Made by a program: the position numbers and the translations under genes
Source of the DNA: Chthoniobacteraceae bacterium
GTDB lineage: Bacteria > Verrucomicrobiota > Verrucomicrobiia > Chthoniobacterales > Chthoniobacteraceae
Assembly: GCA_028293625.1 (NCBI GenBank)
Contig: JAQGOL010000030.1
Location: 606,566-670,565, forward strand
DNA: 64,000 bases
Reading direction: 5' to 3'
Part shown: piece by piece, positions 1 through 64,000 of the stretch
Layout: every line of letters begins with the position of its first letter
Position numbering within the stretch: position 1 is the first letter of the stretch
The notes under the pieces: generated by a model
The model's database searches: none
Told to the model about the DNA's origin: nothing
What the model saw: only the letters and a program-made list of their open reading frames with translations

Positions 1-462
1 CGCGCGGATCTCGGCATCGTAACGCTTCGGCGGAACCGGATAGCTCACGGCAGGACGCGACGGCTTTTCCTTGGTCAGCGGGCGTCCTTCTTTGACCCAC
101 TTATCGCGGCCTCCATTCAGAACCTTGACGTTGGTATGTCCAAACAACCGGAACGCCCAGAGCGCGTAGGTCGCCCACCAATTGGATTTATCGCCGTAAA
201 AAACGCAGGTCGTTTCGGGCGTGATGCCATGACGGCCGCAGAGAAAGGCAAATGCCTCGGGCGAAATATAGTCGCGCACCAGCGGATCCTGAAGGTCCTC
301 GCGCCAGTCGATATGAACGGCGCCGGGAATGTGGCCCGTGGAATAAAGCAACACGTCTTCGTTACTCTCGATAATGCGGAGCCCAGGCTCATTAAGATGC
401 CCCGCAAGCCATTCCGTGCTCACCAACACTTCGGGATGCGCGTATTCAAGGTTGTCGCTCAT
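1..462 (-). CDS. Rhodanese / thiosulfate sulfurtransferase, C-terminus cut by window edge
   Basis: The reverse strand reads open from an ATG at 462 to the window edge, giving the first 154 residues (starting [20 protein letters not shown]). The run [13 protein letters not shown], then [21 protein letters not shown] and [15 protein letters not shown] is the usual order of the N-terminal domain of two-domain rhodaneses (SseA/CysA type), which move sulfur from thiosulfate or 3-mercaptopyruvate to acceptors such as cyanide. The catalytic cysteine lies in the second domain, outside the window, so activity cannot be judged. It is divergent from the glycoside hydrolase at 662, sharing a 199 bp intergenic region. 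No signal peptide is seen, so it is probably cytoplasmic. Confidence 0.88.
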
Positions 463-661
463 AGAGCTTCCAACCTACCGCGCGTGCAACGGCTTGGGCA
501 ACGTATTTGGCGAAGCGCTCCTCCCTTGCTCCCTCAAAGCGCCACGTATGGGCGGCATTTACATTGTCGGCTCCCGCAATCATTGGGGGTTGCCCATCGA
601 GATAAGGGTGCGGCAAAGTAACTTTGTCAGTTATGGAAAACCCCTCAACCATTGTTGCAAT

Positions 662-2374
662 ATGATCCATCCCAAAGCGCTGTTCGCCGGCGTGCTAGCC
701 TGCACCGCTGCTTTCTCACTTGCCGAGGAATCTGATCTCGGCCCGTTCGGCATCGGCAGTTGCTACACCAACAATCGCTCGGCAGAGGATAATGCGCGAT
801 GGATTCCGCAGATGGAAGCAATCGGCCTCAAGTTCTACCGCACGCCCCACACTGACTGGGGCGCGGTCGAGCCGGCGGAGGGGAAATGGAGTTGGGAGAC
901 ACTTGACCAGCAGATGGACTACCTGACACAAAGGCACTTCGTCTTCGGCGGCATCCTGATCGGCAATCCGAAGTGGAACAGCCAGGACGCCCGGGGCGCC
1001 CTGCCAATCAATAATCTTGCCGGATGGTCGCGTTATGTCTCGGAGGTAGTAAAACACGCGGAGGGACGCATCAAGCATTGGGAGGTGTGGAATGAACCGC
1101 CAAACTTCACTGGCAAAGATCAAACGCCTGCGGATTATGCGAAGATTGTCGTCAGTGCCTATGACGCTGCGAAAGCCGCCGATCCCAAGTGCCTTGTGGG
1201 ACTTGCCGCGAAGTCGGCCCATGTCAACTATCTGGAACAGGTAATCAAAGCCGGAGCCAAGGATCACTTTGACTTCATCACGTTGCATCCTTACGAGGTG
1301 CTAAACGGCATTGCTGATAACGTCGGAACAGAAGCTCTTTTCCTGCACATCGTTCCCACGTTGCGCAAAATGCTGGCGGCGCAAAACCCGGCAAAGGCCG
1401 ATGTGCCGGTCATTTTCACCGAGCTCGGCTGCGATGCGAAAAAGGGCGCGGAGACGCAGGCGCAGGCGCTTATTAAAGCTTACACCATGGGCATCGCCCA
1501 AGGCGTTGACTGTATCCAATGGTTCGAGGGCATGGATGGCGATAGCGGGCCGATGGGACTGCTCGATGGCAAGGGAACGCCGCGTCGGGCTTACAAGGCC
1601 CTGGCACAAATGATCAAACACTTCGGACAGCATCCGGCTTACCTTGGCTGGTTGTTACTAAACGACAAAGACTACGCGTTCGTTTTCGAAGGATCCAAGG
1701 GTCCTCTGCTCGCAGCCTGGGCGCCAAAGGGTGCGCCTGATCATGTTGATTTTGGCCGGACAGTTCAAGTCGTCGACCCGGTGACGGGCGCCGCGACTGC
1801 CTCCAACTCCTATGAACTTACTGTTGCGCCCATCCTGGTAACTGGGGTGCCCGATAACCTGATACGGCAAGCCAGGGAGAACAAGGCAAAGCCGTTCCCG
1901 TGGGGCGGCGATTACTCCAATGCTAAATCGGTTTCCGTTACGATGGGTGAACGGAACGCGGAGAAAGGATTGCACACGATGGCGGGCGCTGCCGTGGCGG
2001 AGGCTGTCGTCGCCTATGGTGGCTCGGCGCGGGCGGGAAGTATTCCGGGAGGGAACGTCTTTATCGTCGATCCGAACTTTCTCGCTTATACCACGACACC
2101 GATTGAAATCACCGCCGTCGTCCGCCGCAACGAAGCCAATGACAACTCGGGCTTCAAGCTTGTCTATGAATCGACCAGCGGCTTCAAGACCGCCGGAAAC
2201 TGGTATACGGTGCCGGACAACAAGCAATGGCACACGGTGCATTGGAAGATAGAGGACGCGCAGTTTGTCAATTACTGGGGCTATAACTTCGCGCTCGAAT
2301 CCGACGGCAGCAAGTTCAATAAGTATTACATCCAGAGTGTGACCGTGACCAAACTCGACCCTCAAACAAAGTAG
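662..2374 (+). CDS. Secreted clan-A glycoside hydrolase (GH39/GH5-like)
   Basis: 570 residues. The frame is open upstream to 374, but the ATG at 662 gives a clean signal peptide (MIHPKALFAGVLACTAAFSLA, then EESD), so I start there. A TIM-barrel glycosidase is indicated by HWEVWNEPPN, where Glu145 follows Asn144 as in the acid/base motif of clan GH-A, and by IFTELGCD, where Glu254 fits the nucleophile on strand beta-7. WGAVEPAEGKWSWETLD is typical of beta-xylosidase-like and cellulase-like members. After the barrel (to about residue 340) come two beta-rich regions, the last resembling a carbohydrate-binding jelly roll. The substrate cannot be told from sequence, but secretion suggests extracellular or periplasmic polysaccharide breakdown. 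The gene stands alone between a divergent rhodanese and the MoxR operon. Confidence 0.85.
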   Translation: MIHPKALFAGVLACTAAFSLAEESDLGPFGIGSCYTNNRSAEDNARWIPQMEAIGLKFYRTPHTDWGAVEPAEGKWSWETLDQQMDYLTQRHFVFGGILIGNPKWNSQDARGALPINNLAGWSRYVSEVVKHAEGRIKHWEVWNEPPNFTGKDQTPADYAKIVVSAYDAAKAADPKCLVGLAAKSAHVNYLEQVIKAGAKDHFDFITLHPYEVLNGIADNVGTEALFLHIVPTLRKMLAAQNPAKADVPVIFTELGCDAKKGAETQAQALIKAYTMGIAQGVDCIQWFEGMDGDSGPMGLLDGKGTPRRAYKALAQMIKHFGQHPAYLGWLLLNDKDYAFVFEGSKGPLLAAWAPKGAPDHVDFGRTVQVVDPVTGAATASNSYELTVAPILVTGVPDNLIRQARENKAKPFPWGGDYSNAKSVSVTMGERNAEKGLHTMAGAAVAEAVVAYGGSARAGSIPGGNVFIVDPNFLAYTTTPIEITAVVRRNEANDNSGFKLVYESTSGFKTAGNWYTVPDNKQWHTVHWKIEDAQFVNYWGYNFALESDGSKFNKYYIQSVTVTKLDPQTK

Positions 2375-2506
2375 CAGGACATTGAACGAAACACGGCCCG
2401 GGTGGGAGTAACAAGAGTCGCATCATCGCTGCTACCAAGTTGCCAATCCCGATATAGCCCCTGTCCCGCAGCAGCGGGAATTTCCAGCCAGAACTACAAA
2501 GCCACC

Positions 2507-3424
2507 ATGTCCCCTTCCTTAGAAATTGGACGCCTCAGGAGCGCGATCTCCACCGTTTTCCGCGGATCGAACGAGGCGGTGGAATATGTGATTGTTGCGT
2601 TCCTGGCGTCCGGGCACGTCCTGATTGAGGACATTCCCGGGGTTGGCAAAACGACACTCGCCAAGGCGCTCGCTCAAAGTATCGGCGGCCGGTTCAGACG
2701 ATTGCAATGCACGCCGGATCTGATGCCCACCGATGTCACGGGTGTTTCCATCTACGACGAGCGCGAGCGCCATTTTACTTTCCATCCCGGACCGGTATTC
2801 TGCGATGTGCTGCTCGCCGATGAACTCAATCGGACTCCGCCGCGCACCCAGGCGGCATTGCTGGAAGCGCTCAGCGAAGGACAGGTGACTGTGGAAGGCG
2901 AGGCCAGGGCGCTCTCGCCGAGCTTCTTTTGCGTGGCCACGCAGAATCCGCTTGATCATGCCGGAACCTACTCTCTGCCGGAAAGCCAGCGGGATCGTTT
3001 CCTCCTGGCATTCCGTCTTGGCTACCCGGATGCGATGTCGGAACTCGATCTCCTCGCGCACGACGGCGCGGAAGCGGATCTGGCCAATCTGGAACCGATC
3101 CTCGACGAGACCACCCGCATACAGCTGCGCGCGGCCACCCGGCAGGTCGAGTTGGATGATAGCGTGCGCCGCTATATCCTGGAGATCGTTCGAGCCACGA
3201 GGGAATCGAAGGGATTGCTCCAGGGCGCCAGTCCGCGGGCAGGGCTTGGACTGCAACGGGCCGCGCAAGGAGAGGCGATGCTCAGGGGCCGCAACTTTGT
3301 GATTCCGGAAGACGTTCAGGCCATGGGAATCATCACGCTGGCTCACCGGGTCAGCCCCCGGACGGGGCACCTGGCCGAAAACGTGATTCGAGGGATACTG
3401 GAAACATTAGCCGTGCCGAGGTGA
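2507..3424 (+). CDS. MoxR-family AAA+ ATPase
   Basis: 305 residues from the ATG at 2507. An upstream start at 2402 would add 35 residues that look non-conserved. Walker A is GVGKTT (residues 45-50) and Walker B is VLLADELNRTPPRTQAALLEAL (DE at 104-105). The sensor region ATQNPLDHAGTYSLPESQRDRF is diagnostic of MoxR proteins. MoxR ATPases act as chaperones that mature or activate partner complexes, often together with DUF58 and VWA proteins. The stop codon overlaps the ATG of the DUF58 gene (TGATG), and the DUF58 gene in turn overlaps a transglutaminase, so the three form an operon. The client is unknown. Confidence 0.93.
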   Translation: MSPSLEIGRLRSAISTVFRGSNEAVEYVIVAFLASGHVLIEDIPGVGKTTLAKALAQSIGGRFRRLQCTPDLMPTDVTGVSIYDERERHFTFHPGPVFCDVLLADELNRTPPRTQAALLEALSEGQVTVEGEARALSPSFFCVATQNPLDHAGTYSLPESQRDRFLLAFRLGYPDAMSELDLLAHDGAEADLANLEPILDETTRIQLRAATRQVELDDSVRRYILEIVRATRESKGLLQGASPRAGLGLQRAAQGEAMLRGRNFVIPEDVQAMGIITLAHRVSPRTGHLAENVIRGILETLAVPR

Positions 3425-4494
3425 TGGCGGCGGCACGGCTCCCGGACGAATTGAAGCTTCACCGCCGATATTTCACCCCACAAGGCTGGTGGATGTGCGG
3501 TGTGGCCTCGCTCTCGGGTTCCACTTTATTGATGGCCGCTTGGCAACCATCCCCACTGCCCGCCGCGCTGGCGATCGGGCTGCTGGGCGCGCTTGGATTC
3601 GCGCGCTGGAAAGCGCCGCGTTCGCTTGCAGGCATCCAGGCCCAATGGGTTTTCCCCGCATCGGTGCACGCCTTGAATGAAGTCACCGTAGGCGTGGTTC
3701 TCATGGCCGATAAAGGATCGCCTCCCGTGACTCTCGAAGCGTGGCAGCCGATGCGGCGTCGCTTTGAAATCGTGTCGCGATTTGCCGGGCTAGGCCTTGA
3801 CCCAAGCCGCGCGTGGTGGATCGCTTGTTTTCCAAAACGGGGCCGCGCCTTTCTGCCTGCATTGGTTGTCGAGACCAGGCAACCATTCGGATTGGTTGCT
3901 GCCCGTGCATCGGCGGGGTTTGGTTTTGAATTAATCGTATTTCCCGCGCTGGGGCAGATCCGGCGGGAATTTGAAGCCCGCATTGAACGCTGGCTGGAAA
4001 CCCATTCCCCTGGCGCTGATGACGGGGACGATGAATTTGCTTATTTGCGCGAATACCGCCCCGGCGATCATCCCCGCTCCATTCATTGGAAAGCGAGTGC
4101 CAGGCGCGGTTCGATTCTGGTGAGTCAACGGCACGCCGTGGTTTCCCGCCGGCTTTCCCTGGTTGTCGATACAACGGCAGGGACGCATGCCTGGAAACTT
4201 GAACGGCTGCTCTCCGCGGCGGCAACGCTCGTCGATTATTTCTTCAAAAAGGGCTGGGCATTGACGCTTTTCGGTCATTTTGCGCCCGACGGAATGAAAG
4301 CGGGGCGTGAAGAACTCCTTGAACTGCTGGCGCTTGCCGAAGCGCAATCCGGCGATATCAGCCGGCTCATTCCCGAAGAGACGGTCAGTGTGGTTCTGAC
4401 ACTCAAACCTTTGGATGTAGTTGCTCCGGGGGCGCTGGTGCTTACTTTGGCCGAGTGCGAAGCGGTTGTCCTTATCCCACCACGCGTGCGATGA
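3424..4494 (+). CDS. DUF58 domain membrane protein
   Basis: 356 residues from the ATG at 3424 (a GTG one codon earlier is also in frame). Two hydrophobic stretches lie at about residues 20-60. The DUF58 signature is EYRPGDHPRSIHWKASARRG, around residues 208-228, followed by VSRRLSLVVDTTAG, reminiscent of a degenerate VWA fold. DUF58 proteins are regularly encoded between a MoxR ATPase and a transglutaminase-like protein and are thought to work with them at the membrane; the biochemical role is not established. It overlaps the upstream and downstream genes by 1 and 4 bases, implying translational coupling. Confidence 0.92.
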   Translation: MAAARLPDELKLHRRYFTPQGWWMCGVASLSGSTLLMAAWQPSPLPAALAIGLLGALGFARWKAPRSLAGIQAQWVFPASVHALNEVTVGVVLMADKGSPPVTLEAWQPMRRRFEIVSRFAGLGLDPSRAWWIACFPKRGRAFLPALVVETRQPFGLVAARASAGFGFELIVFPALGQIRREFEARIERWLETHSPGADDGDDEFAYLREYRPGDHPRSIHWKASARRGSILVSQRHAVVSRRLSLVVDTTAGTHAWKLERLLSAAATLVDYFFKKGWALTLFGHFAPDGMKAGREELLELLALAEAQSGDISRLIPEETVSVVLTLKPLDVVAPGALVLTLAECEAVVLIPPRVR

Positions 4495-6428
4495 AAATAA
4501 AAAGCGTGCGGGTCCTGACGGCTACCCATCTTGCCTTTTATTTCCTTATCGCGCTTTACCTGGGCGTTTTCCATCCCGGCTGTGGATGGTTTGTGAGTCT
4601 GCTTTTTCTCGCGGGATTGTTCGTGGAATTTCCGCCGCGTTGGTTTAACCCGGGGTCGCTGCCGGGAATGTTTCTCGCAGCGATGCTGGCCGGCTCATGG
4701 GGCATTGGATTGTTTGCCCAAAACACGGCGGCCTTCCACGGAGCCGCGGGGATGGTTCTCGCTTATTGGTTGCTCATTCCAAGCCGCCTCGGTCGTTTGA
4801 AATGGGTGCTCGCCCTCGTGCTGGTGGAGTTGGTCCTCATGGCCACACTCCCATCAAACGGCTTCTCCTTAATGTGCGCCCTTCCTCTCGGCATCGCGGC
4901 ACTCGGCTTCGATCGCTGGCTTCTCGACTCTGTCCCGGTGGGTCTCCCTGCAAATCGGCGCCGAATCTTTCCGTTCCTGCGCTGGGTCATCGCCCCGGTG
5001 ATCCTCGTGGCCAGTGTTACGCTTATAACCGGAAGTTGGGCAGTGACAAAAACCGCGGAGTTTCATGCGCGCCATCAGGTGGCTAAAGAGCCGGGCGCGG
5101 CATCGGGACCGCTGGTTACTGGCTTTGATGGGAATCTCGCCATTGGCAATCACCGCTCGATCAGCCGCGATGCGCGGGTGGCCGCCAGCCTGACCTGGGA
5201 AACCGGCGCGCCTCCCGACGACATGATCTATTTGCGCGCCCTTGCCTTGCCGGATCTTGTCGTGACGCACGGAGTGATGTCGTGGGAGCCGATTCACGAT
5301 GCCCCGCTGCAACCCGTTTCCAAGCCGGCCCGGCAACCCGAGCGCTGGGCTCATCTTTATCGGATGCCGAGCCGCACCGATGTGGTCTTGCGGGTGGACG
5401 GGGGCGAGCCGCCGGAATTATCGGGGATGCTCGCCGATGAGGATGGCAATCTTTACCGGCAGAACCTGAGAGCCACTTCGGAAAATTACCGTGTCGATTT
5501 TGACGACAGACGCCTCGAAGCCGACGCCTCAACGCTCACGCGCTGCCGGGCGGTCAACCCGCTGCTTGAGACACTCCCCTGGGATCAGATCGAAGATCCG
5601 CTCTGGAGCCGTGTTCATCCCGAATACGCCGCACTGCTTATCTGCGAATGGCTTGAAACGCATTGCCGTTATGACATTGAGAATCTACCCCGCCCCGCTC
5701 CTGGCGCGGCTGGTGTTCTGCGCGGATTCCTCTTCGGCCGCACGCTCGCGGAGCGCACCGGACATTGCCAGTATTTTACGACCGCAGCCGTCCTGCTTTT
5801 AAGGCGCGCTGGCCACACAGCGCGTTGTGTGTCCGGTTATGCAAGCGACGAAACGGACGGACGCAGCGTGGTGTTCCGCAGTCTGCACGCCCATGCCTGG
5901 CTGGAAGTGGTCAACAGCCGGGGATGCTGGCAGCGTTTTGATCCGACCCCTTCGCTGCGCAATACCCGGATTATCGAGGGAGTTGACCTTAAAGGCGTCT
6001 CCCCTGCTGGCGACGAGGCGGCCGTTCCCTCGCAGGAAGAGATGAGCACTCAGTTCGCGAGTGTGCGGCCGGAGAGAATCGCGAGGTGGCTGATCCCGTT
6101 GCTGGCCCTGATTTTCCTCGCCGTGTTCCGGGCAGTCAGCGCACGTCTCGGCGGCCCTCAATCGATCCAGGATCCGAGGATGGCTGAGCTTGGGCGGCGC
6201 AATCATGATCTGATCCAGGTGGCAGTCGCGCTCGGGATCCCTGTTACATCCGCCACCACTTTAAGCGCTTTGGTGACGGCATTGGAACACGTCACCGGCA
6301 TTTCCCTTCAACAACATTTGAATGCGCATCTGGCCGCGCGCTTTGGCCAGGGCCCGCTCCCGGAACCGTGGCCCATCGCCGCGATGCTTAAGGAAAACAG
6401 GGAAAAGTCCGAGGAATCGAGGAAGTAG
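4491..6428 (+). CDS. Transglutaminase-like membrane protein
   Basis: 645 residues, starting at the ATG of an ATGA overlap with DUF58 (the frame is open from 4455 but that start is less likely). The N-terminal 190 residues hold several membrane helices. A transglutaminase-core follows with a plausible catalytic triad: Cys426 in RTGHCQYFTTAAVLLLR, His468 in SLHAHAWLEV and Asp484 in RFDPTPS. One more helix lies near residue 545 (IARWLIPLLALIFLAVFRAV), followed by a cytoplasmic tail. The family includes cysteine proteases and cross-linking enzymes. The MoxR-DUF58-transglutaminase order is a common bacterial module, probably acting on the cell envelope. No BatA-type VWA gene is present here. Confidence 0.92.
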   Translation: MKIKSVRVLTATHLAFYFLIALYLGVFHPGCGWFVSLLFLAGLFVEFPPRWFNPGSLPGMFLAAMLAGSWGIGLFAQNTAAFHGAAGMVLAYWLLIPSRLGRLKWVLALVLVELVLMATLPSNGFSLMCALPLGIAALGFDRWLLDSVPVGLPANRRRIFPFLRWVIAPVILVASVTLITGSWAVTKTAEFHARHQVAKEPGAASGPLVTGFDGNLAIGNHRSISRDARVAASLTWETGAPPDDMIYLRALALPDLVVTHGVMSWEPIHDAPLQPVSKPARQPERWAHLYRMPSRTDVVLRVDGGEPPELSGMLADEDGNLYRQNLRATSENYRVDFDDRRLEADASTLTRCRAVNPLLETLPWDQIEDPLWSRVHPEYAALLICEWLETHCRYDIENLPRPAPGAAGVLRGFLFGRTLAERTGHCQYFTTAAVLLLRRAGHTARCVSGYASDETDGRSVVFRSLHAHAWLEVVNSRGCWQRFDPTPSLRNTRIIEGVDLKGVSPAGDEAAVPSQEEMSTQFASVRPERIARWLIPLLALIFLAVFRAVSARLGGPQSIQDPRMAELGRRNHDLIQVAVALGIPVTSATTLSALVTALEHVTGISLQQHLNAHLAARFGQGPLPEPWPIAAMLKENREKSEESRK

Positions 6429-6492
6429 AGAGTTCGTTTTGCGCTGGAAAAACTGCCGCGCACTTTCGCATTCGTTGCAGGCAAGGCGGGAA

Positions 6493-6507
6493 CCGGTCGC
6501 TGACCGG
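6493..6507. repeat. Short inverted repeat between convergent genes
   Basis: CCGGTC-GCT-GACCGG is a perfect 6 bp inverted repeat with a 3 nt loop in the 157 bp gap between the convergent transglutaminase and pyrF genes. It could help end transcription from either side, but there is no T tract on either strand, so this is only a possibility. Confidence 0.25.
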
Positions 6508-6585
6508 ACGGCATCCGCCGATTACGGCTGAGAACCGCTCGGTGGCATTCCGAAATCTGTCCTTCCACTTCCCACACCAGAAGAC

Positions 6586-7311
6586 TCACCCCTCAAAGAG
6601 GCGCGCGATTTCGGCCTGCAACTCCTCGGCTTTGGCGCGCGGATCGGGTGCCTGCCGGATCGGGCGCCCGATCACGACGTAATCGGCACCGCCAAGGAAC
6701 GCATCGGTGATGGTGACCGTCCGTTTTTGATCATCAACGGGGCGGTTCTCCACCGGACGAATGCCAGGTGTGATGATGATCAGTTTTTCGCCCAGATCGC
6801 TCCGGAGGCGCGCCGCCTCGAGGCCGCTTGAGATGACGCCATCGCATCCGAGGGCAAGCGCGCGTTTGGCCCGTGAGAAAACGAGTTCCTCGACATCGCA
6901 TTGGAACCCGAGGTCATCGAGATCGCCGCGATCCAGGCTCGTGAGCACCGTGACGGCGAGCAGTTTCATGTCGCCTTTGACCGCGACAGCCGCCTCGTAG
7001 ATCGACTGGGAACCATGCACCGTGCAGCATTCCACGCCGCGTTTGCTCAGGTTGGCGACCGCGTTCTTCACCGTCTCGGGGACGTCAAAGAACTTGAGAT
7101 CGACAAAGATTTTTTTGCCCTGCCGTTTGAGTTCCTCCACCAGCTCGAAATAGCCTTCCGTCATAAAGAGCTGGAGACCGAGCTTATAAAAAGTGATCGC
7201 GTCGCCGAGCTGCGCGACGACCGCAAGCGCCTCGGCCTTGGTCGGCACATCAAGGGCAAAAATCAGCCGGTCACGCGTCGGGATCGGCTTGGTGGAGAGA
7301 AGTTCGGGCAT
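6586..7311 (-). CDS. pyrF: Orotidine-5'-phosphate decarboxylase
   Basis: 241 residues from the ATG at 7311; the longer open frame upstream is low-complexity and unlikely. PyrF converts OMP to UMP, the last step of pyrimidine synthesis, in the cytoplasm. The catalytic motif DLKFFDVPETVKNAV carries the Asp-x-Lys-x-x-Asp residues. DRLIFALDVPTKAEAL begins the barrel, and GCDGVISSGLEA and LIIITPGIRP form the phosphate-binding end. Length matches the short bacterial PyrF class. The gene is divergent from purA with 223 bp between the two starts, so a pyrimidine and a purine gene share a control region. Confidence 0.97.
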   Translation of the reverse strand: MPELLSTKPIPTRDRLIFALDVPTKAEALAVVAQLGDAITFYKLGLQLFMTEGYFELVEELKRQGKKIFVDLKFFDVPETVKNAVANLSKRGVECCTVHGSQSIYEAAVAVKGDMKLLAVTVLTSLDRGDLDDLGFQCDVEELVFSRAKRALALGCDGVISSGLEAARLRSDLGEKLIIITPGIRPVENRPVDDQKRTVTITDAFLGGADYVVIGRPIRQAPDPRAKAEELQAEIARLFEG

Positions 7312-7534
7312 AGTCGTTCTGTTTTGAAGATGGCCGCGCCAACTTTCAATCCCCGACTGCCGGGGTGGCCGCGGCGCCCTTTTCCGGCTCCGCCTCCCCC
7401 GGGAGGATGAAATGTTGTTTGGAAACTTTGTTTGGGAAGTCTTGCGCCGCGTGGTCAGCCCATTAATCTGCGCCTTCCTCCCGGCGCGCCACGGCTGCAC
7501 CGGGAAGTTTTTACCACCTTATTTAATTACAGAC

Positions 7535-8806
7535 ATGGCCAACACCATCCTTGTCGGCGCTCAATGGGGCGACGAAGGCAAAGGCAAGATTATCGATTTT
7601 TTGACCGAAAAGGCCGACATCGTCGTCCGCAGCCAGGGCGGCAATAACGCCGGCCACACGGTCATCGTCGGCGATACCAAATACATTTTGCATCTGATTC
7701 CCTCGGGCATCCTGCGTGCCGGGAAAAAGTGCGTCATCGCCAACGGCGTCGTGCTTGACCCGATCGCGGTGGCCAAGGAGATCGATGGGTTGCGCGAAAA
7801 AAAGGTCAAAGTGACCAAGGCAAACCTCCTGATCAGCGATTGCGCGCACCTGGTGCTTCCTTATCACCGGGCCATCGATGAGCAGCGGGAACTGAAAAAA
7901 GGCAAAAACAAGATCGGCACCACCAAGCGCGGCATCGGTCCCGCCTATGGCGATAAAGCGGCGCGGGTCGGTTTGCGCATGAGCGACCTGATGCAGCCCG
8001 AACTCTTCAGCCAAAAGCTCAAGGAACGCGTCAAGGAGAACAACGCGGTGCTCGAAGCCTTCGGCGCCAAGGGTGTCAAGTTCAAGGAGATTGAAGCCGA
8101 GTATCTTGAAGCGGCGGAGAAATTGCGGCCGTTTGTCGGGAATACGGTGGTTTACCTCCACGAAGCGCTTAAAGCGGGCAAAGAGATCCTTTTTGAAGGC
8201 GCCCAGGGAACGTTCCTTGATCTTGATCACGGCACATATCCTTACGTTACCTCTTCCAACACCACGGCCGGCGGCGCCTGCACCGGTTCGGGCGTCCCGC
8301 CCCACCGCATGGATCGCGTCCTTGGCGTGATGAAAGCGTATACGACCCGCGTCGGAGAAGGCCCTTTCCCGACCGAGAACGACGAGTTTGGCGACATGCT
8401 CCACGGCATGGGCCGCGAGTTCGGCTCCACGACAGGCCGGGCACGGCGGTGCGGCTGGTTTGATGCGGTGGCAACCCGGTATGCCGGCATGGTCAACGGG
8501 ATCGACGACATCGCGGTGACCAACCTCGATGGGCTCGACAGCCTGGCCACCATCAAAATCTGCACCCATTACAAGCGCGGCAACAAGAAGTTGGAAGTGC
8601 CGCCAAGCGACATGCTTCAGCTGACCGATTGCAAGCCGGTCTATATCGAGATGCCCGGCTGGCAGACGCCTACCCACGAGGCAAAAACATTCGGGGAACT
8701 GCCCCCCAACGCCCAGGCGTATCTCCATAAGCTCGCCGAGTTGACCCAAGCCAAACTTACGATCGCCAGCGTCGGCCCTAATCGCGAGCAAACCATCGTG
8801 CTTTAG
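7535..8806 (+). CDS. purA: Adenylosuccinate synthetase
   Basis: 423 residues, the normal length. It joins IMP and aspartate using GTP in AMP synthesis. The ATG at 7535 is chosen because the protein then begins MANTILVGAQWGDEGKGK, the conserved N-terminus with the P-loop-like GDEGKGK. NNAGHT, GTTKRGIGPAYGDKAAR and TTGRARRCGWFDAVA are all present, and the sequence appears intact. The frame is open from 7412, but that extension is not conserved in the family. The uppS gene follows 32 bp later on the same strand, so the two may be co-transcribed. Confidence 0.98.
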   Translation: MANTILVGAQWGDEGKGKIIDFLTEKADIVVRSQGGNNAGHTVIVGDTKYILHLIPSGILRAGKKCVIANGVVLDPIAVAKEIDGLREKKVKVTKANLLISDCAHLVLPYHRAIDEQRELKKGKNKIGTTKRGIGPAYGDKAARVGLRMSDLMQPELFSQKLKERVKENNAVLEAFGAKGVKFKEIEAEYLEAAEKLRPFVGNTVVYLHEALKAGKEILFEGAQGTFLDLDHGTYPYVTSSNTTAGGACTGSGVPPHRMDRVLGVMKAYTTRVGEGPFPTENDEFGDMLHGMGREFGSTTGRARRCGWFDAVATRYAGMVNGIDDIAVTNLDGLDSLATIKICTHYKRGNKKLEVPPSDMLQLTDCKPVYIEMPGWQTPTHEAKTFGELPPNAQAYLHKLAELTQAKLTIASVGPNREQTIVL

Positions 8807-8838
8807 AGCGCGCCGACCACCACCAGCCCTCGTTTCCA

Positions 8839-9537
8839 ATGACCGTCCCCCGTCACATCGCCATAATCATGGATGGGAACGGACGCTGGGCCCGGGAACG
8901 CGGATTGCCTCGGGTCGCCGGCCACCAGCAAGGCGCCGAGTCGGTCCGCGCGGTCACCGAGGCGTGCTCGGAGATGGGCGTCGAGTTTCTCACCGTTTAC
9001 GCGTTCTCCACCGAAAACTGGAAACGCCCCAAGGCGGAAACCGATGCGCTGATGGTGCTGCTCGAGCATTTTATCGAGCAGGAATTGCCGGTGCTTCAGA
9101 AAAACAACCTGCGCCTCCGGGCAATTGGCCGGTTGCGCGATCTGCCGCAAAGCTGCCAGGACGCGCTCGATGCCGCCATCAAAGCGACCGCCGGCAATAC
9201 GTCGACGACGCTGATCCTCGCGCTCAGTTACAGTGGACGCGCGGAAATCATTGATGCGGTCCGCGGCCTTTGCGAGGAAGCCGCCAACGGGCGCATCGAT
9301 CCGGCATCGGTGGATGAGGAGCTCTTTCAGCGCCATCTCCATACCCGCGATTATCCCGATCCTGACCTGCTGATCCGCACCTCAGGCGAGATGCGCCTCT
9401 CCAATTTCCTGCTCTGGCAGCTGAGCTATACTGAAATCTTCGTGACCGAAAAACTCTGGCCCGACTTCGGCAAAGAAGATCTGCGAGAAGCGATTGCTGT
9501 CTTCAATCAACGTGAGCGCCGTTTTGGAGCGCTATAG
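8839..9537 (+). CDS. uppS: Undecaprenyl diphosphate synthase (cis-prenyltransferase)
   Basis: 232 residues. It extends farnesyl diphosphate with isopentenyl units to the C55 lipid carrier used for peptidoglycan and other envelope polymers. The catalytic loop HIAIIMDGNGRWA carries the invariant Asp, GHQQGAESVR and FSTENWKRP follow, and the C-terminal signature RTSGEMRLSNFLLWQ plus TEIFVTEKLWPDF is complete. Start at the ATG at 8839, 32 bp after purA. The usual cdsA partner is not found downstream. Confidence 0.97.
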   Translation: MTVPRHIAIIMDGNGRWARERGLPRVAGHQQGAESVRAVTEACSEMGVEFLTVYAFSTENWKRPKAETDALMVLLEHFIEQELPVLQKNNLRLRAIGRLRDLPQSCQDALDAAIKATAGNTSTTLILALSYSGRAEIIDAVRGLCEEAANGRIDPASVDEELFQRHLHTRDYPDPDLLIRTSGEMRLSNFLLWQLSYTEIFVTEKLWPDFGKEDLREAIAVFNQRERRFGAL

Positions 9538-9597
9538 GCGTAGTCGGGTTGCGGCCTTGGACGCCGTTTGATTTCGTTGGTCCCGTGCACGCGGGTC

Positions 9598-9615
9598 TGC
9601 TTCCGGAGTGAAGCA
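9598..9615. repeat. Inverted repeat downstream of uppS
   Basis: TGCTTC-CGGAGT-GAAGCA forms a 6 bp stem with a 6 nt loop about 60 bp after the uppS stop, just after a second small dyad (CCCG/CGGG at 9582-9595). An A-rich run follows instead of a T tract, so it is not a textbook terminator. Some transcript end or RNA structure for the purA-uppS unit is possible. Confidence 0.25.
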
Positions 9616-9697
9616 AAAGGGAAAACAAGCGCCCTCGAACCCCTTGCGAAAGAGCCTGCAAACAGCATCCACACCACTTTTTCTCTAAGGAAAGAGC

Positions 9698-9715
9698 TTG
9701 GCGCGCGCAGTGCTT
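9698..9715 (+). promoter_or_regulatory. Candidate sigma-54 (-24/-12) promoter
   Basis: TTGGCGCGCGCAGTGCTT has the invariant GG (9700-9701) and GC (9712-9713) separated by exactly 10 bases, as in RpoN promoters; the -12 element is GTGC rather than TTGC. It lies about 85 bp upstream of a gene for a sigma-54 activator, which could be self-regulating. A start near 9725 is predicted. The match is imperfect and in GC-rich DNA, so a chance hit is possible. Confidence 0.4.
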
Positions 9716-9754
9716 CTGGCTTTTTTTGCGCACTTCCGGCATACTGTCAATTAC

Positions 9755-9786
9755 TGAGGCCCGCTGGCTGTCGTCCACGGGCCTCA
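9755..9786 (+). terminator. Strong hairpin in the leader of the sigma-54 activator gene
   Basis: TGAGGCCCG (9755-9763) and CGGGCCTCA (9778-9786) form a perfect 9 bp stem with a 14 nt loop, followed by tttcttt. It ends 15 bp before the ATG at 9802. It can be read as an intrinsic terminator, an attenuator, or the 3' end of a short RNA of about 70 nt that starts at the sigma-54-like promoter just upstream. A terminator of uppS transcription is the plain alternative. Confidence 0.5.
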
Positions 9787-9801
9787 TTTCTTTAATCACC
9801 C

Positions 9802-11253
9802 ATGGAAAAACCGCAGATCATTTTAGTCGTCGACCCGGAGAGCGATTTCCTGGAGTGGGCTCAACATCAGCTCACCACCAGCACGACCCGGGTGATTACC
9901 AGCGGCAACGCCGACGACGCTTTTAAGCTCTTCTGCCGGGAATCGCCTGACCTGCTCATCACCGAGACGCACCTTTCGCCCTTTAGCGGTCTGGAATTGC
10001 TCGTCAAAGTGCGCCAGCGTGAACCGAACGCGATCGTGGTCCTCACCAGCCAGTTCGGCACCACCCAAGCCGTCATCGAATCGATGAAGCTGGGCGCCTT
10101 TGATTTCATTCGAAAAGAGACCCTTCCATTTAATCTCAAAGTGGTCGTCGACGCGGCTTTGAAAGCGCAGGCCGAAATGAAAGCGGCCACGGCGTTCAAG
10201 CCTCAATTGACCGTGGAGGAGCATCAGGACTCCATCGTCGGTAAATCGGCCGCCATGCAGCAGGTCTTTAAAATGGTCGGCCGCGTTTCCCACTCCGATG
10301 CGCCGGTCATGATCACCGGGGAAAGCGGTTCGGGCAAGGAACTCGTCGCGCGCGCCATCCATCATTACAGCCAGCGCAGCACAAAAAGTTTCGTCGCCAT
10401 CAACTGTGCCGCCATTCCCGATCAGCTCCTTGAGAGCGAACTGTTCGGGCACGAAAAAGGGGCGTTCACGGGCGCCTCGGGCCAGCGGATGGGCCGCTTT
10501 GAGCAGAGCCACGGCGGCTCGCTTTTTCTGGATGAAATTGGCGACATGCCGCTTCCGCTTCAAAGCAAGGTGCTGCGGGTCCTGCAGGATGGCCAGTTCT
10601 CGCGGGTGGGTGGCAATGAAACGCTCAAAAGCGACGTGCGCATCATCACGGCGACAAACAAAAACCTTGAGCAGGAAGTCGCCGACAAACGCTTTCGTGA
10701 AGATCTTTTTTACCGGCTCAATGTAGTGCGCATCCAATTGCCGCCGTTGCGCCAGCGCACCGAAGACATCCGGTTGCTGGCCGAGTATTTCCTTCGCAAA
10801 GTGGCCACTCAAAAGCGGCTCCCGCAAATGCATCTCAGCGAGGAAGCCGTGCGGGTTCTGGAAGGGCACAACTGGCCCGGCAACGTGCGGGAACTCGAGA
10901 ACACCATCCAGCGCGCCTGTGTGCTCGCCACTTCCGAGCTGCTTCTGCCCAAGGATATTCCGCTCGGCAACACGCAACCGGCCGAAATTCAGGCCGCACC
11001 GTCAGGCGACTCCCTGGCTTTATCAAATGGACCGCTGACAACCGAGGCCGCCATTGAGATTTTACTTAAAGCCGCGCAGGACGACAACGAAGTGCAGCTG
11101 CTTCCCTGGCTTGAACGCGAGTTCATGCTTTACGCAATGAAAACGACCAAGGGCAATCAAGTCCGCGCTGCGAAGCTTCTTGGCATTACCCGTGCAACGT
11201 TGCGCAAACGCATTGAACGTTTCGGCATTACCAAAGAGCTGACGATTTCGTAA
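9802..11253 (+). CDS. Sigma-54-dependent transcriptional activator, NtrC family, atypical receiver
   Basis: 483 residues in the NtrC order: receiver (about 5-125), AAA+ (about 150-385), Fis-type helix-turn-helix (about 435-478). The AAA+ part is complete: Walker A GESGSGKE at 173-180, GAFTGA at 220-225, the loop that contacts sigma-54, and Walker [14 protein letters not shown]. The C-terminal [21 protein letters not shown] is a Fis-like DNA-binding helix. The receiver is odd. The phospho-acceptor Asp is replaced by Glu55 ([11 protein letters not shown]), and the acidic pair near the N-terminus reads VVDPES, with one Asp only. The conserved Thr/Ser (VVLTSQFG) and Lys (FIRKE) remain. No histidine kinase is adjacent. 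The protein may be constitutively active or respond to something other than phosphorylation. Confidence 0.94.
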
Positions 11254-11336
11254 TAACGCGCAATTTTTCGAGCGCGCGCACCCGCCCGGATCGGGCCGGT
11301 ATCCCGATTTATTTAATAGAAAGGAGCCTCAACCAT

Positions 11337-11504
11337 ATGCTCTCTTGGGCTATTACATTTCTTGTTATCGCGCTCATTGCTGCTGTCTTGGGATTTGGGA
11401 CCTTGGCGGGAACTGCCGCCTCTATTGCGAAGATCCTTTTTGTCATCTTCCTGATCCTGTTCCTGGTTTCCCTGATTACAGGCCGGCGCGGGCCGATTGC
11501 TTAA
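11337..11504 (+). CDS. DUF1328 (UPF0391, YtjA-like) small membrane protein
   Basis: A 55-residue protein beginning [20 protein letters not shown] and ending RRGPIA. Two hydrophobic helices (about 4-24 and 30-47) joined by [12 protein letters not shown] match the DUF1328 family of bacterial inner-membrane micro-proteins, whose function is unknown. A good Shine-Dalgarno (AAAGGAG at 11320-11326) lies 10 nt before the ATG. It follows the sigma-54 activator by 83 bp on the same strand. A hairpin terminator sits 17 bp after the stop. DUF1328 genes are often stress-induced in other bacteria, but nothing here shows that directly. Confidence 0.85.
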
Positions 11505-11521
11505 CGATTCCCTGGGTTGCG

Positions 11522-11551
11522 GGGCTGCTCGCTCATAACTGTGAGCAGCCC
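11522..11551 (+). terminator. Hairpin terminator after the DUF1328 gene
   Basis: GGGCTGCTC (11522-11530) pairs perfectly with GAGCAGCCC (11543-11551) across a 12 nt loop, 17 bp after the stop codon. The following bases, tgcgattcttt, are only partly T-rich, so termination efficiency is uncertain. Confidence 0.6.
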
Positions 11552-12162
11552 TGCGATTCTTTAAGCGGACCGAGTTGCGGCGTCCGGTGTAAATGGGACA
11601 ATCAGAGACGGACTCCTGGGTGGTATCAAAAGGAGGGTACCCGGTTTAAATGCCCGATGGGGCCCATGCCGGATGAAAGACAAGCACCTCAGGAAACCAC
11701 TGGCACGCAGTTCTGAATCCGCCCTCAGCTACAACGGGGTCTTTTAGCACCCTAAGAATCTGGCGTTTGTATCTCTCCCAAAATGGCGCTTGATCGTGCC
11801 TTGCTTGTCAATCACCCCCCCCGCAGAACTTAACCCCGTCTTCGTTTTTGCCCGTTTTTGACCAGTTGGCAGTTCCTAATGGAATTATCCTTCTTTAGGT
11901 TATTGGAGAGATGAGCGGGGCTGTCTAATGAATATTAGCGACTGTGATGCAATCAACAAGTGCCTGCTAGTATAACTGGCGCCTTACCTATGCCAGTTAG
12001 ACCTAAAAGCCCGTAAGCACACAAAGGCTTCCTTCTTCTACGGGCAGTCGAATAGCTCAAGATCGGCCACAGGTCTTTTCAAATCGTATGGACTCGATTT
12101 ACAAGATAGGCACCCACGGCATGCCGGAGTCGGAATTTGACCCAGTCAGTATAATAATCAGA
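11552..12162. other. Non-coding, AT-richer intergenic stretch
   Basis: 611 bp between two convergent genes with no convincing coding region. It is visibly less GC-rich than the flanking housekeeping genes. It holds a perfect 8 bp inverted repeat, TAACTGGC (11973-11980) / GCCAGTTA (11992-11999), and next to it the terminator-like hairpin listed separately. No tRNA, repeat family or transposase remnant was recognised. Confidence 0.6.
12005..12045 (-). terminator. Terminator of the RCC1/lamin-tail giant gene
   Basis: Read on the minus strand, GCCCGTA (12045-12039) pairs with TACGGGC (12015-12009), and the stem is followed directly by TTTT. An inner AAGC/GCTT pair (12030-12027 with 12018-12015) can extend the fold. 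It lies about 118 bp beyond the stop codon at 12163. Confidence 0.5.
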
Positions 12163-15100
12163 TTACTGTAAGCGCAACGCTCCAAGCGGCCAATGCACGG
12201 CGTTTTGAGTGTCGTAGCCCTGGGCTTTGAAGCGATCCTCCACGAATATCGCTCGCAGCGTATTATTTAGGCTAATGATATTGATTCCTTCAGGGCGAAC
12301 CGCAAATGCAGCCAGATCAGCGACGCGCAGGACAGGCAGCGCTGTAATGCTATCCCACTGATAAAGGCTGAAGACCTGACGGGAAGTCTCATTCTTTAGC
12401 GGCCCTCCATTGGCAGCGCCCCCGATGATGAGATACGCCCCCGCCCCTGAGTTCAGTTGAGGGCACCATTGGATGGAGCGGATGCCCTGGCCGTTCAGAT
12501 TCAGTTGCTTGACGCTCTGCAACCCTAGAGCTGGGCCATTCCAAACGCCTGGAAGGAAGGCGTTACCGGCGTTCGAAAAGACAAACACATAGGCGTTGCC
12601 GCTCGTCCGATTTGACAAGGGAGAACGTAAACCGACCAACATCTCGGACGAATTTTTCACAGCAAATCCTTCCACGCTAATCGGATGGAAATCCTGTTGT
12701 TTAGGGCTGTAGCGCCAAACGGCAGGCTCCTCGCCTAGATTTGCGTAATGGAGATAGATCCCGGTTCCCGTAAGGTGATTCTGCGTGGCCTGGAAATACT
12801 TGGCCGCCGCTTGAGCCTGAATCAGGTTAGGAGCGCCGGAAGTCACAGGATGAGGACTTCCATTAACACTCCGAAATATAGCTCCCTTGCTCTCAAACCA
12901 AGGGGCCACATGATCGTAATCGAAGTTTTTACCCCGCGGGCCTCCATCCCAAACACGCCCTTCGGTATTGCCCGCTCCCTGATTACGGGTGTACTGCTCG
13001 TAGGACTCGACGAGAGTAACACCATCGGCGAGATAAAGCCTCACATTATCGCTACCATTTCCCAACCCAATAGGGTCCACACCGTTATTAGGCAATGTGT
13101 AAGTAAAATAGCTGCGTGCCGGAACCGTGACACCTGCTGGGATAGTATCAAAACTTGCGCTTTCATCTCTCAGCAGATATCCGCCAATCGCGACTGATTG
13201 CCCTGAGGGATTAAAAAACTCAACCCAATCAGAGCCGCTGTTTGTGTTGAATTCATTAATTCGGACCGGAGGCAGGTTCGAAGTTTTAACTTCCACTTCA
13301 ATGCCTCGTCCATAGTTACCCGCGGCATCAAATGCCCACGCTTTCAAATAGTAGGTCTGGCCATTCTGCAGATTACTCAATGGCCCATTTACACTCGTTT
13401 GATAGGCAGTCACCTGCAGCCCCGCCGCGGGCAGGGTGTTCACAGTCCAATAAGGGAACGCCGCTGTTAGGTTGTTCAATGGATTTGCCAAAACAAATCC
13501 CGCACTGGTGGATGCTCCTCCAAGCCCGCCTGCACTGGCATAGGGGAGCGCCTGCCCAGGTTGATAAGTAATCAGATTCTGTGGATTGCCAAACTTCGGC
13601 ACCGTGTTGATGGCGACAAGAACGCCAGCGCTCTTGACCGAAGAACCAAGCGCGAGATTGGCCTGAAGCTCATTTCGTAAGGTGGCCGCCAACCCATTAG
13701 CCGGATCATGGCCCACGGGACTGACCGGGTTCAGGTTTGCGGGTAAGGCAAAATTTGTCATGTCACGCCGGTCAGTGGAGGCCGTCGGGGTTGCGTTCCA
13801 TTCTCCGTCCAGTGCGTCGGTGTAGCTTGTGGCTACCGCGTTCAAATTGTTATCGAGCGAAATTGTGACGATGACACAACGACGAGGGTCGTAATCGCTG
13901 CTAGGGGGATCAATCAAAGGGTCGAAAACCGAGGTTTCCGCATCACGGAACTTATCCACTCGCGTCATGGAAGTAGTCACATAAAGCTTATGAGCCACCG
14001 GATCGTAGGCCACGGTTTCCGGATCCTTGATTTCGAAACCTCCGAAACTACCATTCCGGTTGATTGGCCATAAGGAGTAGGAAACGAATTCGCCCGTGGT
14101 CGCGGAAACCTCACAGAATGTCACTTCATTATGCGATGCATTACTGCTATCGAGTATAGTCTCGTCATTAATAATGGCGATTTTTGCATTACCGTTGGGT
14201 AACGTCCCAAGGTAGGCGATATCACTGGCTTCGTCGACTCGTGAATAGGTTTTGATCTGGCCCCGCTCTTTGCGGTTAAGGGTGGGGAACTTCAGGCGGG
14301 AAACATATTCATCGGCTCCAATGTCCGCAGCCGAAACTCGCCGTAAAACACCATAACATTTGACTCGGGTTTCAGCATCTGCATCCAAGCGGGTCAAATA
14401 GCTAATGCCTAGAATTCCAGCAGGATTACCTCGGTCGATGCATGGGCTTGAGGCCAGGAGCCGGCGTTGCCCCCCTGTAATGGAAGCTGTATCGAATTGA
14501 GGATTGGAGGCATCCGTCGAATTGAGGTTTGTTAGTCCACTAAAGCCCCCACGAATGCTTGAATAAGTTACAGAAACTACAGCTCCGGAATCTGTTGTAA
14601 TCTGACTTCCTGCCCGATCTGCCACGCTATACACGATGGCATTGACCAGGGTTAGCCGGGCCGCCGCTCCACTCGCCTGCACCTGACCGGCAGCCGTATT
14701 ACCAGGATTATTGTCGCAGAAGGTGCAATTTGCTGCTTTCACATCGGAATTACCGGTGACGCGCAGGCCCGCACCGGTCGGCCCGGACGCCGTGCTGCCA
14801 TCGACTATTACATTCGCCAGCGCCGGTGAGGCGTTATCGATTACAATCCCGTAATCGCAGTTCTGGACCAAAATATTGTGCAGTTTTACAGCAGTGCCGT
14901 TTTCACACTGGATAGCTGTTCCGCCCCGAATCGGGGTCGTAAGGGTGGCGCCACTGTTCCGAATCGTGATGCCGTATACCCAGCTTGAAAAAGGATTGCC
15001 GGCTCCGAACTTCAGGCCAAAGGGGCGAGTCACCGAATTGCCCGGAGTATAAAGATCAATGATGGTTTCGTCGCGAGCGCCGCGCTGCCCAATGAGTTTG

Positions 15101-18100
15101 ACGTCCTTAAGGGAAAAATCGACCTGCTCTGCATACGTTCCGGGCGCCACTTGAATCACGCTGCCAGGGGCAGCCGCGTTTACGGCGGCTTGGATGCTGA
15201 GAAAAGGAAGATCGTAACTGCCGTCGGCCATCAAATCCGCTTTCGACTTGAACACTGCAACTTGGGCGGGGTCCTGCAGATTCAATCGCTCCAATGTGTC
15301 ATGGAATTTATTTTCGAGCCACCACGATAGCGACGCCACAAACAAATTGGCGGCCGGGGGATAAGCTGGATCAAAAGGTTTGCTTGAGGCAAGATTAGGA
15401 TCGGAGCCCTGCGCTATTTCGTCCGCGGTCAGGTATCCGTCCCCATCCGGGTCACTGTATGCAACGGGATCATTACCATAGAAGGTAGTCTCGTTGACAT
15501 CGGGGATCCCATTCCCATTTGAGTCCACATTATAGTTTACAACCGTCAGATTCACGGTGGCAACGGGAGTGAAATAGGTGCCAAGAGGATAGCTGCCGTC
15601 TGCCAGTCTCGCGCGACTGCTGGCTTTCACCGTGAAGCTGTCCGGTCCAAAATAATTCGCTTGCGGTGTGTAGTGGAAGTAACGGAATCCGTTGTAGTCG
15701 GACGGCGCCACCGTTTCCTTCAAAGTGCCGTGTTGAGGCGCTTGAACCATGGCAATCTCCACACTGTAGCGGCTAGGATCGAGAGCCGACAACTGTATGG
15801 GGACCTCCTGGTCATCCCCCGGGATCTGGTATCCAGCGAAATGGCTTCGGATCTCGGGGGCGAATGCGACCTGATCATCGCCAAGATCATTTATTCCATC
15901 ATTATCCGCGAGTGTATCCACCAGGGTAGGATTTGTTCCGACGTTAATCTCCTGGATGGTGCTCAGTCCATCCCCGTCGGGATCCTCGGAGCCAGTCTGC
16001 GACAGGTTCCCGAAGTATTGAATTTCCTTGGCGTCGTCCATTCCGTCGGCATCGGTATCAAAGGCCAACGGTGGGTTGTTAACCAGGCGGATAGGCATTT
16101 GCGATACGCGTGGACGCCAGACTCCACTTGACGGATTCGTAAGATCTCCCCACGCGAAAACCGTTCCATTGGAGCTTTTGATACCAAACATCCTTGAATC
16201 TGCGTCCGCACATATACTACTGAAACCGGTTACGGTATCAACAGCGGGCGGGGTAAACAAATTCGTGTAATTACCGTTTCCGAACTGACCAAAATCGTTC
16301 GTACCCCAGACTCGCAAGCCTCCGTTATTCAACCAGTAACTGATCTTTCCACCAGCGCCGTAAAAGGTACCCGTCCCAAGAGTGACTCCAGGAACGGTAA
16401 ATATTCCATTTGGATTGGTCGTTGATCCGTTTCCAAAGGCTCCATAAATGTTATTTCCCCAAATCACCATGGAGCTATTTGCCGAGACGCGCGCAAGATT
16501 ATGTGCATAGCCACCGCTGCGGATCGACGAGACTCCAGCCAAGCCCGGGACCGTGTTGTTAGCATACAGATAGTTACCTGCCCCCCCATTTCCCATCGAT
16601 TCCCAGATGGATCCAACCGGACGGACCGTTCCGTTTGTACGAAGGAAGAGCGCATAGTTCCTTCCGCCCGCCATCTCAGTCACCCCCGCGAGTGCAGTCC
16701 CGGATGCCGAGAGGACATTTCCCGGAATGTTCCGTCCTGCTAAATTTCCGGAAGCAAGCTGTCCCGAACGGTTATCTCCCCACGACTTAACCGTCTGGTT
16801 TCCAAGCAGGCAATAGCTGCTGTGCCCGGTGGAAAGCACCTTTAGCGCAGTGGTAATTCCGCTGATTGCAACCAGTCCGGGGTATACCGGCCCGCCGGAG
16901 CCCGTGCCTAACTGTCCGCAGTAATACGTAATGCCGCCAGCGTTGTAGTAGTCGACGCCGTTAACGTAAACCTTTCCGTCGCCACCGACAGCGAGAAGAT
17001 AATTATCGCCAACGGAAATATCTTTGACGGCAATATTACCTGGTAACATAAGCAGTCGCGGCGCCCCGGTGATGCCACTGCCATCGCCCCACTCCGTATA
17101 CGTATCGAAGTATGCGCCGTCTCCCCAGACCCACATTCTTTCCGAACTGTCCAGGGCGGCTGATATCCGCTCTCCACTGACTACCTTCACTGCATTTTGG
17201 ATGACTTGAACGGGGGTTGGCGTGGAGCGGATCAAACTCGTGCCGTCACCAAATTGTGAGTCATCATTGAGTCCTTGAGCGTAGACTGCGCCGGTGGCAT
17301 CACGGATTAACAGAACTCCCCTATCCCTACCTGCGCTTGAAGAATCTTCATGCACTTGACCTCCACTCGCAATTTCTATCGCACGAAGACCAAGCACAGG
17401 AAGCACATTCCCCCAGCCAGTGCTGGTATAATATACGTTGTCATTTGCGGATATATTAACAAAATCGCCGTGCCCTCCGACAATGGTAGCTCGGGGATCC
17501 GTCGCGACAGACCCGTTATTGTAGTTAGTCGCGTCGCCGATCGACCAGTGTTTGACACCATCAGAGCAAATCAGAAATCCCTTCGCACCATAGTACACCT
17601 TCTGTCCATCCGTTGCCGCCACATCCAACACGTCTGATGGAGCTGCGTGAAGAGTTGGAGCGGTGAGCTGAAGACTGCCCCCTGGAGGTATCACTGATCC
17701 CCATTCGTAGATTGTGTGATTAGTCGTCAATACAAGGCTATGGGTGCCGACGCTCACCACCTTGGCAGCGGCGGGCAAATTTGGAATCGTCACCTGCGCG
17801 GGAGTCGATATGATCGCCTGCGAAGCAAGACCCAAGGCATTCAGAGAGTTTTGCCCCCATGCCAATACTGCGCCATCGGAACTCCGGATCGCAAAGCTCG
17901 TCATGTCACCGGCGGCGATACCCGATGCACTGGCCAGCCCGGAAACGGCTGCCGGAGTGTAAGCGATGCCTGCGCGGCCGAGTTGACCTTCAGCAGCTCG
18001 GCCCCAGGAATAGACTTGGCCTGTCGAGGAGAGCGCAAGGTTATGGTAGTCACCCGCCACGATCGATACGATCTGGCTCAACCCAGCGACCTGGACCGGG

Positions 18101-18360
18101 TTTTTTGACGAGGCCAATGTTGCCGGATTCGCTCCGAGCTGCCCCTCGGCATTCGACCCGCTCGCCCATACAGTCCCATCATCGCGCAGAACCAGGGTAT
18201 GCCGGGCACCGGCTGCGATCGTTTTTCTAAATTGAGTTGCATTGAGTATCGCATGCGATTGCGGCAACGCGAAGGCCACACTGAAAATGGCTATCAGCCA
18301 CAATAAAAACAGCCTGGAGTCAGCACATCGCGGCACAAAGCACTTAGATGGTTTGTTCAT
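12163..18360 (-). CDS. Giant secreted RCC1-repeat / beta-helix / lamin-tail protein
   Basis: 2065 residues. The N-terminus (MNKPSKCF..., hydrophobic LFLLWLIAIFSVAFALPQSHA) is a signal peptide. Residues about 40-750 are RCC1-type propeller repeats (for example HTLVLRDDGTVWASGSNAEGQLG and HNLALSSTGQVYSWGRAAEGQLG). Calcium-binding thrombospondin-3-like repeats (DTDADGMDD, DPDGDGL) lie near 760-835, then a cadherin-like segment (YTPQANYFGPDSFTV) and a second calcium repeat pair (VDSNGNGIPD, DPDGDGY) near 935-990. A right-handed beta-helix spans about 1055-1350. A lamin-tail domain (VRINEFNTNSGSDWVEFFNP) is near 1700-1800, and a DUF3616-like segment (VEGFAVKNSSEMLVGLRSPL) is at the end. No membrane anchor or PEP-CTERM tail is seen. 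It is probably an extracellular or surface adhesin-like protein with unknown ligand. Confidence 0.85.
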   Translation of the reverse strand: MNKPSKCFVPRCADSRLFLLWLIAIFSVAFALPQSHAILNATQFRKTIAAGARHTLVLRDDGTVWASGSNAEGQLGANPATLASSKNPVQVAGLSQIVSIVAGDYHNLALSSTGQVYSWGRAAEGQLGRAGIAYTPAAVSGLASASGIAAGDMTSFAIRSSDGAVLAWGQNSLNALGLASQAIISTPAQVTIPNLPAAAKVVSVGTHSLVLTTNHTIYEWGSVIPPGGSLQLTAPTLHAAPSDVLDVAATDGQKVYYGAKGFLICSDGVKHWSIGDATNYNNGSVATDPRATIVGGHGDFVNISANDNVYYTSTGWGNVLPVLGLRAIEIASGGQVHEDSSSAGRDRGVLLIRDATGAVYAQGLNDDSQFGDGTSLIRSTPTPVQVIQNAVKVVSGERISAALDSSERMWVWGDGAYFDTYTEWGDGSGITGAPRLLMLPGNIAVKDISVGDNYLLAVGGDGKVYVNGVDYYNAGGITYYCGQLGTGSGGPVYPGLVAISGITTALKVLSTGHSSYCLLGNQTVKSWGDNRSGQLASGNLAGRNIPGNVLSASGTALAGVTEMAGGRNYALFLRTNGTVRPVGSIWESMGNGGAGNYLYANNTVPGLAGVSSIRSGGYAHNLARVSANSSMVIWGNNIYGAFGNGSTTNPNGIFTVPGVTLGTGTFYGAGGKISYWLNNGGLRVWGTNDFGQFGNGNYTNLFTPPAVDTVTGFSSICADADSRMFGIKSSNGTVFAWGDLTNPSSGVWRPRVSQMPIRLVNNPPLAFDTDADGMDDAKEIQYFGNLSQTGSEDPDGDGLSTIQEINVGTNPTLVDTLADNDGINDLGDDQVAFAPEIRSHFAGYQIPGDDQEVPIQLSALDPSRYSVEIAMVQAPQHGTLKETVAPSDYNGFRYFHYTPQANYFGPDSFTVKASSRARLADGSYPLGTYFTPVATVNLTVVNYNVDSNGNGIPDVNETTFYGNDPVAYSDPDGDGYLTADEIAQGSDPNLASSKPFDPAYPPAANLFVASLSWWLENKFHDTLERLNLQDPAQVAVFKSKADLMADGSYDLPFLSIQAAVNAAAPGSVIQVAPGTYAEQVDFSLKDVKLIGQRGARDETIIDLYTPGNSVTRPFGLKFGAGNPFSSWVYGITIRNSGATLTTPIRGGTAIQCENGTAVKLHNILVQNCDYGIVIDNASPALANVIVDGSTASGPTGAGLRVTGNSDVKAANCTFCDNNPGNTAAGQVQASGAAARLTLVNAIVYSVADRAGSQITTDSGAVVSVTYSSIRGGFSGLTNLNSTDASNPQFDTASITGGQRRLLASSPCIDRGNPAGILGISYLTRLDADAETRVKCYGVLRRVSAADIGADEYVSRLKFPTLNRKERGQIKTYSRVDEASDIAYLGTLPNGNAKIAIINDETILDSSNASHNEVTFCEVSATTGEFVSYSLWPINRNGSFGGFEIKDPETVAYDPVAHKLYVTTSMTRVDKFRDAETSVFDPLIDPPSSDYDPRRCVIVTISLDNNLNAVATSYTDALDGEWNATPTASTDRRDMTNFALPANLNPVSPVGHDPANGLAATLRNELQANLALGSSVKSAGVLVAINTVPKFGNPQNLITYQPGQALPYASAGGLGGASTSAGFVLANPLNNLTAAFPYWTVNTLPAAGLQVTAYQTSVNGPLSNLQNGQTYYLKAWAFDAAGNYGRGIEVEVKTSNLPPVRINEFNTNSGSDWVEFFNPSGQSVAIGGYLLRDESASFDTIPAGVTVPARSYFTYTLPNNGVDPIGLGNGSDNVRLYLADGVTLVESYEQYTRNQGAGNTEGRVWDGGPRGKNFDYDHVAPWFESKGAIFRSVNGSPHPVTSGAPNLIQAQAAAKYFQATQNHLTGTGIYLHYANLGEEPAVWRYSPKQQDFHPISVEGFAVKNSSEMLVGLRSPLSNRTSGNAYVFVFSNAGNAFLPGVWNGPALGLQSVKQLNLNGQGIRSIQWCPQLNSGAGAYLIIGGAANGGPLKNETSRQVFSLYQWDSITALPVLRVADLAAFAVRPEGINIISLNNTLRAIFVEDRFKAQGYDTQNAVHWPLGALRLQ

Positions 18361-18845
18361 AGAAAATCAAAACAGGAGGATAGAGAAGCCGAGCTGCAGG
18401 CTCTGATTAAACAGGAGGCCAGCGATGGGCGTGAATGATCATGAAATCGCTGAAAAACGATCCCTTAGGTTTCCCTTGCGACCCCTCAACGATCCACGAT
18501 GAAAATGCTTTCAAACAAATAAAAATTGGCTATTTGGATAAAAACATTTCGCAGTGAAGTTTTATGTCCATTGAAGCTTGATGCGTCAACTTCGTTTTCA
18601 TAAGTTTTTCTTCTTGCTCATATTCAACGAGCATTCTCGATACTCATTGATTGACTGACGCTTTTCCTCATCAGAGATGACAAGCCTCCGCTTGTTTATA
18701 CTGGTTGAGAATAAAGCGGAATGCTGCAAGGCGGCGCAACTGCACTGCTTATTTAACAGAAGTCGCCGGGAGGGGCCATGTCCGCCAACCGATTGGGGAT
18801 CCCTTCAAAGCGGCGGCAAGCCGCGCGCACCCCAAAAAAGCCCTC
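18361..18845. other. AT-rich intergenic region upstream of the RCC1 giant gene
   Basis: 485 bp between the mfd stop and the start of the RCC1 giant, both on the minus strand. The central part (about 18490-18720) is strikingly AT-rich for this genome and is the likely promoter of the giant gene, though I cannot point to a convincing -35/-10 pair. Near the mfd end, GCGGCAAGCCGC (18813-18824) is a small dyad without a T tract. No gene is supported. Confidence 0.5.
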
Positions 18846-21800
18846 TTAGAAACTCCGCAGCAACGCCGCCAGTTCCGGCAGTCGCTTGGACGGGTCCGAC
18901 GCGGTAAGACGCGGGAACTTGCCCCCAATCAGGATGTAATCGCCGGCCCGGGTCAGCATGACTTTGTTGTCGCGCACGTCCACCACCGTCATTTGCCGGG
19001 ACGCGGCGATCAACTTGATCTCCGTCATCGCCAGGAGATTCGAGACGGCCTCCGGCAGCGGGCCGAAGCGGTCGCGCCAGTTTTTTCGCAATGTGGCGAG
19101 TTGCTCGTGGGTGGTCACTTCAGCCAGCCGGCGGTATGTCTGAATCCGCGGCTGCGCTTCGGCAATGTAGCTGACGGGCAAAAACGCCGGGATCCGTTCA
19201 ATAGCGGATTTCTGGAGAAAATCGGCTTCGCGGGTCGCGACAAAATCGAGCCGTAGAAGCACATCGATCCGGCCGCGGACCTTTTCGCCTTTGAGCTTGG
19301 AAATGGCCTGCTTGAGAAGCGAGCAATAGAGATCGAAACCGATTGAGACAATGTGGCCGCTTTGGGCGGTGCCGAGAATATTGCCGGCGCCGCGGATTTC
19401 GAGGTCACGCATGGCGATCTTAAAACCGGCGCCGAGCGAGCTGTATTGCTTGATGGCGTTAATGCGTTTACGTGCTTCCCCCACGGTGAGCATGTCGCGT
19501 GGCAGCATCAGGTAAGCGTAAGCCTTGCTTTGGGCACGGCCGACCCGGCCGCGGAGCTGGTAAAGGTCGGCGAGTCCGAACCGGTCGGCGCGATCAATGA
19601 TGATGGTGTTGGCGTTGGGAATATCGAGGCCGCTCTCAATGATTGTAGTGGAAATGAGCACGTCGGCTTCGCCCGAAACAAACTGCTGCATCACCTCCTC
19701 AAGCTCGCCTTCATCCATCTGGCCGTGTCCGACGACAATCCGGGCTTTCGGGCATAGATGTTTTATTTTGAGCCGCATGTTCTCAATGGACTGGACGCGG
19801 TTATGGAGAAAGTAAACCTGCCCCTGCCGGCCGAGCTCGCGATTGATTGCCTCGCGGATCACCCTTTCATCGTACGGACAGATAAAGGTTTCCACCGGGA
19901 TCCGGTTCGCGGGCGCGGTCTCGATCGTGCTCATGTCCTTGGCGCCCATCAGCGAGAGATAAAGGGTGCGGGGAATGGGGGTCGCGCTCAGGGTGAGCAT
20001 GTCGACCAGTTTAAAGAGTTCTTTAAATCTTTCTTTGTGCAACACGCCGAACCGTTGCTCTTCATCAATCACCACCAGGCCAAGGTCCTTGAAAGCGATG
20101 TCTTTTGAAATAAGCCGGTGCGTGCCGATGACGATGTCGACCGAGCCGTCGCGCAATCCTTCCACCGTTTTGCGTTGCTCCGAATGCGAACGAAACCGGC
20201 TCAGCGTATCAACGGTGACGGGATAATCGGACATGCGCTCCCGGAAATTCTGATAATGCTGCTGGGCGAGCACCGTGGTCGGCACAAGGATCGCCACCTG
20301 TTTGCCGCCCATGACGGCCTTGAACGCCGCCCGAATCGCCACCTCGGTCTTGCCAAAGCCGACGTCGCCGCAAATCAGCCGATCCATTGGACGCTCCGAC
20401 TCCATATCCGCTTTGGTTGCGGTGATGGCCGAGAGCTGATCGACGGTTTCTTTATAAAGAAAGGAAGCCTCAAACTCGCGCAGCCACTTGTTATCGGGCG
20501 GGAACGCAAACCCTTTGGCAGTTTCCCGTGCCGCATGCACCGTGAGGAGACGCGCGGCATAATCAAACACGGCTTTCTCGGCGCTCTTTTTCGCCTTCGC
20601 CCATTTGCCGTCGCCAAGCGTGCTTAGCGGCGGGTTGCGTTTGCCCACACCAACGTATTTGGAAACCAGGAACGACTGATCAAGTGGCACGTAAAGCTTG
20701 GCGTCGTTGGCAAATGCGATCACGAGCACCTCTTCCATTTGAGAGGGAGTGCCATCGTCGCCTCCGCGCGGCAATGATTTCATCCCTTCATACCGGCCGA
20801 TCCCGTGTTCGAGATGGACAACGAGATCATCGTCGCCAAGCTCGCTGAAATCGATCTGCGCACGGCTCGATTGTTCCCGCACCCGTTTGAGCGCGAGCCG
20901 GCGTGCCCGCGTATTTTTATAACGGCCAAACAATTCCGCATCGGAAAGCACGGCGACTTTCGCAGAAGGAAACGCAAAGCCGCGCGAGAGCGAGCCGATG
21001 GTGAAAACAAGGACGTCGGCCTCCACGGGCGGCACCAGATCGCGCAGCCGCTCGATCTCGCCTTCATTGTTGCAAAAGACATGCACGCTCCAGCCGAGCT
21101 CGCGCCATTCCTTCAGCTGGCCAAAAAACCGTTCGCGCTTGAGTTCATCGACCACAAAGTCACCGGCCTCGAATTCCCCAAGGCCGTGGTCGTGAAATGC
21201 GGTGCTGAAATCCTCCTGCAGATCGACGCCCTCGGCGTGTTCAAGCAATCGCACACGAACCGGCTCGGAGCCGCTGCCACCGGCGTCGATCGTGATATCC
21301 GCCGGGTCGATATAATCGCGCACCGTGGAGGCGGTGGCGCGCGAATCGGTGGCATCGCCAAGCAGGAGCGTGCAATGATCGAGCTGTTCGACAGAAGTCT
21401 GGTGATCTAGATCAAACTGCCGGATCGACTCGATCTCTTCATCGAATAATTCCACACGGACCGGAAGGGTGTGATGGAAGGAAAACACATCAATGATCCC
21501 GCCCCGCAACGCGTATTGGCCGCGCGCGGAAACCTGGGCGACATGCTCGTAGCCCGCCTTGTCGAGCTGACGGATCAGCTTTTCGCGATCAAGCCTGGCA
21601 CCGCGCGTCAGCTTGACCTCAAGCTTTTTAAGCGCTGCCGGCGAGGGAACCGCCGCATTCAAGCTCGCCTGCGTGAGCACGATGATATGACGCCCTTTTC
21701 CCGCCAGCTTTTCGATAATCGCCAGTCGTTCCGCCGCGCTTTCCGGGTCTGAAATGGCGCCCTCCACGGGCACTCCTTCTGAGTCGGGAAAAAAGAGCGC

Positions 21801-22031
21801 CTCGGGGAACCAGTTGCTCAGTTCATTATGGAAGCTTTCCTGGGCGCGCATATTGGCGCAGACAATCCAGAGGCGTTGTTTGATCTTCCGCGCGATGAGC
21901 GCCGCAAGAAAGGGCTGGGCGGAATCGTTGACGTGCTCAAAAACGACTTCCGCCCCCGCATGCAACTGGGCAAGTTTTTGCGCCATGGCCGGGGAGCGGC
22001 CGATGAGGTCGAGCAGGTCGGGTGATGACAT
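18846..22031 (-). CDS. mfd: Transcription-repair coupling factor
   Basis: 1061 residues, slightly short for Mfd. It displaces RNA polymerase stalled at DNA damage and recruits UvrA. The UvrB-homology region is at the N-terminus. The central RNAP-interacting domain starts around FSELGDDDLVVHLEHGIGRY. The RecG-like translocase follows with GDVGFGKTEVAIRAA (about 553-567), DEEQRFGVLHKE, TLSATPIPRTLY and GLADLYQLRGRVGRAQSKAYAY. A C-terminal TRCF domain completes it. All ATPase motifs look intact. The start at 22031 (MSSPDLLDLIGRSPAMAQKL) fits. The partner uvrA is at 52359-55322 in the same window. Confidence 0.97.
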   Translation of the reverse strand: MSSPDLLDLIGRSPAMAQKLAQLHAGAEVVFEHVNDSAQPFLAALIARKIKQRLWIVCANMRAQESFHNELSNWFPEALFFPDSEGVPVEGAISDPESAAERLAIIEKLAGKGRHIIVLTQASLNAAVPSPAALKKLEVKLTRGARLDREKLIRQLDKAGYEHVAQVSARGQYALRGGIIDVFSFHHTLPVRVELFDEEIESIRQFDLDHQTSVEQLDHCTLLLGDATDSRATASTVRDYIDPADITIDAGGSGSEPVRVRLLEHAEGVDLQEDFSTAFHDHGLGEFEAGDFVVDELKRERFFGQLKEWRELGWSVHVFCNNEGEIERLRDLVPPVEADVLVFTIGSLSRGFAFPSAKVAVLSDAELFGRYKNTRARRLALKRVREQSSRAQIDFSELGDDDLVVHLEHGIGRYEGMKSLPRGGDDGTPSQMEEVLVIAFANDAKLYVPLDQSFLVSKYVGVGKRNPPLSTLGDGKWAKAKKSAEKAVFDYAARLLTVHAARETAKGFAFPPDNKWLREFEASFLYKETVDQLSAITATKADMESERPMDRLICGDVGFGKTEVAIRAAFKAVMGGKQVAILVPTTVLAQQHYQNFRERMSDYPVTVDTLSRFRSHSEQRKTVEGLRDGSVDIVIGTHRLISKDIAFKDLGLVVIDEEQRFGVLHKERFKELFKLVDMLTLSATPIPRTLYLSLMGAKDMSTIETAPANRIPVETFICPYDERVIREAINRELGRQGQVYFLHNRVQSIENMRLKIKHLCPKARIVVGHGQMDEGELEEVMQQFVSGEADVLISTTIIESGLDIPNANTIIIDRADRFGLADLYQLRGRVGRAQSKAYAYLMLPRDMLTVGEARKRINAIKQYSSLGAGFKIAMRDLEIRGAGNILGTAQSGHIVSIGFDLYCSLLKQAISKLKGEKVRGRIDVLLRLDFVATREADFLQKSAIERIPAFLPVSYIAEAQPRIQTYRRLAEVTTHEQLATLRKNWRDRFGPLPEAVSNLLAMTEIKLIAASRQMTVVDVRDNKVMLTRAGDYILIGGKFPRLTASDPSKRLPELAALLRSF

Positions 22032-22165
22032 TGAAAAAAGGGTGCGCGTCGGACCGCGCGGTCAACGGCTAAAACGTGGATCCGGCAATCGTCGCGTCCT
22101 TGCGCGCAAATATTCCAATCCGGCCGGGGCCGAAACTTCAACCAGCCCTCAATGAAAGGCAATGC

Positions 22166-22966
22166 TTACAGATCGGCGAGTTGCGGAGCGAAAACAGCAG
22201 GTGGAAACATTCGTTCCCGCACCGAAGCGACGGGCATGACTCCAATCCAGCTGTTGGTTAAGAAAATCTCATCCGCGTTGATGATGTCCTGCACAAAAAG
22301 GGAGCACTGCTCGACGGCAAATCGTTCGATTACCCGTTGGCGAATCACTCCCGCCCGCGCCCCGCACTCAATCGATGGGGTCCGGATGCGCGAACCATGC
22401 ACCAGGAACACATTGGCCACGCAGGCCGATACCAACTCCGCGCGTTCATTAAAAAGCAGCGCTTCATCCCTGCCGCGCTTCTGAGCACGCTGAAGCACGT
22501 CCAGATTCATCCAGTAATTGCCGGTTTTGATCCCTCCAAACGGCGGATGGCAGACGTCCTCAGCGATAGTGATGGCGTAGGACGATTTGACCGGACGCTC
22601 GCGCGGCTCGATAAAAATGAAGATCCGCCCATTAACAACCGGAGCGGTCGGCGCACCATCCCCAGCGGTGACATAAATGCGCGCGAACGCGTCGCCGCCG
22701 TGCTCTCCGGATGGCTTCCAGCTTTTCAGCAGTTCACCCGCCGCATTCAACGCATCCTGATCGAGCGGAAATGCCCGCTCCGCGCAGCCCGCGCTTAAGA
22801 GGGCAAGATGCTCCTCGAGATACTGCGGCCCGGAGCCGGCGCCGAGCCGGATGCTTTCAAAGACGGACATTCCATAGCGAAATCCACGATCAGAGATCGG
22901 GATCGAATCGCACGGCTCAAATCCTGGAGCGCGCCAGGACCACGAGGAAGGGTGAAAGGGGGGCAT
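22166..22966 (-). CDS. Class IV PLP aminotransferase (aminodeoxychorismate lyase / branched-chain type)
   Basis: 266 residues from the ATG at 22966; an open frame extends to 23083 but the extension is not conserved-looking. The fold-type-IV PLP pattern is clear: ISDRGFRYGMSVFESIRL near the N-terminus, the Schiff-base Lys147 in GGIKTGNYWMN, and Glu177 in NERAELVSACVANVFLV. The last segment resembles 4-amino-4-deoxychorismate lyase (PabC) more than the EGTGENIF of branched-chain aminotransferases, but the split cannot be decided by eye. It lies 134 bp upstream of mfd on the same strand and may be co-transcribed. Confidence 0.85.
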   Translation of the reverse strand: MPPFHPSSWSWRAPGFEPCDSIPISDRGFRYGMSVFESIRLGAGSGPQYLEEHLALLSAGCAERAFPLDQDALNAAGELLKSWKPSGEHGGDAFARIYVTAGDGAPTAPVVNGRIFIFIEPRERPVKSSYAITIAEDVCHPPFGGIKTGNYWMNLDVLQRAQKRGRDEALLFNERAELVSACVANVFLVHGSRIRTPSIECGARAGVIRQRVIERFAVEQCSLFVQDIINADEIFLTNSWIGVMPVASVRERMFPPAVFAPQLADL

Positions 22967-23122
22967 GGGCAGCGTTTTAACGCAGGGGAACGTTTGCTGT
23001 CGTGCATAAACAGCAACGGAAAAAACCCAAACCAGACAAGGTTGGAATACCGCTGCGCTCTTTGGCAAAACGACCCCTACCAAACTGTCGCGAGTTGTTG
23101 AGATACGCGAGCAAGCCGGCCT

Positions 23123-23599
23123 TTACGCCGGCACCGGCTTCTTCTCCGCGCGGAACGAGGTAAGGATAAAAAGCCCCGCGGCAGTACAGATGCAGGCATC
23201 GGCCACGTTGAAGGCCGGCCACGGGTGGGCAAACCGGACGTGCAGATCGACCAACAGGAAATCAATCACATGGCCGTGGATGATCCGATCCGTCAGGTTC
23301 CCCAGGATCCCGCCCAGGAGGAGTCCGACCGCGACCCGGCTGGGCAGGTCCACAAAAGCGCCGCGGACATAGAACGTGACAAGCCCAATCAACGCCACCA
23401 TCGAGAGGACCATAAATGCGGTATTGCTGTTATGGAACGAGCTAAACGCCGCGCCGGTATTGCCCCAGTGGCAGAGGTAAAAATAGTCCGGAATGACAAT
23501 CTGCGGCTCCCCTTCAAATGGCAGGTTTTTGAAAACCCACCACTTGGTTGCCTGATCAAGGGCGTAAAGCGGCAGCGCAAGGGAGAGCAACAGTTTCAT
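23123..23599 (-). CDS. lspA: Lipoprotein signal peptidase (signal peptidase II)
   Basis: 158 residues with four membrane helices. It cleaves the signal peptides of diacylglyceryl-modified prolipoproteins in the inner membrane. The two catalytic aspartates are in GNLTDRIIHGHVIDF (Asp104) and FNVADACI (Asp134), and NTGAAFS is conserved. The gene starts 4 bp after the ileS stop, the ileS-lspA order known from many bacteria, so translation is probably coupled. Confidence 0.96.
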   Translation of the reverse strand: MKLLLSLALPLYALDQATKWWVFKNLPFEGEPQIVIPDYFYLCHWGNTGAAFSSFHNSNTAFMVLSMVALIGLVTFYVRGAFVDLPSRVAVGLLLGGILGNLTDRIIHGHVIDFLLVDLHVRFAHPWPAFNVADACICTAAGLFILTSFRAEKKPVPA

Positions 23600-23603
23600 C
23601 GGG

Positions 23604-26426
23604 TTATTCCTCGATGGCGGTGACTACTTCAGCACAGCGTTCGCAGAGTTCGGGATGGAACGTGTTCAGGCCCACCGTCGGGCGGAAGCGCCAGCAGCGG
23701 GCACACTTTTTGTCTTCATTGCGAACCAGGCGCGCCTGGGTTTGGCTTCCGCTCACGATTGTCAAATCACTCAGAATAAAGAACTCCTCAAGCTCGGCGG
23801 CATGCGGTTGAAGCGCGTCAGCCAGATCTGGCGTTGCCACTTCAAGGGTGACCGAAGCTTCAAGGGCGTTGCCGATTAATTTCTCTTTTCTTGCCTGTTC
23901 AACGGCTTGACCAATGACACCGCGCAACTCGAGCAGTTCGGTCACCCGCGCCTCGAGTGTCTTATCGCGCCACGCTTCATCAACCTCGGGGAATGTTTCA
24001 AGATGAACCGAGCCCGTTTTTCCAAAGAACTCCCAGGCTTCATCCGCCGTAAAGGCAAGCACCGGGGCAAGCAAACGCGCCAGCGAATCGAACACGCGAT
24101 GCATCACCCATTGGGTCGCCCGGCGGCGGCCGGAACCAGGGGCATCGCAATACATCCGGTCTTTGGTGATATCGACGTAAAGCGCGCTCACATCGACCGC
24201 GCAGAAGTTGTTAAGCGTCTGGAATACTTTCCGGAATTCATAAGCGGCATACGCTTCGCGGCAGGTACCGATGACTTCCTGCAACCGTGACATCACCCAG
24301 CGATCGACCAACGTCAGGTCGCCCGTGGCCACTTGCATCGTTGCATCGAACCCGTGCAGGTTGGCCAGCAGGATCCTGAGAATATTGCGGAACTGCCGAT
24401 ACGCATCGGCAAGCTGGGTAAATGAATCCTCGGAGAACGGCACTTCATTGGTGAACTCGACGCTCGCCGCCCAAAGCCGCACGATGTCCGCGCCGTACTT
24501 GCCGACAAAATGCTCCGCGTTCATCGGCTTCGCATAGGTCCCCTGCTCGGATTTCGAGACTTTTTTCCGGGTATCCTTGTCGACGACAAACCCGTGCGTG
24601 ACGACGGTCTTATAAGGAGCCGCGCCGTTGAGTGCCATCGAGGTGATCAAGGAAGACTGGAACCAGCCGCGATGCTGATCGGTCGCTTCAATGTAAACGT
24701 CGGCCGGCCAGCGCAACTCGGGATGCGTGCGCAAAACCGCTTCATGGGAAACGCCGGAGTCGAGCCAGACATCGAGCGTGTCGTTGCGCCGCGTCGTCCC
24801 TTCGGGCAGGGCAACCGCATTCGCCCACCAAGCGTCGTCTTTTTCAAACCAAAGGTTCGTCCCCTCTTTTTCGACAATATCGGCCACCCTGCGCGCGATA
24901 TCGGCGTCGAGGATCGGCTTGCCGGTTTCATCGTAAAAGACCGGAAGCGGCACGCCCCACGAGCGCTGCCGCGAGATGCACCAGTCGGGCCGCGATTCCA
25001 CCGTCCCGAAGATGCGGTTGCGCCCCCAATGCGGGATCCATTCGACCTGATCGATCGCCTGGAGGGCCGCGCCGCGCAACGCGTCGATGCGAATAAAAAA
25101 CTGTTCAACCGCGCGGAAAACAATCGGCGTCTTCGAGCGCCAGCAATGCGGGTAGGAATGTTTGTAGACCTGCGCGCCCAAAAGCGTGCCATTGCCGCGC
25201 AGATGCTCGATGACTTCCTGGTTGGCGTCGAAAACGTATTTGCCCGCCCAGACCGGGATGCCGACTTCCTCGGTAAAGCGGCCATGCTCATCGACCGGGG
25301 AAAGGATCGGCAGCCCATTTTGGACTCCGGCCACGTAATCGTCCGCGCCATGGCCCGGGGCGATGTGCACCTGGCCCGTGCCGGTATCCATCGTGACAAA
25401 TTCCGCGGTGATGATGCGCGCGGTCCGTGGCAAAAAGGGATGCTGCGCCTCGCTGCCGGCAAGCTGTTCACCCGTCATGCCCGAGAGCAGCCAGTCGCCC
25501 ACCACTTCCGCCTGTTCTTCTTCTTTTGCGCGCAACGAATAACCGGCTTCCTCAAAGCCGGCCGCTTCCTGGAAGGCAGGCAGCAACGCCTCGGCAATGA
25601 CAAAAAGTTCGGCCTTGGGCGCTTCATCAAGCAGCACGGCCGCCAGCCCTTCCTCCTGCTTTTTACGGAATGAACGCACTACGTAACGCTGCCGGGGATG
25701 AACGGCGATGGCGACATTGGCCGGAAGCGTCCACGGGGTCGTGGTCCAGATCACCATGCTTGCCTCCCCCGCCAGCGGGCCGGTCACGATCGGGAACTTG
25801 ACGAAGATTGCCTTGTCCTCGCGCTCGGCATATTCGACCTCCGCCTCGGCGAGCGCGGTTTGAGCGCCCGTGCTCCAATAGACTGGTTTTTTGGACTGAT
25901 AAACGAGCCCTTCCTCCACAAACCGCGCGAACGAACGCAGGATCGCCGCTTCATACCCGGGCGCCAGCGTCAGGTACGGGTTCTCCCATTCCCCCAGCAC
26001 GCCCAGCCGCTTGAACTGTCCGCGCTGGATATCGATGAACTTGCGGGCGTATTGCTCGGAGCGCTTGCGCACTTCGGCCGGAAGCAGGCCGCGCGATTCC
26101 TTGACGACCTTAAATTCAATTGGCAACCCGTGGCAGTCCCATCCCGGCACAAACGGCGCCCGGAAACCGGCCATCGACTTCGATTTAACGATCAGATCCT
26201 TGAGGATCTTGTTCAGCGCCGTCCCCATGTGCACATCGCCGTTGGCGAAGGGTGGGCCGTCATGCAGCACGAAGAGTTCCGCACCCTTGCGCGCATCCTG
26301 AATCTGCCGATAAAGGCCGGCGGCTTCCCACCGTGCCAGGCGCTCCGGTTCGCGCTTAACAAGGTCTGCCTTCATCGGAAAATCGGTCTTGGGCAGGTGA
26401 AGGGTCTCTTTGTAATTCTGGCTCAT
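23604..26426 (-). CDS. ileS: Isoleucyl-tRNA synthetase
   Basis: 940 residues from the ATG at 26426 (MSQNYKETLHLPKTDFPMKA). It charges tRNA-Ile in the cytoplasm. The HIGH box is the variant PPFANGDVHMGTALNK near residue 55. The editing domain is present (WTTTPWTLPANVAIAVHP). The KMSKS box reads KKVSKSEQGTYAKP near 620. A C-terminal zinc finger with two CxxC pairs (KCARCWRF, LCERCAEV) is typical of the bacterial type. lspA follows within 4 bp. Confidence 0.98.
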   Translation of the reverse strand: MSQNYKETLHLPKTDFPMKADLVKREPERLARWEAAGLYRQIQDARKGAELFVLHDGPPFANGDVHMGTALNKILKDLIVKSKSMAGFRAPFVPGWDCHGLPIEFKVVKESRGLLPAEVRKRSEQYARKFIDIQRGQFKRLGVLGEWENPYLTLAPGYEAAILRSFARFVEEGLVYQSKKPVYWSTGAQTALAEAEVEYAEREDKAIFVKFPIVTGPLAGEASMVIWTTTPWTLPANVAIAVHPRQRYVVRSFRKKQEEGLAAVLLDEAPKAELFVIAEALLPAFQEAAGFEEAGYSLRAKEEEQAEVVGDWLLSGMTGEQLAGSEAQHPFLPRTARIITAEFVTMDTGTGQVHIAPGHGADDYVAGVQNGLPILSPVDEHGRFTEEVGIPVWAGKYVFDANQEVIEHLRGNGTLLGAQVYKHSYPHCWRSKTPIVFRAVEQFFIRIDALRGAALQAIDQVEWIPHWGRNRIFGTVESRPDWCISRQRSWGVPLPVFYDETGKPILDADIARRVADIVEKEGTNLWFEKDDAWWANAVALPEGTTRRNDTLDVWLDSGVSHEAVLRTHPELRWPADVYIEATDQHRGWFQSSLITSMALNGAAPYKTVVTHGFVVDKDTRKKVSKSEQGTYAKPMNAEHFVGKYGADIVRLWAASVEFTNEVPFSEDSFTQLADAYRQFRNILRILLANLHGFDATMQVATGDLTLVDRWVMSRLQEVIGTCREAYAAYEFRKVFQTLNNFCAVDVSALYVDITKDRMYCDAPGSGRRRATQWVMHRVFDSLARLLAPVLAFTADEAWEFFGKTGSVHLETFPEVDEAWRDKTLEARVTELLELRGVIGQAVEQARKEKLIGNALEASVTLEVATPDLADALQPHAAELEEFFILSDLTIVSGSQTQARLVRNEDKKCARCWRFRPTVGLNTFHPELCERCAEVVTAIEE

Positions 26427-26561
26427 CGGACAAAAGGCAATTTGAAGAAAAGCGGCGAGGCTAAGCGCTCGCTCCGGACCGGTCAATGGTACGGAAGCGG
26501 ATCAAATCGGGCTTTCAAAAATGTCGCTCGCCCCTTCCGGGCCTCCGTGCCACCGTGCCCA

Positions 26562-26714
26562 ATGCCTCAACGCCCCAGCAAAAAGAAAACACCAGCCGCC
26601 ACGGGAAAACCGGGTGCGCCTAAAAACGGCAATCCGCGTTCCGCCGACGAGCACCGCCGCGATCTCAATACCAAATCCGTCCTGGATAAATTCCAAGGCC
26701 GCAAATCGATCTGA
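26562..26714 (+). CDS. Small basic hypothetical protein
   Basis: 50 residues, MPQRPSKKKTPAATGKPGAP to KFQGRKSI, very rich in Lys, Arg and Pro with no hydrophobic core. It starts 135 bp after the divergent ileS ATG and ends 25 bp before the opposing CotH/lamin-tail stop. The tail ADEHRRDLNTKSVLDKFQGR looks like a real, possibly nucleic-acid-binding helix, but I recognise no family. A longer frame through the ileS antisense strand reaches the same stop and is not credible as a gene. Coding status is uncertain. Confidence 0.4.
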   Translation: MPQRPSKKKTPAATGKPGAPKNGNPRSADEHRRDLNTKSVLDKFQGRKSI

Positions 26715-26739
26715 ACGACGCGTCTGGCAGCGGAGCGTC

Positions 26740-29700
26740 TTATGGCGCCTGCTGCGGTGTGATTACACGATAAAAACGGCTGGCTGGAGCGGAGGTATCA
26801 ATCTGTTCCTCGACGCGATCAGCGGGCTGCGCGGGAAAATCGGCAAGCCGTTGCCAGACCCCGTCGCTAAGCGCATTCTTAAACTGGATCGTGTAAGAGT
26901 GGTTTGCACGGGCGGTGAAGCGGAGCGTGAATCCCGAAGGAGCGCGCGTGATCTCGGTTTGAAAGACGTCGTTGCCGTTGCGAGGATCGGTGGCAGCCAG
27001 ATATTCGGCCACATTCGACTGGCCGTCTCCGTCCACATCCTGAGCCGCATCGCCCGCGAAGAGCGGGTTGAGACCACTCGCGTTTTCCCAGGCATCGGGG
27101 ATCCCGTCGCCATCGCTGTCCGCGATCGCTGATTCTCCACTGTTTACTTTCCCGGGGGTTGGACTCGCAGCCGCCCAGTTTGCCGCATCGTTACCGATGA
27201 CGGCACGGCTTAATCTTTGCAGCGATGGTCCCGTGCCGTCCGGCGTTACCGGCCAGGGGGCGACCTGCGAATACTCGACCTTATCAACCCGGATATACGG
27301 AACAATCCCGCCGATAGCGGCATCGGGATACGCCAGTTCGATATTGGCGGTGCTATTAGCCAGCTTTGGAGTGAAGGGTCCGAAAATCGAAGTATTCTGG
27401 CCCAGAGCGTAATTGTTGCGGAAGGCAGCCAAGGTCGGAGCATCGGCGGGATCAAATCCAACCAATAGAATATAGTCTCCCGGAAGAATGCTGCTGCCCG
27501 CGGGAAATACAAAGTCAGCATCGCCCCGCAGTTTCCATCCCGTGAGATCGACAGGAGTGGTCGTGACATTGTGCAGTTCAACAAACTCATCCCGCACATT
27601 ATCAAACGTCCCAAGATCCGGCGGATGATACATGATCTCGTTGATGATCAGCGGCCCGTTCTTAGGCGGGGCATTGATCGCGCCAAAGGTACGCGTAATC
27701 AGCGGCCAAAACTCGAATCCATTCGCTTTTGCTATCCGGCCAAATGAGACCCCATCGGTTGCGGCGCCAAAACTCACCTCCGACTGGAATCCTGTCATCA
27801 CACCGGCTCCATCCACCGCCGAGAGGACGATTTCGTCGCCAAATGAGCTGAGCGAAAAACTGCCTTCCGTCCCGGGGGCGGCGTTGAAATCCAACTCGGT
27901 GAATACCTTGTATCCGCCCGCGGCAATGGTCGTGCCCGCTGCGATCCTATATTTCTTAGGAAAGCTCTTGTCATCGCTTAACCACCAGTTGCCGATGTCG
28001 ACGGCATTTGCTGTCGGATTATAGAGTTCAATTGTATCGCTCAGCGGCAAGGTCGAAGCGGATAACGCCTCGTTGATCACGATCGATGCCGGGAGGAAAT
28101 TACTTTCTCCAGGCGACCCGGATTGCGGAAACCGGGTCCAGCTCGGAGGAGTTCCCGCCGGCGTTGGCGCGCCATTTGGAAAGCGGCCCGCGGAAACATT
28201 TGTATCCTGAGCACCAAATGTCACCGAATCGATGGCCGTGATCCCGTTGCTGTTGGAAAGGATAATCGACTCGCCGCCGGCCTTTAAGCTGAAGTTGACA
28301 TGCTGAAATCCGGCGGTGCTGCTGTCGGCTACAAACTTCGTGAAACCTTCTCCTCCAATGAATGAGAGGGCAGGAATCTGCGTGATATTGGGCGTGCCGG
28401 GCGTGTCCGATAAATAAAGACCGGCGAGGGCGACCGGATTGGGATCGGGATTATAAAGTTCAAACCAATCCGAACCGGTCAACGGATCGGCCATCCACTC
28501 GTTGAGTTTTAATGTGGCGATGGAGCCAAGAGGCGTTTTTCCCACATTGGTGGAACCAGGCGAAGCAGTATTCAATGTCCACGTCCCGGTTCCATCGACC
28601 AGGCGGCCAATTGAGAGATCAGGCGCCTGCGGGCCGAACGCAACCACGTCGCGGACCACGCCATTTTGACTGAGTAAAATCCGGTCGCCACTGGCACCGA
28701 TCCCAAAGCCGGAGTGCAATCCGGGTGCCAGCGTCTCGCTATCGCACCAGATAACCAGATAGCCATTGGCGGGCACCGTCGTGCCGGCGGGGATCAGATA
28801 CTTATTCGGAAGCGAATCATCATTGCTTAAACTCCAGTTGCTGATGTCGATAACAGCTCCGGTATTATTCCTTAGTTCGACGTAGTCCGGATACGAACCG
28901 CCGTTGAGGATTGCCCGTCTGTTATCGGCCATGATCTCATTGAGTGAGATGCTGCCGGCAGTCGTGGACGTTGGACCGAATGAGAAGGAGGTTTCCGCTG
29001 AAGTAACCGAAGGATGTGCGTCTGCATCGTAATAGGTTACCCGCCAGTAGTAAGTCTGCCCAAAATCGAGCTGAGCAAACGGGATCGGCAATGACGTCTT
29101 GCTGGAACTGCTCGTGATAACCGCAACCGGATAGTCGTAATTGCTGTTGGCCGCGCGGATCTCCCATTTGGAGGAGGTATGCGGGCTGGGCAACGGGGCG
29201 GCGGTGTGGGTGGAAGCCGCATCGTAAAGATAGGCCGAGGCAGTCAGATTCGCGCCCGGCAAAACCGCGGAGGCATTGGAGGGCGCCGTGTGCGCGGGGC
29301 GTCGCGGTTTGTAAAAGATACCAGGAGCTGGCTGCGTGTTGGAGTTAACCTGCGAATTGACCGCGGTGAAGCGGGCACTCGCGAATCCGCCGTTCTGCGC
29401 ATTAATGAACGAGTAATAAGTGGCCGATCCGCCGCTCGATGTCGGGTAAGTGAGCGTCTGTAGGTTCTCTGGATCCAGCAATGTATTATTGAGAAACCAA
29501 AGCCGCAGGTTATACTCTTTTCGAAAGGCCTTGATAAATGAATCTTTGACGTAGTTCGGACCTCGAAAGTTATTTCCGGGAAAAGCGGATGGAAGCCCTT
29601 GTTCGCCGAGATAAATCGAGGAGCCTGAACCGGTACTGTCGCCGGTGCCATACATCGCATCAAAATCCCAGAGCACGCGAAACCATTTCCCATTGGCGCG

Positions 29701-31743
29701 CCGGTAAAGGAAGTGGTTTTGAGTCGTGTCATCCCATGGCGTCATCCAGTTCCCAAGCGCCATCGACGTCAACTCGGTATCGATATCCCAATTCGCCTGA
29801 AGCCACGCCTTGAGATTAGCCAGCTTGGGATTGGGCGAGGTATACGTGTCGCCGCGCGCGGCCCACATTCCCTTGATCATGTCACGAACTGGCGCCGCCC
29901 CTTTCCACGCATGGTTTTGCAACGCATAAGTATAATCATAGCGCTGCAGCTCAGTCCAGAAACCTGCCGCTGGCAGAAGCCACTCATTACCATTGCCGTA
30001 AGGTCCCTCGCCCGTGGCATTGCTTGAGACAATATATCCCCCGGATTTATAGTATTCACCGTTAGCCTCCTTTACAGAACCCGGATTCAATCGCTGTAAT
30101 TTCTCAAAATAAGACGTCAGCAGCTCATCATCATACTCTCCCTGCTCCACCCGTGGAATCGCCGAGTCGTTATTAAAATACCAGTCAACCCAGCGGACCG
30201 TGGAAAGTGGCAGGCCTGCCCGTTGATGAAGCCCATGAGCGGTCAGAAAAAAGTCGCTCTTATCCGTTTCAAAAATGGACGATACAAGATTGCCCGCGCC
30301 ATCTTTATACGGCTGGTATTCAGGAAAAAAGACCTTGAACGATTTACGGCTTGGCCTCCGATTCCAACGGCTGCCATGAAAGCGGACCTGGATATCATAA
30401 ATAACCCCGTTGCTCGCGAAAATCGCCGGCACAACGTCGTTCCAGAGCCGGTCGGTTACCGGAACATAAGGGGTTTCGCGTGGATAACTGTTCGCCGTGT
30501 TTTCAGCAGTCGTGCGCTTGGGAGATCCTTTGCAATTGTATCCCATTGACTGGAATCCATTAATTCCATTAAAGGCCGTCGTATTGGTAGACGCATTGTC
30601 GTCAACCACCGAGTTATCCGTCGGCACAATGATATCGATGATCGGCTTTAGCGAAGTGCGAGCCGGAGTCACAAAATACGCATACCATGGCTCGCGCGGC
30701 GCCGGGTTCTTCTTTAATGGCGAACCTGTATAGGTGGGACCGCCGGTTTGAACCACCGCAGGATCGTCAGCTCGCGGCGCGACTACTTCCACTCCATCCC
30801 CACGGTCCGCCTTGATGCGGTACCGGACAATGGTGCGATCGATTTGTCCCGGCAACGTTGCCGCATATTGGTTATTGCCAAGCGCGGTCATCGCCACCGT
30901 GAGCCGCGCTTCCCCAAAAGCATTCATGTTATCGAGGAAATACTCGACCTGCGCATTGGAAAGCGAATCGGTGCCGCTAAATGTGCAAGTTACTTTCACC
31001 GAGACTCCGGCGCGAATAACCGGCGCGTTGTCAGTGGAACGGACCGCCGAATAGGCCACCACCACCGGCTTGGGAGCAGGACGCGTAACGATATTGGCAG
31101 CGCCCGGCGTGGGAAGATCGGCAAATGGCAAAGCGCCCGCGGCCCGGAGAGCGACCCAGTTGGCCGGATCGTTCGAAGAAGCCGTGTCGCTCACCCGCTG
31201 AAGCGAACGTCCTTTGTATTGATAGGCGGTTGAATCAAGTCCGGTGAAATCGTCATCCGCCCCAAGCGCATTCGCGCTGATTGCCCACGGGAAACGCGCC
31301 TCGTAACTCACTGAATCGACAATCGTGCCGCTTGGATTGATCAACTCAATAGTATCCCCGCCGTTCCCGAGCTTTCCCGAGTATGGTCCAAGCACACCCG
31401 TTATGGCGTAAACGGATTGAATCCGCGCAGGATTCTTTGCAATGACAAGGTAGCCATCCGGGGGAATCGAAGTGCCGGCCGCGAAAGTAAAATCAACGCC
31501 TCCAAGTTTCCACCCGGCGATATCGACACTGGCAGCTCCCGCATTGCGCAACTCCACGAACTCATGAACATCGTCACTGATATCCGCCACGATTGTCGGC
31601 GCATCGGAGTAGACGGAAACTCCATTGGCATCAAATCGCGGTTTCTCAACGGGATGATAGTGTATCTCGTTAATAACGACCTGCCCGCCCGCCGGGAGAA
31701 TCATCAAGGCAAAGGCAAGCAGCAGGGAGAGAAAGAGTGGCAT
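26740..31743 (-). CDS. Giant secreted lamin-tail / CotH-kinase protein
   Basis: 1667 residues with a signal peptide (MPLFLSLLLAFALMILPAGG). Lamin-tail domain 1 (VVINEIHYHPVEKPRF, EFVELRNAGAASVDIAGWKL) lies at about 22-150. A CotH-kinase-like domain spans roughly 365-790 (DIQVRFHGSRWNRRPSRKSFKV; the HFLYRRANGKWFRVLWDFD segment holds the WDxD motif near 690). A fibronectin-like segment is near 815-925. Four more lamin-tail domains begin near 930, 1075, 1215 and 1360 (each with a INEIM/LNEWM-type start and an ELYN/ELRN core). A calcium-type repeat (DSDGDGIPDAWENASGLNP) is near 1540, and a C-terminal beta domain ends in FYRVITPQQAP. CotH proteins are Fam20C-like secreted protein kinases in spore formers. 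Here it is probably a surface or exported protein; substrate unknown. Confidence 0.88.
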   Translation of the reverse strand: MPLFLSLLLAFALMILPAGGQVVINEIHYHPVEKPRFDANGVSVYSDAPTIVADISDDVHEFVELRNAGAASVDIAGWKLGGVDFTFAAGTSIPPDGYLVIAKNPARIQSVYAITGVLGPYSGKLGNGGDTIELINPSGTIVDSVSYEARFPWAISANALGADDDFTGLDSTAYQYKGRSLQRVSDTASSNDPANWVALRAAGALPFADLPTPGAANIVTRPAPKPVVVAYSAVRSTDNAPVIRAGVSVKVTCTFSGTDSLSNAQVEYFLDNMNAFGEARLTVAMTALGNNQYAATLPGQIDRTIVRYRIKADRGDGVEVVAPRADDPAVVQTGGPTYTGSPLKKNPAPREPWYAYFVTPARTSLKPIIDIIVPTDNSVVDDNASTNTTAFNGINGFQSMGYNCKGSPKRTTAENTANSYPRETPYVPVTDRLWNDVVPAIFASNGVIYDIQVRFHGSRWNRRPSRKSFKVFFPEYQPYKDGAGNLVSSIFETDKSDFFLTAHGLHQRAGLPLSTVRWVDWYFNNDSAIPRVEQGEYDDELLTSYFEKLQRLNPGSVKEANGEYYKSGGYIVSSNATGEGPYGNGNEWLLPAAGFWTELQRYDYTYALQNHAWKGAAPVRDMIKGMWAARGDTYTSPNPKLANLKAWLQANWDIDTELTSMALGNWMTPWDDTTQNHFLYRRANGKWFRVLWDFDAMYGTGDSTGSGSSIYLGEQGLPSAFPGNNFRGPNYVKDSFIKAFRKEYNLRLWFLNNTLLDPENLQTLTYPTSSGGSATYYSFINAQNGGFASARFTAVNSQVNSNTQPAPGIFYKPRRPAHTAPSNASAVLPGANLTASAYLYDAASTHTAAPLPSPHTSSKWEIRAANSNYDYPVAVITSSSSKTSLPIPFAQLDFGQTYYWRVTYYDADAHPSVTSAETSFSFGPTSTTAGSISLNEIMADNRRAILNGGSYPDYVELRNNTGAVIDISNWSLSNDDSLPNKYLIPAGTTVPANGYLVIWCDSETLAPGLHSGFGIGASGDRILLSQNGVVRDVVAFGPQAPDLSIGRLVDGTGTWTLNTASPGSTNVGKTPLGSIATLKLNEWMADPLTGSDWFELYNPDPNPVALAGLYLSDTPGTPNITQIPALSFIGGEGFTKFVADSSTAGFQHVNFSLKAGGESIILSNSNGITAIDSVTFGAQDTNVSAGRFPNGAPTPAGTPPSWTRFPQSGSPGESNFLPASIVINEALSASTLPLSDTIELYNPTANAVDIGNWWLSDDKSFPKKYRIAAGTTIAAGGYKVFTELDFNAAPGTEGSFSLSSFGDEIVLSAVDGAGVMTGFQSEVSFGAATDGVSFGRIAKANGFEFWPLITRTFGAINAPPKNGPLIINEIMYHPPDLGTFDNVRDEFVELHNVTTTPVDLTGWKLRGDADFVFPAGSSILPGDYILLVGFDPADAPTLAAFRNNYALGQNTSIFGPFTPKLANSTANIELAYPDAAIGGIVPYIRVDKVEYSQVAPWPVTPDGTGPSLQRLSRAVIGNDAANWAAASPTPGKVNSGESAIADSDGDGIPDAWENASGLNPLFAGDAAQDVDGDGQSNVAEYLAATDPRNGNDVFQTEITRAPSGFTLRFTARANHSYTIQFKNALSDGVWQRLADFPAQPADRVEEQIDTSAPASRFYRVITPQQAP

Positions 31744-31867
31744 GGGAGGAAGCGGGCAAGCTGTTTTCGCGACTTCGCCCGGGGTAATGCATTAACGCAC
31801 AGCAACCGGGTCCGTTCAACGTATCAATCAACCGAACTCCTGCGAAAGGAAACCGAGCAAGGGCAAA

Positions 31868-32890
31868 TCAAATACGCTCCAACTTGATTGGATAGGTTTG
31901 TCCGGAAGCAAACTGGGCCACATAGAGGCTATCCTCATGATCGAGCACCAAGTCGTGCGGATGATGGAAGATTTCCTCTTGGTGATGCATCGGCAGAAGC
32001 TCGCCTGCGGCGTCGTAAACAGGGGGCGTGCCGGCGATATTTGAAACCACTCGCAAGTCGGCATTGAGCACGGAGATAAAACCGCGGCTCTCGCGGTCTT
32101 TAGGCCAGTTATCAGCCAGATGCGCGCAAAAGAAATGCCCTTTGTGCAGCCGGATCTGGCGCGGGTTTCCTCCGGGCAGCTGAATCCGGGCAAGCTTCTC
32201 CCCAGCCAGTGAAAGACGGAGGAGATGTTGTTGATCGCTCATCGCAATGAGCAGGGAGGGCGCGGCCGCATTGCGCCCATCAATCATTCCCCCATGCGGG
32301 CCCCAATGCGCAATCCCGCCTTCCGCTCCGCCAAGAATCTCCTGAAAACTTCCATCGGCGGCGTATCGGATAATGTAATCGCGTCCATACCCATCAAGAA
32401 CAAAGAAGCCGCCATCGGGCAAATGCAAGGTCCAGGAAGGCCGGTAATCGTCTTCCCTGGTATATTTGCCGCTTTTTAAGGGCCATCCCCACTCGTTGAG
32501 CAGCTCGCCATCGAGGGTGGTCTTTACTACCCGATGCGTATTAAGATCAGTGATGTAGAGAACTTCACGGCTGCCTTCATCAACAATGGAAAGCCCGTGA
32601 GCGCCGGGAAAGATGGAACCCCATTTATGCACCAGCCGGCCTTGCTTATCGTAGACAATCACATTGTTTTTCACGTGATCGGTTAGCAGAATAAGATGCC
32701 CTTCCCGGTCGCTTACCATCCCATGGCAATTATTTACCGGCGTCTCGGCATTAAGAACGCCCCAGTCCGGAACAACCCGATAACGGAATTCGCCCTGGCC
32801 TAATGTTCCCCGCGAATCGGCAGCGCGGGAGGTAATCAGAGTGCCGCCAGCGGCGGCGGCGGTTGTTCGAAGAAATGTGCGGCGATTCAT
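31868..32890 (-). CDS. Tat-exported NHL/six-bladed beta-propeller protein
   Basis: 340 residues from the ATG at 32890. The N-terminus MNRRTFLRTTAAAAGGTLIT carries a twin-arginine signal (RRTFL). NHL-type blades follow: NCHGMVSDREGHLILLTDH, GAHGLSIVDEGSREVLYITD, LNTHRVVKTTLDGELLNEWG and HHPHDLVLDHEDSLYVAQFASG. The last blades resemble peptidyl-alpha-amidating-lyase-like propellers, but no catalytic residues can be assigned by eye. The start codon overlaps the stop of the upstream lamin-tail/CotH gene (ATGA at 32887-32890), so the two are translationally coupled. The giant CotH gene follows after 124 bp. Confidence 0.88.
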   Translation of the reverse strand: MNRRTFLRTTAAAAGGTLITSRAADSRGTLGQGEFRYRVVPDWGVLNAETPVNNCHGMVSDREGHLILLTDHVKNNVIVYDKQGRLVHKWGSIFPGAHGLSIVDEGSREVLYITDLNTHRVVKTTLDGELLNEWGWPLKSGKYTREDDYRPSWTLHLPDGGFFVLDGYGRDYIIRYAADGSFQEILGGAEGGIAHWGPHGGMIDGRNAAAPSLLIAMSDQQHLLRLSLAGEKLARIQLPGGNPRQIRLHKGHFFCAHLADNWPKDRESRGFISVLNADLRVVSNIAGTPPVYDAAGELLPMHHQEEIFHHPHDLVLDHEDSLYVAQFASGQTYPIKLERI

Positions 32891-35547
32891 AAAGGAGCCC
32901 CTGCGGCAAACGTTACGGGCTCGCTCCAACGACTCCAACGCCCAGTGACATCTTTCATTCTTACACGCACCCGATAGGTAAGCCCGGGCTTGGCCAGCTT
33001 TGCCGGAATCCGGATGGTGTTGGCATAAGGCGCTATCTCCGGCGAAGTCCAGAGCGGCTCTATTTCGTAACGCCGTGGCTGGCCCGCCGTCCAGCCTGCC
33101 ACTCCCGGCGAAGCTATCTGGCCCAGACGCCATTGCACAGCGCCGCAGGAGTCTGCTCCCTGCGGATCGTGAAACTCCGAGCAATGAAACCCGAGTGCAT
33201 TCGCGGGAAATCCGGCGGGGCCGGAGTAACTAAGAGTGGGGCGCTCCGGAATATTGGGATCCGCGGCATCAGCGCGCAAGTAGCCGAAGCCATAACCGCG
33301 CGGGTCGCCATCGTTCAATTTCCAAGGAGGCGCCGTTGCAGGCCGCGAATCGCTGGCATACTCGAGCACGTAGCGACACATCCCGGCAAAATCGGGGGTC
33401 GCAAGCTTTCGATCCCAGCTGCCACCCATGCGATTGTCTTGCATCGGGTTTTTGTAAAAAACTCCTTTGCCTGTGGTTCGCGGATGAAAGTTCCAAAGTG
33501 CGGCATCCGCATCGGCCCACGATTGGGCGTGACCCGAGGGCTTGATCAAGGTTGCGTATTCATCAATCAACTGGCCGATTTGCCCGCCTGTGGGGGAGGT
33601 ATCGGCAAGGAGCAAGTCGAGCAGTTCGCGGCTTCGATTGGCGTAATCAACCTGCAAACCCGGCAGTGAAAAACAGCGATCCTGATCGATGCGGCCCGAC
33701 TGATGCGTCTTTGGCAGCAGCATCATATCGAGATCCCAGGGGATTGGCGCCCATCGCTCATCGGGCGCGTGGTAAAGAAAATGATTGGCGCCTTCGCGTA
33801 GATCGACATTGCCAGTGATTCGGTTGGCGGCACGAAAGGAGCACATCACCGGCATGTTAAGATGGGCACGCCACCAGGCCTCGGGTTGATTGCCCCGGGA
33901 TTGGTTCATAAACGCATTGAGATCCGAGCGATCCGTAGGTTGGGAATGCCCCTGGTGCTCCTTCTTATCGGATTCACTGCTGTAAATACTCCCGTCGCCC
34001 AAATCACGCTCATCAAGGAATGAGCCGTCCGGGTTCTCGATCGCCATATATAATCCCCAAAAATCGCTGTCGAACTGGCTCTTGGTTTCTTCAGCCTGAT
34101 CCACGACCCGAAAATGAACTGGGATATGACGCGCTGTTGGCACTCCGGCCAATTCGAAAATTCGCGAGGAAAACCATTCATCAAGTCCGGCCATGCCCCG
34201 GTGCGCGGGCACCCATGGGCTTGCGCAGGCGTTCATCGAAAATGAGCCCCAGCTTCGAACAATTGCCCGGCCGGCCGGGTCGCGCATGACAAGCGGGTGC
34301 CCACGGGCAAACTGAAATGCCCACTTGTTTTTGCCGGTATTATAAGTCGAACCACTCCCCCGAATATGACAGGCTATATGATCGTATACCCGGCCTTCAA
34401 AGATAAGCGTACCCGGGAATTTGCGATGATTCCAGCCGCTGTCCCACTGCGAATGCTTGATATCATCAGCGTTGGCGAGCAATTGGAACGTCGGAAGGGA
34501 AGTAAGCAAGGCGGGCCCGTAAGTTACCATCGGCGACTTTCCCGGCTCCAAGGCGCCGCTCCATTCCGGCACGCCGTCGTAGACGTAAAGCGCAAAATCA
34601 GGCACCGGATCGCCGCTATCCGGCGTCTGGCCTCGCATTCCTTTTGCATCCTCCGCCACGATTCGATACCGGATCAGCCGCCGGTGCACGGCATCTGTTG
34701 CAGGAAGCCTTGTTGTATAGATGCCGTCGCCGGCTTTGAGATCCCCATCACTTCCCTCATCGCGCATCGGCAGCTCTATCCAGCTCTTTTCGTACGCGGC
34801 ATCGGTGCGGCGAATATATGCGCCAGGCTCCACGAGCTGATACAAAAGCGTCACCGCCTTGACTCCATCGGGATCGCTGACACGGGCGGCAATGGAAATG
34901 GAAGTTCCCGCCTTGGGTGCCTGCGGCGAATGGGCTGCCTCCGTAACAAAAGGAGACGCGTTTTCGGCCGCGATGGAGTTGAGCTTTCCTGGAGTAGGTC
35001 CGCCCGCCCGCCATGAGCCGGGCGATTTTCTATCAAAAGCAGGATTGATGAGTTCCAACGAACGTCCGCCGCCTGCCGCCTGAGCAGGCCATGGAGGGCC
35101 TGCCGCATATCTAACTTCATCAACAACGGCGCCCCGTGCATCGGCCAGTTGAAGAAGTTCGCCTTCGTTTTTGAGTTTGCCTTTCCACGGACCCAGTGGG
35201 GTGAACCCAAACTCCTTCTGAAAGAGCTTCGGATCGGTGGCGACACAAACCGACGATTTAGACGCGACAAGCGTCTTGTCAGGGAAACTGAACTTGATTC
35301 CGCTAACAAAGCGCCATTGGCCAAGGTCTACCGGAGCATCGCCGGCATTGTAGAGCTCGATAAATTCAAGGGCTTTTGTCTTATCGGCGGGATCATAGAA
35401 AATTTCATTGATCACCACCTGCCCTTTGACATGGGGCACAAGTCCGAAGCTCAGAAGCACGGCGGCTGTCCAGGGGAATGCCGGGCTGCACATTCGACGC
35501 GCCGGAAGCCGGCAACGATTCAAAGCCGCGTGGAAGGAAATGTGCAT
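32887..35547 (-). CDS. Secreted lamin-tail / CotH-kinase family protein
   Basis: 886 residues with a long N-terminus before a hydrophobic signal segment (AFPWTAAVLLSFGLVPHVKG). A lamin-tail domain (VVINEIFYDPADKTKALEFIELYNAG) covers about 44-190. An Ig-like segment (ISIAARVSDPDGVKAVTLLY) is near 210-320. A CotH domain is at about 350-690, with FEGRVYDHIACHIRGSGS, WGLYMAIENPDGSFLDERDL and the APIPWDLDMM segment carrying WDxD. A C-terminal fibronectin-like domain ends LTYRVRVRMKDVTGRWSRWSEP. It is shorter than, and clearly a relative of, the 1667-residue protein downstream. It overlaps the Tat-NHL gene by 4 bases. Confidence 0.88.
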   Translation of the reverse strand: MHISFHAALNRCRLPARRMCSPAFPWTAAVLLSFGLVPHVKGQVVINEIFYDPADKTKALEFIELYNAGDAPVDLGQWRFVSGIKFSFPDKTLVASKSSVCVATDPKLFQKEFGFTPLGPWKGKLKNEGELLQLADARGAVVDEVRYAAGPPWPAQAAGGGRSLELINPAFDRKSPGSWRAGGPTPGKLNSIAAENASPFVTEAAHSPQAPKAGTSISIAARVSDPDGVKAVTLLYQLVEPGAYIRRTDAAYEKSWIELPMRDEGSDGDLKAGDGIYTTRLPATDAVHRRLIRYRIVAEDAKGMRGQTPDSGDPVPDFALYVYDGVPEWSGALEPGKSPMVTYGPALLTSLPTFQLLANADDIKHSQWDSGWNHRKFPGTLIFEGRVYDHIACHIRGSGSTYNTGKNKWAFQFARGHPLVMRDPAGRAIVRSWGSFSMNACASPWVPAHRGMAGLDEWFSSRIFELAGVPTARHIPVHFRVVDQAEETKSQFDSDFWGLYMAIENPDGSFLDERDLGDGSIYSSESDKKEHQGHSQPTDRSDLNAFMNQSRGNQPEAWWRAHLNMPVMCSFRAANRITGNVDLREGANHFLYHAPDERWAPIPWDLDMMLLPKTHQSGRIDQDRCFSLPGLQVDYANRSRELLDLLLADTSPTGGQIGQLIDEYATLIKPSGHAQSWADADAALWNFHPRTTGKGVFYKNPMQDNRMGGSWDRKLATPDFAGMCRYVLEYASDSRPATAPPWKLNDGDPRGYGFGYLRADAADPNIPERPTLSYSGPAGFPANALGFHCSEFHDPQGADSCGAVQWRLGQIASPGVAGWTAGQPRRYEIEPLWTSPEIAPYANTIRIPAKLAKPGLTYRVRVRMKDVTGRWSRWSEPVTFAAGAPL

Positions 35548-35626
35548 TGGGGGAAGTTATACGGCGCAACTTGCACCCCAATGCAACATTCACTTTTCCA
35601 TCGCGATGCCTAATTAAAGGCAGCGG

Positions 35627-38600
35627 TCAGATACGGCGCATGGAACGGCGGAAGCGTTTAAGGCCCAGCAGGATGCCGGCACCGCCAAGGAGAGCAAGCG
35701 AGCCGGGCTCTGGAACTGCCACAGTGAGGATAATGTCGTGGCCGCTATCAGCGAAGCTGAGAGTACCTATGAAGCCATTAAAGGAGCCGGAGAGATTGGC
35801 GCCAAAAGTACCAACGATCGGACTGCTGGTATCAAAGAGCGTATAGGTATTGCCGGCCGCAAGACCTCCCGCATCGCTGAAGGTAAAATCATCAATGCCA
35901 AGGAGCCCGGCGCCGATGTCGAGGCTGCCGAGCGTAAGAACGATTTTGTCACTTGAAGCAACGTTCCCCAGATCAAAGAGAAGCGCATGCGAGCCCGCCG
36001 TCTTGACGGCATCGGCGAGTTTGAGCCCCCCCGTTCCGCCCAGCGTCATCGTAAGGGTGCCGGTCCCCGCAAGGCCCGGGGCGAGTTTGGCGCCATCGGC
36101 CAGAACCACGTTTCCATTGATGGCCGTGGTGATGGTGCCATTGCCGCCCAGCGTGGCAAAGCTGGCGACATTGACGCCTGTCGTCCCACTTAGTGAGCCG
36201 CCAACCAACAAACTTCCGCCATTGATGTTAGTAGCACCCGTGTAGGTACTGTCGCCTTTTAATGTCCAGGCGCCGGTGCCCGCCTTCGTGACATTGCCGG
36301 TGCCGGAAATCACGCCAGAGAATGTTGTGCTGGTGTTGTCGCCGCCCGCAGTGAGGGTGCCTGAACCCAGCAAAACCTGATGGCCTGTAACAGCTCCTGC
36401 AGCATCCGAGACTGAGCCGACTTTGATGGCATTACTGCTGATGTCGAAGGTGGTATTGCTGGAAAGAACCACCGCGGAGTTGCTTGGCACACCGCTTGAG
36501 ACATCGGTACCAGTGGTGAGGATTGAGCCATCCCCTGGGTCCGTGAAAGGGAGCCAGTTCGTGCCGCCATCAAGGCTATACGCCACACCAAATCCGCCGA
36601 CTCCACCATTGGCCGGTCCCACACCGCCGCCGCCCTGGCCAACGCGCAATTCGACCGAATGATAGCCCGGCGTCAGGTTATAATTGCCTGTAGTCTGCGC
36701 ATTCCACACTGTGTCCCTAAGGATCTGGACACCATCGATCAGCAAAAGCACGTTGTCGTCGAAGTTCTCGGAGAACGTCACGGTAGCCGGAGAGCTGGTG
36801 CCGTTGAGGATCTTGCCGGTATAACCCCAGGTGGAGTTATCTATAAACGCCCCGGTATCAGTGCTGTTGGCCCGCTCCGTCGTAAGCTTCACGCCATCGT
36901 GCGGGATGGGATTTGTCTCATCAAAGGCAGCTGCAAGCCGTCCTTCAAAAAGACCCGGTTGCGATACTCCGGTTGCTTCAGGCAATTTGATAGTTCCGGC
37001 CGTGATTTCGGTTTTTCCGGAATAATAGTTGGTTCCACCCAGCGTCAGCGTCCCACTCCCCACTTTCGTGAGGCCGCCCGTGCCGCCGATTCCGCCATCG
37101 AAGCTGGTCGAGCTATTGTCGGAGCCTACAGTGAGTGTTGCTGAACCAAGAGCGACATTTCCCTTACCGGTAATCGAGGGGACACTTTGATTGAACCCAT
37201 CAAGGTCTAAAGTAGCGACCTGAGTCACCGTTACAGGACCGCTGCTCAATCCATTAACGTGACCTATCTTCAGAGTGCCGCCGATTACGTTGGTCCCGCC
37301 GGTGTAAGTATTCGCACCCGTGATGGTCTGAGTCCCGGTGCCAAATTTACTGACGGAGCCGATTCCGGTAATTACGCCGCTGAAGGCTCCGTTGCCGTTA
37401 TCGGTGCCGACTACAAGGTTACCGGTTTTCAGCGATACACTACCCGCGCCGGAGAGCGAGGAGATCGCGAGATCCGGCGTTATCTGGCCACTGGCGGCAG
37501 CAGAACCGAGATCGACCATGACGTTATCTCCTGGACCGCTCATCTGGGCATTCATGCCATAACCGCCGCCTCCCTGATAAAAGCCGACCGCGATGTTATG
37601 TAATCCCGCTGCCAACGCGACGGAGTTGGCTCGGGTTGTTGGGCCCTGGAAGAAATTGTTGTCTACAACAAGATTGCCATCGATGAAGATAACGCTGCCA
37701 TCGTCACTGGTTGTATTGAATGTATACAGCCCTTCCGTTGGGATATTAAGCATTCCCGAGTGGTAAGTCTGAAGATTGGTGGCGTTAATATTATAAGGAG
37801 CCGGAAATCCTTTGCCAGTCAGCTCGAAATTGAGCGTGGTGGCATTGCCAACTATCGTCGCAGTGCTGGATGCAACGCTCGCGAGCAGTTTATCCTGGCT
37901 CACGAAGTTAGGATTGGTGTTACTCAGATTCGCCGGCGCGAGGTTAAAATACTGGCCAAGCAGCCCTACGCTCCCGGTTTGCGAGACCGAGAGTGTCGCC
38001 CCGGCAGCCACAGTTACCGCGCCGGTGCCCAAGGCGCGGGCGCCCGCCACGACAGTTCCCGCGTTGATCGTTGTGCCGCCGGTATAGTTGCCATCCTTGG
38101 CCAGCACCATGATGCCGGTGCCGGTCTTCACCAAGCCGCTGCCGGCGTCGCTGATTGTGGAGGCAACCCGCAAATCGACCGCCCCTGTGCCGAGGGCGAC
38201 ATTAAACTCCACCGGGCTGCCTGTCACCGCTCCGCCACGGAGCGTGATCTTCGGAGCGCTGATAACCGAGGGATCGGCGCTGGCGCCCGTCGTGATTGAA
38301 CCATCCAGGATATAGTTTCCAGGGCCATCGCCATCGCCAGCCGCCGCGAGGCTGCCTGCTGTCATGGTGATTGCAGGCAAGGTGGCATGAATGCCAGGGG
38401 CAATGGTCAGGGTGCCGCCATTCAAAGTAACCGGGGCCACACTACCGCTTCCGTAGCCCAGCGCATCAGCCGCGTCCAGGCGCAAGGCAGCTCCCGAGTT
38501 GACAGTTACAACCGAAGCGGCCGGAAGCGTTCCGGTATTGCCGCCGACAGCCAGTGCAAGAGTGCCGCCATTGACGGTAGTCCCGCCAGTATACGTATTG

Positions 38601-41600
38601 GCGCTGGTAAGAACCAACACGCCCGCATTATTCTTAACCACGTTGCCGGTTCCGCTGATGACACCGGCGTACGTGCCCGTCGTAATCGCAGGTGAAGCAA
38701 GCGCCTGATTAAAGATCAATGTGCCGTTGTTGGTGATGAGCCCTTGCAGACTTGCGCTGGTGCCTTCCACGGTTCCCGCAGAAATGGTTGTGCCACCCGT
38801 ATAGGAGTTTGGAGCTCTCATGGTGAGGGTTCCTGTTCCCGTTTTGGAAAGCCCGCCGGCTCCCGTGATGGACCCGTTACTAATCGTCGTGTTCCCGGCG
38901 CCGCCTACTGTCAGATTAAAGCCGGCGTTAACAATGCCACCGGTCAATTCAAGCGAGCCGGCTGTGGTTTGAATGGCAGAAGCGCTGCCAAGGGTAATGG
39001 GTCCGGCATAGATATTGGTGCCACTCACGTTATTCAGCGCGCCCGCCGCAGCGCTCGCAAGGCCCGCCCCATTGAGAATCAAGGGAATAGCGGGTGTGGA
39101 AATATTACCTTCCAACTGCAACGCGGCTCCATTCGCTACGGTAACACCCACGGAAGTGCCAAGCGCAGCCGGGTTGGAGATATTGATGGCACCCGCGTTG
39201 ATGACCACCGCGCCTGTAAAGGTATTGGCGTTTTGCAGCCTCACAAGGCCAGTCCCCGTTTTGGTAATCGACGCGCCGCCCGTGATGCCTGCGTTCCCGC
39301 TCAGCGTATAGGGAACTGCGCTGTTATTGAAGGTGATCGAGGTCGGAGCAACGTTCGTATTGATCGTCACCGAGCCATTGGTGATGGGCGCGTTCCCGTT
39401 GGCCGGGTTCGTGTCCTGGAATACCACAATATTGCCATCGCTATAGCTTGTGGCCACTGAACCGTTGGCCCAGTTCGTCGGCACCGGACTCCAGATCGAA
39501 TTGGCAGCTCCATTGCCGCCGGTTTGTCCCGTCCAGGTCAAAGACTGGATGGCAAGCGTCAAGGTAATCTTGTTTGCCGTATTGGTAAACGTATAGGTTC
39601 TTCCCGGCTGCGTCGCGAAGGTCGTTGCCGGGTTAAAGCCGGTGGCCGTGCCCGTGTAAGTAAAGAGCGTATAGGTTCCCGCCGCTGGAATTGATCCCTT
39701 GCCGCTCGCGTTGGCATCATCAAAGAGAAGGAGGTTAAGGCCACTGCTTGGAAGCACGAGATTGCCGTTGACCGCAATGACACCGCCGAAAGTGGACCCG
39801 CCCAGCCAGTAACTTAGCTTGGCGCCGGAAACCAGCGTCAGATTGCCAACCGTCAAGACACCAATGTTACCGGTGCCCGGCGAGACCGTGCTGCCGGAGA
39901 CAGTTGTCACCCCTCCAAGCACTGTGCCGTTTCCATTAAGCGTCTCGGTGCCAGTCAGGGTGATTCCGCCTCCGCTCAAACCGGTGACATCAAGAGTCCC
40001 ACCCGTACCGACAGTAAGCACTGGAGAGCTCGACAGAATGTTCGTGCCCGCATTTTCGAGTTTCAAGGTGCCCCCGGACACCAATGTATTGCCAGTGTAG
40101 GCTGCTGGACTTTTAAGAATAAGGATGCCCGGACCAGCCTTGGTCAAACCGGCACCGGTGCCGGAAATCACACCACCAACAGTCAGGGTATTGGAATTAA
40201 CTGTAACCTGACGGGTGCCGGTCAGGGTAACATTGCCGGTTCCCAGATTGAGATTCTTGTTGCCGGTATAGCTGAAGTTCCCCGCCCACGTCTGAGCATT
40301 GTTCGTGGTAAGCGTCACATCGGAAAGGCCCGTGCTCCCAATGCTGCCGCCGTTGATAACCAATGGGCCGGTTCCAATGGCCGAGGGGTTATTCAGGTTC
40401 AGGCCGCCCGTATTGAGCGTGGTGGCGCCCGTGTAGTTGCTCGCGCCTCCAAGACTCTGTGTTCCCGTGCCGATTTTAGTCAGCGTTCCCGCACCGGTAA
40501 TGGAGCCTGAAAACGTTGTGGAGGTATTATCGCTGCCGATGGTCAGGGCCGCAGCGCCGATAATCACCGTCTGACCGGTTGCCCCGCCCGCGGAATCCGC
40601 CAGCGAGCCGATGGTCTGCACGGCACTGGTTACATCAAGGGTGGTATTGGCTGACATCACAACAGCCGATGTCGCGGGCAGCGCACCGTAGCCGAGGTTC
40701 AACAAGCTGCCATCGCCCGGGTCAGTCACCGGAACATAATTGGTTGCCACCGCTTCATTCCGGCCCAGTGAATCGTAACCGAACCCGATTCCACCTGTAA
40801 ACCAGCCCTGATTACTTGGCCCGACGCCACCGCCGCCCTGCCCAAAGCGGGCCTCCAATACATGCCGTCCGGGCGTCAGTGTGTAGTTGGCTTTTGTCGG
40901 AGAATTCCACGCCGTATCATTGAGCACCGTGACGCCATCGATCTTCAGGAGCACGCTGTCGTCGAAGTTCTCGGCGAATGTCCATGTTACGTTCGTGGAG
41001 GAAGGGTTAAGGATGTAGCCGGTATAACCCCAGGTCGAGTTATCAACAAAATCCGGAGCCGCATTGCTCTCAGACTTGGGAGTGCCAAGCGTGATGTTGG
41101 TGGGCGGAATGGGATTGGTAACATCAAACGAGTTATTGAGCAGGTGCCCTTCATTAAGGCCCGGTTGAAGCGGATTGAGTTTGAGGGTGCCTCCGGTGAT
41201 CGTTGTCGGGCCGGTATAGGTACTGATATCCGAAAGCGTGAGCGTTCCCGCCCCGCTCTTTACGAACCCTCCCGCACCATCGACCGTACTATACACCCTG
41301 GAGTCGTTGCCATTCGTGTCGATCGTGCCCACACCGGTCACCGTCACCGGCGCGCGAAGCCCAAGCCCGCCGGCTGCCGCGCGAAGAGTCGCATTATTAA
41401 TCGTTACACGACTCGTGGAGGCAAGACCTGCCGTATTGGAACCAAGCGTGCCGCCGCTAACAACCGTAGGCCCCGTATACGTATTTGCACCGGTAAAATT
41501 CACAGTGCCCGCGTTCACCTTGGTCACGGATCCGACGCCACTGATTACCCCTGCGTAATCATTTGAGGCAGGAGCCGGAGTGGAAAGTGCCTGATCAAAG

Positions 41601-42586
41601 ATGAGGGCGCCCGCGTTGATGATATTCCCCTTCAAGCTTCCCGTGTGGCCAATGAGCGTGCCGACAGCGATAATGCTGGCACCGGTGTTAGTATTCGCCC
41701 CGGTCAGTGTCAGCGTTCCGGTGCCCCACTTGGTGACTCCGCCAATCCCGGAAAGGACCCCGCTATAAGTCGTGTCGCTGTTATCCTGGCCGGTAATGAT
41801 ATTGCCTGTAGGTAACGCCAAGGGCGTAGCGCCGGAAAGCGGCGTCTGCAGGACGATGTCAGGCGTTAGCTTTGCATTCGGATTGTTCACATCCAGATCG
41901 ACCATGGCCGTATCCCCCGGCCCGCTGATCTGCGCATTAAGACCAAAACCGCCGCCGCCCTCATAATAACCGACCGCGATATTATGATAGCCGGCGGATA
42001 AAGTGATTGTTCCAGTCCGGGTTGTTACTCCTTGAGAAAAGTTATTATTGACAACCGTTTGGCCGTCAATGAAGAGCATGCTGCCATCGTCACTGCTTGT
42101 ATTGAACGTATAGAGTCCCGCCGTGCCGATATTCAGCAAGCCGGAGTAGAAGCTCTCCACATTAACGGCATTCACGTTATACGGAGCTGGAAACCCGCTG
42201 CCGTTTGTCTGGAAATTCAACGTCGGTGAATTATCGATGATCAACGCCGGCACGCCTGAACTCAGATGCGTCTGCAGGCTAATGAACGTATTAAAATTCG
42301 GGTCCGAACCATTGATATTGGCCGGCGCAATATTGAAGTACTGGCCAAGCAATCCTGTATTGTCGCCTTGCGCCCGCGCGGCTTCAAGAGGCCCAAAGAG
42401 TGCAGCGGTTGCGGCGATAGCCATAAATCCCAACCCACCGCGTCCGGACGTCCCTGCAATGACATCCGTACAGGCCAGGCGCAGGGACGGCGCCTTGGAA
42501 CGATTGCGGACGGGACTAGCCGGAATCTGCTGTCCCGTAGATGTGTTTACGCGGCGTTTGTGAGATGACGATAGGATGGAGCTCAT
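35627..42586 (-). CDS. Giant PATR-repeat / PA14 protein with PEP-CTERM sorting signal
   Basis: 2319 residues from the ATG at 42586 (MSSILSSSHKRRVNTSTGQQ). A start at 42703 would add 39 residues and cross an inverted repeat, so I prefer the inner one. A long basic n-region of about 45 residues precedes the hydrophobic GLGFMAIAATAALFGPLEAARA. The protein holds about 12 passenger-associated (PATR) repeats of the type TKxGxGTLTLxGxxxYTGxTxI. Two PA14-like domains are built around LLGQYFNIAPANI / LLGQYFNLAPANL, and two further related modules around FVDNSTWGYTGYIL / FIDNSTWGYTGKIL. The C-terminus VPEPGSLALLGGAGILLGLK plus an Arg-rich tail is a PEP-CTERM signal. There is no autotransporter barrel. 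It is probably exported and anchored through an exosortase encoded elsewhere. Confidence 0.9.
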   Translation of the reverse strand: MSSILSSSHKRRVNTSTGQQIPASPVRNRSKAPSLRLACTDVIAGTSGRGGLGFMAIAATAALFGPLEAARAQGDNTGLLGQYFNIAPANINGSDPNFNTFISLQTHLSSGVPALIIDNSPTLNFQTNGSGFPAPYNVNAVNVESFYSGLLNIGTAGLYTFNTSSDDGSMLFIDGQTVVNNNFSQGVTTRTGTITLSAGYHNIAVGYYEGGGGFGLNAQISGPGDTAMVDLDVNNPNAKLTPDIVLQTPLSGATPLALPTGNIITGQDNSDTTYSGVLSGIGGVTKWGTGTLTLTGANTNTGASIIAVGTLIGHTGSLKGNIINAGALIFDQALSTPAPASNDYAGVISGVGSVTKVNAGTVNFTGANTYTGPTVVSGGTLGSNTAGLASTSRVTINNATLRAAAGGLGLRAPVTVTGVGTIDTNGNDSRVYSTVDGAGGFVKSGAGTLTLSDISTYTGPTTITGGTLKLNPLQPGLNEGHLLNNSFDVTNPIPPTNITLGTPKSESNAAPDFVDNSTWGYTGYILNPSSTNVTWTFAENFDDSVLLKIDGVTVLNDTAWNSPTKANYTLTPGRHVLEARFGQGGGGVGPSNQGWFTGGIGFGYDSLGRNEAVATNYVPVTDPGDGSLLNLGYGALPATSAVVMSANTTLDVTSAVQTIGSLADSAGGATGQTVIIGAAALTIGSDNTSTTFSGSITGAGTLTKIGTGTQSLGGASNYTGATTLNTGGLNLNNPSAIGTGPLVINGGSIGSTGLSDVTLTTNNAQTWAGNFSYTGNKNLNLGTGNVTLTGTRQVTVNSNTLTVGGVISGTGAGLTKAGPGILILKSPAAYTGNTLVSGGTLKLENAGTNILSSSPVLTVGTGGTLDVTGLSGGGITLTGTETLNGNGTVLGGVTTVSGSTVSPGTGNIGVLTVGNLTLVSGAKLSYWLGGSTFGGVIAVNGNLVLPSSGLNLLLFDDANASGKGSIPAAGTYTLFTYTGTATGFNPATTFATQPGRTYTFTNTANKITLTLAIQSLTWTGQTGGNGAANSIWSPVPTNWANGSVATSYSDGNIVVFQDTNPANGNAPITNGSVTINTNVAPTSITFNNSAVPYTLSGNAGITGGASITKTGTGLVRLQNANTFTGAVVINAGAINISNPAALGTSVGVTVANGAALQLEGNISTPAIPLILNGAGLASAAAGALNNVSGTNIYAGPITLGSASAIQTTAGSLELTGGIVNAGFNLTVGGAGNTTISNGSITGAGGLSKTGTGTLTMRAPNSYTGGTTISAGTVEGTSASLQGLITNNGTLIFNQALASPAITTGTYAGVISGTGNVVKNNAGVLVLTSANTYTGGTTVNGGTLALAVGGNTGTLPAASVVTVNSGAALRLDAADALGYGSGSVAPVTLNGGTLTIAPGIHATLPAITMTAGSLAAAGDGDGPGNYILDGSITTGASADPSVISAPKITLRGGAVTGSPVEFNVALGTGAVDLRVASTISDAGSGLVKTGTGIMVLAKDGNYTGGTTINAGTVVAGARALGTGAVTVAAGATLSVSQTGSVGLLGQYFNLAPANLSNTNPNFVSQDKLLASVASSTATIVGNATTLNFELTGKGFPAPYNINATNLQTYHSGMLNIPTEGLYTFNTTSDDGSVIFIDGNLVVDNNFFQGPTTRANSVALAAGLHNIAVGFYQGGGGYGMNAQMSGPGDNVMVDLGSAAASGQITPDLAISSLSGAGSVSLKTGNLVVGTDNGNGAFSGVITGIGSVSKFGTGTQTITGANTYTGGTNVIGGTLKIGHVNGLSSGPVTVTQVATLDLDGFNQSVPSITGKGNVALGSATLTVGSDNSSTSFDGGIGGTGGLTKVGSGTLTLGGTNYYSGKTEITAGTIKLPEATGVSQPGLFEGRLAAAFDETNPIPHDGVKLTTERANSTDTGAFIDNSTWGYTGKILNGTSSPATVTFSENFDDNVLLLIDGVQILRDTVWNAQTTGNYNLTPGYHSVELRVGQGGGGVGPANGGVGGFGVAYSLDGGTNWLPFTDPGDGSILTTGTDVSSGVPSNSAVVLSSNTTFDISSNAIKVGSVSDAAGAVTGHQVLLGSGTLTAGGDNTSTTFSGVISGTGNVTKAGTGAWTLKGDSTYTGATNINGGSLLVGGSLSGTTGVNVASFATLGGNGTITTAINGNVVLADGAKLAPGLAGTGTLTMTLGGTGGLKLADAVKTAGSHALLFDLGNVASSDKIVLTLGSLDIGAGLLGIDDFTFSDAGGLAAGNTYTLFDTSSPIVGTFGANLSGSFNGFIGTLSFADSGHDIILTVAVPEPGSLALLGGAGILLGLKRFRRSMRRI

Positions 42587-42957
42587 GGGGGAAAGAGGGA
42601 GGAACTGCCGATTCGGGGGGATTGGGGTGAACCAGGGAAATTTCCTATCATTAATGAAACCTTTTTCAAATAGCTCATTTGAGTCATTATCGTTCCACAG
42701 CACCTAACAATGAGCGGCGGCGCTTTCCGCTGGCCCCTCTACGGAAGCTTATAAGCGCCCGAATCGAGGGGCACGCTTTGCCGCGATTCCGCGACAGAAG
42801 GCGGAGGCATGTTTACTGGTTCCCTACAATCGGCGAATTGATTTTATCAAATGCGGAGCACCCCGGGCGGCGCTCCCTTTCGAGCTTCCCCGAGTTCGCC
42901 TTTTTTAAATTTCGCTACTGGCTTGCGTCGCTACTCTTTTAGTAAACCTTCGCGCGC
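42587..42957. other. Divergent promoter region of the PATR giant and the halogenase
   Basis: 371 bp between two divergently read genes. It holds an inverted repeat (listed separately) and an AT-rich run (about 42640-42690). The half nearer the halogenase is GC-rich up to about 42900 and ends in ttttttaaattt before the ATG at 42958. A short open frame on the plus strand (42679-42942) has no convincing features. No RNA gene was recognised. Confidence 0.5.
42666..42682. promoter_or_regulatory. Inverted repeat, candidate operator
   Basis: TCAAAT-AGCTC-ATTTGA is a perfect 6 bp inverted repeat with a 5 nt spacer, about 80 bp before the PATR giant start and about 275 bp before the halogenase start. 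The spacing suits a dimeric regulator, but there is no direct evidence for one. Confidence 0.3.
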
Positions 42958-44496
42958 ATGAACATCGTTATCATAGGTGGTGGCGCTGCAGGTTGGATGG
43001 CGGCCATCGCCATTTCCGCCCGTTTTCCGGAAATGCAAGTTACAATTATCGACCCGAAAGCGATTGGCCCGATAGGCGTTGGAGAAAGTGTCACCGGAGT
43101 GGTCATTAATTTCGTCACCGACCCGCTGCACGGATTAAGTCTGGGGGAGATGTTCCGCCGTTGCGGCGCCACCTATAAGACCGGAATTTGGTATAAAAAC
43201 TGGCACGGCCCCGGGACTGAGTATCTTTCCACGATCGATTCGCCCAGCCTCTTCTTTAAACACAATTATGATAATTGTATGGAAGAATTTTATGCGAGTG
43301 CAATCGCCTCCAATGTCAATATAAGTGAGTTATTGCACTATGGCCTGCTGATGAGAAATGGTCTGACCGATCATTTCCGGATGGCTGACGGAACCGTGAA
43401 TTCCGAATTCGCATTCGCTTCCTGTCATTTTGACGCGCTGAAGTTCGCCGCGTGGTTGCAGGAAGTGGGACCCCGCCGTGCGAACCTGCATCATGTCGAC
43501 GATGTCCTCCAATCATTCGAGCAGGACCCGCAAACCGGGCACGTCACAAAAATTCGCACATGCACGGGACACGAAATTGCCGGAGATTTTTTCATCGATT
43601 GCTCAGGCTTCCACCGGACGCTTTTTGAGAAAGCCTATCGGCCGCAATGGAAAAGTTATGCCGATCATATCCGGGTCGATTCCGCGATCCCGAGCTTCGT
43701 ACCGTATGCCAATGGAGAGCAGGTTCCCAACTATACAATGGCGACCGCCATGCCTCATGGCTGGATGTGGCAAATCCCCACGCAATCCCGCCTCGGGAGA
43801 GGTTACATTTTTTCTTCCCGCTACGTCAGTGACGAGCAAGCGATCGCCGACTTTCGGAGCACCGGGGTCGATCTGGGCGAAAGTCCGCGAATCCTTCATT
43901 TCTCACCCGGTCGATTTGAGAAGCTCTGGATTGGAAACGTCTGCACGATTGGTTTGGCCGGTGTTTTTTCCGAGCCTCTGGAAGCTTCGACAATTCATGG
44001 CATGTATGTGCAGATCCGGTTGCTGACTGAGTTATTCCTCCCCTTTTACTCCACGGATTCAGCAAAAGTGATGGCTGCTCAATACAACCAATTGTGCACG
44101 GCTGCGTATGACGACTACGTGGATTTCATTAGCTTCCACTACCGCACCGGCCGCTCGGACACCGAGTTTTGGAGCGACTACCAAAAGCCCTCGGCGATCA
44201 CATCGGCCAATGCCGCGCGGATGGAAAAATGGCGTTACGCCTTTCCCGTGCGCGAAGACTTCGCGCCGACCTATACCCAGCTCGCAGGCCTGACCACCGG
44301 GCTTGTGATCTGGGCGCCAATGCTCGCCGGGCTCGGTTTTTTGCGCGCCGAAGTGGCGGACAGATTCGTGCGAATGTCCCGTTACCCGAAAAAGATCGAG
44401 GAGAATATGGCGCAGTATATCAAGATCAGAAACCGCGTTGTTACCACTGCGCTGACGCAGGCCGAAGCGATTGATTACATGCGGAGTCGGCAGTAA
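42958..44496 (+). CDS. Flavin-dependent halogenase (tryptophan halogenase family)
   Basis: 512 residues. The FAD-binding N-terminus is MNIVIIGGGAAGWMAAIAI (GxGxxG-type). IGVGESVTG follows, then the Lys74 in ATYKTGIWYKNW, which aligns with the catalytic Lys of PrnA/RebH. GWMWQIP (268-274) matches the WxWxIP signature that keeps the family from acting as monooxygenases. Glu342 in VFSEPLEAST fits the glutamate near the halide site. Such enzymes use FADH2, oxygen and halide to make an enzyme-channelled hypohalous species that halogenates indoles or other aromatics. A separate flavin reductase is normally required and none lies nearby. No TonB receptor or biosynthetic cluster is adjacent, so the substrate is unknown. 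Confidence 0.9.
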   Translation: MNIVIIGGGAAGWMAAIAISARFPEMQVTIIDPKAIGPIGVGESVTGVVINFVTDPLHGLSLGEMFRRCGATYKTGIWYKNWHGPGTEYLSTIDSPSLFFKHNYDNCMEEFYASAIASNVNISELLHYGLLMRNGLTDHFRMADGTVNSEFAFASCHFDALKFAAWLQEVGPRRANLHHVDDVLQSFEQDPQTGHVTKIRTCTGHEIAGDFFIDCSGFHRTLFEKAYRPQWKSYADHIRVDSAIPSFVPYANGEQVPNYTMATAMPHGWMWQIPTQSRLGRGYIFSSRYVSDEQAIADFRSTGVDLGESPRILHFSPGRFEKLWIGNVCTIGLAGVFSEPLEASTIHGMYVQIRLLTELFLPFYSTDSAKVMAAQYNQLCTAAYDDYVDFISFHYRTGRSDTEFWSDYQKPSAITSANAARMEKWRYAFPVREDFAPTYTQLAGLTTGLVIWAPMLAGLGFLRAEVADRFVRMSRYPKKIEENMAQYIKIRNRVVTTALTQAEAIDYMRSRQ

Positions 44497-44582
44497 TTTT
44501 CGCGCCGTGCCGGTTGCGCCTGGCGAAGCGGCGGCGCAAATGCCCGGCCGGCATGCTATGAAAAACCGGCATCCGATCAAAG

Positions 44583-45224
44583 CTACCCGACGTCGTAACG
44601 ATGTGTCTGCAGGTAGGTTCGCGCGGCTTCAGTCCGGCAGCGCACATGCAGCTTTTCGTAAATGTGCTTCAAGTGATTGCGTACTGTGTCGTAGCTAATT
44701 TTCAGGCGCGCGCCGATTTCTTTGTTGGAGAGCCCTTCCGCAAGCAAAGCCAAAAGCTCTTCTTCCCGAGCCGAGAGGAGCTCGGTTGCACGTTCGATGC
44801 GTCCCGGTTTCTGAAAAAACTCAACCACCTGCCTTGCAATTTCGGGAGTCATCGGCGCGCCACCAACACGCACCTCGGCGATCGCGCGGATAATTTCAAG
44901 CGGCTCCGAGCGTTTTAACAAATACCCCGAGGCGCCGGCACGCAACGCCTGGAAAATGAGATCGTGGTCGCGATAAATCGTCACAATGATGATCTGCAGG
45001 CGCGGCTGCTGAATCTTAAGCTGGGCGGTGCAGGCAATGCCCGAGGCGCCTGGAAGATGGATGTCCATCAGGATGACTTCGGGCTGTTTTTGCGCCACAC
45101 CCGCCAGGGCCGCTTCCGCGGAAGCAAATGCGCACACACATTCGTAACCCGGCTCCGAGTCAATCCAATCCTTAAACGAGTTACGCACAATGGCGTTATC
45201 CTCGATAATGCCAACGCGGATCAT
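44583..45224 (-). CDS. NarL/FixJ-family response regulator
   Basis: 213 residues. The receiver domain has the acidic pair IIEDN (Glu8-Asp9) and phospho-acceptor Asp54 in ILMDIHLPGASG. The C-terminal LuxR helix-turn-helix is LSAREEELLALLAEGLSNKEIG plus YDTVRNHLKHIYEKL, about 145-195. It lies 63 bp after the histidine kinase gene on the same strand, as the last gene of a co-directional run. It probably binds DNA when phosphorylated; its targets are not known. Confidence 0.95.
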   Translation of the reverse strand: MIRVGIIEDNAIVRNSFKDWIDSEPGYECVCAFASAEAALAGVAQKQPEVILMDIHLPGASGIACTAQLKIQQPRLQIIIVTIYRDHDLIFQALRAGASGYLLKRSEPLEIIRAIAEVRVGGAPMTPEIARQVVEFFQKPGRIERATELLSAREEELLALLAEGLSNKEIGARLKISYDTVRNHLKHIYEKLHVRCRTEAARTYLQTHRYDVG

Positions 45225-45287
45225 AACGACGGCAGCCGGTGGGCATGGAAAAATTCAGGGGGGGCCGACATGAGACGAAAGGAACGT

Positions 45288-46019
45288 TTACAGAGGCAAT
45301 AGGCAAGGCAACGGAAGGGTAAGAAGTATAACTGTTCCTCCGGCCGGTCCGGGTTGCACCGTGAATGAGCCGCCAACCTCCGCCATTCGCGCGCGCAAAT
45401 TGCGCAATCCGTTTCCGGGATTAATGGACGTGGGAGAAAATCCGCGTCCGTTATCAGCGAGGGAGACCTGAAGCCGCTCTTCCTTACTCTCGATTGAAAG
45501 GACGATCTCGGTGGCGTTCGCATGACGCACGGCGTTATTAAGAACCTCTTTGATTGAACAAAAAAGATGATGGCGTGTGGCCGAATCAAGCACGCGTTTG
45601 GGAAGCGGAGTGCTAATTTTGATGCGCAATACGATGCCGGCATTCTCAAGGTATTCGCGCGTAAAAGCCACGGTGTAATTAACAAGCGACTCGAGAGTAT
45701 CCTGCACCGGGTTGATGGCCCAGATGATCAGGTCGAGTGCTTCCACCGAGGCGCGCGCTTTTTTGGCAATCGCGGCAAATGATTGTTCAACCCGCTCGGG
45801 CGCTTCGTTACGGACCGTCCTGCCGCTGGCCAGCATGGTAATCTCAGTCAGCATCGCTCCGAGATCATCATGCAAATCACGTGCGATCCGTGCGCGTTCG
45901 CGGTCGACGGCCACAAGCGACAAACGGTGGCGCCCCCGGTGGCGCACTCCAAGAACACCGAGAAGGGCGCCGATCAATCCGCTGGAGGCTGTTAACGCCC
46001 ACACATTCATTTCAATCAC
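45288..46019 (-). CDS. NarL-type sensor histidine kinase
   Basis: 243 residues. One short membrane helix near the N-terminus (WALTASSGLIGALLGVLG), then a HisKA_3 domain with His50 in RERARIARDLHDDLGAML and a HATPase_c domain with the N box VLNNAVRHANATEI and DNGRGFSP. There is no sensor domain, so it may sense through its membrane segment or through a partner. The start overlaps the stop of the DUF218 gene (ATGA, 46016-46019), which suggests that envelope protein is linked to its signalling. The response regulator follows. Confidence 0.92.
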   Translation of the reverse strand: MIEMNVWALTASSGLIGALLGVLGVRHRGRHRLSLVAVDRERARIARDLHDDLGAMLTEITMLASGRTVRNEAPERVEQSFAAIAKKARASVEALDLIIWAINPVQDTLESLVNYTVAFTREYLENAGIVLRIKISTPLPKRVLDSATRHHLFCSIKEVLNNAVRHANATEIVLSIESKEERLQVSLADNGRGFSPTSINPGNGLRNLRARMAEVGGSFTVQPGPAGGTVILLTLPLPCLLPL

Positions 46020-46708
46020 TCCGCTTTGAAAAAAAACCGGGCGTAACAGTAGGCCAGAAGTTCATCGCTGACTGATCGAAAGCCCATGCTCGATGCCCAC
46101 CAGCGCTGCGGATCAAACATCAAATCGTCCACAGAAATAATTCCAACTTCGCAATCCGCAGCGCATGCCCGTTGATAAAGCAACCAGGTCCGCCGGGAAT
46201 GCGGTCCCGTGGAGATGACATTGAAGGAGCTGACCGGGCCGGCCTTCAAGCCCTCTTTAAATGCGATCGCGGAACCATAGGTGCGATCCCGTATCATCTC
46301 CGGTGCGGGAATGGCATGCACGAGCGCCGGATTAAAACCAAAAGCCACCAGCGTCGCCGCACCCACTTCGGCATACGTCTTGTATTTAAAGAGCGGTGCG
46401 CCTTTATCAATGGGTCCGCCGGTTACATAAAGACGCTTATAATGACCTTGGTTAAATTCCTGGATGGTTGCCGCCACCGTCGCATCGTTTGCCCAGCCCT
46501 CCATCACAAGTGTTTCGGTCCCAATTACCGGAGCGTTTACGGCAAGAAAATCATGGATCGCCCTCAACCCAAAGGGGCCGAGTGTGCCGGCAATCAGTAA
46601 AACAAGAACCCACGCCCGCCAGGTCGGCATCCATACCTGCCGTTGCCGGAAAAAAACCGGAACCGGCAACCATTTTTTACGCGGAGTTTGGGTAGCAACA
46701 GGAGTCAC
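46016..46708 (-). CDS. DUF218/YdcF family membrane protein
   Basis: 230 residues. One membrane helix near residues 30-50 (WRAWVLVLLIAGTLGPFGL) then a DUF218-type domain: APVIGTETLVMEGWANDATVA, KRLYVTGGPIDKG and MIRDRTYGSAIAFKE. Members such as SanA and ElyC influence envelope permeability and peptidoglycan-precursor handling; the chemistry is not settled. It overlaps the histidine kinase start and follows sanA by 78 bp. Confidence 0.82.
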   Translation of the reverse strand: MTPVATQTPRKKWLPVPVFFRQRQVWMPTWRAWVLVLLIAGTLGPFGLRAIHDFLAVNAPVIGTETLVMEGWANDATVAATIQEFNQGHYKRLYVTGGPIDKGAPLFKYKTYAEVGAATLVAFGFNPALVHAIPAPEMIRDRTYGSAIAFKEGLKAGPVSSFNVISTGPHSRRTWLLYQRACAADCEVGIISVDDLMFDPQRWWASSMGFRSVSDELLAYCYARFFFKAE

Positions 46709-46786
46709 GGCGGCAAGGGGGAGCTAGACGCATCGGTTCATCGTCTTAAGAACTGATGCATTCTATGAGTGACGCTGTCGAGGAAT

Positions 46787-47485
46787 TCACAGAGGCATTT
46801 TCTCTTCTTCAATGAGGATGCGCGGACCGTAAAATCGCGGCTTCGTCCCAAGGAGATAGACATCGAGGCACGCCTTTAAGCGCGAGCCCCATTCGCGGAC
46901 ACGCGTTTTAACCGAGCGTCTCCACGAGATCGGTTTGGAGGCGAAGCCGACCGCGTCGATTCCATAGACGCGGGCGAGAAAAAGAGCGCGCGCCTGATGA
47001 AAATTATCGGTGACAATCGTGATTTTTTTCAACCCAAAGACGGCGCGCGCCCGTGCAATGGAATCGAGGGTGCGAAAACCGGCCGCATCGATGACAAGCG
47101 CCTTTCCTGGCACCCCGCGGGCAATCAGCGCGGCGCGCATGGCTGCCGGTTCGTCATAATTCCTGCGCCGATTATCGCCGCTAAGAAGCAGATGTTGCAC
47201 CTTGCCAGCCTTATACAGGCGGGCAGCGGTATCCATGCGGCCCTCGAAAAATTGGTTTACGCGGGTGCCAATCGTTGGGGAAGTGCCAAGGACGAGCCCT
47301 ACTTTGTTAACGGGCAACTGGTTGAAATCGTGCTCCAGGCATCCGGCACCGCGCACGATCACCCAGAGATTGGAGGCAACAAGCAATCCGCCGCATAAGA
47401 CCACCAGCAGCAGGACGATACGCCCGATTACCTGAAGCCGACGTCGAACCGGGGGCGCACCGTCGATACTCTCGGGCACGCTCAT
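46787..47485 (-). CDS. sanA: SanA-like DUF218 membrane protein
   Basis: 232 residues. One N-terminal membrane helix (about 18-40). The DUF218 domain includes KVGLVLGTSPTIGTRVNQFFE, LLLSGDNRRRNYDEPAAM, AAGFRTLDSIARARAVFG and IVTDNFHQARALFLAR, the order found in E. coli SanA, which supports the vancomycin barrier at high temperature. It starts immediately after the acyltransferase stop with no gap. A second, distinct DUF218 gene lies downstream, so the cell has two variants in one operon. Confidence 0.88.
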   Translation of the reverse strand: MSVPESIDGAPPVRRRLQVIGRIVLLLVVLCGGLLVASNLWVIVRGAGCLEHDFNQLPVNKVGLVLGTSPTIGTRVNQFFEGRMDTAARLYKAGKVQHLLLSGDNRRRNYDEPAAMRAALIARGVPGKALVIDAAGFRTLDSIARARAVFGLKKITIVTDNFHQARALFLARVYGIDAVGFASKPISWRRSVKTRVREWGSRLKACLDVYLLGTKPRFYGPRILIEEEKMPL

Positions 47486-48628
47486 TTAGGAAACCAGCGC
47501 CTCGGCGGCTCCATTCGGCTTGGGCACGGTAGAACGATCACGCGAACGCGCCCATCGCAGCACGGGAGCTTCAATTAAATACCAGCTGGCTACACCGGCC
47601 AGGCAGGAAAGCAGAATGGAAAAAGTGATAAACAGGCCGACGCCAAGGCCGGGCAATCCCTGTGGAAACAGTCCAGGGAGTGCAAGGCATTGCTGGATGG
47701 GGAATGCATAAATGTAGATCCCGTACGAAAAATCGCCCCATCGCTCCATCCTTTTAAAGGGGAGATTAAATGCCAGGGCAAAGACGATGTACGGGAGAAA
47801 GAAGGGCCATGTATAAGAAAAGCCTTTCAGGAAAAGCGTGCCGCAAAGCCCCAGCAGCGCACCACCAAAGAGCCACCCATTCCACTTCACACGCTCGCGG
47901 AACTGGAAAAAAACCATGCCGGCTGCAAAGCCGAGGAAGGCTGAGCGTACGATCGGACTATTGAGCATCTGCACCTGTCCTTCTCCCAAAGGAAGAAGCA
48001 GCTTCATGAACGCGGCCGGATTCGCCGTGGCAAATACGTGCGCTGCATACACAGCGGCAAATACCAAAACGCTTGCAAAGCGATGCCGCAGCCCATGACA
48101 AAGCGCCAGCAGCGCGAGGCAAAGATAACAAAACGCCTCCGGGCCAAGCGACCAGAGTGACCCATTGACCGCCACATTTCCGGGGTTTTTTGTGAATACA
48201 AACGAGATCTTATACTGCTCGATAAAAAGGAACGCGTTCCTGGTCAGATACGAGACCGCCGAATCCGGCTCCAGAACGAAGCAATCCCAATACTCTGCCA
48301 CCCCCGGATAGGTCCATTGAATCACTGCGGGGACCAAAACGAACACCGTCAATAATTGCACCGCAATAAAGCCGGGTAAAATACGGGCACACCGGTTGAA
48401 GGCGAAACGCCGGATCGGCAGGCGCAAGGCGGAAGCGGTAATCAGATAACCACTGACAATGAAAAAGCAGATGACTCCCAGAGAGCCAAGATCCGTCTGC
48501 CCATGGCTGGCACGTTGCAACGGATCGAGTCCGAAACGCCCGAGAGCAAAAGAATGGGCGACTACGACTGACAACGCGAAAATCAGCCGCAGGAAGGTAA
48601 AACTGTTATCGCGTTCAACCCGTTCCAT
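47486..48628 (-). CDS. Acyltransferase family 3 membrane protein
   Basis: 380 residues with about ten membrane helices. The N-terminal pattern FTFLRLIFALSVVVAHSFALG holds the Arg14-x10-His25 motif of acyltransferase-3 (OafA/NodX/OatA) enzymes, which transfer acyl groups onto extracytoplasmic sugars. The acceptor is unknown; peptidoglycan, O-antigen or a polysaccharide are all possible. It ends flush against sanA and starts 15 bp after the aminotransferase stop. Confidence 0.9.
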   Translation of the reverse strand: MERVERDNSFTFLRLIFALSVVVAHSFALGRFGLDPLQRASHGQTDLGSLGVICFFIVSGYLITASALRLPIRRFAFNRCARILPGFIAVQLLTVFVLVPAVIQWTYPGVAEYWDCFVLEPDSAVSYLTRNAFLFIEQYKISFVFTKNPGNVAVNGSLWSLGPEAFCYLCLALLALCHGLRHRFASVLVFAAVYAAHVFATANPAAFMKLLLPLGEGQVQMLNSPIVRSAFLGFAAGMVFFQFRERVKWNGWLFGGALLGLCGTLFLKGFSYTWPFFLPYIVFALAFNLPFKRMERWGDFSYGIYIYAFPIQQCLALPGLFPQGLPGLGVGLFITFSILLSCLAGVASWYLIEAPVLRWARSRDRSTVPKPNGAAEALVS

Positions 48629-48643
48629 TGAAAAGGCGGGCGT

Positions 48644-49717
48644 TTACTGCGGAAGCGAGTCGTCCAGAGCGGCGATCAGTTCCCCGATCGTTTCGCGGGT
48701 TTCATCGCCCATGTTGGAAATGCGGAAGGTCTTGCCCTTGAGCTTGCCGTAGCCACCGTCGATGAGAATGCCGTGGCGCTCCTTGAGGTTTTTCACAAAC
48801 TCGGCAACGTCGATATTGCGGTTATTGGCCACGCACGTCAGCGATTTGGAACGGAAGCCTTCCGGCGCGAAAAACTCAAATCCATTGCGGAGCGCCCAGC
48901 TGCCTACCATTTCATTAAGCTCGGCATGCCGGGCGTGCCGGTTGGCGATACCTTCGTTGAAAATATCTTCCAGCTTCGAGCGAAGCGCATAGATGTGCGA
49001 GATGCTCGGCGTGCTCGGCGTCATGTCCTCGGCCTGATTTTTTTTGAATTCGATGAAATCAAAGTAATAGCCGCGTCCTTTGACTTGTTCGGCGCGGGCA
49101 AATGCTTTTTCGCTCGCGCTGAAAAGGGCGAGTCCCGGCGGCATCGCGAGCGCTTTTTGCGAACCGGTCAGGAGCACGTCGATGCCAAGTTCATCCATTG
49201 GAAGGGGCACCACGGAGAACGAGGAGACACTGTCGACCACCAGCAGCACTTCAGGAAACTCACGCATCACCTCACAAATCTCGCCAATCGGCGACATCAC
49301 ACCGGTGGAAGTTTCATTATGAATAACCGTGATGGCCTCAAATCCGCCCTGGGAAAGTTTTTCGCGGATCTGTTCGCCCCGGATCGGCTGGCCCCATTCC
49401 ACCTGAAGCGACTCGGCCTGTTTTCCGCATTTTTTGGAAACATCGAGCCATTTGTCCGAGAAGGCGCCGCACATGCAATTGAGCACCTTGCCGCTGCCGA
49501 CCAGGTTACGCACTGCCCCCTCCATCACGCCCCATGCGGACGAGGTGGAAAGAAATACAGGCTGAGCGGTTCCAAAAAGCTCTTTGAGTTGCGGTTGGAT
49601 GCCCCCGTAAAGCTTCTTAAAATCGCCGCTGCGATGACCGATCATTGGCGAGCACATCGCGCGGAATGTTTTTTCGGAAACTTGAATGGGACCAGGGATG
49701 TAGAGCTTCGAAGCCAT
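48644..49717 (-). CDS. Class V PLP aminotransferase (alanine-glyoxylate / serine-pyruvate type)
   Basis: 357 residues. IPGPIQVSEKTFRAMCSPMIGHRS is the standard N-terminus of this group. Asp162 in LLVVDSVSSF binds the pyridine nitrogen and Lys188 in LLTGSQKALAMPPGLA is the Schiff-base lysine. The family includes alanine-glyoxylate and serine-pyruvate aminotransferases and the PucG-like enzymes; the exact substrate cannot be told. It starts 93 bp after the TPR gene and ends 15 bp before the acyltransferase. Confidence 0.9.
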   Translation of the reverse strand: MASKLYIPGPIQVSEKTFRAMCSPMIGHRSGDFKKLYGGIQPQLKELFGTAQPVFLSTSSAWGVMEGAVRNLVGSGKVLNCMCGAFSDKWLDVSKKCGKQAESLQVEWGQPIRGEQIREKLSQGGFEAITVIHNETSTGVMSPIGEICEVMREFPEVLLVVDSVSSFSVVPLPMDELGIDVLLTGSQKALAMPPGLALFSASEKAFARAEQVKGRGYYFDFIEFKKNQAEDMTPSTPSISHIYALRSKLEDIFNEGIANRHARHAELNEMVGSWALRNGFEFFAPEGFRSKSLTCVANNRNIDVAEFVKNLKERHGILIDGGYGKLKGKTFRISNMGDETRETIGELIAALDDSLPQ

Positions 49718-49810
49718 GAATGGAGTGGGATAATTGTGGGCTCTCCGCCCGATACGCAGCGAAAAGAACCGCGGGTCTTAATTCAAAAATTCAAAAGCAT
49801 AAATCACAAA

Positions 49811-52342
49811 CTACTCCTCCCAGAGAAGGAAATGCTCGAGACGAAGCCGTTTCATATCGCTTTTGGCCTTCGCGGCACCCGGCCCTTCCAGCTTCGACAT
49901 CTTCTCGTAAATACCGGCGGCCGATTTCCATTGTCCCTGGGCTTCAAAGATTCGCGCCGCGTCAGAACCCGCTTTGTAAAACCAAAGAAATTCGCGGTCG
50001 GCCGGCGTCGTCGCTGCCAGCACGTCGTAATAGGAGGCGAGCGCTTCCTGGATCTGCCCCAGGAGTTCATACGCTTTTGCCTTTTTATATAATGCCTGAT
50101 TACGCCATAGCGCCGGCACTTTTGGCAGCATGGCAAACTGCCCGAAAACCGCCGCCGCAGCCCCCAGGTATTCGGCTTCCCGCGGATCAGGCGGCTCTTT
50201 ATGGGCACCGAGCGCAAGCAGGCTGGTCCCTTTTCCCATCAATGCGGCAAAACCAAGTTCCGAATCAAACGCGGCCGGTTCATTTAAAATGATGTCGTAA
50301 AGTTTGATTGCCTCGCTCTCCTTGCCAAGCCGGCTCTGGACGATCGCCTGCTGATGCCGGGCATAAAGTTTAAGCGGTCCATCGCGCTGAATCACTTCCA
50401 CAAAAAGCGCGAGCGCGCGGTCTTCTGATCCGGTGTTGATGCTCTGCATGGCAGCCTGTCCGGCCAGATACAACGCGCTCTCCACATATGGACTTGATGG
50501 ACTTTGCCGCGCCATGTTCACCAATTGCGTCTCGGCATTGGCGAAATCTTTTTGCCGGAAATAAACCTCGCCCAATTTCATGCAGACCTCGGGCAGCAAC
50601 GGCGAATCGGCGCGCTGGCGGATAAATTGAAGCGCCAACTCGATCACTGCCTCGTCACGGCGGGGCGTTTGCCCATCGGCAAGGAAGATCGCCAGCACGC
50701 GGGATTGATCGTCTATCTCAGCGGAGGCGCCCGGCTGGTTGACCACTTTGCGGTAATTCTCCTCAAAGGCAGGGTCATTCGTTTGCATGGCAAACTCCGC
50801 AACCGCCAGCCGTGCCTCCGCCGCGCGGGCGTGCCGCGGGAAATTGCGCAAAAAAATCTGGAGCGATTCCCGGGCGCGTGAATCTCCCACGCGAGCCTGG
50901 AGCAATCCCTGCTCAAGAAGGAGCTCGCTGCGCAATGGGCTCTGCGGAAATTGCGCGCTCAGCTCCCGGAAATGCTCGGAAAAACGCGCCGGATTGCGCT
51001 GGTTGAGCGCGGCAAGCGCCCCGTTGTAAAGGGCAGTTTCCTTCAGCTTTGGCGAGCGGCGCGCCACGATATCGAACAGGTTTGCCGCAAGCAGATATTC
51101 GCCCGCCTGATAATGCACCAAACCGGTCTGAAGCTCGATCTGAGCGCGCGATTCGCCGTTTTTAACTTCGCGTTCCGCCGATTCCAACGCTGCCACGCTT
51201 TTGGCAAACTCCCCTTTTTTCAAAAGCAATTCCGCCTGCGTTTGGTAGACTTGGATCAGCCACGGATCCGCCGGCAGCGGCAAGGGATCCTGCGGATGAT
51301 CTTTGACAAATGCTTTCCAGTTCTGAACGAACACTTCCAGGGTGCGCGATGCTTTCTCCAGCTTGTTTGCCCGCATCTGAAGACGCGCGAGGTAAAATCG
51401 CGCCATGAATGCGCGCGCCTCAGGCGGCTTTTGCGCAAGCGCCCGCAGTTCGCTCTCCGAGGCGTCGTCTTCGCGGGAATAGACATCGTCAAGCCGCCGG
51501 AATACCTGCCCGAGATGGCTGCTGTTGGGGTTGTGCCCAAGAAAATTTTCCAGGATGCCATCAGCCGTCTCGTATCCCTGCATGATGATGGTCGCGTCCG
51601 TCATGCCGAACATCGCGGCCACCTGCATGTTCTCTGTCAGGTGCTTGGAGTCGCGCAGGATTTCCCGGAACATCACCAGCGCCGGCGCCGGTTGTTCCTC
51701 CAACAGGAGGGCGCGCCCTTCGATATACTTTTTCCACTTCACATCCTCGTCGCGCACCGCCTCGGCAAGGGCGAGCGCGGCCTGCGCCTTTTTCCCATCG
51801 CCCGCTTCGGCATAAAGACTTGCCAGCCGCAGCCGGGCGGCAACCGGGGCTTCATTCACCAGCCCTTCCAGCAACGCGATGGCTTTGACAGGCTTGCCCG
51901 TCGCATTCAACCCTTCGACTTCACCCAAGCGCGCGGCCATCGGCGCCAAGGGAGCCGCCGCGAGCGCGGAATAAATCGGCAGCGCCTCGGTCCAGCGATT
52001 GTCCGCGGCGAGAATGCCGGCCCGCAACAGCAGCGCCTCAACATCGAGGTTCTTCACCAGCGGCTCAATCGCTGTGAGCGCTTCCGCATTCTGACCGGCG
52101 GCAAAGAGTGCTTCTCCCAATTTGCGCACCGCCTCGGCACGATCGGTCTCAGAGAGGTCTTTAAAAGAAAGGAAGGCGGTCAGTTTGTGGATCGCCACCT
52201 GGGGAATCGCTTCCTCAAGCGCCTCGCCGGCTTGTTCAAGCAATGCCCGATCCGCTCCAAAAAGCAGCCCCGGACATACAAACAAAGCCGGGGCCAGCTT
52301 CCTGATTCCCAAAAAAAGTGATCGTGCGCTTAACAAAATCAT
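49811..52342 (-). CDS. Large TPR-repeat exported protein
   Basis: 843 residues from the ATG at 52342. A signal-like hydrophobic segment (ALFVCPGLLFGA) lies at about 18-30. The rest is alpha-helical with many tetratricopeptide-like units, such as AEALTAIEPLVKNLDVEALLLR, AKSVAALESAEREVKNGESRA and WRNQALYKKAKAYELLGQIQ. TPR scaffolds bind partner proteins; no catalytic motif is seen. It ends 93 bp before the aminotransferase start and begins 16 bp after uvrA, so it is part of the same run. Confidence 0.88.
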   Translation of the reverse strand: MILLSARSLFLGIRKLAPALFVCPGLLFGADRALLEQAGEALEEAIPQVAIHKLTAFLSFKDLSETDRAEAVRKLGEALFAAGQNAEALTAIEPLVKNLDVEALLLRAGILAADNRWTEALPIYSALAAAPLAPMAARLGEVEGLNATGKPVKAIALLEGLVNEAPVAARLRLASLYAEAGDGKKAQAALALAEAVRDEDVKWKKYIEGRALLLEEQPAPALVMFREILRDSKHLTENMQVAAMFGMTDATIIMQGYETADGILENFLGHNPNSSHLGQVFRRLDDVYSREDDASESELRALAQKPPEARAFMARFYLARLQMRANKLEKASRTLEVFVQNWKAFVKDHPQDPLPLPADPWLIQVYQTQAELLLKKGEFAKSVAALESAEREVKNGESRAQIELQTGLVHYQAGEYLLAANLFDIVARRSPKLKETALYNGALAALNQRNPARFSEHFRELSAQFPQSPLRSELLLEQGLLQARVGDSRARESLQIFLRNFPRHARAAEARLAVAEFAMQTNDPAFEENYRKVVNQPGASAEIDDQSRVLAIFLADGQTPRRDEAVIELALQFIRQRADSPLLPEVCMKLGEVYFRQKDFANAETQLVNMARQSPSSPYVESALYLAGQAAMQSINTGSEDRALALFVEVIQRDGPLKLYARHQQAIVQSRLGKESEAIKLYDIILNEPAAFDSELGFAALMGKGTSLLALGAHKEPPDPREAEYLGAAAAVFGQFAMLPKVPALWRNQALYKKAKAYELLGQIQEALASYYDVLAATTPADREFLWFYKAGSDAARIFEAQGQWKSAAGIYEKMSKLEGPGAAKAKSDMKRLRLEHFLLWEE

Positions 52343-52358
52343 GGCGTATGCGCGGCAC

Positions 52359-55322
52359 TCATAACATGCGGCGCAAATATTGCCCCGTATAGCTTTGCTC
52401 AATTACCGAGACGGTTTCCGGTGTTCCCTGCGCGATGATCGTGCCGCCACCCGAGCCCCCTTCCGGCCCAAGGTCAATCACCCAATCCGCGCACTTAATC
52501 ACCTCCAGGTTGTGCTCGATAATAAGAAGGGTATTGCCGGCGTCCCGCAGCTTGAGAAGCACTTCAAGGAGCTTGTGGATGTCCGCATGGTGAAGTCCCG
52601 TGGTCGGTTCATCCAGGATGTAAAGCGTGCGTCCGGTCGCTTTTTTAGCGAGCTCAGCCGCCAGTTTGATCCGTTGCGCTTCGCCGCCGGAAAGCGTGGT
52701 GGCGGATTGACCCAGCCGCACATAACCGAGCCCAACATCCTCCAGGGCAAGCAGCTTGTCGGATACCTGCGGCACATTGCGGAAAAACCGCGCCGCTTCA
52801 TCGACAGTCATGTCGAGCAGATCGGCAATGTTTTTCCCCTTGTAAGTGATTTCAAGGGTTTCGCGGTTATAACGCCGGCCCCGGCATACCTCGCACTCGA
52901 CATAGACGTCGGCCAGGAAATGCATCTCGATCTTTTTCATCCCATCGCCTTCGCACGCTTCGCAACGCCCCCCTTTGACGTTAAAACTAAAGCGGCCAGC
53001 CTCATATCCACGGATTCGCGAGGCAGGCAGTCCCGCGAAAAGCTCGCGGATCGGCGCAAATGCCGCCGTGTAAGTGGCCGGATTGGAACGCGGCGTGCGC
53101 CCAATCGGCGTCTGGTCGATCACGATCGCCTTGTCGATCTGTTCAAGCCCCAAAATTCGCTCGTGTTTTCCCGGCTTCTCTTTGTTCCGGTAAAAATAGC
53201 GAAAAAGCGCGCGGCGCACGATGTCGTCAACCAGGGTCGACTTTCCGCTGCCCGACACGCCGGTCACGCAAGTCAGGCAGCCAAGCGGAAATTCAGCGGT
53301 CACATCGCGCAGATTATTTTCCGTCGCGCCAACCACGGTCAGCCAGCCGGGACGCGTTTTGGAAGGTTTGCCCGCAGGCGCCTTCGCGGCCTTACGCGTT
53401 GCGGCCGATTCCCCGTTTTCAGGCGCCACAAATTGCGGTTCGTGCCGATGTTTTGGAACCGGAATCCGGGCCCGGCCGCTCAGATACTGGCCCGTGAGCG
53501 AGTTTTCCGTTTCAAGGATATCTTTTAAAGTCCCCTGCGCCACGATCTGGCCTCCGCGCACCCCCGCGCCCGGACCGAGATCGATAATGTGGTCAGCCGC
53601 ACGGATGGTGTCTTCGTCATGCTCAACCACGATGACTGAATTCCCTAGATCGCGCAGGCGCCGCATGGTGCCAATGAGCCGGTCGTTGTCACGTTGATGC
53701 AGGCCGATGCTTGGTTCATCGAGCACGTAAAGGCAACCGGCGAGCCCCGAACCTATCTGCGTCGCCAGCCGGATGCGTTGGGCTTCGCCACCGGAAAGCG
53801 AACCGCTCTCCCGATCCAAGCTCAAGTACCCAAGCCCGACTTCGACCAGAAACGAAAGCCGGTTGCTCAGCTCGCGGCGCACTTCCGTGGTGATGAAAAG
53901 CTGCTGCGCATTGAATTCCAGCCCGTCCACAAACGCTTTGGCCGCCTCAATCGTCAGCGTGCAAAATTCGTGAATATTAAGGGCCTGCGAGCCGGCTGCC
54001 GGTTTCTCCTCCCGCTTCCTGCAGTCACCTTGCACCGTGATTCCCAGGATCTCCGGCTTCAGGCGCGCCCCCTGGCATGCACTGCACGTCCGCCGGCTCA
54101 TGTATTGGCGGATGCGCTGCCTCGAGAATTCACTCTCGGTGGTCTCATACAAATGCTGAAGCTGGCGCACGAGTCCTTCAAACGGCTTTTCAACCTTGCC
54201 CGCCTTGCCTTCTTCTGAAACCGCCAGTGCGATCGGCTGATCTCCCGTGCCGAACATGAGCGCTTTTTCAAACGCTGCGGGGAGCTCCGAATACGGGACA
54301 TCCATCCTGACTTTAAATGTGCCGGCCAGCGCCGTGAGCATACCGGTGTAAAACTTCTGCATCCGCGGACTCGCCTTGGCCCATGGCGCCACCGCCCCCT
54401 CTTCCAGCGATTTTGACGGATCAGGAATCATTAACTCCGGATCGCATACCTGCTCGGTGCCGATTCCGTGGCATTCCGGGCACGCGCCAAAATGACTGTT
54501 AAAAGAAAAATGTTTGGGTGTGAGCGGCGGCAGGGTGTAGCCCGTGGCCGGGTTGCTGAAATCGGTGCTGAACGGAGTCTCACTCGATTGCTTCTCGTTC
54601 TGCCGCAGAACCACGATGCGGTTGCTCCCCCACTTAAGCGCCGTATCGACCGAGTCCGCCAGCCGGGTCCGGATTCCTTCCCGGATCACGAGCCGATCGA
54701 CTACGACCTCAATGACATGGGAGGCCCCTTTTTTTAATTTAATGGGCTGGGCGCCTCCCAACTCGACGATCTCGCCATCAACGCGCGCCCTGACAAATCC
54801 TTCGCGTTTGAGCTTTTCGAGCACATCCCTGAACTCGCCTACTTCACTTTGGATAATCGGGGCGAGCAATACGATGCGGCTTTCAACCGGCAGCTCAAGA
54901 ATCTGATCGACGATCTGTTGCGGGGTCAGTTTGAAGATCGCTTCGCCGGTGGCCGGATCGTGCGGCTGACCCACCGAGGAATAAAGGAGGCGCAAATAAT
55001 CGTAAATCTCAGTCGTGGTGGCGATAGTTGAGCGCGGACTCCCGCCCGAGGTGCGCTGTTCGATGGCGATCGCCGGCGAGAGACCTTCGATGAAATCAAC
55101 ATCTGGTTTCTGAAGTTTATCCAGAAACTGACGCGCGTATGCGGATAGACTTTCCACATAACGGCGTTGTCCCTCGGCATACAGGGTGTCAAAGGCAAGC
55201 GAGGACTTTCCGGAACCACTCATTCCCGTCATCACAACGAGCTTTTCCCGAGGGATTTCGAGGGTCAGGTTCTTTAGATTGTGCTGGCGTGCCCCGGTGA
55301 TTTTGATAGTTTGCGCAGGCAT
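52359..55322 (-). CDS. uvrA: Excinuclease ABC subunit A
   Basis: 987 residues from the ATG at 55322. UvrA finds bulky DNA damage and loads UvrB. Both ABC modules are complete: Walker A GMSGSGKSSLAFDTLY near 33-48 and GVSGSGKSTLVDDIV in the second half, with signatures SLSGGEAQRIRLATQIG and TLSGGEAQRIKLAAEL. The second C4 zinc site is intact (CEACEGDGMKKIE ... CEVCRGRRY). The first is not. Only ACPECHGIG (about 280-283) remains, while the place of the other CxxC, about 254-262, reads DFSNPATGYTLP. An extra segment (about DCRKREEKPAAG) follows CSACQGARLKPE. The start is divergent from the small gene at 55387. Confidence 0.97.
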   Translation of the reverse strand: MPAQTIKITGARQHNLKNLTLEIPREKLVVMTGMSGSGKSSLAFDTLYAEGQRRYVESLSAYARQFLDKLQKPDVDFIEGLSPAIAIEQRTSGGSPRSTIATTTEIYDYLRLLYSSVGQPHDPATGEAIFKLTPQQIVDQILELPVESRIVLLAPIIQSEVGEFRDVLEKLKREGFVRARVDGEIVELGGAQPIKLKKGASHVIEVVVDRLVIREGIRTRLADSVDTALKWGSNRIVVLRQNEKQSSETPFSTDFSNPATGYTLPPLTPKHFSFNSHFGACPECHGIGTEQVCDPELMIPDPSKSLEEGAVAPWAKASPRMQKFYTGMLTALAGTFKVRMDVPYSELPAAFEKALMFGTGDQPIALAVSEEGKAGKVEKPFEGLVRQLQHLYETTESEFSRQRIRQYMSRRTCSACQGARLKPEILGITVQGDCRKREEKPAAGSQALNIHEFCTLTIEAAKAFVDGLEFNAQQLFITTEVRRELSNRLSFLVEVGLGYLSLDRESGSLSGGEAQRIRLATQIGSGLAGCLYVLDEPSIGLHQRDNDRLIGTMRRLRDLGNSVIVVEHDEDTIRAADHIIDLGPGAGVRGGQIVAQGTLKDILETENSLTGQYLSGRARIPVPKHRHEPQFVAPENGESAATRKAAKAPAGKPSKTRPGWLTVVGATENNLRDVTAEFPLGCLTCVTGVSGSGKSTLVDDIVRRALFRYFYRNKEKPGKHERILGLEQIDKAIVIDQTPIGRTPRSNPATYTAAFAPIRELFAGLPASRIRGYEAGRFSFNVKGGRCEACEGDGMKKIEMHFLADVYVECEVCRGRRYNRETLEITYKGKNIADLLDMTVDEAARFFRNVPQVSDKLLALEDVGLGYVRLGQSATTLSGGEAQRIKLAAELAKKATGRTLYILDEPTTGLHHADIHKLLEVLLKLRDAGNTLLIIEHNLEVIKCADWVIDLGPEGGSGGGTIIAQGTPETVSVIEQSYTGQYLRRML

Positions 55323-55386
55323 TTTTCCCGAGGTGTCGAAGTTCGAACCAAAGCAGAACCAACCCATAGCCACCAGAGGTAATTCA

Positions 55387-55638
55387 ATGTCTGAACCCGC
55401 TTTCCAAATGACACGCGAAGAGCTTGAACTTCTCTTCAATCATTTCCGCGAGTTTAAGCACAATCTTAATAACACCCTCGCCGTGATCATGGCGCTCTCT
55501 GAATTGGCCCAACGCAACCCGGTCCATTACGAGAAACTGGCGAAAACGGTTCTTTCACGCGGACCAGACGTTGTTCAGCAGGTCAATGAAATGCAGGCGA
55601 TGCTCGGTGCAAAGCTCAAAGCCAGCGAGCCCGGCTAG
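55387..55638 (+). CDS. Small protein resembling a histidine-kinase dimerisation (DHp) helix pair
   Basis: 83 residues, MSEPAFQMTREELELLFNHF onward. The segment FREFKHNLNNTLAVIMALSE, with His25, looks like the H-box of histidine kinases (compare HDLNNxLAV-type boxes) on one long helix, followed by a second helix (YEKLAKTVLSRGPDVVQQVNE). There is no ATPase domain. A Shine-Dalgarno-like GAGGT precedes the ATG. It is divergent from uvrA with 64 bp between the starts. It could be a phosphotransfer protein or just a similar coiled coil. Confidence 0.72.
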   Translation: MSEPAFQMTREELELLFNHFREFKHNLNNTLAVIMALSELAQRNPVHYEKLAKTVLSRGPDVVQQVNEMQAMLGAKLKASEPG

Positions 55639-55781
55639 AATCGCAAGCGAAGGTTTTCCTTCAAAGGCAAGCGGACTAAGAAGGAGGCCCTTCCTGGGTG
55701 TTCTTGCAGTTCGCTCATGCCAAATCCAAGCTTCGAAAAATCCACGCGCTCGTCCGCCGCGCACTGCCTTGTTTAACGCGC

Positions 55782-58685
55782 ATGAGCTCCCGCTGGCTGC
55801 TTCTCATGCTGGTTCTCACGCGGTCGGCCTCGGCCGAGTTTTTCAACGAGAAGATCGCGCCGTTGCTTGAAGCCCGCTGCTATAAATGCCACTCGCATCA
55901 GTCGGGGAAAATGAAAGGCGGGTTGACGCTTGATTCCCGCAGCGGCTGGGCCGAAGGCGGTGAATCCGGTCCGGCCGTATTACCCGGCAATGTCGAAAAG
56001 AGCCTTTTAATTCGCGCCATCCGGCACGGCGATCCCGATCTCAAAATGCCGAAGGAAAAGCTGCCACCCGAGGAGGTTGCGCTTTTGGAGGAATGGGTCA
56101 GACGTGGCGCCCCGGATCCGCGAGGAGCCGTGGCGGTGGAGAAAAAAACGGATTGGTGGTCTCTCAAACCGCTTACGCGGCCGCCGGTGCCAGGCTCCGG
56201 ACATCCCGTTGATGCGTTCATCGCGGCAAAACTTCAGGAAAAAAACATCGCCCGCTCCCCGGAAGCCGGTCGCAATGCCTTGATACGGCGGCTTTATTTC
56301 GATCTGCAAGGGCTGCCGCCTCCTCCGGCGGAAGTGGAAGCATTTGCCCGCTCAAACGACCCGGAGGCTTATCCCAAGTTGGTCGACCAATTGCTCGCCT
56401 CCCCGCGTTACGGAGAACGCTGGGCCCGCCATTGGCTCGATGTCATTCATTTTGCCGATACCCACGGTTTTGAGCATGACGTTTTCCGCCCCAATGCGTG
56501 GCGCTATCGTGACTATGTAATATCGAGCTTTAACCGCGACACCCCATGGCCCCGTTTTATTCGCGAACAACTCGCCACCGACACATTCTTCCCGGATGAA
56601 TCGCCCGTGGCACTCGGTTTTCTTGGAGCCGGCCCGTACGACATGAGCGCCGCGGGCACGGCCCCGAAAGCTTTTGAATACATGGATCGCGATGATCTGG
56701 TGACGCAGACCATGGCGGCTTTTGTCAGTACGACGGCCAATTGTGCGCGCTGCCATGCGCATAAGTTTGATCCGATCACGCAGGAAGACTATTTCGCGCT
56801 CCAGGCCGTTTTCGCGGGAATCGGCAAAGGCGACATCCCATTTGATGAAGATCCCGTGGTCGCGACGGCTCGCAAACGCTGGAACACGCTTCTTGCCGCC
56901 GCCAACACGGCGGCCAGCGCCCTGCTGCTCTCCGAACAGCCTCTTGTCACACAATGGGAAACCGATCGAGGCGGCGCCGTGGTCTGGGAGCCACTCGAAG
57001 CCGACGTTTTCCTCTCCTCCAATGGCGCCGTGCTGACCCGGCAGCCTGACGCCTCCATTTTATCAAATGGCCCGCGTCCGGAAATCGAGACCTGCACCAT
57101 TTCAGGGACCGGCAAGCTGCCTGAGATCACCGCGCTTCGGCTTGACGTGCTCGCCGACGACTCGTTGCCGATGAAAGGACCCGGCCGGGCCGACAATGGC
57201 AATTTGCATTTAAGCGAGTTTGAAGCGGCGTTGTTCGAGCCGGGCGCCACCGAGCCACGGAAGTTGAAGTTCAGCCGCGCATCGGCAGATTTTGACCAAA
57301 CCGACTGGGGCATCGCACGAGCTCTGGATGGCGATTTGAAGACGGCGTGGGGCATCCATCCACGCGTTGGCGAATCACATCATGCGGTTTTTGAACTGGA
57401 GCAAAAAACCGTCCTCAAGCTGGGGTCAAAGCTGGTCGTTGTGCTCAAACAACTTCACGGCGCTTCCCATATCATTGGCCGGTTCCGTCTCTCAATGACG
57501 AGCTCGCCGGGCAATGTCGCCACTGCACTCCCTTCCACAGTGGAACAAGTGCTGGCCATTCCATCGAACCAGCGAACTCTCGAACAGCAGACAGTGCTCG
57601 CAGCTTTTGTCCTAAAACGACGCGCCGAGGAGGAATTGGCGCGGCTGCCCGTGCGGGCCAAAGTTTACGCGGCGTCGAGCGCAGCCGAGAACGAACGCGG
57701 CGTCATCACGTTATTAGAACCGCGCGTCATCCGGGTTCTCACACGAGGCGACCTGGATAAACCCGAGGCTGAGGCCACTCCCGGCGCACTCTCAGCCATT
57801 ACGCCGCTCAAGGCCCGGTTTGAAGTCAAAAACGAAGCCGGTCGCCGCGCCGCGCTCGCGGACTGGCTGGCCGACCCGCAGAACCCATTGATGTGGCGCA
57901 GCATTGCCAATCGGGTCTGGCAATTCCATTTCGGCCGCGGACTCTGCGATACGCCGAGCGATTTCGGACACATGGGCGGCATCCCGTCGCACCCTGAACT
58001 GCTCGATTGGCTCGCAGCCGAGCTGCGGGAAAACGGCGGCTCGCTCAAGGCATTGCACCGGCTCATCTGCACCAGCGCCGCTTACCGGCAGGCTTCGGCA
58101 GAGAACCCCGGCGCCTCCGCGATCGACCCGGACAATCGTTTGCTCTGGAAGATGAATCGTTCACGCCTCGACGCCGACGAATTGCGCGATGCCGTCCTCT
58201 CAACCAGCGGACGGCTCGATCTCACGACAGGCGGGCCCGGCATTTCCCATTTTAAATCAAGTCCCGGTCCGCAGGCGACGCCGTCACTCGATTATTCGGT
58301 CTTCGATTGGGACAGCCCCGGTGCGTCGCGCCGCAGCATTTACCGGGTGGTATGGCGTGGAATCGCCGATCCGTTTATGGAAACCCTCGATTTTCCCGAT
58401 GCCGCGCTTCTTGCGCCGGTGCGCGGATTTTCTGTATCGCCCCTGCAGGCGCTTGCTTTGCTTAACAACGAGTTTGTCCTCCGCCAAAGCGAACATTTTG
58501 CGGCCAGAATAGAAAAACTTGGCTCCTGCACCGGCGACCGCATCCGGGCCGCGTTCAGACTTGCATACTTTCGCGAGCCGGACCCCGGAGAACTTGCCGA
58601 TTTTACGAAGCTCGCCGATCAATACACGCTTTCAGCCGCGTGCCGGGTCTTGTTCAACAGCAACGAGTTCCTCTTTCTAAACTGA
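55782..58685 (+). CDS. Planctomycete-type cytochrome c / DUF1549 / DUF1553 protein
   Basis: 967 residues from the ATG at 55782, giving a signal peptide (MSSRWLLLMLVLTRSASA). The PSCyt1 domain has one haem motif, CYKCH (33-37). DUF1549 (PSCyt2) begins near 141 with VDAFIAAKLQEKNIARSPEA and RRLYFDLQGLPPPP. A beta-rich middle part (about 430-620) follows. DUF1553 covers about 690-930 (WLADPQNPLMWRSIANRVWQ, FHFGRGLCDTPSDFG). These proteins are very common in planctomycetes and verrucomicrobia and absent from most other bacteria; their role is not proven. The DUF1501 gene starts 2 bp after the stop, the usual pairing. Confidence 0.93.
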   Translation: MSSRWLLLMLVLTRSASAEFFNEKIAPLLEARCYKCHSHQSGKMKGGLTLDSRSGWAEGGESGPAVLPGNVEKSLLIRAIRHGDPDLKMPKEKLPPEEVALLEEWVRRGAPDPRGAVAVEKKTDWWSLKPLTRPPVPGSGHPVDAFIAAKLQEKNIARSPEAGRNALIRRLYFDLQGLPPPPAEVEAFARSNDPEAYPKLVDQLLASPRYGERWARHWLDVIHFADTHGFEHDVFRPNAWRYRDYVISSFNRDTPWPRFIREQLATDTFFPDESPVALGFLGAGPYDMSAAGTAPKAFEYMDRDDLVTQTMAAFVSTTANCARCHAHKFDPITQEDYFALQAVFAGIGKGDIPFDEDPVVATARKRWNTLLAAANTAASALLLSEQPLVTQWETDRGGAVVWEPLEADVFLSSNGAVLTRQPDASILSNGPRPEIETCTISGTGKLPEITALRLDVLADDSLPMKGPGRADNGNLHLSEFEAALFEPGATEPRKLKFSRASADFDQTDWGIARALDGDLKTAWGIHPRVGESHHAVFELEQKTVLKLGSKLVVVLKQLHGASHIIGRFRLSMTSSPGNVATALPSTVEQVLAIPSNQRTLEQQTVLAAFVLKRRAEEELARLPVRAKVYAASSAAENERGVITLLEPRVIRVLTRGDLDKPEAEATPGALSAITPLKARFEVKNEAGRRAALADWLADPQNPLMWRSIANRVWQFHFGRGLCDTPSDFGHMGGIPSHPELLDWLAAELRENGGSLKALHRLICTSAAYRQASAENPGASAIDPDNRLLWKMNRSRLDADELRDAVLSTSGRLDLTTGGPGISHFKSSPGPQATPSLDYSVFDWDSPGASRRSIYRVVWRGIADPFMETLDFPDAALLAPVRGFSVSPLQALALLNNEFVLRQSEHFAARIEKLGSCTGDRIRAAFRLAYFREPDPGELADFTKLADQYTLSAACRVLFNSNEFLFLN

Positions 58686-58687
58686 AC

Positions 58688-60130
58688 ATGAATCTGCATT
58701 GCGCCTCTTCCGCCCGCAGCCGCCGCGACTTTCTTTGGAATCTGGGCGGCGGGTTGGGCGGCATTGCACTGGCCCAATTGCTCGGGCGGGAAAGCCTGGG
58801 TGACGAAGCTTTTCTGCCGCGGCCCGAGTTCAACGGCGGCCTGCATCATCCGGCCAAGGTCAAACGGATCATCCAGCTTTTCATGAACGGCGGGGCCAGC
58901 CCGATGGATACCTTTGATTACAAGCCGGAATTGGCGCGCCTCCACGGCCAGATGCTTGGGCCAAAAGAAAAGCCCGAGGGACAGACCGGCGCCGTCGGAG
59001 CGGTCATGAAAAGCCCTTTCGAATTCCAACAACATGGCCAGAGCGGACGCTGGGTGAGCAGCGTTTTTCCGCACCAGGCAAAGTGTGTCGACGAGATGGC
59101 GTTTCTGATGGCCATGACCACGAAAACCAACGTGCACGGTCCCGGGAGTTACATGATGAACACCGGCTTCATCCTGCCGGGGTTTCCCTGCATGGGCGCC
59201 TGGATCTCGTATGCCCTTGGCAGCCTGAGCGATAACCTTCCCGCGTTTATTGTCCTGCCCGATGCGCGCGGACTTCCTTATAATCAGAAAGGCAACTTCG
59301 GGCCGGGCTTTCTTCCCGCGCGTCATCAGGGCACGCTTATCAACGCGGCCTCCTCCCAGCCTGTGCCGAATCTTTTTGCCGATGCCCGCCATCTGTTTGC
59401 CACCGGTGACGCCGATCGCGACAGCTTGGTTTTGCTGCAAAAACTCAATCGCGCCGATGCCACCGCGCACCCGGGCGAATCGAATCTTGAAGCGCGAATT
59501 GCATCGTGCGAGCTGGCCGCCAAAATGCAGCTCAGCGCGCCGGAAGCGTTTGATCTATCGCGCGAAACCGACGCCACCCGGACCGGATACGGACTTGGCA
59601 ATAAAGTGACAGAGGATTTCGGCCGCCGTTGCCTGCTGGCCCGGCGTCTGATTGAACGCGGCACGCGGGTCGTCCAGGTCTGGAGCGGTCCGCAGGGTGC
59701 TGCCAACAATTGGGATAATCACGGCAATATTCAAACTGAACTGCCGCTCATTGCAGCCAGCGTCGATCAGCCGATCGCCGCATTGCTGGCCGATCTCAAA
59801 GCGCGCGGTCTTATGGACGATACCCTTGTCGTCTGGACCACCGAATTTGGACGAACTCCATTTGCCCAAGGCAGCCTGGGACGCGATCACAACGGCGGCA
59901 CGTTTGTAACCTGGCTTGCAGGGGCCGGAATCAAGGCCGGTGTTGCCCACGGCCGCAGTGACGATCTCGGCTTCCAAACCGCGGAGGGAAAAACTTTCTG
60001 CTACGACCTGCATGCCACAATCCTGCATTTGCTTGGCATCGATCACACCCGACTTACCTTCCGCAATGCCGGCATCGACCGCCGCCTCACCGACGTCCAT
60101 GGAAAAGTGGTAAGCGAGATCCTCGGATAA
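58688..60130 (+). CDS. DUF1501 Tat-exported protein
   Basis: 480 residues from the ATG at 58688. A twin-arginine signal (SARSRRDFLWNLGGGLGGI) starts it. DUF1501 features include HHPAKVKRIIQLFMNGGASP, DTFDYKPELARLHGQ, QVWSGPQGAANNWDNHGNIQ, VVWTTEFGRTPFAQG and GRDHNGGTFVTWLAGAGI, giving a sulfatase/alkaline-phosphatase-like outline. It is probably periplasmic. It is paired in operon with the DUF1549/DUF1553 cytochrome, which is the typical partner. Confidence 0.94.
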   Translation: MNLHCASSARSRRDFLWNLGGGLGGIALAQLLGRESLGDEAFLPRPEFNGGLHHPAKVKRIIQLFMNGGASPMDTFDYKPELARLHGQMLGPKEKPEGQTGAVGAVMKSPFEFQQHGQSGRWVSSVFPHQAKCVDEMAFLMAMTTKTNVHGPGSYMMNTGFILPGFPCMGAWISYALGSLSDNLPAFIVLPDARGLPYNQKGNFGPGFLPARHQGTLINAASSQPVPNLFADARHLFATGDADRDSLVLLQKLNRADATAHPGESNLEARIASCELAAKMQLSAPEAFDLSRETDATRTGYGLGNKVTEDFGRRCLLARRLIERGTRVVQVWSGPQGAANNWDNHGNIQTELPLIAASVDQPIAALLADLKARGLMDDTLVVWTTEFGRTPFAQGSLGRDHNGGTFVTWLAGAGIKAGVAHGRSDDLGFQTAEGKTFCYDLHATILHLLGIDHTRLTFRNAGIDRRLTDVHGKVVSEILG

Positions 60131-60153
60131 AGGCGGCTGACTTTTAGGGCGCT

Positions 60154-60414
60154 TTACATGGCGCTTTGGAAATCGCCCTTCTGTCGACCGCTGCCGGAAT
60201 CATGCTTTTTTTCCGCGTACCGATCAAACCGGTTTGAAAGGATAAAAAAGGTTGGTGCCCAGAGCCCGACGAAGATGCCGAAGCGTTCCGCATGGGGCTG
60301 TAGATCGACGTTGGGGCCGCCCAATAGAAACCAGATTGCGATGGAGCCGAGGATAGAGGCAAAACCGAGGACAAAGCAGATATTGCTAAGGTGTTTAAGT
60401 TGGATGGAATTCAT
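60154..60414 (-). CDS. Small two-helix membrane protein
   Basis: 86 residues from an ATG at 60414 (MNSIQLKHLSNICFVLGFAS). Two hydrophobic helices at about 13-33 and 45-62 and a polar C-terminal tail. I recognise no family. It stands alone, converging on DUF1501 and separated by 101 bp from the SOUL gene upstream on its strand. Confidence 0.65.
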   Translation of the reverse strand: MNSIQLKHLSNICFVLGFASILGSIAIWFLLGGPNVDLQPHAERFGIFVGLWAPTFFILSNRFDRYAEKKHDSGSGRQKGDFQSAM

Positions 60415-60515
60415 GGGATTTTGTGGATTGGGTTAAGTAAGAGATCGGTTGCAGGAACGGGGGGAAGAGCGGGCAAGTAAGCCGGTTTTTGAAGGCTATC
60501 GAAAAACTCCGCCCC

Positions 60516-61094
60516 TTAGTCCTGCCGCCTATCGAGACGGATCAGCACTTCGTTGCGGCGCAAAAGGACCGGTGTCCATGGCGGATCGTAGTAGGCAAAT
60601 AGTGGAGCCCCTTTTGCAGAGAGCTTCCGCAATTCAATCCAGGTTTTGAGCTTCTCGATGGCGTCCTTCTCTTGGGTGCGGCCTCCGGCAAACCGGCACA
60701 CGGCAAACCGTGCCGCCTCCAGCTTGCCCAGCGTTACGCGTTCATCGGTTGGCTTTGGCACCCCATTTTCCACAGCCTTTTTGGGCATGATGAAGCTCAT
60801 CGTTTTCATTTCAGGATCGATAAGAACCGGCGTGGTCATTTCGATCTTCTGCGTGTCTCCGTTGCGCCCGGTGATAAAGCTGAACAGCTGTCTAAAACCG
60901 CGGTTCATTTCCCCTTCCTCCATCGGCGTCGTGGCAACCGCAAGCCTCGGGTAATCACGAATCTCAAACTTATCCTCGGCGCGCACAACCATGTAATCCG
61001 GCGTTTCAGTAGCCGCGCGGGACGTGCTGATCAGCCAGAATACGGAAAGCGCAACGGGCAGCGCCAACAGGAAGGATGCGGTGGAACGTTTCAT
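60516..61094 (-). CDS. SOUL-family haem-binding protein
   Basis: 192 residues with a signal-type segment (FLLALPVALSVFWLISTSRA). The SOUL domain runs from YMVVRAEDKFEIRDYPRLAV through GFRQLFSFITGRNGDTQKIE, MTTPVLIDPE and VAVCRFAGG-like (FAVCRFAGG) to the C-terminus. Eukaryotic SOUL proteins bind haem and related tetrapyrroles; in bacteria the role is unclear. It overlaps the SDR gene by 4 bases (ATGA at 61091-61094), which suggests a shared job. Confidence 0.9.
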   Translation of the reverse strand: MKRSTASFLLALPVALSVFWLISTSRAATETPDYMVVRAEDKFEIRDYPRLAVATTPMEEGEMNRGFRQLFSFITGRNGDTQKIEMTTPVLIDPEMKTMSFIMPKKAVENGVPKPTDERVTLGKLEAARFAVCRFAGGRTQEKDAIEKLKTWIELRKLSAKGAPLFAYYDPPWTPVLLRRNEVLIRLDRRQD

Positions 61095-61945
61095 GGATTA
61101 AAATCGGTCGGCATGCCAATCGATCGCCAGGCAGCCAGTTCGCTCTCGGAAACCGTGATTTTTTTGTGCGCTTTTTCCGTGGCATATTTCCCAAGTATCA
61201 GACGCATTGGAGGCTTCCCGGATTCCACCGCCGCGATAATGGCCGTCGCCGCCTTCATCGGATCGCCGGGTTGTTTTCCTTCCATCGACTCTAAAAAATG
61301 CCGGAAACGGCCGCTGCTGCTGTCATAGTCGCCGAGATGATATCCGGCACGCTCCAGGGAGTGCCCAATGAAGCCTGTGCGAAATGGTCCCGGTTGCACG
61401 ATCGTTACTTCGATCCCAAGCGGTTTAAGTTCGGCTGCCAACGATTCGGAAACACCTTCAAGCGCGCATTTTGTGGCGCCGTAAATTGAAAGCCCGGCGT
61501 AATTGGAAATCGCCGCCGCCGCGGAGATATTCACGATGTGACCGCTTTTCTGCTCGCGCAAAACCGGCAACACCGCGCGCATCACCTCAAGAGCGCCGAA
61601 GAAATTGACGGCAAAAATGCGGTGAATCTGCTCCTCGCTGAATTCTTCAAATGCTCCAACCAGTCCATAGCCGGCGTTATTAACCACCACGTCGAGACGA
61701 CCAAATTCCGCGGTTGCCTCCACGACGGCGCTTTTAACTTGCGCCGGATTACTTACATCAAGCGCCAGGACGCGACATGTATCGGGATAAAGTGAGGCAA
61801 GCTTCCGAAGCGTCGATGGATCCCGCGCGGTGGCGATGACTTTTTGACCGCAAGCGAGCACCTGGCTGGCAAGCGCCAATCCCATGCCACGAGAGCAGCC
61901 CGTAATCAGCCAGACACGCGGAGTCGATAGTGGTTTGGAGTTCAT
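61091..61945 (-). CDS. Short-chain dehydrogenase/reductase
   Basis: 284 residues from the ATG at 61945. Classical SDR with TGCSRGMGLA (nucleotide-binding TGxxxGxG), VVNNAGYGLVG, and the catalytic YGATK (IYGATKCALEGVSES) with a Ser upstream in NISAAAAIS. It is probably NAD(P)-dependent; substrate unknown. It is translationally coupled to the SOUL gene. Confidence 0.93.
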   Translation of the reverse strand: MNSKPLSTPRVWLITGCSRGMGLALASQVLACGQKVIATARDPSTLRKLASLYPDTCRVLALDVSNPAQVKSAVVEATAEFGRLDVVVNNAGYGLVGAFEEFSEEQIHRIFAVNFFGALEVMRAVLPVLREQKSGHIVNISAAAAISNYAGLSIYGATKCALEGVSESLAAELKPLGIEVTIVQPGPFRTGFIGHSLERAGYHLGDYDSSSGRFRHFLESMEGKQPGDPMKAATAIIAAVESGKPPMRLILGKYATEKAHKKITVSESELAAWRSIGMPTDFNP

Positions 61946-62285
61946 TGGAAAGAGCTCCCATCCACGACGACTTCGGCGCAGGAAGGAGTTTAATTGCAAC
62001 CCTTACGTTTCTGTTAGGCCGGCGGGTTCGTTAATCTTCAAGTTTCTTCATCCGCGGCCAAACACCGGTCCGGAGCATTTTAAAAAATGGCCGATTAACC
62101 GCTTTTAAATCTTAAAAATTAGGTTACGCAGCTGCAGGTAATTCGTGACACACGATTTGTTATCACGTTCGCGTTCAAACGGTAATGACGCTTAATCGGA
62201 TTGAAAAATTTCAAACAAGCTTTGGTCCTGGCTAATCTGTGGTTATTAATAATAAGCGGTCCTCATTTTCTCCATCCCTGTGCCC
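61946..62285. other. AT-rich intergenic region between divergent SDR and TolB-like genes
   Basis: 340 bp. It contains an inverted repeat CGTGA (62144-62148) / TCACG (62163-62167) with a 14 nt spacer, and the palindrome GCAGCTGC near 62129-62136. A weak promoter for the TolB-like gene, listed separately, sits at the right end. No gene is supported. Confidence 0.5.
62222..62250 (+). promoter_or_regulatory. Weak candidate promoter of the TolB-like gene
   Basis: TTGGTC (62222-62227) and TATTAA (62244-62249) are 16 nt apart, about 36 bp before the ATG at 62286. The AT-rich setting makes chance matches likely, so this is tentative. Confidence 0.25.
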
Positions 62286-64000
62286 ATGCGATTCCTCCGA
62301 CCATCGTACACTGCGTTCGATTTGAATGCTCTCCACTCCCAAATCCGGAACGGCAAAGGGATAAGAGCTGTTTCGAAAAGTTTGATGTTTGCCGTTCTGC
62401 TCGCCGGCTTGATGGCATTGCCAGGCATCCCTGCAAACGCGCAGAGCGCAACGGCGGGAAAAATCGTCTTCTCCTCCACTCGCGCTGATTTAAATACCGA
62501 TATCTATCTGATGAACCTGGATGGAACCGGCATCCAGCGGCTCACATACGATACCTCGGAGGACGTTCAGCCTGCTCTGAGCCCCGATGGAACCAAAGTG
62601 GCATTTGTCTCAAGCCGCGGTTTGGAAATCCCGGCGGGCACCCCGGGCAGCACCGGCCGGGAAAAATCGGAGATCTATATTGTCAATGTGGACGGGAGCG
62701 GTCTGAGAAAACTCACAGATTTCGGCACGGTTACCGGGCACCCGGTCTGGAGCCCGGACGGCACGCAGATTGCCTATGTCGGGCGTGACGCTGCGGAAGC
62801 GACCCATGTTTACAAGATCAGTGCAACGGGTGGAGCTCCAACGATGTTGGCGGATGCCAGTTATATTGACATAACATGGAATCACAGGCCCTCCGGAGAT
62901 TTCATCCGGTATGCCGGCCGCGAGGTAACTTCGGGAGGCATCTCCAGGAGCTATCCCTATACAATGAAGCCCGATGGAACCGGGCAGCAAATCGAATTCA
63001 CCGCTCCGCCCCTCTACAGTCCGGACGGCAGCAAATATATCAGGTTCGACAGCCTGCAATCGTTGGAGATTCATAATACGGCTGACTCCGCGGTAATTGG
63101 CCACCTGAACTACTGGGCTTTAGGCAGGATTACATTCAGCGCCGATAGCCAAAAGGTTGTGTTTTCCGGCAATTTTCCCGGGAACGATAACAACAATCAC
63201 TATCACATCTATACAGCCAACATTAACGGCACCGGTTTGACACAATTAACCCGCGCCATTGGCTCCGATGACTTCCCTTCGTGTGGACCAGGATTAACGG
63301 TCCCGATTCCGACGGCCGAGACAGGGTTCGGACGGTTGGTTTTGCAAGGTAACGATGGGATTTTTACAATGAACCCAACCGGTTGGGGAATGCAAAGACT
63401 GGAGCCTGTTTCTCCCACGGGTGCCCCGGTCGGCCCTTTCTATCATCCGAAATGGAACAAGGCTGGCACTCGCATTGCCATGGATGACCATCAAAACCTG
63501 TTTACCATGGCAGCCGATGGCACCGACTTGCAGCAGGTAACTCATCTCACAGCTGGATACGCCGTGGAACCGAGCTGGAATTCCGCGGGCACCGCGCTCG
63601 CATTCACCTTCCAGGACGGAAGCCCGTTCTACTACCACGAGCGCATTCATACCATTAAGGTAGATGGGAGCGGCGATACTGAGATACCGGCCGTAACCAA
63701 GAGTTACGGAACCCCGGCCTGGCAACCTGCCTCCGACGGTACGGACGGGGCCATCGCCTTCTTTCAAGGAGCCGCCTACCTGGAAAGCAGCATCGGCATC
63801 AATTACGGGGCGCAATCGAATAGCGCTGTTCTGTTTACTAATCAAATTGAGGGAAACAGCTACGATGCCGAGAATCAGAGCGGAACCGGACTTTACTTCG
63901 GCAGCCCGGCCTGGAATCCCACCGGCACAAGGCTGGCAGTGGTGCGCACGGAACGGCGTCGCCCCCAAAGCGCAAATTATGCTTACATGGTTAGCTCCAA
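62286..64000 (+). CDS. TolB-like beta-propeller (PD40) exported protein, C-terminus cut by window edge
   Basis: The frame is open from the ATG at 62286 to the window end. An inner ATG at 62385 would give MFAVLLAGLMALPG directly, but it lacks the positive n-region, so I prefer 62286, with residues up to VSKSLMFAVLLAGLMALPGI as a long signal peptide. PD40/WD40-like blades repeat: IYLMNLDGTGIQRLTYD, VQPALSPDGTKVAFVSSRG, IYIVNVDGSGLRKLTDFG and GHPVWSPDGTQIAYVGR. This resembles TolB and similar propellers that bind partner proteins or ligands. No anchor is visible in the part shown. Confidence 0.85.
   Translation, partial: MRFLRPSYTAFDLNALHSQIRNGKGIRAVSKSLMFAVLLAGLMALPGIPANAQSATAGKIVFSSTRADLNTDIYLMNLDGTGIQRLTYDTSEDVQPALSPDGTKVAFVSSRGLEIPAGTPGSTGREKSEIYIVNVDGSGLRKLTDFGTVTGHPVWSPDGTQIAYVGRDAAEATHVYKISATGGAPTMLADASYIDITWNHRPSGDFIRYAGREVTSGGISRSYPYTMKPDGTGQQIEFTAPPLYSPDGSKYIRFDSLQSLEIHNTADSAVIGHLNYWALGRITFSADSQKVVFSGNFPGNDNNNHYHIYTANINGTGLTQLTRAIGSDDFPSCGPGLTVPIPTAETGFGRLVLQGNDGIFTMNPTGWGMQRLEPVSPTGAPVGPFYHPKWNKAGTRIAMDDHQNLFTMAADGTDLQQVTHLTAGYAVEPSWNSAGTALAFTFQDGSPFYYHERIHTIKVDGSGDTEIPAVTKSYGTPAWQPASDGTDGAIAFFQGAAYLESSIGINYGAQSNSAVLFTNQIEGNSYDAENQSGTGLYFGSPAWNPTGTRLAVVRTERRRPQSANYAYMVSS

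Follow-up and report, generated by a model that had tools for sequence, protein, structure and literature searches.

Two proteins encoded in the 64,000-nucleotide window analysed here, termed A and C, combine a CotH kinase domain with lamin tail domains (LTD), and the gene for C lies directly downstream of a gene, D, whose product ends in a PEP-CTERM sorting signal. Across the genome that contains the window (G000; 6.83 Mb in 43 contigs) and that of a relative (G013), 17 of 83 CotH genes follow a PEP-CTERM gene in this manner, and the CotH domains of G000 are mostly fused to an LTD. We tentatively favour a reading, to which we give somewhat less than an even chance, in which exported CotH kinases have a surface-anchored neighbour as their candidate substrate. 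As a clue from gene order, the PEP-CTERM gene upstream is better than the trio of A, C and the propeller protein B between them, on which the first-pass annotation had centred. Should the pairing be real, it would name specific candidate kinase-substrate pairs on which exported protein phosphorylation in Verrucomicrobiota could be studied, a process that to our knowledge has been little explored.

The four genes lie on the minus strand and are read in the order D, C, B, A. D (35627-42703; 2358 aa) is a PATR-repeat and PA14 protein (Pfam PATR 175.5 bits over 12 stretches, PA14 89.3 bits over two). Its C-terminal PEP-CTERM signal (residues 2330-2353; 35645-35716) reaches 23.0 bits with the NCBIfam model TIGR02595 (cut-off 16) and 17.0 with the Pfam PEP-CTERM model, below the cut-off of 20.7. 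D falls outside the segment from 26740 to 35547 and was absent from the first-pass annotation. After 79 bp it is followed by C (32887-35547; 886 aa), which contains an LTD (PF00932, 64.1 bits), a CotH domain (58.8 bits; PF08757 cut-off 23.8) and an Fn3-like part. B (31868-32890) is an NHL-type propeller (22.2 bits, cut-off 20) of 340 aa with a Tat-like leader, the latter scoring 19.9 bits in Pfam, below the cut-off of 22.7; B also matches the TRIM71 chain 8j72 (E 1.3e-6). The length of B is counted from its ATG, which overlaps the TGA of C by four bases as ATGA; the open reading frame as listed begins at a TTG further upstream. A (26740-31743; 1667 aa) follows after 124 bp and has five LTD stretches (248.9 bits), a divergent CotH domain (35.2 bits, against the same PF08757 cut-off) and a weak TSP3 repeat. 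The earlier description of two LTD-CotH genes flanking a propeller, with a four-base overlap, was thus accurate in position and in domain content (CotH and LTD in A and C, NHL in B). The four genes may be co-transcribed. Promoter- and terminator-like sites in the run are no commoner than in shuffled sequence. With the NCBIfam models, neither A nor C, nor one further protein of the window, has a PEP-CTERM match at its end.

Two other genes of the window are of note. A 2065-aa protein (12163-18360) has RCC1 propeller repeats together with a beta-helix part and a single LTD, with no CotH match listed, and a tryptophan-halogenase-like gene (42958-44496; Pfam 297 bits) is divergent from D.

The pairing of PEP-CTERM and CotH genes was counted on genes called by our own script from open frames of at least 100 aa, rather than by a gene finder, and with our own PEP-CTERM pattern; the NCBIfam check covered the 17 positives as well as the protein ends mentioned above. 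Where the immediate upstream neighbour of a CotH gene lies on the same strand, it ends in PEP-CTERM in 17 of 46 cases (7/20 in G000 and 10/26 in G013), compared with 10 of 662 other non-CotH genes of the same loci (6/280 and 4/382; Fisher test, 2.6e-6 and 1.5e-10, respectively). The 17 pairs are separated by 5 to 155 bp. Of the 17 PEP-positive neighbours, 16, including D, pass the TIGR02595 cut-off when the last 149 aa are scanned; the exception, at locus L220, matches other PEP-CTERM families only. The CotH proteins themselves carry no such signal (0/83 by our pattern rule). In 16 of the 17 pairs, the CotH protein retains both of the conserved Asp residues discussed below, while G013:C51 has Glu for the first. 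The further domains of the partners vary: D and several others have PATR, DUF642 and CBM96 also occur, and in some no other domain was found.

Does this arrangement reflect a functional relationship, or does it merely bring together surface genes? Surface genes might be regulated together or transferred together in this lineage, with no kinase-substrate relationship; we regard this as the most serious alternative, though somewhat less probable than our favoured reading. The pairing is specific for both position and strand, which argues against it: for neighbours upstream on the opposite strand, PEP-CTERM was found in 1/12 (G000) and 2/25 (G013), for those downstream on the same strand in 2/17 and 1/23, and for those downstream on the opposite strand in 0/15 and 1/25. 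Other large genes of the same loci rarely show it, with a same-strand PEP-CTERM gene upstream in 1 of 44 non-CotH genes of at least 800 aa, 2 of 68 of at least 600 aa and 2 of 147 of at least 400 aa. It is also kept in orthologous CotH genes. Among 22 reciprocal-best CotH pairs between G000 and G013, PEP-CTERM lies upstream on both sides in three, on one side in four, the pair of C being one of them, and on neither in 15. The CotH proteins of the three kept pairs are 68, 64 and 59% identical. In one of these pairs the PEP-CTERM partners are alike over roughly the first 400 residues (35% identity, E 2e-42) and have a weak likeness in the tail (60% over 25 residues, E 1.1), the G013 partner being about 2,000 residues longer; in another, the likeness lies in the PATR stretches, and in the remaining one it is weak. 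The D-C pair is not kept in G013, where the reciprocal-best relative of C has its neighbour on the opposite strand.

Co-regulation or shared transfer is favoured by the narrow distribution of the pairing and by its variable passenger domains. The pairing was read in G000 and G013 only, and it is not general. PEP-CTERM was found upstream in 0 of 9 cases among 22 CotH genes from five further genomes, in 0 of 43 for 83 CotH genes at 80 C-family loci, and in 0 of 4 for 14 CotH genes at the whole-genome loci of C orthologues plus locus L154, a sample that overlaps the 80-locus one. The five-genome sample took its CotH places from the upper part of the match list and the second consists of the C type, whereas eight of the ten paired cases in G013 score under 60 bits; these samples thus cover different CotH classes from the G013 pairs. 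Hints from coordinates alone come from two genomes of the same genus as G013, in which a PATR gene lies upstream of a C-like gene at G028:C111, G028:C123 (where the C-like gene was matched in its LTD part only) and G031:C95. Other arrangements occur in these genomes as well, with CotH upstream of PATR at G028:C21, and the two genes convergent or divergent at G031:C89 and C174.

We dropped an initial idea that CotH is linked to PATR repeats themselves, as four further upstream neighbours in G000 carry PEP-CTERM without PATR. No PATR gene within about 10 kb of CotH appeared among the matches listed for ten other genomes, in part the best-scoring ones only, so that this negative carries little weight. 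In a tree of the 83 CotH domains of G000 and G013, the 13 genes with PATR upstream do not group together (11 changes; shuffled trees average 12.3, and 63 of 500 shuffles are as low), giving no sign of one duplicated unit, in a tree that is weak because the domains are short and divergent. No report of a PEP-CTERM-CotH gene pairing was found in the literature searched.

Our favoured reading, that of exported kinases with an anchored neighbour as candidate substrate, further depends on whether the CotH domains are catalytic. A model of C built from 16 sequences (mean pLDDT 77.5) has the fold of the CotH kinase. The best Foldseek match is CotH of Bacillus cereus (5jd9/5jda; E 3.8e-12), and residues of about 350-763 (33259-34500, minus strand) align with 5jd9 over 316 residues (Z 21.9, 2.8 Å, about 19% identity). 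Only the kinase part of C, without the LTD and Fn3 parts, corresponds to the 358-residue B. cereus chain. The N-terminal part of the model (LTD, residues about 40-147; 35107-35430) resembles the lamin A/C tail 1ifr (Z 9.7), and its C-terminal part resembles Fn3 domains. A phmmer search of C against the PDB yielded four cytokine-receptor chains only, none with an E value better than 0.13. When 11 CotH domains of G000, C and A included, are combined into a profile, 5jd9 is found with E 7.3e-31.

The catalytic and metal-binding Asp pair of CotH is in place in C. In an alignment of C with 15 relatives at 44-52% identity, Gly397, Lys406, Glu457, Asp582, Asn588, Asp605 and Asp607 are invariant in all 16 sequences, which points to selection on chemistry. 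Asp582 (33802-33804), the counterpart of the catalytic Asp of CotH, aligns in the profile alignment with the Asp of the NFD motif of B. cereus CotH, and Asp605 (33733-33735), the first Asp of the WDxD motif, likewise aligns with a B. cereus Asp. The two are 23 residues apart, the spacing that also separates D228 from D251 in CotH of B. subtilis; there the D228Q variant is inactive according to the excerpts of PMC7821199. In A, the match to the CotH C-lobe (residues 642-762; 29458-29820, minus strand) contains Asp671/672, Asn676, Asp693 and Asp695, invariant in the three sequences aligned. The position of Arg466 of A is occupied by Lys in six of the nine sequences with a letter there, and the same profile column has Lys in 42 of 59 such cases among the 83 CotH proteins. 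The model of residues 1-930 of A (pLDDT 33) gives no usable fold comparison. From these residues, together with Arg466 and the low-confidence model of A, C is a good kinase candidate, while A is less sure and may be weaker or inactive. The first-pass annotation had noted a WDxD motif in both CotH proteins and considered kinase activity possible. The motifs are indeed present as WDFD and WDLD, and kinase activity is possible, as the metal-binding and catalytic Asp pair is retained in C and A and the predicted structure of C has the B. cereus fold.

A and C belong to a large paralogous expansion of CotH in this Chthoniobacteraceae-type bacterium. G000 has 32 CotH genes and G013 has 52; the set of 83 proteins used here comprises the 32 of G000 and 51 of G013, G013:C39 having been dropped for a stop. 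CotH is present in 26 of the 97 genomes searched, G000 included, indicating that the expansion is patchy. An LTD is also carried by 26 of the 32 CotH genes in G000, a count obtained by manually pairing CotH and LTD matches that share a contig and an open frame. The fusion of the two domains, which had initially been called unexplained, is thus ordinary here, and it is in print for Cthe_0239 of Clostridium thermocellum, where the excerpt of PMC6083626 gives the order LTD, LTD, Fn3, CotH. The same domain types therefore meet in one protein there as in C, although the excerpt places Cthe_0239 among the cellulosomal proteins of a Firmicute. Relatives of C were found as 335 stretches across Verrucomicrobiota and some Planctomycetota records, 80 of which were kept; none was found in plasmids, and a scan of the genome contigs with C alone as query gave no match.

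Within this family, the CotH fold might instead serve mainly as a structural or binding module of an adhesive surface or matrix protein, alongside LTD, Ig and Fn3 domains, with catalysis being vestigial or limited to autophosphorylation during assembly. We consider this unlikely, albeit worth weighing. The proteins are very large and multidomain, one or other Asp of the pair is missing from 13 of the 83, and A has Arg in a column that is mostly Lys. Moreover, a kinase exported from the cell would have to use ATP outside the cytoplasm, where ATP is scarce, and this counts against exported kinase activity. On the other hand, both Asp residues are kept in 70 of the 83 proteins, and a vestigial site does not sit well with the strict invariance of the active-site residues in the 16 C-family sequences.

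Some CotH proteins of G000 and G013 show coordinated changes. In seven, Glu replaces the first Asp while Asp replaces the Asn, and in three the second Asp has become Gly (HGxD); such changes may mark CotH classes with altered chemistry. A 1826-aa frame at locus L174 (G013:C6) carries PATR repeats (two matches) and a CotH domain together, and may thus unite both kinds of partner in one protein.

For the reading in which the CotH proteins are active kinases, the following picture may be drawn. A and C would be exported, atypical CotH-family kinases built as surface proteins with lamin tail and Ig/Fn3-type domains. Of the two, C would probably be a competent kinase acting on Ser/Thr residues of a protein at the cell surface. 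The likeliest partner of C would be the PEP-CTERM protein D, whose gene ends 79 bp before that of C. We put D forward as the first candidate substrate by analogy with B. subtilis, in which cotB, cotG and cotH are clustered (excerpts of PMC7821199). CotB and CotG are substrates of Bacillus CotH. The likeness of C to Bacillus CotH extends to the kinase fold, the placement of the catalytic Asp pair and the Asn, and a gene that adjoins that of the candidate substrate. Bacillus CotH acts in the spore coat, whereas A and C appear to be exported, judging by eye from their N-terminal leaders.

The CotH literature that we found mostly concerns Bacillus spore coats and Mucorales fungi. One parallel from a non-spore former is Sfz6 of Zetaproteobacteria, in which CotH is likewise part of a large protein tied to an extracellular structure; in the available portion of PMC8250860, Sfz6 has SH3 in place of LTD and belongs to a stalk gene cluster. 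PEP-CTERM/exosortase sorting, the system to which the TIGR02595 signals of D and the other partners belong, is known from the verrucomicrobium Akkermansia muciniphila, for which the text seen of PMC3048395 counts 21 such proteins.

The proposal can be extended to a two-gene cassette of a PEP-CTERM protein followed by an exported LTD-CotH kinase, which would have multiplied in some Chthoniobacteraceae-type bacteria. Each kinase would phosphorylate its own exosortase-anchored neighbour and thereby control assembly of a surface layer, as a diderm counterpart of the CotB/CotG-CotH module of the spore coat. This extension is speculative and we think it improbable.

The trio of A, B and C fares worst as a functional unit. 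Nine orthologues of B with 60-69% identity were found in eight genomes, and their flanks, which reach up to about 9 kb per side and are short for some contigs, contain no similarity to A, C, D or CotH. The same holds for three distant relatives of B (34-37% identity). Conversely, a B-like propeller is absent from the 80 C-family loci of named records (E 1e-5). At 15 loci of C relatives from whole genomes, about ten of which are the same contigs as among the 80, a B-like gene occurs only at L155, where it is 23% identical and 3.7 kb away; in total, about 85 C-family loci yield one propeller of any kind, a distant one. Two relatives of A have no B-like gene beside them. The co-occurrence of the trio in other genomes, whose absence the first-pass annotation had named as a refutation, was thus not found, and its gene order fails to recur, with a distant propeller at 1 of 15 C loci. 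Among the loci read, this genome alone has the trio.

At locus L154 (5948-8666; genome G017), a gene for a distant NHL propeller is followed after 58 bp by a CotH gene of 554 aa, which is without matches to A or C. Joint action of the propeller and the two CotH proteins in exported phosphorylation, despite the ATGA overlap of B and C and the distant propellers on the CotH contigs at L154 and L155, is very unlikely given the nine close B orthologues without CotH in their flanks, the 80 C-family loci without a B-like propeller and the DUF1501 and PSCyt genes near four B-type loci.

Those four loci (L093, L096, L099 and L102) suggest what the usual role of the propeller is. Seven neighbours at these loci were chosen by eye and scanned, and six proved to be DUF1501 or PSCyt1/PSCyt2/PSD1 genes; the seventh, adjoining B at L096, is a pyridine-nucleotide-disulphide oxidoreductase. 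The DUF1501/PSCyt/PSD1 genes directly adjoin the propeller at L093 and at L102, where the propeller is a distant relative; at L096 and L099 the distance is about 3 to 7 kb. This suggests that B-type propellers usually act in a DUF1501/PSCyt module. B seems native to a different setting and to have joined the run here. DUF1501 is also encountered next to CotH in G000. At L225:10655-12112 and L224:6250-7602, two CotH genes, one without and one with an LTD, are each preceded on the same strand by a DUF1501 gene, at distances of 32 and 66 bp. DUF1501 is thus possibly another partner type of CotH genes.
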